Origin: Candidatus Aminicenantota bacterium
Lineage (GTDB): Bacteria > Acidobacteriota > Aminicenantia > Aminicenantales > Aminicenantaceae
Direction of reading: 5' to 3'
Length of the DNA stretch: 42,479 nt
Assembly: GCA_021162615.1 (NCBI GenBank)
Contig: JAGGYH010000086.1
Span: 1-42,479 of the forward strand
The translations under genes were made by a program, and so were the position numbers. Within the stretch, counting starts at the first letter, position 1; every line of letters begins with the position of its first letter. Below are positions 1 to 42,479 of this stretch, one piece after another. The notes under the pieces are model-generated. The model ran no database searches. It worked only from the letters and a program-made list of their open reading frames with translations, and was not told where the DNA came from.

Positions 1-42
1 AAGGTGGTGCAGGTTCCTAAGATAAGTTTGATTAAAGTCTAA
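1..42 (+). CDS. 3' end of a truncated upstream CDS (...KVVQVPKISLIKV*)
   Basis: Frame 1 is open from base 1 to TAA at 40-42 and is followed directly by a strong intrinsic terminator. Too short to identify. Confidence 0.4.
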   Translation, partial: KVVQVPKISLIKV

Positions 43-45
43 AAA

Positions 46-78
46 GGGCAGGTGCCAGAAGCACCTGCCCTTTTTTTT
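46..78 (+). terminator. Rho-independent terminator
   Basis: Perfect 10-bp stem GGGCAGGTGC / GCACCTGCCC (46-55, 61-70), 5-nt loop, then T8 (71-78). Confidence 0.9.
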
Positions 79-236
79 GGGGGTCCCTTTTTTTTTGGGG
101 TCGGGCCCGGGCATCTCTTTTATAATCAATAAGATAACCTTACTTTTCCACAGGTTTTACCCCCTCTAAACGCTGTTTTTCAGGCCAAAAAACAGCTCCG
201 ACCAAGACTTATACACATAATCCTTATTGCATTATT

Positions 237-941
237 CTAAGGTGAGAGCGGCTCTTTTTGATTGATACTCTCCTCCACTTTCTCAATCAACTCGTGCATG
301 TTTTTATGATGGTACTCTTTTACTGAGATGGCAGGGTGGAATATGATTTTGATTTTCCCTTTTTTTATAAAATAGCTTCCCCTTGGCATAAGGTCATAGG
401 TCCCTATGATGGATATAGGAACAATAGGCGTTTGGCTGTCGATAGCCATAAAAAAACCACCCCGTCTGAATTTCTGAAGTCTTCCGTCGCTGCTTCGAGT
501 CCCTTCCGGAAAAATAAGAAAAGAGACATTGTTTTTTTTTATCATAAACACAGCTTTTTGCACAGCTCTCTTCCCTCCCTGTTTTCCCATTCGGTCAACG
601 GGAATGAAGTGAGCCTCTTTCATGGCCTGTCCCACTACAGGGAGACGAAATACTCCCTGTTTCAGAATAACTCTCACATTCTGAGGGATGGATTTAAAGA
701 TAAGGGGACCGTCCAGCATACTGAGGTGATTGGGCATGAAGATATATCTGTGGTCTTTTTTTATCCTGTGGAGCCCCTTGTATTCAATTCTGAGCCCAAG
801 AATGACCTCTCCTACAGCGACCGCATGTTTACCCAAAAAAAAGAGAGGTTCCGGCCGGTTATAAAGGGCACATACCAGAAGAATGGGTGTGAGCATGAGG
901 GCGCAGAATACAATAAAAAGATAAAGAATGATAGAACGCAT
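237..941 (-). CDS. plsC: 1-acyl-sn-glycerol-3-phosphate acyltransferase (PlsC family)
   Basis: NHLSMLDG (HX4D motif) and FPEGTRSSDG motifs, with an N-terminal TM segment. Confidence 0.9.
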   Translation of the reverse strand: MRSIILYLFIVFCALMLTPILLVCALYNRPEPLFFLGKHAVAVGEVILGLRIEYKGLHRIKKDHRYIFMPNHLSMLDGPLIFKSIPQNVRVILKQGVFRLPVVGQAMKEAHFIPVDRMGKQGGKRAVQKAVFMIKKNNVSFLIFPEGTRSSDGRLQKFRRGGFFMAIDSQTPIVPISIIGTYDLMPRGSYFIKKGKIKIIFHPAISVKEYHHKNMHELIEKVEESINQKEPLSP

Positions 942-1039
942 GATGTATCATTATAATGATTATTCCAGGTGAATGCGAGAGATGAAATTTGCTTTTTATC
1001 AGGCAGTCATGATAAATTAATTGAATAAAGGATTGAGAA

Positions 1040-1606
1040 TTGGATTATTTAATAGAAATCGCTGAAGAGCTGAATAAAGCAGCCAGGAGTTTTTTTGATA
1101 AGAACGGGAATCTGCTTGAAGAAGTGATCCGGAAGACAGCAGAGCATTTAAAAAAAGGAAAGAAAGTTCTGGTTTTTGGGAATGGAGGGAGTGCGGCTCA
1201 AGCCCAGCATTTTTCTGCAGAACTGGTAAACAAGTTCTTGAGAAACAGGAAGGCTGTTCCTGCTGTTTCCTTAACCACGGACACTTCGGCTTTGACTTCA
1301 ATTGCAAATGATATGGGTTACAGCCAGGTTTTCAGCCGTCAGATCCAGGCATTAGGCAGGGAACAGGACGTAGCCGTGGGGATTTCAACCAGCGGAAATT
1401 CCCTGTCAGTGATTCACGCGTTAAAGGCAGCCAATGATAGGGGACTTATGACCGTGGCCTTAACAGGCAAAGGCGGAGGAAATCTGGCTGAGATTCCGGA
1501 CTATCTTTTGGATGTGCCTTCCGCTTCGACACCCAGAGTTCAGGAAGTGCACCTTTTGATCCTTCACATCATGGCACAGGAAATCGAAAGCAGCCTCTCA
1601 AAATAA
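1040..1606 (+). CDS. gmhA: Phosphoheptose isomerase / SIS-domain protein (TTG start)
   Basis: FGNGGSAAQAQHFSAELVNKF and GISTSGNSLSVIHAL match the GmhA SIS pattern. Confidence 0.88.
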   Translation: MDYLIEIAEELNKAARSFFDKNGNLLEEVIRKTAEHLKKGKKVLVFGNGGSAAQAQHFSAELVNKFLRNRKAVPAVSLTTDTSALTSIANDMGYSQVFSRQIQALGREQDVAVGISTSGNSLSVIHALKAANDRGLMTVALTGKGGGNLAEIPDYLLDVPSASTPRVQEVHLLILHIMAQEIESSLSK

Positions 1607-1615
1607 AGAGAATGC

Positions 1616-3469
1616 TTACCGGCTCCGCCAAAATCCGCCTCTTTTGGGTCTGGTTTTCGGAATAAAAGACTTTTTCTCCTTTTCAGGTTCGCTCTTTTCC
1701 CCGCCTTCTTTATTTAAATAGACTTTGGACCTTTCTTCGCTTTTGTCTATTCTGAAGGAACGCTCTGCAGCCCACAGCACTTCGTCCCTGAGTCCTTCTT
1801 TAGCGACTTCCTCAGTGAATTGTCTCCTTCCCAGGACCAGCTTGTGGATATACTGCTGGATCTCCTGTTCGGAGTAATATTTTCCGGGGTCCCACTCGTC
1901 AAGGTTTTGGCCTTCAGCCTTGACAATCTGCCGGGTTCCCAGCCTTCCTTTCTCATATGTATTGGTCCCGCGCACATCCCCTCTTTGTATCTGGGCCATA
2001 AGGTTTATGGGGATACGCTTGACTTTACGGACAAGCTTTTTTTTCTTTGTTCCGTTTTCCTCATATGTTTCTATGACCTCTCCCATGCCTCCGGTGTTGT
2101 ACTGCATGCACTTGAGCTTGTCCGGATGATTGCTGGAAAGAGTCATGAGAATCTCATAAAGGCGGTTGACCTTTTTGGCTCTGGACCCGATGATGAATGG
2201 GTCTGTTCCTACGATCCGAACAGTCTCGCCGGCTTTGGCAGGCTGGCTGGCATAGGAATGAGTGCTTTCTCCCCATAAATAAGCAAGAACAGCCTGGGCC
2301 GGAGTGAGTTCCTGGGCAAAGGACATGATGGTGTTCCGCCTGGTGATAAAAGCAAAAATCAGCCCGTCCATCTCTTCGATAGGGGGAAGATTGATAGAGT
2401 CGGAAAAGATGTCGACCATTTTCCCGTCTATTTTTACCTGGAGCTTTTTGCGCTGGATCACGGCTCTTCCGTTGGCGGTCAGGCTTTCGTCTAGAAAGTC
2501 AGGTTCTCCGTTAGCCTTGATCATCACGTTTTCATAAAGGGCTGATTTGTCAATCAAAGCATTGTACATGGCTTCCTGATATTTTTCTTCTACATCGGTT
2601 TTGACAAAAAAGTTATTCTCTGAACCCAGTGCAGAACCGTCTTTTCTCAGAAAGCAGATGTCGTCCTGTGTCACAAGGGTTTTCTCGCCTTTGCTGTGGT
2701 CAAGCCCCAGTTGGTGGCAGGACCATGTGGATTTTCCGGTCGCTGTAAGCCCGAAGAGGAAAACACCGTATTTTTTTAATTTTCCATCCTGACCCACAGC
2801 CGTTACTTTTTTGGTCCCTGCATGAAGCCCCAGCATGCCTTTGGTGTCAGCCGCCCACATGGCCTGGCGTAAAAATCCCTTTTTATCCTCTCCCATATAG
2901 TCGGTTCCCAGTGCCACATTGATATTGTGTTCCGGGATGGCCAAGACCTGCTGTTTTAAGGGATGTTCTTCGGGAATATGGATCATAATGAATTCGGGCC
3001 CTGGTCTTTTTTTGGGGCTGTTTTCCGGTTTGAACATGGTCGTGCCCCACATATATCCTATGCGGTAATTCGTCATATCTGCTTCAGGAACAATGAGATG
3101 GCATATGGGATTGAACACATCGTTTTCGCCCATCCTGCGGCGGATGTGGTAAAAAGGCATGGTTCTGAGAAGATGAAGCACTTTGTCCAGCTCTTCAGGG
3201 GCAGCTGATATGATGTTTTTCTGCTCTTTACTGGGGTTGGGAAGCCTGACCGGTTCTGTGCCTAGGTAAACGGTTTTAGGAGCGATGCGGCTGGATATGG
3301 CTGCGCGCCATCCGTAGGAGCCGTATTTTGTTTTAACGCCTGCGTCTTTAGCCCGTGATCCCAGCCACTTCAGGCTGACTGTTCGGATATTGGGTCCCTG
3401 AAGGACTCTTTTCAGCTCTTCCGCGAATTTTTGATAAGCTTTTAAATCAAATATGTTTTCGTCATTCAT
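1616..3469 (-). CDS. Divergent ATP-type phosphoenolpyruvate carboxykinase-like protein with charged C-terminal tail
   Basis: P-loop GLTATGKSTWS; YMGEDKKGF...LGLHAGTK, VTQDDICF, ALYENVMIKANGEPDFLDESLTANGRAVIQ and MQYNTGGMGE align in order with ATP-PEPCK motifs. Confidence 0.8.
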   Translation of the reverse strand: MNDENIFDLKAYQKFAEELKRVLQGPNIRTVSLKWLGSRAKDAGVKTKYGSYGWRAAISSRIAPKTVYLGTEPVRLPNPSKEQKNIISAAPEELDKVLHLLRTMPFYHIRRRMGENDVFNPICHLIVPEADMTNYRIGYMWGTTMFKPENSPKKRPGPEFIMIHIPEEHPLKQQVLAIPEHNINVALGTDYMGEDKKGFLRQAMWAADTKGMLGLHAGTKKVTAVGQDGKLKKYGVFLFGLTATGKSTWSCHQLGLDHSKGEKTLVTQDDICFLRKDGSALGSENNFFVKTDVEEKYQEAMYNALIDKSALYENVMIKANGEPDFLDESLTANGRAVIQRKKLQVKIDGKMVDIFSDSINLPPIEEMDGLIFAFITRRNTIMSFAQELTPAQAVLAYLWGESTHSYASQPAKAGETVRIVGTDPFIIGSRAKKVNRLYEILMTLSSNHPDKLKCMQYNTGGMGEVIETYEENGTKKKKLVRKVKRIPINLMAQIQRGDVRGTNTYEKGRLGTRQIVKAEGQNLDEWDPGKYYSEQEIQQYIHKLVLGRRQFTEEVAKEGLRDEVLWAAERSFRIDKSEERSKVYLNKEGGEKSEPEKEKKSFIPKTRPKRGGFWRSR

Positions 3470-3492
3470 GTTTGTATCATATGGGTGTATTT

Positions 3493-5841
3493 CTATTCTT
3501 GTTTTTCTTTCATTAAGTCTAATATATGGTCAGGTTTTGCCTGGCCGCTGTTTATAAGGAAGCAGGAAGTGTTTTCCAGTAATCTTTTATAAAAGTCTCT
3601 CTGTGATTCCATCCGGTCCGGTGTTGTCAGGAGAATATGGGGATTATAAAAAGGATTTCTTTTTGCCGGGCCTATTTCCGGGAGGGTCCCCAGGCTTTCT
3701 CCGGATTCCAGCATTCTCAGGGCGTCTTCCGCTTCCAGTTTGACCGAGGGAGGGGATACATTATCTTTCCTGAGGATAAACAACCAGCTGAGGGAGCTTC
3801 GTTTGACATGCTTTTCTGGCCCTTTGATCCAGTAAGGGTCTAAGAGAGCATATGAATTTTTTCCGGCTTCATAACAGAATGGAGAACCTCTATCCAGACG
3901 GCAGTCATCTTTCTCAAGGCAGGCTTTGTTTTGACATTCTTCTTTTTTAAGCACCACATTTTCGCATTTGCTGTTGTCAAAAAACGAGGCGAATTGAGCG
4001 TCATACTTCACCGCACTGGTGGGCATGAACAGTTTTCTTTCCGGAGTATCGGCTATTGGAACACGGCCGGAAAATCTGACAAATACGATCTCGTTTGACT
4101 GGAGGCGCATGGCCGGATTCCGGAGCAGATCGAAGAAAATATTTGTTTTACTGGTTCCTTTGGGTCCTATAAGCACAAAGGAACGGCCATGGAATTCAGC
4201 AGACATGCCCCGGACTGCGTGGACATTGAAAAGCCTCTCTGAAACATCCATGACCAGTCCGAATGCCAGGCTTCGCAGAGGGCCGTAGTTATCTGTATTG
4301 ACAATGATTCCGGTTTTTGTTTCCGAGTTGTAAAAGGCCCGGGGTTCACGTCCCGGGATTTTATCCACTGCATAAATGATACCATGAGGCTCTAAATCTG
4401 ATTCCAGTTGAGCCGGATACCAGTTTTCGACCCAGAAGTCATAAAGATGGGGAACATTTGTCCTCAACTGAACGATAACACCATTGATATTCGCATTCCA
4501 TTCAAAATAGTTATCATAACTGAGATGGGTTTCCATCTCTGTGACCAGGGCTTCCTTCATCTGTATGGAGAGAGATGAGTCAACAGGAGGTTTAGACTGA
4601 TAGCGGGTTATGGAATTGTTAAGGGAAATTCTTTTTATTTTTTTGGCGGGTTTGAGTTCGGAGAGAGCTTTAGAGATCCGGTCCATCCCCTCTTCGAGGT
4701 TTTCCATGGACGTGGCATAGGATATGCGGATATATCCTTCAGCTCCGAAAGCTCCGCCCGGAACGATCGCTACTTGGCTCTCTTTTAAGAGATAATAAGC
4801 CATGCCAAAGGAATTGCGTATCTGGTTGTTTTTGAATTCTTTATCAAAAAACGAGGATACATTTGGGAATAGATAAAAGGCGCCCTTGGATTCGAAACAG
4901 GAGATTCCAGGGATAGACTTTAATCTCATGAGTGTGTAGTTTCTTCGCCTATGAAATTCTGAAGCCATTTTTGAAATGGTGTTTTGAGGCCCTGAAAGAG
5001 CCTCAAGGCTTGCTTTTTGGGAGATAGAACAGGCGTTGGATGTGGTATGGCCCTGGATTCGATTCATAGCGCTTATGATTTCAGCAGGTCCGGCAGCATA
5101 TCCTATTCTCCAGCCTGTCATGGAGTAAGCCTTGGACACACCGTTTATAATGACTGTTTTATTTTTTACTTCTTCACCCAACGACGCAAAGCTGTGGAAT
5201 TCAGCCTCTTCGTACACAAGTTTTTCGTAGATCTCATCAGCGATCACAAAGATATCTTCTTCGAGGATAATATCGGCAAGCGCTTCCAGCTGTATTTTTT
5301 TGTAAACAGCCCCGGTCGGATTGCATGGATTGTTAAGGATGATAGCTTTTGTTTTGGGCGATATGGCTGATTCCAGCTGTTCGGGAGTTATCAAGAAGCC
5401 GTTCTCTTCTTTGGCTTGAATAGTAACAGGCTTTCCATTAGCTAAAGATACTGCGTGAGGATATGTCACCCAGTATGGCGCAGGAATGATGACTTCATCC
5501 CCTTTGTTTATTATGGCTTGGATAAGATGGTAAAGCGAGCTTTTGGCTCCTGAGGAGATAATGATCTGGTTTTTTTCATAATCCAGGCCGTTGTCTTTTT
5601 TCAGTTTCTCTATGACAGCCTGCTTGAGGGAAGGCATGCCGTCTATCTGGGTGTATTTGGTGAAGTTTTCTTCAATCGCTTTAACAGCGGCCTTTTTGAT
5701 ATTTTCAGGTGTGGGAAAGTCCGGCTCTCCCACACTGAGATCGATCACATCCATTCCCTGGGCTTTCATCGCCTTAGCTTTGGCGTTGACCTTAAAAGTT
5801 GGCGATTCGCCGATTTGATTTGCCTTTTCTGATAAAATCAT
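3493..5841 (-). CDS. Fusion protein: class I (Ib) aspartate aminotransferase (about aa 1-400) plus HprK/PEPCK-like P-loop module (about aa 428-782)
   Basis: N-terminal half: VGEPDFPTP, APYWVTYP, NNPCNPTGAVY, and PLP-lysine motif VSKAYSMTGWRIGYAAGP. C-terminal half: NVHAVRGMSAEFHGRSFVLIGPKGTSKTN, resembling the HprK Walker A region. One uninterrupted frame. Confidence 0.85.
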   Translation of the reverse strand: MILSEKANQIGESPTFKVNAKAKAMKAQGMDVIDLSVGEPDFPTPENIKKAAVKAIEENFTKYTQIDGMPSLKQAVIEKLKKDNGLDYEKNQIIISSGAKSSLYHLIQAIINKGDEVIIPAPYWVTYPHAVSLANGKPVTIQAKEENGFLITPEQLESAISPKTKAIILNNPCNPTGAVYKKIQLEALADIILEEDIFVIADEIYEKLVYEEAEFHSFASLGEEVKNKTVIINGVSKAYSMTGWRIGYAAGPAEIISAMNRIQGHTTSNACSISQKASLEALSGPQNTISKMASEFHRRRNYTLMRLKSIPGISCFESKGAFYLFPNVSSFFDKEFKNNQIRNSFGMAYYLLKESQVAIVPGGAFGAEGYIRISYATSMENLEEGMDRISKALSELKPAKKIKRISLNNSITRYQSKPPVDSSLSIQMKEALVTEMETHLSYDNYFEWNANINGVIVQLRTNVPHLYDFWVENWYPAQLESDLEPHGIIYAVDKIPGREPRAFYNSETKTGIIVNTDNYGPLRSLAFGLVMDVSERLFNVHAVRGMSAEFHGRSFVLIGPKGTSKTNIFFDLLRNPAMRLQSNEIVFVRFSGRVPIADTPERKLFMPTSAVKYDAQFASFFDNSKCENVVLKKEECQNKACLEKDDCRLDRGSPFCYEAGKNSYALLDPYWIKGPEKHVKRSSLSWLFILRKDNVSPPSVKLEAEDALRMLESGESLGTLPEIGPAKRNPFYNPHILLTTPDRMESQRDFYKRLLENTSCFLINSGQAKPDHILDLMKEKQE

Positions 5842-5863
5842 CTTCTTAATCTCAAATTAAATA

Positions 5864-7270
5864 TCAGTCTTTTTCTTTTTTTTCAGTGCTGAATTTTTCC
5901 TTAAGGTATTCTTTGAGGTCAACACCTGTTAGGGATTTCACTACGTCCGGCATTTGAGCCAGCACATCCGCGACCTGGGAAGTAATTTTTGTGGCTCCTG
6001 TCCCTTTCTCTCCTCCCACTAAGACGATCTTATCGACCTTTGACAGAGGTTCGGAAACGTTTTTCGCAAGTTCAGGAAGTATCTTCAGATAGTTATCAAG
6101 GAAGGCGGCCTGGTTGTATTTGCTCCAAGCCTGTGCTTTTTTCATCATGGCTTCAGCCTCTGCAGCGCCCTGCGCTTTTATTTTTTCTGCCTCAGCTTTT
6201 CCTTCTAACTTACTGGCTTCGGCTTTTCCCTCTGCTTCTGCTTGAATGCGGTAGCCTTCTGCCTCAGCTTCCGCCTTGATCTGGTATTTTCGGGCATCTG
6301 AAGGTTTTATGACCGTGGCATCGAGCTCCTTCTCTTTTCGCTTGATTTCCATTTCCTCTATTTTTATGGCTTCCTGCTTCTCAATGGCCCTGACTTTGGC
6401 CTCTTCTTTTTTGATTTCCTGGCTCAATCTATGACGTTCCAGTTCGTAAGCATGGTCTGCCTGGGCTTTTTTGCTGTTTACCTCGACTTGAGACTCTGCT
6501 TTTTTAGCCTCATTTTCCCACTGGGCTTTGGCAATGAGTGCTTCAGCGTTTAATCTGGCGACTTCTCCTTCTTTTCTAGCCTGTGATGATTTTATGATCG
6601 CTTCTTTTTCAGTTTCGGCTTCGGCAATAGCCGCATCCCGTTTAGCTGCAGCGATGTGCGGTTTTCCCAGAGCATCCAGATAGCCCTGAGTGTCATTGAT
6701 TTCTTTTAGGGAGAAGGAAAGAAGGATGAGCCCCATATTCGAGAAGTCTTTTTTTACTGATTCAATAACCTTTTCAGCGAATTCATGCCTTCCTCTGTAT
6801 ATGTTTTCCACTGTCATGGAACCTATTACAGCTCTCATCTTTCCGTCTAGTATTGTTTGAGAGACCTCTTTGATTCCTTCTTTGCCGGTTCCAAGGAATT
6901 GTTCTGCGGCAAGGTGGATTGAATCGTCATTAGAGTCAATTTTGACCTGGGCTGATGCTTCTGCCTGAATGAGGATTCCGTTGTGTGTGAGCACTTCCGG
7001 GGTTTTAAGACTGAGGTTGATCACATCCATGGGAAGTTTGTCCACTGTTTCTAACAGAGGCCATACAAATGTCCCGCCTCCTAAGCGGTAGCGGTAACCT
7101 ATTTTTCGTTTTCTACCGTCTGGAAGTGTTAAGGTCTTTTTCAAGCCGCCTGAAATAATCAGGGCTTCATTGGGCCCTACTTTTCTGTACTGCTTAGCGA
7201 TTAAAAAAGACAGGAGAACTATGGCTACAACAATAATCGCGATTATTATTATTGTGGAGAGAGATATCAT
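5864..7270 (-). CDS. Flotillin-like SPFH/band 7 membrane protein
   Basis: N-terminal TM, SPFH region, then a long Ala/Glu/Lys coiled coil with repeated AEAEAEGYRIQAEAEGKAEA. AGGAGG Shine-Dalgarno upstream. Confidence 0.88.
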   Translation of the reverse strand: MISLSTIIIIAIIVVAIVLLSFLIAKQYRKVGPNEALIISGGLKKTLTLPDGRKRKIGYRYRLGGGTFVWPLLETVDKLPMDVINLSLKTPEVLTHNGILIQAEASAQVKIDSNDDSIHLAAEQFLGTGKEGIKEVSQTILDGKMRAVIGSMTVENIYRGRHEFAEKVIESVKKDFSNMGLILLSFSLKEINDTQGYLDALGKPHIAAAKRDAAIAEAETEKEAIIKSSQARKEGEVARLNAEALIAKAQWENEAKKAESQVEVNSKKAQADHAYELERHRLSQEIKKEEAKVRAIEKQEAIKIEEMEIKRKEKELDATVIKPSDARKYQIKAEAEAEGYRIQAEAEGKAEASKLEGKAEAEKIKAQGAAEAEAMMKKAQAWSKYNQAAFLDNYLKILPELAKNVSEPLSKVDKIVLVGGEKGTGATKITSQVADVLAQMPDVVKSLTGVDLKEYLKEKFSTEKKEKD

Positions 7271-7312
7271 CGTAACCTCCTTTTTTCATACCACATAATA
7301 TAGTGAAAAAGT

Positions 7313-7341
7313 ATTATAAAGATTTGTCAGACATTTTTAAA
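7313..7341 (-). promoter_or_regulatory. Candidate promoter for the flotillin-aminotransferase fusion-PEPCK operon
   Basis: On the minus strand TTTAAA-N17-TATAAT, about 36 nt ahead of the ATG, with AGGAGG in between. Confidence 0.4.
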
Positions 7342-7349
7342 GAAATAAA

Positions 7350-8291
7350 TTACACCGATGAAAGGATTTGTTTTTTGAAATACTCCACAGTGCGCTCCAA
7401 ACCCTGGTCAAGACTGATTTTTGGTTCCCAATGCAGCTTTTCTTTAGCAAGGGTGATATCAGGACACCGGCGCAGAGGGTCATCTTTGGGAAGAGGCTTG
7501 AATGTTATTTGGGATTTGCTTTTTGTGATTTTAATCACTTTTTCTGCAAGCTCAAGGATGGAGTGTTCCTCAGGGTTGCCCAGGTTAACGGGCCCTGTAA
7601 ATCTTTTGGTTTCCATCATGGATATCAAACCGCGGACCATGTCCGACACATAGCAGAAAGAGCGGGTTTGTGTGCCGTCGCCAAAAACAGTGATAGGTTT
7701 TCCTTTAAGGGCTTGAACAATAAAGTTACTCACAACTCTGCCGTCATCCAAGGCCATGTGAGGGCCGTATGTGTTGAAAATACGGCATATCTTTATATCA
7801 ACCTTATTTTGTCTGTGATAATCCATCGTGAGAGTTTCAGCGACCCTTTTTCCTTCGTCATAGCAGCTTCTTATTCCAATGGGATTGACATTTCCCCAAT
7901 ATCCCTCGGTTTGAGGGTGAACGGCCGGATCTCCGTATATTTCCGATGATGAGGCAAGCAGGATTTTTGACTTTGTCCTTTTCGCCAAACCAAGCATATT
8001 TATGGTTCCCGTGACATTGGTTTTTATTGTTTTTATGGCATTGTACTGATAGTGAATAGGGGAAGCAGGACAGGCGAGATGATATATCCCGTCGATTTCA
8101 GCAAAAAAGGGATGTATGATGTCGTGCCTGACGAATTCAAAATAAGGGTGGCTGATATAATCCCTTATGTTGTTTTTGCTTCCAGAGAAGAAATTATCTA
8201 TACAAAGGATGTCTTTTTTTTGGTTGAGCAGTTCTTTACAAAGGTGGCTTCCTAAGAATCCAGCTCCCCCGGTAACCAGTATTCTGTTCAT
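7350..8291 (-). CDS. UDP-glucuronate decarboxylase / NAD-dependent sugar epimerase (SDR)
   Basis: [10 protein letters not shown] Rossmann motif, [11 protein letters not shown] (YxxxK), [25 protein letters not shown] typical of UXS. Confidence 0.87.
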
Positions 8292-8293
8292 AT

Positions 8294-9043
8294 TTATTCC
8301 TTGTGGTTGTAGGCAATGAAGAGGGGGCTTTTGTTTTTGAGGATTTGTTTTTGTGACTGAACGATTTCTGTTATTCCTTTTTCAGCCATATCAAGGAGTT
8401 CATGGAATTTTTCCTTAGCAAAGGGAGATTTTTCAGCAGATGCCTGTATTTCAACAAAATGACCAGTATCAGTCCCGATGACATTCATATCTATGGATGC
8501 GTTTGAGTCTTCTATATAGTCAAGGTCTAAAAGGCATTCTTCGTTTACAATACCAACGCTTACGGCTCCGGCCAGGTTTTTCAGAGGCATTTGTTTGATC
8601 TGGTTTTCATCCAGAAGTTTTTTGAGTGCGAGAGCAAGGGAAATACACCCTGCTGTAACAGAGGCGGTCCTGGTGCCTCCGTCTGCCTGTATCACATCAC
8701 AGTCGATGATGATGGTTCTTTCCCCCAGAGTTTTCAGGTCGGTCACAGCTCTCAACGAGCGCCCTATGAGCCTCTGGATTTCCTTGGTTCTTCCCGATAT
8801 TCTTGCGCCTCTTTCTCTTCTGGTCCTTATCTCGGTCGAACAGGGCAGCATGGAATATTCAGCAGTGATCCATCCCAAACCTTTCCCTTTGAGAAAAAGA
8901 GGGACATTTTCTTCTATGGTGGCCGATGCAATGACTTTTGTTTTTCCCAGTTCTATCTGAACGGAGCCGTCTGAATAATCAAGCAGATCCGGTTTGAATT
9001 TTAACGGTCTTAACTGGTCTGCCTTTCTGTTATATGATCTCAT
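8294..9043 (-). CDS. rph: Ribonuclease PH (start at internal [16 protein letters not shown])
   Basis: RNase PH motifs [54 protein letters not shown]. The six-frame ORF extends to 9097, but family length favours 9043. Confidence 0.93.
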
Positions 9044-9100
9044 CTGTTTGATTCTGTCACGAATATAAAGAATAGTACACTTGCCGAAAAAGTTCAAACA

Positions 9101-10030
9101 TTAAAAATCCGGTGGGAGTTCGTCCGCACCTTCTTCTTCATCTAACGGGCGGCTTCTCCAGCGGTCATGAAACCATAACCACAGATAGGGCTGCTTTTGT
9201 ATTTCTTTTTCTATGATATCCGTGCAGGTCTGTGTGATGTGTTTCACGTCTTTGTGGACATCCCCTGTCAACCTCAAATGAGGCGGCTCCATTATTTTCA
9301 GATGATAGCTGTGTTTTGCAGAGGGACAGCAAAATATAGGTATTATGGGAGCTCCTGTTCTCAGAAAAAATGTAGCCAAAGAGGGAGTGGTAGAGGCTTT
9401 TTCCCCAAAAAATTGAATAAACACACCTTCTCTTCTCAAAACATTCTGGTCAATAAGCACAGCAACGATCTCATTTCTGCGAAGGGCTCTGAGGGCATGT
9501 CTGGCCGCATTTTTTTTGTAAATCACATGAGACCCCACATTGGATCTCATGCGAGAGAGTTCTTTTTCTAGAAGGGGATTGTCCAGGGGCCTGGCTATGA
9601 CATTGAGTTTTTCATATTTGGATAATATATGAGCTGCGATCTCCCAGAGACCGAAATGCGCGGTAAAAACAAGGACTCCTTTTTTTCGGCCCAGATGATT
9701 TTCAAGAATTTCTTCCCCTTCTGCTGAAATCAATTTGTCTTTTTGTTCAGATTTAAGACCGGATATTCGTATGAAGTCAAGGAAGACCTGACAGAAATGG
9801 GCAAAAGAGGCTTTGATTATCTTTTTTTTGGTACTGTGGGAGAGTTTGTTTCCGAAGGCTGTTGTTAGGTTGGAATAGGCTAAGCGCCTGTGTTTTTTAT
9901 CCAGAACAAACAGGAGAAATCCCAGGATAGGGCCCATGAGAAACACTGCCTTTCGAGGGAAGATTTCCAGAACGGCCTTTGCGCCGCAGAACATTGAATA
10001 TTCAAGTTTGTGTTTTAAAGAAGCGTTCAT
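9101..10030 (-). CDS. lpxL: Lipid A biosynthesis acyltransferase (LpxL/HtrB family)
   Basis: TAHFGLWEIAAH (HX4D/E-type), LIDQNVLRREGVFIQFFGEKASTTPSLATFFLRTGAPIIPIF; ATGA overlap with lpxK. Confidence 0.87.
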   Translation of the reverse strand: MNASLKHKLEYSMFCGAKAVLEIFPRKAVFLMGPILGFLLFVLDKKHRRLAYSNLTTAFGNKLSHSTKKKIIKASFAHFCQVFLDFIRISGLKSEQKDKLISAEGEEILENHLGRKKGVLVFTAHFGLWEIAAHILSKYEKLNVIARPLDNPLLEKELSRMRSNVGSHVIYKKNAARHALRALRRNEIVAVLIDQNVLRREGVFIQFFGEKASTTPSLATFFLRTGAPIIPIFCCPSAKHSYHLKIMEPPHLRLTGDVHKDVKHITQTCTDIIEKEIQKQPYLWLWFHDRWRSRPLDEEEGADELPPDF

Positions 10031-11022
10031 TGTTTTTGTAAGTTAATGCTGGAAAAAATCCGGTCGAAAAATCCTTGCTCTATATCGAGATCGATTTTTA
10101 CGTAATACACGGGCATGTTTTTGAAGCGGTTTTCCCCCTCAAGTTTGACTGAGTCTTTTTCAGTCGTGACCAAAATGTCAGTTTTGAGTGAGCTGTGTTT
10201 TTCCATTATTTTGTTCATGGCTGTTAAGGGGTAGTCATAGTGATCTGGAAATTTAAGGAAGGCAGCAGGTCTTATCCCCATTTCCTCAAGTGTTTTTTTA
10301 AATCTTTCGGGCCGGGCTATACCGCAAAATGCCAGTATTTTTTTCTGTTTGAACACGTCTGCGGCAAGGAGCTGGTTTGTCCCTATTTTTACGAATCCTT
10401 TTGGGGATACAGAATATTCATGGACAGATATTCCTTGCAGTCTTGATTTAAGCCTGGCTTTTTTATCTTCCGGAGAATTTTTTTTAAGCAAAACTATATG
10501 GGCTTTATTAAGCGCAGAAAGGGATTCGCGAAGCAGCGGTTTCTTTGATATATCGTGAAGGACAATATCCAGGTCTTTCTTAAGCGGATAGTATTGAAAC
10601 CCGTCATCCAGAACAGCTACGCCATATCCTTTTTTGTCTGCATTTAGGCATGATGCGATGCGGTTTTTCCCCAGAAAGATTCCTGCTTCCGGAACATTCC
10701 GTGCTGTCATATAAGGTTCGTCTCCTGTGGTCTTCCAATACGGGACTTGATTGTGCTCCGGCAGAACTGTGCCTCCCCGCTTTTCCCATTTTCCTTTGTA
10801 ACCGCGGGAGATATAAGCGGGTTTAAAACCTTTTTCCAGAAGAATCTTGATGAGCTTTATGGATAGGGGTGTTTTTTCCGAGCCTCCGAATGTGATGTTT
10901 CCTATACTGATGACAGGGATGGGAACAGACTGCTGTTTCTTTATGTTTTTTTCATACAGAAATCTCATGTATCTTGAGCCAGCTCTGTAAAAGAGAGACA
11001 GGAAGCAGAGGATTGATTTCAT
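10027..11022 (-). CDS. lpxK: Tetraacyldisaccharide 4'-kinase
   Basis: PVISIGNITFGGSEKTPLSIKL, VLDDGFQYYPLKKDLDIVL, GIARPERF. Confidence 0.9.
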   Translation of the reverse strand: MKSILCFLSLFYRAGSRYMRFLYEKNIKKQQSVPIPVISIGNITFGGSEKTPLSIKLIKILLEKGFKPAYISRGYKGKWEKRGGTVLPEHNQVPYWKTTGDEPYMTARNVPEAGIFLGKNRIASCLNADKKGYGVAVLDDGFQYYPLKKDLDIVLHDISKKPLLRESLSALNKAHIVLLKKNSPEDKKARLKSRLQGISVHEYSVSPKGFVKIGTNQLLAADVFKQKKILAFCGIARPERFKKTLEEMGIRPAAFLKFPDHYDYPLTAMNKIMEKHSSLKTDILVTTEKDSVKLEGENRFKNMPVYYVKIDLDIEQGFFDRIFSSINLQKQ

Positions 11023-11031
11023 TTATTCTGG

Positions 11032-11061
11032 AATATATAACATTTGGCTGTATGATGGCAA
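11032..11061 (-). promoter_or_regulatory. Candidate promoter for lpxK-lpxL
   Basis: Minus-strand TTGCCA-N18-TATATT; predicted TSS about 3 nt ahead of the lpxK ATG. Confidence 0.35.
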
Positions 11062-11090
11062 ATATTATTGATATAGAGATGCGGGATGTC

Positions 11091-11119
11091 TTTACATTGA
11101 AATCTTGTTTCTTTATAAT
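11091..11119 (+). promoter_or_regulatory. Promoter for the lipoprotein gene at 11149
   Basis: TTTACA-N17-TATAAT; downstream AAAGGAGG Shine-Dalgarno. Confidence 0.7.
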
Positions 11120-11148
11120 TATGCATATTTTAATAAAGGAGGCTGGCC

Positions 11149-12015
11149 ATGCGGAAAAAGCTATATATTCTCGGATTAATACTAATGCTGGTATTTGTAT
11201 CTCACAACTGCAAGCAGAAATCAGCCATAAAAGGTGTCGACCTTGATGTGACTTTTTCAGAAGAGACACTAACGGATAACCTGGTTACTGACATGACATT
11301 TCTATGGGCAACGAACAGTGAATTTGAGGGGATGAGAAGGGACTATAACGTATTTGTCCATTTCTGGCATGGGGATAATCTTCTTTTTCAAGCAGATTAT
11401 TTTCCTGAAATCCCGACTTCCAAATGGGAACCTGAAAAAGAATATAAATTCACTCAAAGGATCTATATCCCTGTTTTTATAGATGAATTTGATCCGGACT
11501 TCAAAGGGGAAGAGACCCTGAATCTTTCTGTCGGATTTTATTCTCCTTATGATAAGACGGGAGAATCCGAACAGATGATCCTCAATCGTAAACTAAAAGT
11601 GACGCCGCCTCCGCTGGATGCTCCTCAAGTCATCTATATGGACGGCTGGTATGGGCTTGAAATGAACAGGGACTATCATTTCAAGAATTGGAGATGGACA
11701 GCCAAACAAGCCAAATGTATCATTGATAACCCTCATCGGGATGCCCTGCTTATCATAAGAGGAGAAGTGAACAAAAGTGCGGTCGAGGGACAGAAAGTGA
11801 CATTTATGATCAATGATACCATTCTGGATGAATTTGTCCCTGAACACGCAGTTTTTGAAAAGACATATACTGTTAACAAAGAGAAACTCGGGGAAGATGA
11901 TGATTTTTATTTAACCATAGCTACAGATAAGACCTTCGTTCCTTCCCAGTTATTTCCTGAATCTACAGATGAGCGGGAACTGGGAGTAAAGATCTCTTTT
12001 ATCTATTTCAGATAA
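11149..12015 (+). CDS. Putative lipoprotein of unknown function, beta-rich
   Basis: Signal peptide followed by Cys (VSHNC, atypical lipobox); strong RBS and promoter; no family recognised. Confidence 0.75.
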   Translation: MRKKLYILGLILMLVFVSHNCKQKSAIKGVDLDVTFSEETLTDNLVTDMTFLWATNSEFEGMRRDYNVFVHFWHGDNLLFQADYFPEIPTSKWEPEKEYKFTQRIYIPVFIDEFDPDFKGEETLNLSVGFYSPYDKTGESEQMILNRKLKVTPPPLDAPQVIYMDGWYGLEMNRDYHFKNWRWTAKQAKCIIDNPHRDALLIIRGEVNKSAVEGQKVTFMINDTILDEFVPEHAVFEKTYTVNKEKLGEDDDFYLTIATDKTFVPSQLFPESTDERELGVKISFIYFR

Positions 12016-14405
12016 TCCGTTTTTCTATCATTAACGGCTGTATGGGCTGAGATGTTTTCTCCATCAAAAATAATCTCTACAGCTCCATGAAGGTCTGTCC
12101 TGTAGATTTCGGACCCTATTTTTTCATATCGGCGTATGACATCCCTGTCAGGAAGCCCGTAGAGGTTGTCTCTTCCCACTGAGATCACAACGATTTCCGG
12201 GGAGACAGCCTTTATGAAACTCTCCGTACTGGAGGAGCCGCTCCCATGATGGGGGCATTTCAGCACCTGGCATTTGATATCATGGTAACAAGATAAGATA
12301 TCCTGTTCCGCTTGGTATTCCGCATCCCCGGTCAAGAGAAATGAGGCGCCGCGGAAGCGGATCATCATGACCAGTGACTGGTTATTATGGACCAAAACAG
12401 GCGGATTCTCCGGTTTTTCAGGATAGAGTATTTTTACGTTTGCTTTTCCTATTTGCAAGGATGTGCCCCTGAATAGTTCTTTTTTTATTGTCTTTGGGCT
12501 CAGGCTGTTTTTAAAAGCCCGGTAAGCCTTGTCTTCGGGGGGCGATATGGATTCCCAAAATTCTTTGATTCTGAAATTTTCAACAACCGAGAACAGGCCG
12601 TAGAGATGGTCAGGATGGGAATGGGTAAGAACCAGATAATCTATTTTTTTGATCCCTTTATTCCAGAGAACGGGAGATACGACCCTTTCACCGATGTCAT
12701 AGCCTCCAAAGGCAGACCCTCCGCCGTCGATAAGCATCTTTTTATTGCCCGGGAACTCGATCAGAATGGAATCTCCGTTTCCGACATCCATAACAGTCAT
12801 CCTCAGGTGTTTCGATCTTGATGGAAACGGATGGGTGATAAGAGTGATGAAAAAAAAGAAAAACAGAGCAGATACCAAAATTTTCTGTCTTTTTATTTTT
12901 TTGGGAGCAAGGAAAGCAAGAAGAAAAAGATAATATCCGGAGACAGTTAAGATATGCGGAGTGGGGATTCTGTATGACAGAAAATCTATGTTGGAAGCAA
13001 AATCGGAGATGTTTATGAGAACAGTGATCAGCAGATCAAGGAGCCTTACTGGAAACCGGGCGATGACAGAGCTGATGAAGGCTATGGGGACAAATAGATA
13101 TCCTGTTGCCATGATTAGGGATATCAATGGAAGCGCTATAAGGTTGAGGATAAGCGGGGCAAAGGCAATCCGGTTGAAGGCGTATGCGGTGATGGGAAGT
13201 ATTCCCAATTGAGCTGTGAACGAGAGAACCAGTATGTCGCTTATATTCAGGGGAAGTTTGGGCATATACCTGACAATAAGGGGGAAGAAGAGAATAATAG
13301 ATAAAGTAGCAGCAAAAGTCATCTGGAATCCCAGTGAAAAGAGATGGAACGGATTAAACAGAAGCAGGACAAACGCGCTCAAAGACAGTGTGTTTAATAA
13401 ATTCGTATCTTTCCAGATCAACTTTCCTATGAGAAAAGTCATGGTCATGACTGCAGCGCGTATTATGGACGGGCGGCCCTCCACAAGCATGGCATAGAAA
13501 ACAAGAATGAAAAGGAGAATGATATAAGACGTCCTTTCAGGCATTTTCAGGACCTTAAGAAAAGAAAATATAAGGAAGGATATGATAGCTATGTGGGCTC
13601 CGGATATGGCGAAAAGATGATACAGGCCTGAGTCCTGAAGCGAGCGGGTGATAGATTCGCTCATCCTGCCTCTCTCTCCAAGAAGCAGAGCTTCCAATAC
13701 CGCACCGGAAGGAGAGACCTCACCTTGGTTTTCTCCGGGGAAAGATCCATCGATTTTTTTTTGTAGTTTCTGGCGGAGTCGAGAAAAAATGCGAATAAGG
13801 GAGAACTCACTGCCTGAGGCTGTTTTATTGACGAGTAAAGGGGATTTTGAAAAACCTGTTTTGTGTATTTTCCTGAATTTAAGATATGTGTTTGACCGGG
13901 AATATCCGAAGTTTCTAAATCCGGGAGAATCGGATAATTTTGCAGAGATTTCTACTTGGTCATGGACCAGAAGCTTATGGAGAATCTCTGAATATTGACT
14001 TTTAGGAAGAGATATTTGCACATTCCCTTTTATTTTTTCTGTTTTGTTTCCATAGGAGATTTCTTTTGTTTTTACATAGAGAAAGTCCCTGTCCACGGAA
14101 AAAGAGGGAGATTTATATAGTATCCCCTTAATGTCTACATATGATTCTTCCTTGAAAGAGCACAGAGGGTTTTTTTTGTAGGTATTGTTTGAATGAGTGT
14201 ACAGGGATGCGCCCAGGAGGAAGGTGCTTGTAAGTAAAAATACTAATGCGGACTTGGCTTTTCTTAATGAGATCAAATGGGCCCAGGCTGACAAAAGGCT
14301 TATGAAAAGAAGTATAAGCAGCATCGGAAGAGGGATGCTGAGAAAGGATGACAGAAATATTCCTGATGTAAAAGACAGGGCGATAAAAAGAAAAGGAAAA
14401 GCCAT
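12003..14405 (-). CDS. comEC: ComEC/Rec2 family DNA internalization protein with metallo-beta-lactamase-like C-terminus
   Basis: GLYHLFAISGAHIAII (Competence domain), then VGNGDSILIEFPGNKKMLIDGG and LTHSHPDHLYGL. Confidence 0.93.
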   Translation of the reverse strand: MAFPFLFIALSFTSGIFLSSFLSIPLPMLLILLFISLLSAWAHLISLRKAKSALVFLLTSTFLLGASLYTHSNNTYKKNPLCSFKEESYVDIKGILYKSPSFSVDRDFLYVKTKEISYGNKTEKIKGNVQISLPKSQYSEILHKLLVHDQVEISAKLSDSPGFRNFGYSRSNTYLKFRKIHKTGFSKSPLLVNKTASGSEFSLIRIFSRLRQKLQKKIDGSFPGENQGEVSPSGAVLEALLLGERGRMSESITRSLQDSGLYHLFAISGAHIAIISFLIFSFLKVLKMPERTSYIILLFILVFYAMLVEGRPSIIRAAVMTMTFLIGKLIWKDTNLLNTLSLSAFVLLLFNPFHLFSLGFQMTFAATLSIILFFPLIVRYMPKLPLNISDILVLSFTAQLGILPITAYAFNRIAFAPLILNLIALPLISLIMATGYLFVPIAFISSVIARFPVRLLDLLITVLINISDFASNIDFLSYRIPTPHILTVSGYYLFLLAFLAPKKIKRQKILVSALFFFFFITLITHPFPSRSKHLRMTVMDVGNGDSILIEFPGNKKMLIDGGGSAFGGYDIGERVVSPVLWNKGIKKIDYLVLTHSHPDHLYGLFSVVENFRIKEFWESISPPEDKAYRAFKNSLSPKTIKKELFRGTSLQIGKANVKILYPEKPENPPVLVHNNQSLVMMIRFRGASFLLTGDAEYQAEQDILSCYHDIKCQVLKCPHHGSGSSSTESFIKAVSPEIVVISVGRDNLYGLPDRDVIRRYEKIGSEIYRTDLHGAVEIIFDGENISAHTAVNDRKTDYLK

Positions 14406-15712
14406 TACTTGTTATGGTTCTCAAATTGTGCCTGATAGTCAAGACAGTCTAAAAGAAGGTGGCACAGGACTTTTATCCCTATGGGAATACAGTTTTCATC
14501 GGGATTGAATTGGGAGCTGTGCAGGGGGTGAACCGAATTTTTCCACGCAGGTTTTACGCCCAGAAGAAAATAGAAGCCCGGGAGTCTTTCGGAATATTCT
14601 GAGAAGTCTTCGGTAAACATCTGGGGAGGAAAGGAACGGACATTGTTTTGTCCAACCGCATTCACCAGAGACGGCCTTAAAATAGCTGTTAGGTCAGGAT
14701 GATTATAAAGGGGTGACGTGCCCTTGAGGTAGTTATAGGAATAAGAGGCGCCAAAAGGCTGGGTGTTGCTGATCACTATCCTTTCTATCAGTTGTTTTAT
14801 TTTTTCTTGGGTTTCCTGGTTTAATGTCCTTACGGTTCCTTCCATGGTGACTTCATCGGCAGTGATATTAGGCCGGGATCCTCCTGATATTTTTCCTATG
14901 GTCACAACAGCGGAATTAACAGGGTCCAGGGTCCTGCTGGCCATGGAATAAATGGAGACCACCACTTGAGAAGCTATATATACGGTGTCAATCTCTTTAG
15001 GCGGCTGTGCCCCGTGGGAGCTTTTTTCCATGATGGTGATTTCAAATGTATCCAAACCTGCAAATATAGTGCCCGGGGAAATAAGCACTTCGCCTGTTTC
15101 TGCCTCCGGCCATACATGCATGCCTATGATAGCGCTTACCGGAGGATTTTTCAGCACGCCCTGTTTTATCATTGAAGAAGCCCCTCCTCCCTCTCCGGAA
15201 GGCGCCCCTTCCTCGGCCGGCTGGAAAATGAATTTGATATTCCCTTTAATCATGTCTCTCATCTCATTCAAGACAATAGCTGACCCGAGTGCAATGGAGG
15301 TATGTATATCATGGCCGCAGGCGTGCATGACACCTTTGTTCAGAGACGCATACGCAAGTCCTGTCTGTTCTTCAATAGGAAGGGCATCCATGTCAGCACG
15401 AAAACCTATGGTGATGCCATCATGTTTGCCCCTCAGCAGACCGACTACTCCTGTTTTTGCTGTTTCTGACCTGACTTCCATATCGAGGGAAAGAAGTTTT
15501 GAAGAGACGAGTTTTGAAGTCTCGAACTCTCTGTTGCCTAATTCCGGATTCATATGAATAAATCTTCGTATATCTATGATTTCCTGTTTGTGTTTTTCAA
15601 TTAAATTGGCTATCCGAAGCGCGGTCGCTTTATCCACGGAAAAAGCCGGAGAAGAAAAGAGCAGAACAATGAATATGATAAAAAGACCTTTCTTCCATCC
15701 GAAACCTGGCAT
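14405..15712 (-). CDS. M20-family amidohydrolase (N-acyl amino acid hydrolase type) with signal peptide
   Basis: IDIRRFIHMNPELGNREFETS, GFRADMDALPI, MHACGHDIHTSIALG, FIFQPAEEG; N-terminal LFIIFIVLLFSSPAFS. Confidence 0.9.
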   Translation of the reverse strand: MPGFGWKKGLFIIFIVLLFSSPAFSVDKATALRIANLIEKHKQEIIDIRRFIHMNPELGNREFETSKLVSSKLLSLDMEVRSETAKTGVVGLLRGKHDGITIGFRADMDALPIEEQTGLAYASLNKGVMHACGHDIHTSIALGSAIVLNEMRDMIKGNIKFIFQPAEEGAPSGEGGGASSMIKQGVLKNPPVSAIIGMHVWPEAETGEVLISPGTIFAGLDTFEITIMEKSSHGAQPPKEIDTVYIASQVVVSIYSMASRTLDPVNSAVVTIGKISGGSRPNITADEVTMEGTVRTLNQETQEKIKQLIERIVISNTQPFGASYSYNYLKGTSPLYNHPDLTAILRPSLVNAVGQNNVRSFPPQMFTEDFSEYSERLPGFYFLLGVKPAWKNSVHPLHSSQFNPDENCIPIGIKVLCHLLLDCLDYQAQFENHNK

Positions 15713-15718
15713 ATTGTT

Positions 15719-15747
15719 ATATTAAAATCACTGCTTTCTCTTGTCAA
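15719..15747 (-). promoter_or_regulatory. Promoter for the M20 amidohydrolase / comEC pair
   Basis: Minus-strand TTGACA-N17-TAATAT; predicted +1 coincides with the A of the ATG at 15712. Confidence 0.75.
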
Positions 15748-15775
15748 TGAAAGATAACAGGTTATTTGTTTTAAA

Positions 15776-17377
15776 TCAGAAAATCAGATTTTCTCTGTAG
15801 GTCCCGTAGGTTTCTTTGAGTACGGATGTGATTTCTCCGATAGTTGCCATTTCTTTGACACAGTCATATATAAAGGGCATCAGATTCTTATCGGATTGAG
15901 AGGCCTGTTTTAAGGAATTAAGACTTGATTTCAGTCTTTTCTCCGATCTCAGGCGTTTTATTTGTTTGAGCTGTTTTATCTGGTTTTCTTCTATTTCTTT
16001 GGGAGGATGGTAGATTTCAAATGGCGGCCTGCTTTCCTTGGAAACAAACTTATTGATTCCGATTATTTCTTTTTGATGGGTTTCAAGCTGTTTCTGGTAG
16101 GTGTATGCGCTTTCCTGGATTTCCTTTTGAATGAAGCCTTGTTCGATGGCTGTGAGCATACCGCCCATGTCTTCGATTTTTGTGAGATATTTATTGACTT
16201 CTTCTTCAATCCGATCTGTGAGGCTTTCGATAAGGTAAGAACCGCCTAAAGGGTCAACCACATCAGGCACACCGGTTTCATACGCTATGATCTGCTGTGT
16301 TCTGAGGGCAATCCTGACCGATTCTTCAGTGGGAAGCGCCAGGGCTTCGTCTCTTGAATTCGTATGCAGGGATTGGGTTCCGCCCAGAATGGAGGAGAGC
16401 GCTTGAAGGGTGACTCTTATCACATTGTTTTCCGGTTCCTGGGCTGTAAGAGCGGCCCCGCTTGTTTGTGTATGGAATCTGAATTTCCAGGATTTTGGAT
16501 TTTTGGCCTTGAATCGGCCCCTCATTATCTTGGCCCAGAGCCGCCTGGCAGCCCGGAATTTTGCGATTTCTTCAAATAAGTTATTATGAGCGGCCAGGAA
16601 AAAAGAAAGCCGTGGGGCAAATGTATCAGCATCCAGGCCGGAATCAAGAGCTGCCTGGACATAGGTTATGGCATTGGCAAGCGTAAAAGCCAGTTCCTGG
16701 ACGGCTGTGGCTCCCGCTTCTCTTATATGATAGCCGCTTATGCTCATGGTATTCCAGCGGGGCATGTGCTTATGACAAAAACTGATTATATCATTGATGA
16801 TTTTCATGGAGGCACGAGGAGGGAATATATAGGTCCCCCTTGCTATAAATTCTTTAAGGATATCGTTTTGTATGGTTCCGGTGAGCTGTGAGCCGGAGAT
16901 CCCTTTTGATTCAGCCAGAACCAAATATAAAGCCAGAATCACAGCAGCGGTTGAGTTTATGGTCATGGATACAGATACTTTTTGCAGAGGAATTTTTTCA
17001 AAAAGTATTTTCATGTCCTGAAGGGAATCAATGGCAACCCCGACTTTTCCGACTTCTCCGCATGATTGAGGATGGTCTGAATCCAGACCTAACTGAGTGG
17101 GAAGGTCAAAGGCCACGCTCAGCCCGCTCTGGCCTTTTGAAAGAAGGAATCGATACCGTTTGTTTGATTCTCGAGCTGTTCCAAAGCCGGCATATTGCCG
17201 CATTGTCCACAGCTTCCCTCTGTACATATCAGGGTAGACGCCTCTGGTAAAGGGATATTCTCCTGAATTCCCCAGATTCTTTTGGAAATCAGGTGAGTCA
17301 ATATCCTTTTTTGTATAGATGCGTTTCAGCTCAAGGGATGAGGAGGTTGTGTGTTTTTTCTCTCTATCGTCCGCCAT
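15776..17377 (-). CDS. Methylmalonyl-CoA mutase large (catalytic) subunit, no B12-binding domain
   Basis: YPFTRGVYPDMYRGKLWTMRQYAGFGTARESN, GTIQNDILKEFIARGTYIFPP, FHTQTSGAALTAQEPENN, VDPLGGSY. Confidence 0.92.
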   Translation of the reverse strand: MADDREKKHTTSSSLELKRIYTKKDIDSPDFQKNLGNSGEYPFTRGVYPDMYRGKLWTMRQYAGFGTARESNKRYRFLLSKGQSGLSVAFDLPTQLGLDSDHPQSCGEVGKVGVAIDSLQDMKILFEKIPLQKVSVSMTINSTAAVILALYLVLAESKGISGSQLTGTIQNDILKEFIARGTYIFPPRASMKIINDIISFCHKHMPRWNTMSISGYHIREAGATAVQELAFTLANAITYVQAALDSGLDADTFAPRLSFFLAAHNNLFEEIAKFRAARRLWAKIMRGRFKAKNPKSWKFRFHTQTSGAALTAQEPENNVIRVTLQALSSILGGTQSLHTNSRDEALALPTEESVRIALRTQQIIAYETGVPDVVDPLGGSYLIESLTDRIEEEVNKYLTKIEDMGGMLTAIEQGFIQKEIQESAYTYQKQLETHQKEIIGINKFVSKESRPPFEIYHPPKEIEENQIKQLKQIKRLRSEKRLKSSLNSLKQASQSDKNLMPFIYDCVKEMATIGEITSVLKETYGTYRENLIF

Positions 17378-17379
17378 GC

Positions 17380-18675
17380 TCAGAAGATATATTTTGAAAA
17401 AGCGTTTTTGCCTGTATAGGAACCCTTTTGGCCGAGGATCTCTTCGATTTCCATAAGCCTGTTGTATTTAGCGGTCCTTTCTCCCCTGCTTACAGAACCT
17501 GTTTTTATTTGCCCTGTGTTGAGAGCGACACTTAGGTCAGCGATAAATGTATCCGAGGTTTCTCCAGACCTGTGTGATATGACACAGGAATAACCTTTTT
17601 TCTGGGCGTATTTAACCGTATCGATGGTCTCTGTGAGGGTTCCGATCTGGTTCAGCTTGATCAGTATTGAATTCCCTATTCCCTTTTTTATCCCCTGTTT
17701 CAGTATGCTTAGATTTGTCACAAAGATATCGTCGCCCACAAGCTGGATCTTTTTGCTGAACTCGCGGCTCATTTTCTCCCACCCTGGCCAGTCATCTTCT
17801 GCAAATCCATCCTCAATGGATATTATGGGATAGTTTTTTATGATCTCCCTGTAAAAGTCGTTCATTGCCTGGGCATCTTTTATTGAGCCGTCGGATTTTT
17901 TGAACACATAGTGACCGTCTTCATAAAATTCTGAAGCCGCTGCATCTAATGCCATGAAAATATCACTTCCCGGTTGATAACCGGCGCTTTGAATGCTTTC
18001 AAATATCAGTTCCAGGGCCTCTTCATTTGATTTAAGGTTAGGCGCAAAACCTCCTTCGTCCCCCACAGAGGTGCTGTAGCCATTCTTTTTGAGGTTATTT
18101 TTCAGATTGTGAAAGACTTCTGCCGCCATTCTGATCGCCTCTGTAAAATTGGGACAATTGATGGGAGCGATCATGAATTCCTGGATATCCACGTTATTGT
18201 CTGAGTGAGAGCCTCCATTGAGTATGTTTATAAGAGGAACAGGAAGTTGATAGCTTCCTTTCGTTTCCAAATACTCAAAGAGTTCAAGGCCCAGAGCATT
18301 CGCTGATGCAGCCGCAGCAGCCATGGATACAGAAAGTATGGCATTGGCTCCCAGATTTTTCTTAGACGGAGTCCCGTCTATCTCTATGAGCGTCTTATCT
18401 ATTTTTTCCTGTTCTATGCTGTCAAGACCTATGATTTGCGGTGCGATGATTTTTTCCACATTGGCAACTGCTTTTAAAACTCCTTTTTTTAGGTATCTTT
18501 TTGGGTCATTGTCTCTGAGTTCCAGAGCTTCGCGTTTTCCTGTGGAGGCTCCTGAAGGGACAGAAGCTTTTCCTGAAACGCCGGATTCAAGGATCACTTT
18601 TGTGCTGACCGTTGGATTCCCCCTGGAATCCAGAATCTCCCTTGATTTGATTTTCTTTATGGTTGTTTTTGACAT
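17380..18675 (-). CDS. eno: Enolase
   Basis: [59 protein letters not shown]. Confidence 0.97.
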
Positions 18676-18748
18676 AAATAAATCTCTCTTCTAAGAATTT
18701 TTATGTGTGGGAAAATAATAAGCGAAATTATCAGTTAATTTGAACCGT

Positions 18749-19072
18749 CTATTTTTCTCCTTTGGTCTCCTCTGCCATTTCTTCTGATTTCTTGCTCATT
18801 TCCTGCTTTTTTTTGTCAACAAATTCTTTTATGGCTTCTATACCCTCTTTTGATTTTGCTTTTGCTTTTTGGATACTCTTCTCAGCTTCTTTACTGAATT
18901 TTTCGTATTTGTCTCTGGCTATTTCTCCGGTCCGTTCAGCCTGCTCTATTATTTTTCTTCTTGTTTCTTTGCCCTCAGCAGGAGCAAACAGAACTCCTAA
19001 TATGAACCCGGTAGCAGTCCCTAATAAAAAAGACAAAGTGATTTCAACAGCGCTTGATCTTTTATCTTCCAT
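18749..19072 (-). CDS. YtxH-domain protein
   Basis: FLLGTATGFILGVLFAPAEGKETRRKI, then a charged coiled coil. Confidence 0.8.
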   Translation of the reverse strand: MEDKRSSAVEITLSFLLGTATGFILGVLFAPAEGKETRRKIIEQAERTGEIARDKYEKFSKEAEKSIQKAKAKSKEGIEAIKEFVDKKKQEMSKKSEEMAEETKGEK

Positions 19073-19436
19073 TCTTTCCCTCCTTTTTCTTTCTTTTTAG
19101 CTGCCTCCAGCCAAACCTTATTAGGGGATAGATGAGAGGCCAATATTTTGAGCCGGGCCTGATTACCTTGGTGGTCATAAACCAGGCTGCTTCTGACAGG
19201 CCTACGGCCGTTTTTTTTGTCGCTTCAAGAACGTCCTGCAGGTCATCGGCTTGAGAATTTATTTTAAGAGTGGTGTCATTCAAGTTTTTTGCGAGCGAGC
19301 GGATCTCCAGTATGGTCAAAGTGGTTTCCTTGGCTGTTTTCCTCAGCTGCATGATGAAAATGACAAAAAAGGTTACAGCCACAACTGCAGAGAAAGTTAA
19401 GACTAAAAACAGAAACTGGTTTAAGGTCAGCGACAT
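19062..19436 (-). CDS. Small single-TM coiled-coil protein (DUF948-like)
   Basis: MSLTLNQFLFLVLTFSAVVAVTFFVIFIMQLRKTAKETTLTI; start placed at 19436 because the -35 box covers the longer ORF's start. Overlaps the YtxH gene. Confidence 0.65.
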   Translation of the reverse strand: MSLTLNQFLFLVLTFSAVVAVTFFVIFIMQLRKTAKETTLTILEIRSLAKNLNDTTLKINSQADDLQDVLEATKKTAVGLSEAAWFMTTKVIRPGSKYWPLIYPLIRFGWRQLKRKKKEGKNGR

Positions 19437-19443
19437 TTTCTTA

Positions 19444-19472
19444 AAGATAAAATAAAATGACTTCTTTGTCAA
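19444..19472 (-). promoter_or_regulatory. Promoter for the DUF948-like/YtxH pair
   Basis: Minus-strand TTGACA-N17-TATCTT; predicted +1 within 1-2 nt of the ATG at 19436. Confidence 0.7.
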
Positions 19473-19659
19473 TCAAACCAGGATTAAATCTGTTCTCTTA
19501 GAAGGCTAATTGTTCAATTTCGCCAGGTCCACACATGAATTTCATGATGTTTAAGGTTGGTATGGCTTTGGCTTTGGTTTTGTCCGGACAAAATAATAAT
19601 GGGTAAGATATGATAGAAAAATATAGAAAGAGAGGTTATAATCTTGGATTAACGGAAAA

Positions 19660-20238
19660 ATGGATTACTACTTCGTCAAAGATTATAAGAAAAATTACAG
19701 ATTTTTTTTATCCCAGCCCGTTCATGAGATACAGGTAAATTTCACAAAACTCAGGAAGAGGTGGGAAGAAGCTAAAAAGAGACTCATGCTTCTTCCCCAA
19801 AAGATATTAAGCCAGGAACAAGCTTTTGAAAGAGCTGTGAAATTAAAAGAATTCAGGATCAAAATACACTATGCAGGGAGTAAAAAAAAGAGCAGAATAA
19901 AAAAAAAGTTCATATTTTTTCTTTTTAAACAGAGGTCAAAGCACATTTTACTTCTCATCATCGAGACTCTTCTTCTTCCCATCAGTGGTCTTATGGCCTT
20001 CCTTCCAGGCCCGAACATCTTTTTTTATGTTCTTTTTTTGATTATGTACACTCAATGGAAAGCCCTTAAAGGAATAAAGGTTCTCATCAACAAAGACCAC
20101 GAATTTATTGATTCCCCTTTACTTGAAGAGTGGGAGGCTGCTGTCGAATCAGGTGAGCCGGGACAGATGCAGGTTGTTATAAAAAAGATAGATAATGAAC
20201 TTTGCATAGATAAAATTCAAAAAATTCTATACAAATAG
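19660..20238 (+). CDS. Hypothetical membrane-associated protein with LPISGLMAFLPGPNIFFY hairpin
   Basis: Lys/Arg-rich N-terminus, hydrophobic hairpin, acidic C-terminus; TATAAT (19637-19642) upstream. Confidence 0.65.
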   Translation: MDYYFVKDYKKNYRFFLSQPVHEIQVNFTKLRKRWEEAKKRLMLLPQKILSQEQAFERAVKLKEFRIKIHYAGSKKKSRIKKKFIFFLFKQRSKHILLLIIETLLLPISGLMAFLPGPNIFFYVLFLIMYTQWKALKGIKVLINKDHEFIDSPLLEEWEAAVESGEPGQMQVVIKKIDNELCIDKIQKILYK

Positions 20239-20288
20239 AAGGAAAAACAGAGGAATTTCGGCTGTAAATATTCTTTGGGCCCTAATTC

Positions 20289-20317
20289 TTGACTTTTGAG
20301 GGGTATACTCCTAATAT
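20289..20317 (+). promoter_or_regulatory. Promoter for leuS
   Basis: TTGACT-N17-TAATAT, predicted leader about 105 nt. Confidence 0.7.
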
Positions 20318-20336
20318 TTATGATTGTATTTCTAGT

Positions 20337-20396
20337 CTGGAGCTTGAGAGCGAACGCTCCAGTATCTCTTCATCAGCAAGCCTGAAAAGGTCAGGC
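20337..20396 (+). promoter_or_regulatory. Two consecutive hairpins in the leuS 5' leader
   Basis: CTGGAGC(20337-20343)/GCTCCAG(20356-20362) and GCCTGA(20380-20385)/TCAGGC(20391-20396). Confidence 0.45.
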
Positions 20397-20428
20397 CAAT
20401 AGAGACGGATGGACATAGGATAGAGGAC

Positions 20429-22912
20429 ATGAGTGAAAAATACGACTTTAGAAAAATTGAAAAGAAATGGCAGGATATATGGGAAAAGGAAAAGAGTTTT
20501 AAAGCAGCAGAGGATGCGGAGAAGCCGAAATATTACACACTGGAGATGTATCCCTACCCGTCCGGACGCATCCATATGGGACATGTAAGGAATTTTTCTA
20601 TTTTAGATGTCATTTCCCGTTACAAGATCATGAACGGATACAATGTGCTTCATCCTATCGGTTGGGACGCTTTTGGAATGCCGGCGGAAAATGCGGCTAT
20701 AAAAGAGGGCATTCACCCAAGAGAATGGACCCTGGGTAACATAGCTCATATGAAGAGCCAGCTGAAGAGGCTGGGATTCAGCTATGATTGGTCTAGAGAA
20801 ATCAATACCTGTCTTCCCGAATATTATAAATGGAACCAGTGGATTTTCCTGAAAATGTTTGAGAGAGGTTTGGCTTTTCGCAAGAAGAGTTCTGTTAACT
20901 GGTGCCCTGAGTGCCAGACAGTCCTGGCGAATGAACAGGTGATCAGCGGGAAATGCTGGAGATGTGATGCGCAGGTTGAACAGAAACACATGGAACAATG
21001 GTTTTTAAGGATCACAAAATATGCTGATGAACTTCTTACAGGACATAAACAACTCAGCAAATGGCCCCAAAATGCGGTCACTATGCAGAGAAATTGGATC
21101 GGAAAAAGCAAAGGAGCTCAGTTGTTTTTTAAAGTATCTGGTTCTGATATCTCCATTGAGACATTTACAACCAGGATCGATACAGTCTACGGGGCTACTT
21201 TTTTGGTGCTTTCTCTTGAACATCCGTTATGTTCGGAATTAATAAAGGGCTCGGAAAATGAAGGTGACAAACGCCGATGGATCGAGAAACAAAGAAACCG
21301 GCAGCGTCTTGGTGAAGAGGTTTTGGATGATGAGAAAGAAGGGATCTTTTCCGGGAAAACAGCTGTCAATCCCTTTACAAATGAACCTATCCAGATTTGG
21401 ATAGCCAATTACGTGTTGATGGAATACGGGACCGGAGCCATCATGGCGGTCCCGGCCCATGATGAGAGAGATTTTCAGTTTGCGGAGAAATATTCCCTTC
21501 CTGTAAAGGAGGTCATTGTGCCGGCGGAAGGGGCTCAGCACTGTGACACAAACGGTGTTTTTACTGAGTACGGAAAATTGGTGAATTCAGGAAATTATGA
21601 TGGAATGACCTCGCAGCAGGCAATTTCCGAGATGATAAAGTACTTACAAAATAAAGGGCTGGGAAAAGAGATGGTGTTGTACAGGCTCAGGGATTGGGGG
21701 ATTTCCCGCCAGCGTTATTGGGGGACACCTATTCCCATAATTTACTGTAAAAAATGCGGTATAACGAAGGTCCCGTATAAAGACCTGCCTGTGACTTTGC
21801 CTTCTGAAGTTGAATTTAAAGGAGAAGAAGGCTCACCGTTAGAGAGATCTGATGAATTTGTTAAGACAAAGTGTCCTCTATGTAATGGAGAGGCACGACG
21901 TGAAACAGATACCATGGACACCTTTTTTGACTCTTCCTGGTATTATTTTCGATATTGTTCGCCCAGCGAAGAAAATTTTCCTTTTAAGCCTGAGAAGGCG
22001 AAATACTGGCTTCCTGTGGACCTGTATGTAGGAGGGGTCGAACACGCGATCCTTCATCTCATTTATGCCCGGTTTTTTTGTAAGGTTTTGCGGGACTTCG
22101 GGCTGACGGATATTGATGAGCCCTTTCCTCACTATCTTGCACAGGGAATGGTGACCAAGGATGGATCCGCCATGTCAAAGTCAAGAGGGAATGTGGTTGA
22201 TCCGGACGACATGGTCAATAAATATGGTGCTGACACAGTAAGGCTTTTCATTTTGTTTGCAGCCCCTCCGGAGAAGGAATTTGCATGGGATGACAAAGGA
22301 ATTGAAGGGTGTTACAGATTTCTGAACCGAGTTTGGATTTTCTTTCAGGAGAATCTGGAAATATTTGAAAAACACGAAACAGCACAGATTGACGGGCATG
22401 GGTTTTCTGAAGAAAAAGGCAATGTTGAAACAAAGATGCACCAGACTATCAAGAAAGTAACAGGAGATATCGGAGATAGGTATCATCTAAACACAGCCAT
22501 AAGTTCCATAATGGAATTTTTTAATGAAGTAAAAAAGGCGGCTCCTCAATTAAAATCAAGTCTTTCCGGTCGAAAAATACTGAAGCAAAGTATGGAAGCA
22601 CTGCTAAAACTCCTTTCTCCTTTTGCCCCTCATATTTCTGAAGAATTGTGGGAGTCAACAGGTCATGACTCCCGTCTGGTCTTGTCTTCATGGCCTGGGT
22701 ATGAGCCTGATTTGATCAGGGAAGATATAGTGACAATTGTTGTTCAGGTGAATGGAAAGCTGAGGGGTAAATTTGAATCAGAGAGGAACACTCCGGAAGA
22801 AGATGTAAAGTCCCACGCATTGTCTCTGGAGCATGTGAAAAAGTATATGAGAAATCAGGAGCCAAAGAAAATCATATATATAAAGAACAAACTGGTGAAT
22901 ATCGTCATATAA
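20429..22912 (+). CDS. leuS: Leucyl-tRNA synthetase
   Basis: MYPYPSGRIHMGHVRNF (HIGH), KMSKS-type AMSKSRGNVVDPD, editing-domain GTGAIMAVPAHDERDF. Confidence 0.98.
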   Translation: MSEKYDFRKIEKKWQDIWEKEKSFKAAEDAEKPKYYTLEMYPYPSGRIHMGHVRNFSILDVISRYKIMNGYNVLHPIGWDAFGMPAENAAIKEGIHPREWTLGNIAHMKSQLKRLGFSYDWSREINTCLPEYYKWNQWIFLKMFERGLAFRKKSSVNWCPECQTVLANEQVISGKCWRCDAQVEQKHMEQWFLRITKYADELLTGHKQLSKWPQNAVTMQRNWIGKSKGAQLFFKVSGSDISIETFTTRIDTVYGATFLVLSLEHPLCSELIKGSENEGDKRRWIEKQRNRQRLGEEVLDDEKEGIFSGKTAVNPFTNEPIQIWIANYVLMEYGTGAIMAVPAHDERDFQFAEKYSLPVKEVIVPAEGAQHCDTNGVFTEYGKLVNSGNYDGMTSQQAISEMIKYLQNKGLGKEMVLYRLRDWGISRQRYWGTPIPIIYCKKCGITKVPYKDLPVTLPSEVEFKGEEGSPLERSDEFVKTKCPLCNGEARRETDTMDTFFDSSWYYFRYCSPSEENFPFKPEKAKYWLPVDLYVGGVEHAILHLIYARFFCKVLRDFGLTDIDEPFPHYLAQGMVTKDGSAMSKSRGNVVDPDDMVNKYGADTVRLFILFAAPPEKEFAWDDKGIEGCYRFLNRVWIFFQENLEIFEKHETAQIDGHGFSEEKGNVETKMHQTIKKVTGDIGDRYHLNTAISSIMEFFNEVKKAAPQLKSSLSGRKILKQSMEALLKLLSPFAPHISEELWESTGHDSRLVLSSWPGYEPDLIREDIVTIVVQVNGKLRGKFESERNTPEEDVKSHALSLEHVKKYMRNQEPKKIIYIKNKLVNIVI

Positions 22913-22924
22913 GGGGATAAGAGC

Positions 22925-23434
22925 ATGAGAAAATATGGTGTCCTTTTATTACTGTGTTCTTTCCTGTACAGCTGCGGGTATCATCTGCGCGGCACAGGAA
23001 GCACTCTTCCCCCTCATATCAAAAAGATACAGGTGCCTATGTTTACAAATGCCACCTCCCGCTTTGAGCTTGATGTGAAGCTCACACAGAGTGTTATAGA
23101 TGAGCTTGTGACCAGGGGAAAAGTTGAGATCACAGATAATATGGAATCAGCAGATGCAGTGCTTATAGGCGAGATCACTTCTTTCAGGGTCGATCCCATA
23201 GGCTTTTCAGGAACCGGGACAGCAGACAGATATTCCATCACTATTGCAGCCAAGATCACATTAAGGGATTTGGTAGAGAACCGGGTATTTTTTTCAAATC
23301 CGAATTTCATTTACAAAAAAGAGTATGAAGTAGAAGAAGGCGTGGATTTCGAAACCGTGGAATCAGAGGCCATAGAAGAGATCTCAGGGATGTTTGCAAG
23401 GAGCCTTGTCATCATGATACTGGAGGGCTTTTAG
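22925..23434 (+). CDS. lptE: LPS-assembly lipoprotein LptE-like
   Basis: Lipoprotein signal SCGYHLRGTGSTLPPHIKKIQVPMFTN, characteristic of LptE. Confidence 0.85.
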   Translation: MRKYGVLLLLCSFLYSCGYHLRGTGSTLPPHIKKIQVPMFTNATSRFELDVKLTQSVIDELVTRGKVEITDNMESADAVLIGEITSFRVDPIGFSGTGTADRYSITIAAKITLRDLVENRVFFSNPNFIYKKEYEVEEGVDFETVESEAIEEISGMFARSLVIMILEGF

Positions 23435-23438
23435 AAAA

Positions 23439-24539
23439 GTGCGTGCTGTTTCAGAAGGAAATATATTCAATATAGATAAACTGGATAGGGCTTATTTCAT
23501 TTACGGGGAGGATGTTTATCCTGCACTGCAGTTCATCGAAGACATAAAGAGTGCCTCATCAGGTCGGGCCCAGGGGGAGGTGGTTGTAGAGAAATATATG
23601 CTGGGAACCGATAAATGGGCGGATATCATTGATTCAGCAAGGACAATGCCTCTGCTGTTGTCTTCGATCAGACTGATTGTGGTTGATGTTCCATCCCGCA
23701 AAAGACAGAATATACCCAGAGAAGAAGAGAATCTTTCTTCAAATGAAGAAGAGTTGTTAAGGGCCTATCTTTCTTCGCCGTCTGAAAAGACCGTATTGTT
23801 CATTCTATTCAATCAGAGAATCAAAGGCGGGTCTTCGCTCCTCAAATTTTTTAAGTCGCTGCCAAAGGATTACATCCGGATAAAAGAGCTTAATTCTTTG
23901 AAGGGGAAAGGGATTTCCACCTGGATCAGGGAGAGAGTCAGGAGCGAGGGAAAAGAGATTGACGGATACGCTTGCTCAAGACTGGTCGAGCTTGCAGGCA
24001 ATGACCTCAGAAGGTTAAGTAATGAAATCAGCAAGCTGGTAACATTTGCTGGGGAGAAGACGCATATCAGCTTGGAAGATGTTGAGCTGGTCTCAGGTTG
24101 GATCAAACCTTTGATTGAGTGGGAGATCATAAACAGCCTGGAAGAAGCTGATTATCAGAAGAGCCTTCTCACTCTTGATAAGCTTATAAGGAAAGAGAAT
24201 ATCCACCCGGTCATCATTATGGACAAAATCCATAGTTTTTTTAATGATATACTACTTGCAAAATTGCGGATACAAGAGGGAAATAAAGATAATATATCCA
24301 TTTTTAAAGAGATAAAACCCCATTTGCCGGAAAAATACAGGGGTTTGTACCAAAGAAAATTCAAACAGGTTTTTCGTTTTGCCGAACGTGTTTCCATTCA
24401 GGACTTAAGACATTATATAGAACAGCTCAAAGATATTGACATAAAAATAAAGTCAACGGGGCTTTCTTTTCATGAACTGATGGATGGATTCCTTTTTGAT
24501 TACTGCAAGAGAAGAGCGGGGAAAGAGAGATTATTTTGA
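23439..24539 (+). CDS. holA: DNA polymerase III subunit delta (GTG start)
   Basis: AYFIYGEDVYPALQFIEDI, LVELAGNDLRRLSNEISKLVTFAG; position after lptE and before rpsT is typical. Confidence 0.87.
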   Translation: MRAVSEGNIFNIDKLDRAYFIYGEDVYPALQFIEDIKSASSGRAQGEVVVEKYMLGTDKWADIIDSARTMPLLLSSIRLIVVDVPSRKRQNIPREEENLSSNEEELLRAYLSSPSEKTVLFILFNQRIKGGSSLLKFFKSLPKDYIRIKELNSLKGKGISTWIRERVRSEGKEIDGYACSRLVELAGNDLRRLSNEISKLVTFAGEKTHISLEDVELVSGWIKPLIEWEIINSLEEADYQKSLLTLDKLIRKENIHPVIIMDKIHSFFNDILLAKLRIQEGNKDNISIFKEIKPHLPEKYRGLYQRKFKQVFRFAERVSIQDLRHYIEQLKDIDIKIKSTGLSFHELMDGFLFDYCKRRAGKERLF

Positions 24540-24800
24540 TGATATGGACGCTACCTGTTGGTTAAGCCTTGATTTATAGCGGCTGGCCGTGTTTTTATGG
24601 ATAGCCCCTTTTTTTGCCGTCCTGTCTATCAGAGAAAAAGTTTCAGGCAGAAGATCGAGAGCTTCCTTTTTGTCTTTTTTTTCGATAGCAGCCCTTAGTT
24701 TTTTGATCTGTCTTCTGAGAATCGATTTGTTTCTCTTGTTCGCAGCGTGCCTACGGAGACTCTGTCTCCTGTGTTTCTCAGCTGATTTATGTTGGGCCAT
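24531..24800 (-). CDS. rpsT: 30S ribosomal protein S20
   Basis: MAQHKSAEKHRRQSLRRHAANKRNKS ... KKGAIHKNTASRYKSRLNQ. Confidence 0.96.
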   Translation of the reverse strand: MAQHKSAEKHRRQSLRRHAANKRNKSILRRQIKKLRAAIEKKDKKEALDLLPETFSLIDRTAKKGAIHKNTASRYKSRLNQQVASISSK

Positions 24801-24829
24801 TTGTTTCTCCTATAGAAAATAGGTGGTGT

Positions 24830-24858
24830 ATGATAGAATATTTGTAATAAAATGTCAA
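24830..24858 (-). promoter_or_regulatory. rpsT promoter
   Basis: Minus-strand TTGACA-N17-TATCAT, about 23-nt leader containing AGGAG. Confidence 0.8.
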
Positions 24859-24901
24859 CTCATAATAGAGGCGGCAGGAGCCGGATGCTCTCATATTAAG
24901 A

Positions 24902-26485
24902 ATGGATGATAAAAGCAACCGCAGATTATTGAGGTCAACGTTTGCTGTTTCTATCCCTACTTTATTGAGCCGTATCCTTGGGTACTTAAGGGATATAATC
25001 CAGGCCTTTTTTCTCGGGACAGGGACGGGCGCTGATGCGTTCACAATCGCATACATCATCCCGAATCTGCTGAGGCGGCTGACTGCAGAAGGAGCTATGA
25101 CCTCAGCATTTATCCCTGTTTTTTCCAAACTTAAAAAGGAAGAGAAAAGAGAAAAATTATGGAGATTTGCCAATGTGTTCTTTTTCGACTTGACTCTTGT
25201 CATGGCCGTCCTGGTTGTCCTGGGCATTGTTTTTTCACCTCTGCTGGTCAAGGTCATTGCCTTTGGATTCAAAGATATTCAGGGAAAGATGGCGCTTACC
25301 GTCTTTCTCACAAGAATTATGTTCCCCTATATTTTTTTGGTAAGCCTCGCTGCTCTGGCCATGGCGATTTTAAACTCATTTCATAAATTCTTCGTGCCGG
25401 CTTTAACGCCTGTTTTGTTCAATATTTGCATTATTACAGCTGCAGCCCTGTTTGCGGTCCGCAGCAAAGAACCGGCTGTTGTGTTTGCCGTAGGCGTGGT
25501 GGCGGGGGGAGCGGCACAGCTTGGATTCCAGATCCCTTTTTTATGGAAAAAGGGTATGCGGTTCAAACCCGCTCTTTCCTTCAAGCATCCGGCAGTCCGC
25601 AGGGTTGTCAAGTTGATGATTCCCGGAATATTCGGTGCGGGTATCTATCAGATAAATTTTGCTTTGAGCCGGATGATCGCCTCAACGCTTGAGGAAGGAA
25701 GCGTATCCTCTCTTTATTATTCATCAAGAGTTCAGGAATTCACTCTAGGGCTTTTTTCCATTGCTCTTTCCATAGCTCTTTTACCAACGTTTTCTGATCT
25801 GGTGGCTTCAAAAGATTATTCTGGAATGAAAAGAACCCTGTCTTTTTCCTTAAGGGCTGTAAATTTTGTAACGATTCCGGCAATGGTGGGGTTGTTTGTT
25901 TTGAGCCGGCCCATTATACATATTCTGTACCAGAGAGGGCATTTCAATGCCGAGTCTACAGCTATGACGGCTTCCTGTCTCCTGTTTTTCTCTTTCAGCC
26001 TTCCTTTTATATCGGGAGTAAAGATTATATCGCCTGCCTTTTACTCTTTAAAAGACACCAAGACCCCTGCCATCGTTGCTTTTTTTATTATGATCATTTA
26101 TATCTCTCTATCAGTTGTCCTGATGGGGCCCATGAGGGTAGGAGGGATTGCACTGGCGCTGTCCATAACAGCCTTTTTTAATTTTATAGCTCTCTTTTAT
26201 CTGCTGGAAAAAAAGATAGGGAAGGTAGAGAAAAAGAAAGTCACGATATCTGCTTTTAAGTGTGTATCAGCAGGCATAGTAATGGGATTTTCGGTGTGGG
26301 CTTTTTTTCATTCTTTTTCCTTTTATGATATGAATTTTTTAAACAAAGTGCTCTTTTTAGCAGGCACTATTTTCCTGGGAGCAGCGGTTTATTTGGTATT
26401 GAGTTTTGTATTCAATAACGAAGAGATGAAGGCTTTCAGATTGATTTTATCCAGGAAGAAGATAAAAAAAATCGAGGGGTCATAG
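24902..26485 (+). CDS. murJ: Lipid II flippase MurJ/MviN
   Basis: LSRILGYLRDIIQAFFLGTGTGADAFTIAYIIPNLLRRLTAEGAMTSAFIPVF. Confidence 0.95.
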   Translation: MDDKSNRRLLRSTFAVSIPTLLSRILGYLRDIIQAFFLGTGTGADAFTIAYIIPNLLRRLTAEGAMTSAFIPVFSKLKKEEKREKLWRFANVFFFDLTLVMAVLVVLGIVFSPLLVKVIAFGFKDIQGKMALTVFLTRIMFPYIFLVSLAALAMAILNSFHKFFVPALTPVLFNICIITAAALFAVRSKEPAVVFAVGVVAGGAAQLGFQIPFLWKKGMRFKPALSFKHPAVRRVVKLMIPGIFGAGIYQINFALSRMIASTLEEGSVSSLYYSSRVQEFTLGLFSIALSIALLPTFSDLVASKDYSGMKRTLSFSLRAVNFVTIPAMVGLFVLSRPIIHILYQRGHFNAESTAMTASCLLFFSFSLPFISGVKIISPAFYSLKDTKTPAIVAFFIMIIYISLSVVLMGPMRVGGIALALSITAFFNFIALFYLLEKKIGKVEKKKVTISAFKCVSAGIVMGFSVWAFFHSFSFYDMNFLNKVLFLAGTIFLGAAVYLVLSFVFNNEEMKAFRLILSRKKIKKIEGS

Positions 26486-26922
26486 TGAAAATCGTCTTGC
26501 AAAGAGTCAGAAAGGCTCAAGTCAGGGTAAGGGAAAAGATAACAGGAGAAATAGAAAAAGGACTCTGCCTTCTTGTCGGGATTGAAAAAGGCGACACAGA
26601 AAAAGATGCTCTTTATCTGGCAGAGAAGATATCGGGATTGAGAATATTCCCTGACAGTGAGGGGAAAATGAACCTGTCTCTCAGGGAAACAGGAGGAGAG
26701 ATTCTGGCCGTATCACAATTCACTCTTGCCGGTTCTGTGAGAAAGGGCAGAAGGCCCAGCTTTGACCGGGCTGAAAGGCCTGACAAGGCAGAGAAACTTT
26801 TTAATTATTTTGTGAATAAACTCCGGGAGAGAAGCATAAAAACGGAAACAGGAATTTTTGGGGCAGTGATGGACGTCTATCTGGTCAATGACGGACCGGT
26901 TACATTTATCATTTCGAGTTAG
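26485..26922 (+). CDS. dtd: D-aminoacyl-tRNA deacylase
   Basis: MKIVLQRVRKAQVRV, AVSQFTLAGSVRKGRRPSF, NDGPVTFII. Confidence 0.95.
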   Translation: MKIVLQRVRKAQVRVREKITGEIEKGLCLLVGIEKGDTEKDALYLAEKISGLRIFPDSEGKMNLSLRETGGEILAVSQFTLAGSVRKGRRPSFDRAERPDKAEKLFNYFVNKLRERSIKTETGIFGAVMDVYLVNDGPVTFIISS

Positions 26923-28136
26923 ACCAATTCCAGAAGATGGCCCATCTTTTCTTTTTTTGTCTTTAGGTACTTGACGTTGCTATCATTAGGTGGGATTTCA
27001 ATCGGGATTCTTTCCACTATTTCAAGTCCGTATCCTGAGAGGCCTACGAATTTTCTCGGGTTATTGGTGATGAGCTTCAGTTTGGTGATTCCGAGGGATA
27101 CCAGTATTTGAGCTCCGACCCCATAGTCTCTCTGGTCAGGTTTAAATCCGAGCTTGCGGTTAGCTTCCACTGTATCTTCTCCTTTTTCTTGAATGGCATA
27201 GGCTTTTATTTTATTGACAAGCCCTATGCCGCGGCCTTCATGATTCAGGATATAGAGAATCACCCCCTTTCCCTCTTTTTCAATCATTTTCATGGAAAGA
27301 TGAAGCTGTTCGCCGCAGTCGCACCGTTTGGAATGAAATGTATCTCCTGTGAGGCATTGGGAATGGGCCCGGACAAGGATGGGTTCACCTTTTTTTATTT
27401 CCCCTTTTATTAATATAACGTGATGTTCGTTATGAATGGTATCTTCAAATATCATAATCTTAAAATGGCCGTATTTTGTTGGGAGGTCAGCCTCTTCGAT
27501 TTTTTTCACGTGGATCTCATGCTGCATTCTGTATTTGATAAGTTCTGCAATGGTCAGTATCGGGATATCAAAAGTCTCACTGAATTTTTCCAGCTCCTCT
27601 CTCCGGGCCATTGTACCGTCTTCGTTCATTATTTCACAGATGACACCGGCGGGGGTCAATCCGGCCAGGCGTGCGATATCAACCGAAGCCTCTGTTTGTC
27701 CCGCTCTTTTCAGTACGCCTCCTTCCTGGGCCTGCAGCGGGAAAACGTGCCCGGGCCGAACAAGATCGGAAGGTTTGGCCCCTGGATCTACAGCCTTGAG
27801 AATAGTACGGGATCTGTCATAGGCAGAGATACCTGTGGTGATACCCTCTTTGGCATCGACTGAGACAGTAAATGCCGTCTTAAAGGGAGCGGTATTGGAT
27901 GTGACCATCTGGGGCAGATCAAGTTCTCTGAGTTTGTCCTTGGTGAGAGACAGGCAAATCAGGCCTCTTGCGTGTTTGGCCATGAAATTAATGATGTCCG
28001 GAGTGACTTTTTCAGCCGCACACGTCAGGTCTCCTTCGTTCTCTCTGTCTTCGTCATCAACAATGATGATGAGCTTTCCTTCTTTTATGGTTTTTATGGC
28101 TTTCTCTACAGAAGCAAGGGCTGGTTTTTTTTGCAT
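26919..28136 (-). CDS. ribBA: Bifunctional DHBP synthase / GTP cyclohydrolase II
   Basis: [65 protein letters not shown]. Confidence 0.95.
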
Positions 28137-28160
28137 GTATGGGAGTCCTTATTCAGTGTT

Positions 28161-28751
28161 TTATTTGTTCTTAACTGAATAATTATACACATATTTACCG
28201 ATAATGTCACATTCGATATTGACTTCCCAGCCTGTTCTTAAATACGACAGGTTGGTATCCTTCAGGGTGATAGGGATGATTTCCACCTCTATATGGTTGT
28301 TTTTCACAGAAGATATGGTGAGGCTGACTCCATCTACGGCAACTGAACCTTTGGGTATGAAGTAGGGGCTTAATTCATGAGGGAATCTTATAGTGATTCT
28401 TTTTCCTTTCTGTCTTGTTTCGATTTTAATGACTTTCCCTTTTTCGTCAACGTGGCCGGTTACTAAATGACCGCTGAGAGGATCCGACAGGGTCAGGGGA
28501 GCCTCCAGGTTCAAAAGGTCATCTCTGCGCAAAGAGCCTAATGTGGTTTTTGTCAGGGTTTCCGGTGATAGATTAAAATAGAGCAAGCCTTTTTTCTTTT
28601 TGATGAGGCTTAGACAGACGCCGTTAACAGAGAGGCTGCCGCCGATTTTTATATCAGAGGCCAAAGTGGGAGCTTCTATGGCCATCTCCTGTTTCCCCAG
28701 GGTGTAAGCTTTGAATCGGCCTGTATGCCTTATGATTCCTGTAAACATCAT
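28161..28751 (-). CDS. ribE: Riboflavin synthase alpha chain
   Basis: [40 protein letters not shown]. Confidence 0.94.
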
Positions 28752-29848
28752 AAATATCCTTGAATAATGATATCATCCCCTATCTTAAATGTATTCATTT
28801 TTTTCAGTTTCAAAGATTTTTTTATGGTCTCTGCTCCTTTTCCCTGATAAAAACAAGGGGCGCCTTTGCCTCCTATTAATTTTGGAGACACGGAAATAAT
28901 CATTTTATCTGCGGTTTTGGATTCAAGCATATGTGTATGGAGCTCAGCTCCTCCTTCAACAAGCACACTGGATATCTGGTTCTTTCCCAGCCAGGCAAGC
29001 GCTTTCTTTATATCTATTTTGTTGTTTTTTGGGACAATGGGTATGACCTTTACTCCTTTTTTTTGTAAAGCGTCTTTTTTTTCTAGAGGGGATGTCTTGA
29101 GTGTAAAAATGACCACTTCTCCTTTTGACAAGGTCTTAAGTACCTTGGACTGAAGCGGAATGCGGAGGTTTGAGTCCAGAATGACCCTGGTAATGGTTTT
29201 TCCGGCCCATGCCGGATGCCTTACTGTCAATCTGGGGTCATCTTTCAATATTGTGTTTATCCCTACCATTATGGCATCATGCTCCCCTCTTATTAGGTGC
29301 ATGTATTTTCTTGTTTGGGAAGATGAAATCCATTTTGATGCATATGTTTTTGTGGCTGTTTTTCCGTCTAGGCTCAGTGCTGTTTTTAGGGTTATGAAAG
29401 GTATTTCATACTGGATATATTTTATATAAGCTTCATTGATTCGTTTGTTTTTCTCTTCAAGAAGGCCTAAGGAGACCTGGATACCTGCCTGTTTCATCAT
29501 TTCTATTCCTTTTCCGTTGACTAGCGGATTAGGGTCTATGGATGAGACGACTATTCTCTTGAGCTGGGCACTGATGATTTTATCAATACACGGAGGCGTT
29601 CTCCCCCAGTGCACACAGGGCTCCAGATTAATATAAGCCGTTGCCTTATTGGCTCTGGAGCCTGCTTTTGCCAGGGCCACGGCTTCGGCATGAGCTTTTC
29701 CAGGTCTTTCATGATAACCGTGACCGATAATGACTCCATTTTTTACTATCACGGCCCCCACATAAGGGTTCGGGCTCGTCCAGCCGAAGGCTTTTTCAGC
29801 AAGAGCATAGCACATTTGAAGGTAGGATATATCTTTATGAACATTCAT
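28748..29848 (-). CDS. ribD: Bifunctional riboflavin deaminase/reductase
   Basis: HAEAVAL, NLEPCVHWGRTPPC, KTALSLDGKTAT, VEGGAELH. Confidence 0.95.
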   Translation of the reverse strand: MNVHKDISYLQMCYALAEKAFGWTSPNPYVGAVIVKNGVIIGHGYHERPGKAHAEAVALAKAGSRANKATAYINLEPCVHWGRTPPCIDKIISAQLKRIVVSSIDPNPLVNGKGIEMMKQAGIQVSLGLLEEKNKRINEAYIKYIQYEIPFITLKTALSLDGKTATKTYASKWISSSQTRKYMHLIRGEHDAIMVGINTILKDDPRLTVRHPAWAGKTITRVILDSNLRIPLQSKVLKTLSKGEVVIFTLKTSPLEKKDALQKKGVKVIPIVPKNNKIDIKKALAWLGKNQISSVLVEGGAELHTHMLESKTADKMIISVSPKLIGGKGAPCFYQGKGAETIKKSLKLKKMNTFKIGDDIIIQGYL

Positions 29849-30735
29849 GATAAAAGAGCCTGTGTGAATTCTTGAGGAGAAAATTCAAGCATATCCTTTT
29901 CATTCTCTCCTATGCCTATGAGCTTTATGGGAAGATCCAGTTCATCGACTATGCTTATCACACTTCCCCCCTTAGCTGTTCCGTCAAGCTTGGATAAAAA
30001 GATCCCTGTCAATCCGGAAAATTTTGAAAATTCTTTTGCCTGATGGAGGGCATTTTGCCCGATGCTTGCGTCAAGTACCAGAAGAACTTCATGCGGGGCG
30101 CCTTGGATTTCTCTTGCAATGATTTTCTTGATTTTTTCCAGTTCGCTCATAAGGTTAATATTGGTGTGCAGACGGCCGGCTGTATCTATAAGGAGTATTT
30201 GATACTGTTTGGCTTTAAAAGATTGAATAGCGTCATAGGTTACGGCTGCGGGGTCGGAGCCATAGGAGCTTTTTATGACCGGAATATTTAGTTTTTTCCC
30301 CCATTCAGAGAGCTGTTCCTGGGCAGCGGCCCTGAAGGTATCTGCTGCCACCATGAGCACTTTTTCTCCCTTTTTTTTGAAATGATAGGCAGTTTTGGCG
30401 AGGGATGTGGTTTTGCCTCCTCCGTTTGTTCCAACAAACATGACAACGGTACCGCTGGGGTTTGTGTTTAGCTTTGAAGAAAATTTTGAGAATATCCCGT
30501 TTATCTCATCCGCTAAAAGCTGCTTGACAGCTGGAAAGGAGTCCGTTTTTTTACTTTTTTCTTTGAGATTGGAAATGATTTTTTCAGAAGCAGCTATCCC
30601 GAAATCGGTAAGAAGAAGGGATTCCATAAGGTCATTCAGGATATCTTCTCTTTTCTTCGGAGATTTAAAGGCTTCTTTGATTTTATCGTTAAATATTTTC
30701 CTTGTCCGGGAAAGTTTGTCCTTTAATAGAGCCAT
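29845..30735 (-). CDS. ftsY: Signal recognition particle receptor FtsY (short form)
   Basis: [52 protein letters not shown]. No long acidic A domain. Confidence 0.94.
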
Positions 30736-30747
30736 GATATAGAATGA

Positions 30748-30776
30748 ATTATATTTTTCATGCCCATCATTGTCAA
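30748..30776 (-). promoter_or_regulatory. Consensus promoter for ftsY-ribD-ribE-ribBA
   Basis: Minus-strand TTGACA-N17-TATAAT (both hexamers perfect), -10 ends 13 nt before the ATG. Confidence 0.85.
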
Positions 30777-30848
30777 TGCGCGCAAACCGTGTTTGGTTTT
30801 AAAATGAAGCGGCTTTGGTTAATAATCTTTGGAGTTTGAGCGCTAACT

Positions 30849-32567
30849 ATGTTAAATTTAAATTTAATGGATGAGAACATATGGCTGCTGCCCGAGCCTG
30901 ATAAAAGGGTGCCTATTCTGGCTTCAGAACTGGGACTCTCCTTAGAAACTGCTCAGATTCTTTTTAATAGAGGCATCACAACAAAAGAGGAGGCCCAAAA
31001 ATTTCTCTTTTCCGATCTCAGCGACTTGAATGATCCTTATCAAATGGATGGGATGGAAGAAGCTGTCTCCAGGATTGAAAAGGCAGTAAGGGATAAGCAG
31101 AAAATCCTTGTTTTCGGGGACTATGATGTGGATGGGATCCTTTCTGTGGTGGTTTTTATGAAAGCGATCGAGTCCTTAGGGGGCTGTATCGATTATTTTA
31201 TACCAGATAGGTTAGAGGACGGATACGGTATTAAAGACAAGCACATGAAGATGATGCTGGAACGCAAAGTAAAACTAATGGTCAGTGTGGACTGCGGAAT
31301 AAAAGCCGTTGATTTTACGGAGAAAGCAAGAGCTCATGGTGTGGATGTGATCATTACGGATCATCATCAGCCCGGACCGGATATCCCTAAAGCCGTGGCT
31401 GTTCTCAATCCTGCTTTAAGCCGTTCTTCCTATCCTGATAAAGACCTGGCAGGCATAGGCGTGATTTTCAAACTGATCCAGGCGCTTATGGAAAGGAGGA
31501 AAAAAGGCTCTGTTCTTTCTCATTACCTGAAGCTCGTTTCGATTGGCACCATTGCTGATGTGGTCAGATTAAGAGGTGAAAACAGGATTTTCGTCAAATA
31601 CGGTCTTGAAGGCTTGAGAGACGTATCCAATATGGGGCTGAAGAATTTACTTTCCATCTGCGGGATTGAGTGCAGAGACGTAACTGCAGGAGATGTGGGA
31701 TTTAGGATCGCTCCAAGGCTCAATGCGGCAGGAAGGTTGGGCAGGGTAGACCTTTCCGTAGACCTTTTTCGGGTCAGGGATAAAAAAGAAAGTGAAGACA
31801 TAGCTCTGTATCTGAATAAATTGAACTCATTACGGCAGAAATCTGAGGTGGATATATTTAACCAGGCAGTAGAAAAAATAGAAAAGAACAATCTGGACAA
31901 AAGATACAAGATGCTCATTTTGGGAAGCGAGGAGTGGCATAGAGGGGTCATAGGCATTGTCGCCTCCAGGTTAAAAGATATGTACCACAGGCCGGTGCTG
32001 CTGTTTTCTTATAAAAACGGAAAGGCGTTCGGCTCAGGGAGAAGCATTAAAGAGTTTTCTCTTATTAACTGCCTGAGGAACAGCAGTCATCTTTGTACGA
32101 GTTACGGAGGGCATCCCTTGGCTGTCGGATGCGAGATACTCCGAAGCCATTTTGATGAATTCAGAAGGGAAACAAACGATTATGCCGATTCAGAAATTAA
32201 TGATACGGATCTGAAAAGAAAAATCAAAATAGACGCAAAAATTGGTTTTAGAGAAATAACAGATTCTTTTTTAGAAGAGATCGACCTGATCAAGCCCTAT
32301 GGAGCCGGAAATCCCAGGCCTGTGTTTTTATCGGAGAAAATCTGCATGGCTTCCAGGCCGCAGGTTCTCAAAGGAAAGCACGGCAAGTTCATGGTAAAAA
32401 AAGACGAAAGGGTTTTTGAAGCTATGGGCTGGGGGAAAAAGGACTGGGTCGAGGGTGTTGAACGAGGGGATCGGGCAGATATTGTTTACTCTTTCAGTCA
32501 CAATGAATATCTTGGAAAAAAGCGTTTGAATTTTGTTCTGCATGATATAAGGTCAGTAAAAAGATGA
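30849..32567 (+). CDS. recJ: Single-stranded-DNA-specific exonuclease RecJ
   Basis: VFGDYDVDGILSVVV, DCGIKAVD, ITDHHQPG, APRLNAAGRLG, GSGRS. Confidence 0.95.
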   Translation: MLNLNLMDENIWLLPEPDKRVPILASELGLSLETAQILFNRGITTKEEAQKFLFSDLSDLNDPYQMDGMEEAVSRIEKAVRDKQKILVFGDYDVDGILSVVVFMKAIESLGGCIDYFIPDRLEDGYGIKDKHMKMMLERKVKLMVSVDCGIKAVDFTEKARAHGVDVIITDHHQPGPDIPKAVAVLNPALSRSSYPDKDLAGIGVIFKLIQALMERRKKGSVLSHYLKLVSIGTIADVVRLRGENRIFVKYGLEGLRDVSNMGLKNLLSICGIECRDVTAGDVGFRIAPRLNAAGRLGRVDLSVDLFRVRDKKESEDIALYLNKLNSLRQKSEVDIFNQAVEKIEKNNLDKRYKMLILGSEEWHRGVIGIVASRLKDMYHRPVLLFSYKNGKAFGSGRSIKEFSLINCLRNSSHLCTSYGGHPLAVGCEILRSHFDEFRRETNDYADSEINDTDLKRKIKIDAKIGFREITDSFLEEIDLIKPYGAGNPRPVFLSEKICMASRPQVLKGKHGKFMVKKDERVFEAMGWGKKDWVEGVERGDRADIVYSFSHNEYLGKKRLNFVLHDIRSVKR

Positions 32568-32626
32568 ACACCGCCATTTTTTTATGAAGGAATCAGGATA
32601 ATAGATATAGATAGAAAAGGACACAT

Positions 32627-34501
32627 ATGTTTAATAAAATAAAAGCAAAGCAGGTCAGGCCTGCCTTGATATTCAGGCATTTGACCTTATTATTGCTTGT
32701 TCTGGCCGTTGTCATTATCGGAGCGGACATCATTTCAAGGTCAGGGAAGAAAGTAAATATTTCCCTGTCAGATGAGGAATTGAAGGAACAGAAAGTCGAA
32801 CAAAGGGAAGACGTGCTCTATTTAGAGGATAAGAAAGGGAGGCCTGTGCTTGAATCAAAAGCCGGCCGGCAGTATCTGGGTGAGGACGGATTTTACCACC
32901 TTGAAGGAGATGTATTGATAAAATTTTTGAAGCGTGCTGAGGGTGAAGATGTCATTTTAAAAGGAGATGAGATTCTCCATGACAGGGAAGGAAGCCGGTT
33001 TGTTCTCAAAGGAAATGCTGTCATAGAATTTAAGGACCTTTCAATCAAATCTTCTTACCTTGAGTATAAAAGCGAAGAGCATGTGATGACCACGGACAAA
33101 GGGGTGTCTTTTTCTTCCGATAGGATTAAAGGGCGGGGGCAGAACATGATCTGCTGGGAAAGAGAAAAGGAAGTAAAGATTCAGGATAACGTGCATCTGG
33201 AATTGATTCAGGATGATGAGGGTTCAAAGGTCATTCATGTGAGCGGAGATGAGCTGTTTTATACACAGAAATGGGGGAACGGTTATATGGAAGGTCATGT
33301 AAAGATTAAAGCCGGGCGAAACTCTATCAGTACAGAACGGATGGAGTTTTATCTTCCCCCGGATAAGGACTTTTTAAGGTCAGTGAACTTAAAAGGAAGT
33401 GTCAAAGGAGACCTTTTTTTGGAATCCTCATCCAAAAACAGCCCTAAGGTTCAGGAGTACAAAGCAGAGGCTGAGGAGATATTTGTAAGGTTTTTCAAAT
33501 ACCTTGACATCCCCCAAAGAATCGCTGCTAAAGGCAACTGCTCGATTGATGCGGTCAAAGCAGACCTGGGTTTCCATCGAATCCGGTCAGGAAGGTTTGT
33601 TGTTGATTTCACTAAAGACGGCAAAACGAAGGACTTTTCAGGCGCTGATAATGTTATAGTTGAGGAAAATGAAGGAAATGGCAAAAGGCTGATAAAAGGG
33701 CATAAGTTTTCAGTCGATAGTCAAGAGGAGATACTGACAGTATTTGGCAGTAAAACCCAGAGGGCAGAGATTTCTTCAGAAGAATATGAGATTTCTGCTG
33801 ATAAAATATCCAGCGGTTTGGATGGAAGCAGCCTGGAAGCAAAAGGAGAAATAACAGGAGTGTTCCTGCCTTCTGAAAGCGGTAAAGTTAGTATCGGAAT
33901 CTTTTCAAGCTCGCAGCTTGTGTTCATCTCATCGGATACAATGAGATATTTGAATGAACAAGACCGTTTTATATTTAAAGGAAAAGTAAAACTATGGCAG
34001 GAGCAGGAAATGCTGAACACAGAGGAACTCATAATTAGAAGAGAAAATGGGGGATTAACAGCCGTAAAGGGCGTTCAAACAATCCTTGGTTTTAAAAACA
34101 GGGAAGGAGAAGAAAAAAACATTAAAATCACCTCGAATGTTATGGAATTTAACCCGGAAGAAAATAAAATTTCCTATATGCAGGAATGTTCTTTGAATAC
34201 AGAGCAGATCCTTTTGAATGCAGAGACCCTATCCATACTTATGAAAGAGGATGATAATGAGTTAGACGTAATCATTGCAAGGGATTCAGTGACGTTCAAA
34301 ACAGGGGGATATGAAGCAAGAGGTGAGGAAGCTGTGTACACTCTGGAAGATGAAAGGATGGTCTTGACAGGAAACCCTGTTCTTATAGAAGAAAACGGAG
34401 GAAGGACGAATGGAGACAAATTGACTTTTTTTATGGCCGATGATAGAATCATCATCGAAAACAGAGGAGACCAAAGATCAGTAACTGTGATAAAGAAGTG
34501 A
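32627..34501 (+). CDS. Large membrane-anchored LptC/LptA (OstA-like) LPS-transport protein
   Basis: N-terminal TM (LTLLLLVLAVVIIGADII), then repeated GxAxIE/GNV-type OstA beta repeats (FVLKGNAVIEF, YMEGHVKIKAG, EAKGEITGVF, FKGKVKLWQ, LTGNPVLIE); upstream of lptB. Confidence 0.8.
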   Translation: MFNKIKAKQVRPALIFRHLTLLLLVLAVVIIGADIISRSGKKVNISLSDEELKEQKVEQREDVLYLEDKKGRPVLESKAGRQYLGEDGFYHLEGDVLIKFLKRAEGEDVILKGDEILHDREGSRFVLKGNAVIEFKDLSIKSSYLEYKSEEHVMTTDKGVSFSSDRIKGRGQNMICWEREKEVKIQDNVHLELIQDDEGSKVIHVSGDELFYTQKWGNGYMEGHVKIKAGRNSISTERMEFYLPPDKDFLRSVNLKGSVKGDLFLESSSKNSPKVQEYKAEAEEIFVRFFKYLDIPQRIAAKGNCSIDAVKADLGFHRIRSGRFVVDFTKDGKTKDFSGADNVIVEENEGNGKRLIKGHKFSVDSQEEILTVFGSKTQRAEISSEEYEISADKISSGLDGSSLEAKGEITGVFLPSESGKVSIGIFSSSQLVFISSDTMRYLNEQDRFIFKGKVKLWQEQEMLNTEELIIRRENGGLTAVKGVQTILGFKNREGEEKNIKITSNVMEFNPEENKISYMQECSLNTEQILLNAETLSILMKEDDNELDVIIARDSVTFKTGGYEARGEEAVYTLEDERMVLTGNPVLIEENGGRTNGDKLTFFMADDRIIIENRGDQRSVTVIKK

Positions 34502-34504
34502 ACG

Positions 34505-35233
34505 ATGGATACTTACTTAGAAGCGATAGGACTGGAAAAAAGCTATCGAAAAAAGAAAGTCGTGCACAATGTTTCCATAAAGGTACGTAGAGGTGAGATT
34601 GTCGGTCTGCTGGGGCCAAATGGTGCGGGAAAAACAACCACCTTTGGATTGATTCTCGGTCATATTCCTCAGGATGCCGGGAAAATCTATTTGGATGGGA
34701 AAGATATAACCGATTTTCCTATGTATCTGAGAGCCAGGAAGGGTTTGCGCCTTCTTCCTCAGGAACCGTCCTCTTTCAGAAAGCTAAGTGTTGGAGACAA
34801 TATCTTAGCTGTGAGTGAGATCTTGCCTGATTCTTCTCCTCTAATTGAATCAGATGTGATGGGGATATTGAACGAATTCGGGTTGGGAGATCTTTTTGAA
34901 GAAAAAGCCGTAACCCTGTCCGGAGGAGAAAGGAGAAGGCTTGAAATTGCAAGGGCCCTGACTACCAATCCGGGTTATATCCTTCTGGATGAACCTTTTA
35001 CAGGAATAGACCCGTTAGCTATTTTTGACCTGCAGAAAGTTATCTTTTCACTCAAAGAAAGAGGCATCGGCCTGTTGATTACGGATCACAGTGTCAGGGA
35101 AACTCTAAAAATTACAGATCGGGCTTATATTATGGACAAAGGAGAGATATTGATCAAAGGGACTCCCGAAGAGGTGGTTCACTCAAAGCAGGTAAAATCA
35201 TCTTATTTAGGAGAAGAGTTCAGACTGGAGTGA
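34505..35233 (+). CDS. lptB: LPS export ABC transporter ATP-binding protein
   Basis: GLLGPNGAGKTTTF, LSGGERRRLEIARAL, YILLDEPFTGIDP, LITDHSVRETL. Confidence 0.95.
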   Translation: MDTYLEAIGLEKSYRKKKVVHNVSIKVRRGEIVGLLGPNGAGKTTTFGLILGHIPQDAGKIYLDGKDITDFPMYLRARKGLRLLPQEPSSFRKLSVGDNILAVSEILPDSSPLIESDVMGILNEFGLGDLFEEKAVTLSGGERRRLEIARALTTNPGYILLDEPFTGIDPLAIFDLQKVIFSLKERGIGLLITDHSVRETLKITDRAYIMDKGEILIKGTPEEVVHSKQVKSSYLGEEFRLE

Positions 35234-35262
35234 TATCTGGAAGTCAATATTAAGGAAAGAAT

Positions 35263-36708
35263 ATGGTTCTAAAACAGCAGTTAAGTCAAAAGCAGGTTCA
35301 AAAAATGGTCCTTGCACCTGCGTTGCAGCAGGCCATTAGGCTTCTTCCGCTGACAAATTTGGAGATTATTGAGGTCATAGATGTGGAATTAAGCGAGAAT
35401 CCTTTACTTGAGATAAAAGAAGAGACACAGAAAGAAGATAGGGAAGACCAGAAAGATAATAAGGAGCAGGAAACGAGCGCAGATGAAACAGGCGATTCTT
35501 TAGAACGAGAAGATGATAAGGAATTTGAAGCAATGTATGAGCAGTACTTTGACAACAGATTCAATTCCTTTTCCATGGAGAAAAAAGAATCCCCTGAATA
35601 TGAAAAATTTATCACAAAGGCTCCTTCTCTCTGGGAACGTCTCGACTGGCAAGCCAATATGACCTTTTTTTCAAAAAAGGAAAAGGAAATAGCTCAATAT
35701 ATCATAGGAAATATAGATGAAGACGGGTATCTGGCGACCTCTTTGAAGGATATTTCAAAAGCTGTTAAAGCTTCTTTGGATAAGGTCGAACAGGTGAGAA
35801 AGAAAATAATGAACTTTGATCCTGTTGGAGTGGGGAGTCTTTCTCTTAAAGAGGCACTTTTGGCTCAATTGGATTATATGGAAATTGAAAATGAAAATCT
35901 CAGAAATATCATTGAAAACCATCTTGGCCTTTTGGAAAGATCCCGTTATGAGGAACTGTCCAAACATTGTAACATTTCTCTTTCTGAGGTAAGAGAGGTC
36001 ATTGAAGAAATCAGGAGATTGAATCCGAGACCCGGAAGAAAATACACTCAGGAAAAAACGGATTATATTATCCCTGATATTCTTGTGGAGAAAGCAGATG
36101 ACAGGTACACCATAAAGGTTAACAACGAAGGGATTCCAAGCCTCAGGATAAATAAATTTTATAGAAAACTCATTGCACGCGCATCAAAGGACAATCCTGA
36201 AGCCTATGAGTTCTTAAAGGCTAAATTGAAAAAGGCATTCTGGTTTTTGCGGAGTCTGGACCAGAGAAATAATACCATTAATAAAGTGGCAAATTTTATT
36301 TTAGAGAAGCAGAAGGATTTTATAGAGAAAGGACTGGATTATATTAAGCCATTGACTTTGATTGAGCTGGCCCAGGAGATCGGGGTGCATGAATCCACTG
36401 TTGGACGCGTTGTAGCAAACAAACATATAATGACACCTCGAGGAGTGTTTCCTTTGAAATATTTCTTTCATAAAGCTCTTTCAAGGGATTCAGGTGAAGA
36501 GGTTTCCACCTTGAGAATAAAGGAAAAGATAAAAAAATTGGTTGAGGGAGAGGACAGGAAGAATCCATTGAGTGATGTTGAAATAAGCGATGTCCTGGCA
36601 AAAGAAAGTTTCAATATAGCGCGGCGAACAGTAGCAAAATACAGGAAACAATTAAAAATTCCGCCTTCTCATATAAGAAAGAGAAGATATTTGATGGAGG
36701 GATCATGA
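35263..36708 (+). CDS. rpoN: RNA polymerase sigma-54 factor
   Basis: N-terminal LKQQLSQKQVQKMVLAPALQQAIRLLPL and RpoN box ARRTVAKYRKQLKIPPSHIRKR. Confidence 0.96.
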   Translation: MVLKQQLSQKQVQKMVLAPALQQAIRLLPLTNLEIIEVIDVELSENPLLEIKEETQKEDREDQKDNKEQETSADETGDSLEREDDKEFEAMYEQYFDNRFNSFSMEKKESPEYEKFITKAPSLWERLDWQANMTFFSKKEKEIAQYIIGNIDEDGYLATSLKDISKAVKASLDKVEQVRKKIMNFDPVGVGSLSLKEALLAQLDYMEIENENLRNIIENHLGLLERSRYEELSKHCNISLSEVREVIEEIRRLNPRPGRKYTQEKTDYIIPDILVEKADDRYTIKVNNEGIPSLRINKFYRKLIARASKDNPEAYEFLKAKLKKAFWFLRSLDQRNNTINKVANFILEKQKDFIEKGLDYIKPLTLIELAQEIGVHESTVGRVVANKHIMTPRGVFPLKYFFHKALSRDSGEEVSTLRIKEKIKKLVEGEDRKNPLSDVEISDVLAKESFNIARRTVAKYRKQLKIPPSHIRKRRYLMEGS

Positions 36709-37232
36709 TAAACATAAATTATACAGGCAGACAGACAAACATTTCAGATGAAATAAGAGATTTTTGTGAAAAAAGGATCAAAAGTACGGAAAAGCTGATC
36801 AGTTCGCCTGCGGAGGTGGATATTATATTGTCAGTAGAAAAATACCGTCATAAAGTGGAGATCCATATTTCTTCAAAAGGATTCAACTTAAATGCGGCTG
36901 AGGAGACAAGGGATATGATTTCTTCCCTGGGACTTGCTTTTGATAATATTGAGAGGCAGATAAAAAAAGAGAAAGATAAGGTGAGGCACCGAAAAAGGAG
37001 AATAAGGAAGGAATCCGAGACCTTTGTGGTTGAGGGAGAATTGCAGAATAAGGGAAGGAGGATTATAAAAGATGATGATTATTCATTAAAACCAATGTCA
37101 CTGGACGAAGCAGCCCTGTTGTTTGACTCAAAAAAGAGAGATGTCTTTGTCTTCAGGACCCTTGAGAAACAAAATTGGGCGATTTTATATAAAAGGAAAG
37201 ATGGAAACCTGGGTCTGATCGAACTCGAATGA
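36705..37232 (+). CDS. hpf: Ribosome hibernation promoting factor (long form)
   Basis: INYTGRQTNISDEIRDFCEKRIKSTEKL plus C-terminal KPMSLDEAALLFDSKKRDVFVFRTLEKQNWAILYKRKDGNLGLIE. Confidence 0.92.
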   Translation: MININYTGRQTNISDEIRDFCEKRIKSTEKLISSPAEVDIILSVEKYRHKVEIHISSKGFNLNAAEETRDMISSLGLAFDNIERQIKKEKDKVRHRKRRIRKESETFVVEGELQNKGRRIIKDDDYSLKPMSLDEAALLFDSKKRDVFVFRTLEKQNWAILYKRKDGNLGLIELE

Positions 37233-37247
37233 AATAGAGAGATAAAA

Positions 37248-37718
37248 TTGAAAGTAAGCAATTTAATAACGAACAATATGGTCATTTTGGATTTGGAAAG
37301 CAATAGTCGTGACGAAATCATAAGGGAAATGGTCTCTTTTTTAAAGGCGAGAAAGAAGGAAATAAAAGAGAAAGACCTGTATGAGCGGCTGATACAAAGA
37401 GAGGAACTCGGCAGCACCGCTATTGGTGAGGGATTTGCCATTCCGCACTGTAAAGTTAAATCTGCAAAGGATTTGACTGTGCTTCTTGGGATATCCAGGA
37501 AAGGAGTTGATTTCCATTCTCAGGATAACAAGCCTTCATTCATATTTTTTCTGGTTGTTTCTTCTCCGGATAATCCGAGTGTCAATTTACAAGCTTTGGC
37601 GGCTATCGCCCATCTCATACGTAAGTCAAAAAATCTTATCAAAAAGATACTCAATGCTAAAAACATAAGTGAGGTTTTAACGGTTATCCAGGATGAAGAG
37701 GACCGTATAGATGAGTAA
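37248..37718 (+). CDS. ptsN: PTS IIA (Ntr-type)
   Basis: REELGSTAIGEGFAIPHCKV (active-site His), rpoN-hpf-ptsN context. Confidence 0.9.
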   Translation: MKVSNLITNNMVILDLESNSRDEIIREMVSFLKARKKEIKEKDLYERLIQREELGSTAIGEGFAIPHCKVKSAKDLTVLLGISRKGVDFHSQDNKPSFIFFLVVSSPDNPSVNLQALAAIAHLIRKSKNLIKKILNAKNISEVLTVIQDEEDRIDE

Positions 37719-38316
37719 GTCTGGCAAAAATTTTTCTGTCGAAGAAGAAAATTTGAACCAGAAAGTGGTTTCAGGGGGGCTGCTCCAGATCAATGGGCTC
37801 GGTGTCTTGATCAAGGGGGACAGTGGAATCGGAAAGAGCGAGAGTGCTCTTGAGTTGATATCGAGGGGATGGCGTTTTGTTTCTGACGATGTGACGAATA
37901 TAAAAAAAATATCAGAAGACAAACTCATAGGGACATCACCTTCTTTGAGCCGCTATTTTATGGAGATAAGAGGACTTGGAATTATCAATATCAAACAGAT
38001 TTTCGGATCCAAGGCCATTTGTAAACGCTCAAAGATAGATTTGGTTATAAACTTAAAAAAGTGGGAGCAGAATAAAGAATATGACCGCCTCGGTCTGGAG
38101 TCCCCGGAAAAACACGAACTGTTAGGAGTAAAAATCCCTCAGATTATCATCCCAGTCGCCCCGGGGAGGAATATCTCTACTTTGATAGAAGTAGCCTGTA
38201 AAGTGCAGGTGCTGAAAGAGAAAGGGTACCATGCCCCAAAGGAGATTACCTATAGACTGAAAAGGGACATTGCCTCAAAAGAAGGAAAAAGGAATAAAAA
38301 AATTGACAGATTATAA
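37711..38316 (+). CDS. hprK: Short HPr kinase/phosphorylase (catalytic domain only)
   Basis: GDSGIGKSESALELISRGWRFVSDD and MEIRGLGIINIKQIFG signature, IPVAPGRN. Confidence 0.9.
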   Translation: MSKSGKNFSVEEENLNQKVVSGGLLQINGLGVLIKGDSGIGKSESALELISRGWRFVSDDVTNIKKISEDKLIGTSPSLSRYFMEIRGLGIINIKQIFGSKAICKRSKIDLVINLKKWEQNKEYDRLGLESPEKHELLGVKIPQIIIPVAPGRNISTLIEVACKVQVLKEKGYHAPKEITYRLKRDIASKEGKRNKKIDRL

Positions 38317-39160
38317 TTTTCTGATCATCACAGGACTTTCAGGTTCTGGAAAAACAACAGCCAGCCGTTTTTTTGAGGATTTAGGGTATTATTGTATGGA
38401 TAATATCCCTGCCAAGCTGATTCCTAATTTTGTAGACTTGTGGAAGAAGAAAGAGTTCCAGATAGATAAAGTGGCGTTTGTGATTGATATAAGAGAAGCC
38501 GGATTTGTTACGGAGTTCCCTGAGATTCTGGAAAAAATCCGGAAAAAGCTTTCTCCCTGTGTGATATTCATGGAAGCTTCAGATGAGACTATCATCAAAA
38601 GGTTCAGTGAAAGCAGACGTCCTCATCCTTTGACAGGCCAGGGAACGGTCATTCAGAATATCCAGATGGAAAGAGATAAACTTGCGGAAATAAAAAGTCT
38701 TTCTGACGAAGTCATTGATACGTCGAAGACGAGTATCTCTGATTTAAAAAAATTGATATCTGATAGGTTTTTTAAAAAAAATGAGTACCGGATCCAGATA
38801 ATGCTGGTTAGTTTTGGATATAAATATGGAGTCCCTCTGGATTCTGATCTTGTTTTTGATACAAGATTTTTACCAAATCCTCATTATATAGATCGATTAA
38901 GAGATAAGACGGGTCAGGAAAAAAAAGTATCAGATTATATCTATAATTCTGAAATAACAAAAAAATATATCAATTATCTTTTTGGATTCATTGATTTTCA
39001 GCTTCCTTGTTTTATAGAAGAAGGAAAGAGTTGTCTGACCATTTCCATCGGATGTACAGGAGGAAAACACAGGTCTGTTGCTGTAGCCGAGTGGCTGAAG
39101 GAACATTTGGAATCAAAAAAGTATAGTGTTCAAATCATACATCGTGATATGTTCAGGTAG
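38270..39160 (+). CDS. rapZ: RNase adapter RapZ-like P-loop protein
   Basis: ITGLSGSGKTTASRFFEDLGYYCMDNIP, RFLPNPHYID, SIGCTGGKHRSVAVAEWL. True start may be TTG at 38303. Confidence 0.92.
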   Translation: MPQKKEKGIKKLTDYNFLIITGLSGSGKTTASRFFEDLGYYCMDNIPAKLIPNFVDLWKKKEFQIDKVAFVIDIREAGFVTEFPEILEKIRKKLSPCVIFMEASDETIIKRFSESRRPHPLTGQGTVIQNIQMERDKLAEIKSLSDEVIDTSKTSISDLKKLISDRFFKKNEYRIQIMLVSFGYKYGVPLDSDLVFDTRFLPNPHYIDRLRDKTGQEKKVSDYIYNSEITKKYINYLFGFIDFQLPCFIEEGKSCLTISIGCTGGKHRSVAVAEWLKEHLESKKYSVQIIHRDMFR

Positions 39161-39277
39161 GATTTAAGATGGATACTTTTAGTGTGGTATAAAGGGCTTA
39201 ATGTATTTGTTCATACGTGCTAAAATGGTTTATCAGTGAGAAACATGGGTGCAAAGAAGATGAGTGGATTTAGGATG

Positions 39278-39306
39278 TTGGAATATTTTAAACTTTATTG
39301 TATAAA
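39278..39306 (+). promoter_or_regulatory. Candidate promoter for the EIIA(Man)-ptsH-ptsI operon
   Basis: TTGGAA-N17-TATAAA; predicted +1 about 5 nt ahead of the ATG at 39318. Confidence 0.5.
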
Positions 39307-39317
39307 TGGAAAATAAA

Positions 39318-39722
39318 ATGATCGGCGGCGTCATTGTTTCTCACGGGAAGTTAGCTGAAGAACTCCTGAATGCACTCACAATCATTTTAGGGGAGGCAGT
39401 TAACATAGAGGCTATTTCAATCGGCTGGTATGATGATGTAGAGGAGTCAAAGAAAAAGATCAATGAAAGCATAAAGAGAGTCGATCAAAAAAATGGAGTG
39501 CTCATTTTTACTGATATGTTTGGCGGCACTCCTTCGAATCTGAGTTTTAGTTTTTTGAAAAACGGTCAGGTGGAGATAATAACAGGAGTCAATCTGCCCA
39601 TGCTCATAAAATTCGTTTCCTTGCAGAGAAGCTATAATTTAGAGGATGTTGCAAGGAAAGTCGTTGAACAAGGGAAAAAGAACATACATCTTGCCAGCGC
39701 GCTGCTTAAGACTAAAAGTTAA
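39318..39722 (+). CDS. PTS EIIA, mannose family
   Basis: MIGGVIVSHGKLAEELLNAL (active-site His), FTDMFGGTPSNLS. Family-typical start is 39318, not 39306. Confidence 0.9.
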   Translation: MIGGVIVSHGKLAEELLNALTIILGEAVNIEAISIGWYDDVEESKKKINESIKRVDQKNGVLIFTDMFGGTPSNLSFSFLKNGQVEIITGVNLPMLIKFVSLQRSYNLEDVARKVVEQGKKNIHLASALLKTKS

Positions 39723-39743
39723 CTTTTGTTTTAACTGGGATCC

Positions 39744-40013
39744 ATGATTAAAAAAAGATTAGAAATTAAAAACAAGTTAGGCCTGCATGCAAGAGCTGCC
39801 GTTAAATTTGTTAATCTGGCTAACAGATTTGGCTCTTCAATAAAAATAATAAAAGACGGGAGTGAGGTCGATGGGAAAAGTGTTTTAGGCATACTTACTC
39901 TCGCAGCCGTTCAGGGTTCGGAAATACAGTTGAATGTTTCAGGGAAAGACGAAAAAATGGCTTTACAGGCTCTCAGTGACTTGATCGATGATAAGTTTTA
40001 CGAGAAAGAGTGA
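39744..40013 (+). CDS. ptsH: HPr phosphocarrier
   Basis: NKLGLHARAAVKFVNLA (His15 site) and DGKSVLGILTLAA (Ser46-type site). Confidence 0.95.
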   Translation: MIKKRLEIKNKLGLHARAAVKFVNLANRFGSSIKIIKDGSEVDGKSVLGILTLAAVQGSEIQLNVSGKDEKMALQALSDLIDDKFYEKE

Positions 40014-40019
40014 TCTCTG

Positions 40020-41786
40020 ATGGAATATTTTAGGCTAAGAGGAACGGGAGTGTCCCCTGGTATTGCAGTGGGAGAAGTCCTTTTATCCGAAAGGATTGTT
40101 TTTACATCAAGAAAGAACGGCATCAAAAAGGAATATATAGGGAGGGAACTGAAGAGACTTGATGTTTCGATTCATAGAACAGGAAAACAACTCAAGAAGC
40201 TAAAAGAGGAAATAGGGAAAAGAGTCGGGTCTGACCACTCTTTTATTTTCGAAGCGCACCTTTTTATCCTCCAGGACAATTGTCTCATCTCCAGAATAAA
40301 GGAGATTATTAAAGATGAAAGATGCAGAGCTGAAAGAGCTATCTCCAAGGTGTTTGAAGAATATTCCAGAATGTTCAAGTCCATTGAAGACGAATATTTT
40401 AAGCAGCGTGAATATGACCTTAAAGATGTTCTGTCTAAAATCTACTTAAATCTTAAGTCAGATAAAAAGTTAAAGGAGGATGACGGAAAAGAGAAAATAC
40501 TAGTAGCCCATGACCTGCTTCCCTCGGAGGCAGCTTCGAGATTGAGTAAGGGGAATGTTCTTGCTGTGGCCCTTGATATCGGCGGCACTACTTCTCATAC
40601 CGCTATTCTGGCGCGTTCGTTAAACATTCCGGCTGTAATGGGATTAAGCCAGGTCACCCGGAAAGTCAAAGACGGGGATACACTTATAGTGGATGGAACA
40701 AACGGTGAAGTGCTCATCAATCCTCCCCTTGCTATAAGACGAGAGTTTGGCAGCAAACAAAAAAAATACGACAGCTATGTGAGAGAACTTAAGAAGACAG
40801 CAAAACTGGAATCCAGGACTCTGGACAGAGTCAGATTCTTTCCTTTTGCCAATATTGAACTTCCGGAAGAAGCTGACCTTGCTTTTTCGATGGGGGCGGA
40901 AGGAGTGGGGCTGTTCAGAACAGAGTTTATTTTTTTCCAGAGAAAGGATTTGCCCTCTGAGCAGGAGCATTACAAAATCTATTCCCAGGTTGCGAAGAAT
41001 GCCGGCAAGAAGCCTGTCTACATAAGGACGGTTGATATCGGAGGAGAGAAGAATTTTCCTCAATTGAGCATTGAGAAAGAGCCAAATCCCGCATTGGGAC
41101 TCAGGGGTTTCCGGTTGTCCTTAAGGGAAAGAAAGCATTTTAAGATACAGTTAAGGGCTATATTACGGGCGAGCGCTCTATATAAAAATGTCCGCATCAT
41201 GCTGCCCATGATTACGGGCATTGAGGAGATCGAGGAAGCAAAGCTGATTATCGGAGAGATAAAAGAAGAACTGAAAGATCAGAAGTTCAAATATGATGAA
41301 AATATACCCTTGGGTATAATGATTGAAGTCCCAGCAGCAGCTGCTGTCTCCGACAGTCTGGTCAAAGAAGTCGATTACATCAGTATAGGAACCAATGACC
41401 TTATTCAGTATTATCTTGCCGTTGACAGGTCAAATGAGCTGGTCTCCTATTTATTTAAACCGCTGCATCCTTCTGTTTTGAGGCTTTTGAAATTTATTAT
41501 TGACAGCGCAAATAAAGAGAAAAAAGAAGTGACTGTATGCGGTGAAATGGCTGCAGATCCACTATCAGCATTGGCATTATTAGGGCTTGGGATGAAAAGG
41601 TTCAGTATGAATCCTATCTTTATCCCAAAAATAAAAAAGACTCTGAGGTCAGTTGAATACAAAAGTGTGCAAATGATTGTTGAGAAAGCTCTGGCTCTTA
41701 AAACAGCGCGGGAGGTTGAGGAGCATTTCTTAGAAAGTGTTTTATCCAAACACCCGGAGGCTCTTCTTGCGACCGAGGCATCCTAA
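40020..41786 (+). CDS. ptsI: PTS enzyme I
   Basis: DIGGTTSHTAILARSLNIPAVMGL, GAEGVGLFRTEFIFF, GIMIEVPAAA, VCGEMAADP. Confidence 0.96.
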   Translation: MEYFRLRGTGVSPGIAVGEVLLSERIVFTSRKNGIKKEYIGRELKRLDVSIHRTGKQLKKLKEEIGKRVGSDHSFIFEAHLFILQDNCLISRIKEIIKDERCRAERAISKVFEEYSRMFKSIEDEYFKQREYDLKDVLSKIYLNLKSDKKLKEDDGKEKILVAHDLLPSEAASRLSKGNVLAVALDIGGTTSHTAILARSLNIPAVMGLSQVTRKVKDGDTLIVDGTNGEVLINPPLAIRREFGSKQKKYDSYVRELKKTAKLESRTLDRVRFFPFANIELPEEADLAFSMGAEGVGLFRTEFIFFQRKDLPSEQEHYKIYSQVAKNAGKKPVYIRTVDIGGEKNFPQLSIEKEPNPALGLRGFRLSLRERKHFKIQLRAILRASALYKNVRIMLPMITGIEEIEEAKLIIGEIKEELKDQKFKYDENIPLGIMIEVPAAAAVSDSLVKEVDYISIGTNDLIQYYLAVDRSNELVSYLFKPLHPSVLRLLKFIIDSANKEKKEVTVCGEMAADPLSALALLGLGMKRFSMNPIFIPKIKKTLRSVEYKSVQMIVEKALALKTAREVEEHFLESVLSKHPEALLATEAS

Positions 41787-41837
41787 GAGGGCCCCGCTCC
41801 TTTTATTTTTTGTTTCAGAATATACAGCTTTTCAGAC

Positions 41838-42251
41838 TTATGTGGTCCTTCCGTAGATGTCTTTGAGCCTGACAATGTCATCTTCATTCGAGTTCCCTAT
41901 CCAGATCTCCATGATTCTTGCGGGGTTTTTCCCAATATTCCGGACTCGATGCGGAGTTTTCAGGGGGATAAATATTTCCTCGTTTTTTCGGGGCTTCCAT
42001 ACTTTTCCCCCTACTGCAACCTCCAGGCCTTTATCCAGAGCTACCCAAAATTCACTTCTCTTGTTGTGATACTGAAGGGACAGCGATTCGTTTGGATTTA
42101 CTGTGATCAGTTTGATGCTTCCGGCATTTTTGTGCGGAAAAGAACGGAATTTCCCCCAGGGGCGCTTCTCCTCGATGATTTTTTCTCTAAATTCTTTTTC
42201 TTCCTGGAGGGTTGTTTTTTTTGATATGGAAGGTGGTTTCTTTTTCATCAT
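41838..42251 (-). CDS. Cupin, mannose-6-phosphate isomerase type II-like
   Basis: RPWGKFRSF, SLQYHNKRSEFWVALDKGLEVAVGGK, EEIFIPLKTPHRVRNIGKNPARIMEIWIG. Confidence 0.88.
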   Translation of the reverse strand: MMKKKPPSISKKTTLQEEKEFREKIIEEKRPWGKFRSFPHKNAGSIKLITVNPNESLSLQYHNKRSEFWVALDKGLEVAVGGKVWKPRKNEEIFIPLKTPHRVRNIGKNPARIMEIWIGNSNEDDIVRLKDIYGRTT

Positions 42252-42269
42252 ACTAACCTGACCTATTCA

Positions 42270-42389
42270 TAAAAAAATGGCGATGAGCAATTTTTTGTTT
42301 TGATATTAAGGATATACATACTTTTATAAAAAATGACAACTGAAATATTTTTGTTTGTTTTCACTTTCATTTTAATCGCCATTTTTTTA
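42270..42389. repeat. 15-bp perfect inverted repeat flanking a 90-bp AT-rich spacer
   Basis: TAAAAAAATGGCGAT (42270-42284) and ATCGCCATTTTTTTA (42375-42389). Confidence 0.8.
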
Positions 42390-42479
42390 CCTTACAGGCA
42401 AGCCGATATGAAATTCAGATATGGCCTGTGCTCCCTTCAGATTTTTAACGCCATTCTTCGCACTGTGTTCTCGGCTGCT

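Follow-up and report, generated by a model that had tools for sequence, protein, structure and literature searches.

A stretch of 42,479 nucleotides from Candidatus Aminicenantota bacterium (assembly GCA_021162615.1, contig JAGGYH010000086.1, positions 1 to 42,479), referred to here at its full length as the window, was analysed. Three adjacent genes of this window encode a flotillin, an aminotransferase fused to a PEPCK-fold domain, and a divergent ATP-dependent PEPCK. The features of the locus are as follows.

7271-7341, minus strand: AGGAGG and promoter-like site upstream of the flotillin (consensus match only)
5864-7270, minus strand: flotillin ORF, 468 aa, with N-terminal hydrophobic segment, SPFH/Band_7 domain, coiled-coil and Flot domain
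3493-5841, minus strand: fusion ORF, 782 aa, aminotransferase plus PEPCK-fold domain
4657-5841, minus strand: N-terminal part of the fusion (residues ~1-395), putative class I aspartate aminotransferase with conserved PLP and substrate residues
3493-4641, minus strand: C-terminal part of the fusion (residues ~401-782), putative pseudo-PEPCK with residual P-loop GPKGTSKT and four-Cys motif at residues 636-656
1616-3469, minus strand: divergent ATP-PEPCK, 617 aa, catalytic residues conserved
1619-1735, minus strand: C-terminal tail of the PEPCK (residues 579-617), predicted disordered, pLDDT < 50

The initial annotation described three closely spaced minus-strand genes behind a strong ribosome binding site and one candidate promoter. 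The ORFs were confirmed, with gaps of 22 nt between flotillin and fusion (5842-5863) and 23 nt between fusion and PEPCK (3470-3492), and AGGAGG was found 5 nt upstream of the flotillin ATG. The proposed promoter at 7313-7341 exists as a site (TATAAT, 10 of 12 consensus matches); however, the region held 13 promoter-like sites against 10.1 +/- 2.9 in shuffled sequence, which is no enrichment, and the site was therefore treated as weak evidence. Elsewhere in the window, a PTS-type cluster (37248-39160) comprises EIIA (37248-37718), a genuine HprK (37711-38316) separate from the fusion, and RapZ (38270-39160), and an ORF at 40020-41786 resembles PTS enzyme I by sequence. The large subunit of methylmalonyl-CoA mutase (15776-17377, minus strand) lies directly 3' of an enolase-like ORF (17380-18675), and a 288-aa ORF on the plus strand (11149-12015) has a lipoprotein-like start and no Pfam match.

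The neighbourhood survey of the fusion that had been proposed for this locus was carried out. A sample of 199 genomes from the phylum of the window contained the C-terminal half of the fusion in 23 cases, each time within an ORF of about 780 aa. A species-level genome collection yielded 163 stretches with this half, from which 80 loci were retained. The loci were labelled Aminicenantes, Fischerbacteria, Ignavibacteria, Calditrichota, Bacteroidetes, Gemmatimonadota, Latescibacterota, Zixibacteria and TA06. Flotillin, fusion and divergent PEPCK, hereafter the trio, co-occur in Aminicenantes, other Acidobacteriota-type lineages, Ignavibacteria, Calditrichota and Bacteroidota-labelled MAGs, as well as in Fischerbacteria, Gemmatimonadota, Latescibacterota and TA06. 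Three further titles were Clostridiales (L081), Thermoplasmatota (L104) and Caldisericaceae (L133); the tree placed L081 among Aminicenantes and L133 among Calditrichota, and did not place L104. The labels or binning of these MAGs therefore look wrong.

Of 72 readable loci, 71 have the flotillin gene immediately 5' of the fusion: a script identified 69, and L064 and L095 share this layout although their flotillin frame is broken; L128 is the one exception. The PEPCK gene followed the fusion in 39 of the 72 loci readable downstream, and was divergently oriented and adjoining the flotillin in L108, L119, L122 and families f11/f64. Median gaps were 25 nt between flotillin and fusion and about 25 nt between fusion and PEPCK, and the fusion was unbroken (757-809 aa) in every full-length copy. 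Clustering of the ORFs from 35 diverse loci revealed wide recurrence of the trio families only (32, 27 and 19 loci); the next-commonest families reached 6 loci and were lineage-specific or antisense. Distances of the trio proteins were strongly correlated (Mantel r 0.94-0.95, 34 sets), as co-inheritance predicts. The clustering of the trio, in the same order across several phyla, is far beyond chance. A curiosity of one genome was thus ruled out by the recurrence of fusion and neighbourhood in other genomes, and the claimed flotillin, aspartate aminotransferase and PEPCK module proved to be a conserved three-gene neighbourhood kept well beyond the window genome. A neighbourhood confined to this genome, or a flotillin with unrelated partners, was looked for across the relatives and was not found. 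A longer operon including UDP-sugar epimerase, RNase PH and LpxL/LpxK was rejected, these neighbours being conserved within Aminicenantes only.

Most work on bacterial flotillins treats them as general organisers of the membrane whose clients are many and loosely defined, and FloT and FloA are usually described together with NfeD. The window flotillin scored 97.8 bits for Band_7/SPFH (cut-off 23.6) and 34.8 bits for Flot (cut-off 27). It resembles FloT/FloA in these domains and in its N-terminal membrane segment, but differs in its partner, which is the fusion instead of NfeD, and in its score of 390.5 bits, below the 700-bit cut-off of the FloT equivalog NF058507. A flotillin-NfeD pairing was excluded, as the only NfeD match of the genome lies on a different contig. 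No second Flot-domain gene was detected in the window genome, and the trio flotillin was the sole Flot-domain gene in 39 of 41 genomes, the exceptions being G207 with two and G238 with none. The system most similar in kind is the flotillin-associated rhodopsin (FArhodopsin) cluster (PMC10308929), in which a flotillin keeps a close and lasting linkage to a single functional gene; most of the genomes concerned have no other flotillin. The FArhodopsin partner is a membrane rhodopsin, whereas the partners in the trio are unrelated soluble central-carbon enzymes.

Pfam analysis of the fusion identified Aminotran_1_2 over residues 31-389 only. Among 95 fusions, the Schiff-base Lys, the PLP-binding Asp and Tyr and both Arg residues, the alpha-carboxylate Arg included, were invariant, and the Lys contacting the substrate side chain was found in 94. 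Among solved structures, the best relatives are aspartate and aspartate/prephenate aminotransferases. These data point to a class I aspartate aminotransferase with its catalytic site retained, and with aspartate as the presumed substrate. The site is shared with I-beta type class I aspartate aminotransferases, from which the fusion differs in that the PEPCK-fold domain is always attached in the full-length copies seen. The next-best aminotransferase homologues of the window genome are only 26-34% identical and belong to other or unassigned subfamilies, so the fusion may be its main aspartate aminotransferase.

The C-terminal half of the window fusion gave no Pfam match, Hpr_kinase_C over its cut-off included, and hmmsearch returned weak matches of the fused domain to both HprK and PEPCK. 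Profile alignment (hhalign) related the domain to the partner PEPCK with an E value of 2.3e-5, and an AlphaFold2 model generated from 23 homologues (pLDDT 88.6) matched the complete ATP-PEPCK structures 1oen and 1j3b (TM 0.70-0.71, E ~1e-17). The positions of the PEPCK Lys pair, metal-binding His, K288 and R333 were mostly replaced in the 95 fusions. The domain is therefore read as a pseudo-PEPCK, having a full-length PEPCK fold from which the catalytic residues have mostly gone. It had initially been annotated as HprK-like. It does share the P-loop superfamily and a weak profile similarity with HPr kinase/phosphorylase, but it matches the whole PEPCK fold (TM 0.70) and lacks the conserved metal and catalytic residues, and an HprK-type kinase was ruled out as its main reading. 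The strong conservation of the domain at non-catalytic residues suggests a kept function rather than decay. Cys residues at positions 636, 641, 647 and 656 were present in 94, 87, 95 and 90 of the 95 fusions, and the CX4CX5CX8C motif that they form, nearly invariant and gone in some lineages, is a possible Zn or Fe-S site.

A role as a regulatory kinase, with the fused domain phosphorylating flotillin, PEPCK or a PTS-like protein on an aspartate or oxaloacetate cue, was also considered. The P-loop Lys is kept in 82 of the 95 fusions and is R in the other 13, the acidic kinase-2 residue is D or E in all of them, and 9 of 23 relatives give weak Hpr_kinase_C matches, the best with an E value of 4e-4. 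These features are consistent with a kinase, and the domain may still bind nucleotide. However, the metal His and K288 are lost in most members, the glycine preceding the P-loop Lys is usually replaced, the fold follows PEPCK and not HprK over its whole length, and no conserved substrate protein adjoins the fusion. We regard such a kinase as improbable.

The separately encoded PEPCK scored 87.6 bits for PEPCK_ATP (PF01293, cut-off 26.5), and its model has a full-length PEPCK fold. Equivalents of E. coli Y207, K212, K213, H232, K254, D268, D269, K288 and R333 were present in 55 of 55 sequences, and an Arg motif fits R65, this equivalence being probable with the alignment off by one. The protein keeps the fold and catalytic residues of ATP-PEPCK, but differs from the nearest NCBIfam family, NF006821 (PRK09344.1-3), in its P-loop, GLTATGKST, and in a C-terminal tail of about 50 aa, and it is at best 35-40% identical to NF006821-type relatives outside the operon. 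Such a tailless NF006821-type PEPCK, about 40% identical, is carried by three genomes of the same class that have no fusion (G004, G020 and G047; loci L045-L047), and is a likely ancestral type of the operon enzyme. A related kinase or decarboxylase in place of PEPCK would agree with scores of about 280-292 bits (283.6 for the window, 281-292 for other operon members), below the 369-bit cut-off of NF006821, the nearest curated family, and with replacement of Gly251 by Ala in the P-loop of all 55 sequences. The conservation of every catalytic residue checked, the fit to R65, the full-length fold and the distribution of PEPCK types described below make this reading very unlikely.

The window genome has no PEPCK other than that of the trio. 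This enzyme was present in 23 of 41 fusion-bearing genomes, none of which had a GTP-PEPCK, whereas 16 of the 18 lacking the trio PEPCK carried a GTP-PEPCK. Four of the 23 (G200, G213, G215 and G220) have, in addition, an ordinary full-length ATP-PEPCK, which could reflect either true redundancy or contamination. On the fusion tree the change from trio PEPCK to GTP-PEPCK is a single event confined to one clade; as there is no phylogenetic replication, it is read as one consistent replacement and not as a statistical association. The mutual exclusion of the two types and the conserved catalytic residues indicate that the separately encoded protein probably works as a genuine PEPCK in metabolism, and the possibly regulatory role suggested earlier for both PEPCK/HprK-like partners was set aside for this protein.

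The window PEPCK ends in a conserved basic-aromatic motif, RPKRGGFWRSR. A tail was found on 53 of 53 PEPCKs from fusion-bearing genomes and on none of 8 from genomes in which no fusion was detected, some genomes entering these counts twice through two collections and 5 of the 8 tailless proteins being more distant PEPCKs. In 45 sequences the tail takes the form RPRR..FWRxR or RPRRPGxWRWR, and in 8 it is PLSP-type; two unrelated forms suggest that the tail may bind the membrane or something else. Within family f37, G081 has the flotillin, the fusion and the tail, its PEPCK lying on a separate contig, and G070 and G091 (same genus) together with G045 have a tailless PEPCK and neither flotillin nor fusion. 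This contrast is limited to four MAGs, 88-97% complete, in which co-loss happened once or twice, and no tail remnants were seen 3' of the PEPCK stop in G045, G070 and G091. A docking tail transferred to the GTP-PEPCK of the swap clade was looked for and not found.

Taken together, we propose, with a probability of roughly 0.55, that the trio forms a membrane-anchored aspartate-oxaloacetate-PEP module in which the pseudo-PEPCK domain and the tail hold or regulate the live PEPCK. The aminotransferase half would interconvert aspartate and oxaloacetate, and the divergent ATP-PEPCK, as the working PEPCK of the cell, would interconvert oxaloacetate and PEP. The fused domain, predicted to be incapable of PEPCK chemistry, would act as an adaptor that brings the two enzymes together and/or as a nucleotide- or metal-responsive regulator. 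The disordered tail of PEPCK would serve as the docking element, its partner being conjectural, and flotillin would tether the complex to the membrane; any channelling and the direction of flux are predictions of the same kind. The swap clade retains flotillin and fusion alongside a tailless GTP-PEPCK, which implies that this pair has a use without a docked PEPCK and forms the core of the system, and that PEPCK docking, if real, is dispensable.

Survival of the fusion and flotillin after loss of the trio PEPCK in that clade would also fit a co-expressed metabolic operon without a complex, in which aminotransferase and PEPCK serve aspartate or gluconeogenic metabolism, flotillin does general membrane work and the pseudo-PEPCK controls only its fused aminotransferase. 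This is the less probable explanation, as the most constant neighbour of the fusion is flotillin, usually the only one of the genome, and not PEPCK; moreover, the PEPCK tail tracks fusion and flotillin, and linkage is kept after rearrangement in the divergent layout. A stronger form of the membrane-anchored module, in which a dedicated flotillin builds a metabolon in several phyla and the aminotransferase-fused pseudo-PEPCK uses the tail of the live PEPCK to recruit and control that enzyme, is put forward only tentatively, as somewhat less likely than its negation.

The initial annotation knew of no described system with this combination, and likewise no description was found in open-access full text. 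Searched by term, a review of the PEP-pyruvate-oxaloacetate node (PMC8100219) contained no mention of fusions or flotillin. In several phyla, gene order couples a usually single flotillin to two specific enzymes that form a reaction pair, so that a client is predicted that can be tested. The fused domain would represent a pseudo-enzyme derived from PEPCK. If the metabolon reading is true, it would be a first PEPCK pseudo-enzyme, and the flotillin a first scaffold of its kind reserved for a pair of central-carbon reactions. The trio also marks a divergent ATP-PEPCK family that is probably responsible for the PEP/oxaloacetate step in mostly uncultured lineages.

Follow-up and report, generated by a model that had tools for sequence, protein, structure and literature searches.

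The known class Ib aspartate and prephenate aminotransferases (1bjw from Thermus thermophilus, 6f35 from Rhizobium meliloti, 5wmh from Arabidopsis) are single-domain enzymes of about 390-410 aa. The ATP-PEPCKs (PckA; 2pc9, 1j3b, 1ayl) have a two-lobe fold with a P-loop, HprK (1ko7, 1jb1) and the HprK-related kinases A and B contain a P-loop strand-helix, and the FloT-type flotillins (NF058507) are SPFH proteins. The window, which here means the whole 42,479-nucleotide stretch of DNA that was analysed, comes from an uncultured Aminicenantes-type bacterium (Acidobacteriota) and brings relatives of all of these together at a single locus.

The window encodes a fusion protein whose N-terminal domain is like the class Ib enzymes throughout, with all catalytic residues in common, but which continues into a second domain of 380 aa. 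Compared with PckA, this C-terminal module has the same predicted two-lobe fold with the P-loop in the same place, but it is only 14-17% identical, its metal triad is incomplete, its P-loop is altered, and it has a Cys motif added and an aminotransferase fused to it. Its likeness to HprK and the HprK-related kinases A and B is local, around the P-loop strand-helix; unlike HprK it has no conserved catalytic His, Asp pair or P-loop Gly, and it additionally has an N-terminal PEPCK-like lobe. The SPFH protein encoded upstream matches the FloT-type flotillins over its whole length, but its 390 bits fall short of the cut-off of 700, and its gene is tied to the fusion gene. The features of the locus are as follows.

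1616..3469 (-): divergent ATP-type PEPCK, 617 aa (PF01293 and motif alignments)
3496..4644 (-): apparent pseudo-PEPCK module, aa 400-782 of the fusion protein (AlphaFold2, Foldseek, VIA, residue statistics)
3874..3936 (-): Cys motif C-x4-[C/H]-x5-C-x8-C, aa 636-656 of the fusion protein (conserved ligands)
4651..5841 (-): class Ib aspartate aminotransferase domain, aa 1-397 of the fusion protein (PF00155, structures, residues)
5864..7270 (-): flotillin-like SPFH/Band-7 protein of FloT type, 468 aa (Pfam and NCBIfam)

Fusion gene and distribution

The fusion gene is one unbroken ORF of 782 codons (3493-5841, minus strand), in agreement with the original prediction of a single-frame fusion, and both stretches quoted in that prediction, the PLP-lysine motif SKAYSMTGWRIGY and the C-terminal NVHAVRGMSAEFHGRSFVLIGPKGTSKTN, are present in its protein. 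A genus mate has a counterpart of all 782 aa, 85% identical over its whole length. A frameshift, a missed stop or a chimeric contig as the source of the fusion was ruled out by the conservation of the fusion at full length in this genus mate and in over a hundred other genomes; the missed stop or frameshift between the halves that had been named as a possible flaw was thus not borne out.

Within the phylum the module is present in 43 of 396 genomes, in 41 of them in open frames of 769-799 aa and in two cut by contig ends. A strong match to the fusion protein was found in 78/94 genomes of the host order, where every match not cut by a contig end is fused, with genome G297 as the sole exception. 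A scan of a public genome collection with one genome per species gave 191 loci, and 80 named loci were fetched; in all 80 the module is fused or cut by a contig end. By their metagenome-bin names, which may be wrong, the majority of the fetched loci belong to Candidatus Aminicenantes / Acidobacteriota and others to Fischerbacteria, Ignavibacteria/Bacteroidetes, Calditrichota, Zixibacteria, Latescibacterota, Gemmatimonadota and TA06. Stand-alone C-terminal homologues, a search for which had been proposed, were absent from the 43 phylum genomes and the 80 named loci, the short cases being contig ends. The fusion is real and old. Pfam models recognise only the aminotransferase half of the window's fusion protein, so ordinary annotation would miss the rest.

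Aminotransferase domain

The aminotransferase class I/II model PF00155 matches the N-terminal part over its full length (2-361/361, E 1.4e-80), and among solved structures this part comes closest to aspartate and prephenate aminotransferases (Z 49-55, 42-47% identity). The catalytic residues are intact (PLP Lys237, Arg372, Asp202, Tyr205, Asn174 and Arg245), and the dicarboxylate/prephenate-type residues Thr15 and Lys100 are present. Lys237 is found in 107/107 and Arg372 in 110/110 members where the position is present; Asp202, Tyr205, Asn174, Arg245 and Thr15 are likewise invariant where present and Lys100 is invariant bar one (104-110 of 111 members, the remainder being gaps or single exceptions). 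Because class Ib structures are nearest and the catalytic residues are invariant, the domain is taken as an active aspartate aminotransferase, a substrate assignment by homology. Thr15 and Lys100 are presumably needed for prephenate too, and their conservation makes both aspartate and prephenate possible substrates, so that the domain possibly uses prephenate as well. The fused gene is the best match to a class Ib aspartate aminotransferase in the host genome, whose other family members are at most 34% identical.

Fold of the C-terminal module

The original prediction assigned the C-terminal part to an HprK-like P-loop domain of the HprK/PEPCK superfamily. No Pfam family matches residues 400-782 of the window's own protein: PF01293 gives no match and PF07475 none over its gathering score, and the only hint is the PEPCK subfamily model NF006821 (E 8e-5, 21.4 bits against a cut-off of 369). 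Among 90 members the HprK model TIGR00679 matches 34 (best 5.8e-8), the HprK-related kinase A and B models match 15 and 9, respectively, a PEPCK model matches 11, and PF07475 matches 6 (E up to 0.01). A sequence search of the module alone against the PDB returned nothing, a profile search against solved structures returned HprK and Trypanosoma cruzi PEPCK weakly, and a global profile-profile comparison with canonical PckA gave an E of 8.6e-7.

A structure search with the model of the whole fusion (AlphaFold2 pTM 0.51, domain arrangement uncertain) listed only aminotransferases, and the module was therefore modelled alone. AlphaFold2 on 90 homologues gave a PEPCK fold with pLDDT 89 and pTM 0.88, as a structure check of the superfamily call would have it. 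Foldseek placed PEPCKs first (E 9e-17), and VIA-align superposed 340 of 383 residues on Thermus ATP-PEPCK 2pc9_D (Z 27.9, rmsd 2.9), spanning residues 38-458 of that enzyme and hence both lobes. As modelled, the module is a whole two-lobe PEPCK fold that extends beyond an HprK-type P-loop lobe. The superfamily assignment thus stands, whereas the extent of the domain had been drawn too small.

A genuine short HprK is encoded elsewhere in the window (37711-38313, plus strand; PF07475 E 7e-61, 205 bits) and serves as an internal control for the fused module. It lies in an rpoN-associated regulatory PTS cluster (35263-41786, plus strand) with genes for sigma-54, a hibernation factor, EIIA, the short HprK, RapZ, EIIA-man and enzyme I.

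Active-site residues and cysteine motif

Residue equivalences were taken from alignments to E. coli PckA, HprK and the neighbouring PEPCK, and residues were counted over 111 fusion members; the alignment is less certain at Asp269 and Arg333 than at the P-loop and His232. The window's protein has a degenerate P-loop, GPKGTSKT (aa 559-566), which is usually GPxGTKKT across members. Its Lys (K565, the Lys254 equivalent) is kept in 94/111 members and is Arg in 17/111, and T566 is kept in 101/111. The Mn-ligand triad of PEPCK (E. coli Lys213, His232 and Asp269) is complete in 0/111 members: the Lys213 equivalent, residue 524, is mostly Ser (Lys in 13/111), the His232 equivalent, residue 544, is Arg in 95/111 and His in 14, and residue 584, whose equivalence to Asp269 is not uniquely fixed by the alignments, is Asp or Glu in 111/111. 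No conserved Arg was found across members in the part of the module corresponding to the E. coli Arg65 region.

The P-loop Lys is combined with Arg544 in 94 members, and His544 and Lys565 occur together in none of the 111. All 17 P-loop-Arg members have Arg664, 14 of them with His544, and the likely Arg333 position (alignment ambiguous) is Arg in 17/17 of these and in 4/94 of the others. The P-loop-Arg clade keeps both the fusion and the flotillin. A reciprocal swap is apparent, P-loop Lys going with Arg544 and mostly no Arg664, and P-loop Arg going with Arg664 and usually His544.

Read against HprK, residue Arg544 (Arg in 95/111) takes the place of the catalytic His. Most members have Asn for the first residue of the Asp-Asp pair, with an acidic residue retained at the second, and Lys where HprK has the P-loop Gly. 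The His of 'NVHA', which the original prediction had read as the catalytic residue of an HprK-type His-x(n)-P-loop layout, does not hold up in that role, as column 541 is His in only 43/111 members.

Because the metal triad is complete in none of the 111 members, the PEPCK active site is read as lost, and the module is apparently a catalytically dead PEPCK homologue, or pseudo-PEPCK, judging from these residues. Nucleotide binding may survive in most members, since the P-loop Lys and Thr are kept in most and the acidic residue 584 in all.

The module also contains the motif Cys636-x4-[Cys/His]-x5-Cys647-x8-Cys656, whose four potential ligands are kept in 110/111 members when small spacing shifts are allowed; in the exception, L066, two ligands are gone together. 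This Cys3(Cys/His) motif is a putative metal site, Zn or Fe-S, and may add metal or redox sensing to the module.

Flotillin gene and a natural deletion

The gene 22 bp upstream of the fusion gene, on the same strand, matches PF01145 (Band_7; E 1e-27, 97.8 bits against 23.6) and PF15975 (Flot; E 2e-8, 34.8 bits against 27). Its match to the FloT model NF058507 is strong but below the cut-off (E 1e-116, 390.5 bits against 700), and by these family models its product is a member of the flotillin family and not FloT proper. A flotillin gene lies directly upstream of the fusion in 72 of the 73 named loci with usable upstream sequence, the exception being L147, where no flotillin is found in the 1.5 kb upstream. 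When 32 genomes were screened, flotillin was found in 12/12 fusion carriers and 1/20 non-carriers, and in that one non-carrier the flotillin gene runs off the end of its contig. One fusion-bearing genome has another flotillin copy away from the cassette (G232:C31:9474-10865), with 47% identity to the one in the cassette.

The exceptional genome G297 (97% complete) has a stand-alone 406-aa aminotransferase, 63% identical, at the syntenic position. Alignment by blastn to G451, a genome of the same genus with the normal arrangement, showed that two segments are cleanly missing from G297. The first, about 1.44 kb long, holds the flotillin gene, and the second, of about 1.03 kb, covers nearly the whole module; the genes on either side and the aminotransferase are intact. 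No flotillin orthologue was found elsewhere in G297. Another genome, G061, has a stand-alone aminotransferase (62% identity) and is likewise without the cassette flotillin. Because both were deleted in G297 while the aminotransferase stayed intact, the module and the flotillin appear to depend on each other; the co-deletion, seen in one genome, ties the module more closely to the flotillin than to aminotransferase chemistry.

Genes for lipid A and the cell envelope surround the cassette in the host order (237-12015 in the window), including an acyltransferase, an SIS-domain isomerase resembling GmhA, a lipid A acyltransferase, LpxK and a UDP-glucuronate-decarboxylase-like epimerase. These envelope genes do not accompany the cassette into other phyla.

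Neighbouring PEPCK

The gene 23 bp downstream of the fusion gene matches PF01293 (E 1e-24, 87.6 bits against 26.5) and scores 283.6 bits against the cut-off of 369 for NF006821, which marks it as a divergent member. Its KK, His, ATGKSTW, QDD and NGR motifs are invariant in 10 homologues and align to the motifs of solved PEPCKs and of E. coli PEPCK. It is the only PF01293 match in the host genome, in which PF00821 is absent.

A PEPCK gene is adjacent to the fusion in 41 of the 80 named loci. Two gene orders occur: the PEPCK gene follows downstream of the fusion gene on its strand, or, in other phyla, it lies upstream of the flotillin gene and diverges from it. Across phyla only the flotillin, fusion and PEPCK genes recur. 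The original prediction had not taken the flotillin and PEPCK neighbours into account. Pairwise distances of the three genes correlate over 45 loci (r = 0.89-0.96), as expected if they were inherited jointly, although common ancestry by itself also produces high values.

Of 44 genomes with the fusion, 23 contain the adjacent-type PEPCK alone, 17 GTP-PEPCK (PF00821) alone, two both and two neither, a near-exclusive pattern (Fisher p 4e-8, uncorrected for shared ancestry). Most families of the host order lack the adjacent PEPCK and have GTP-PEPCK in its place. From this pattern, the neighbouring gene probably encodes a working PEPCK, for which one branch has substituted the GTP enzyme, and the fusion does not require it as a partner.

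A related, shorter PEPCK (about 540 aa; E about 1e-130 against the profile of the neighbouring PEPCK) occurs in four genomes of the same class without fusion or flotillin (G005, G021, G048 and G241), three of which are covered by loci L211-L213. Elsewhere in the window, a methylmalonyl-CoA mutase large subunit gene adjoins an enolase gene (15776-18675, minus strand), a hint of carbon metabolism of the propionate/succinate type close to the PEP node.

Proposed function and alternatives

The combination of an aspartate-making enzyme, a dead PEPCK and a membrane scaffold suggests a carbon/nitrogen crossroads that is anchored or controlled at the membrane. In our main reading, to which we give a probability of roughly 0.55, an active aspartate aminotransferase carries the pseudo-PEPCK as a docking or regulatory domain, and the chief partner of that domain is the co-encoded flotillin/SPFH scaffold. 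The pseudo-PEPCK, having gained a putative Cys/His metal site, would act as a docking or regulatory domain rather than as an enzyme and would couple the aminotransferase to the flotillin membrane scaffold, presumably by physical binding. In many lineages the neighbouring working ATP-PEPCK would belong to the same unit as the fusion and the flotillin. Such an assembly would position or adjust, at the membrane, the branch point between aspartate, oxaloacetate and PEP (Asp + 2-oxoglutarate to OAA; OAA to PEP, or the reverse), and the signal to it might be nucleotide state, metal/redox state or both. More tentatively, this may be a flotillin-organised metabolic assembly found in several phyla, in which the pseudo-PEPCK is both adaptor and nucleotide/metal sensor at a membrane branch point. 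Against docking, gene adjacency could reflect co-regulation, the adjacent PEPCK is often replaced by GTP-PEPCK, and the fusion in L147 has no flotillin in the 1.5 kb upstream.

The original prediction also offered a self-regulated or nucleotide-sensing aminotransferase, which is possible. In the strict form of that idea the module would be a nucleotide- and metal/redox-sensing allosteric domain for its own aminotransferase only, with the flotillin linked for another reason, e.g. membrane localisation of the pathway or co-regulation. The kept residues (K565 in 94/111, T566 in 101/111, acidic 584 in 111/111), through which nucleotide binding may persist, and the conserved Cys3(Cys/His) motif would suit such a sensor, but we consider it rather unlikely, as the G297 co-deletion ties the module to the flotillin, beyond the aminotransferase alone, and a whole clade without the P-loop Lys keeps fusion and flotillin. 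It is far less probable that the neighbourhood is a co-expression operon only and that the module serves structurally, in oligomerisation, unconnected with flotillin or PEPCK; the 22 and 23 bp gaps on one strand do look like a simple operon, but the genes stay together in two arrangements across phyla, and flotillin and module were lost together.

Catalytic roles for the module fare poorly as well. The matches to TIGR00679 (34/90, best 5.8e-8) and to the HprK-related A and B models (15 and 9), with the acidic residue at the second HprK Asp position, would be in keeping with an active HprK-type kinase/phosphorylase acting on a protein or small-molecule substrate. The fold, however, matches a whole PEPCK, the HprK His is replaced by Arg in 95/111 members, the first Asp is mostly Asn and the P-loop Gly mostly Lys, the P-loop Lys is Arg in 17/111, and no member has His and Lys together, so that such a kinase is very improbable. 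The same replacements of the HprK His (95/111) and the P-loop Lys (17/111) disfavour the protein kinase acting on the aminotransferase that had been suggested. Consecutive metabolic steps are often fused, and the full PEPCK fold and a P-loop pattern, GxxGTxKT, resembling the GLSGTGKT of PEPCK would be compatible with a module that works as a PEPCK, or as an oxaloacetate decarboxylase-like enzyme, through a re-arranged active site, which would make the fusion a bifunctional aspartate-to-PEP enzyme. We give this little credence, since the Mn-ligand triad is complete in 0/111 members, the stretch of E. coli Arg65 has no conserved Arg, a separate PEPCK with intact motifs is encoded next door in the host, and most lineages without an adjacent PEPCK carry GTP-PEPCK.

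Significance

Among the open-access papers searched, including those on Aminicenantes PEPCK, none was found to describe the fusion, a pseudo-PEPCK domain or a flotillin linked with an aminotransferase and a PEPCK. The parts belong to known families; the structural core is well supported and the mechanism is proposed. If the pseudo-PEPCK does serve a flotillin-linked assembly, it would to our knowledge be the first pseudo-PEPCK regulatory domain, and we know of no earlier metabolic enzyme evolutionarily locked to a bacterial flotillin. PEPCK would then have passed in evolution from catalysis to a regulatory or docking role, and bacterial flotillins, whose clients are poorly defined, would gain a specific and testable metabolic partner. 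Since no gene of the host comes closer to a class Ib aspartate aminotransferase than the fused one, the way it is controlled would matter for nitrogen assimilation and gluconeogenesis in these widespread uncultured bacteria.
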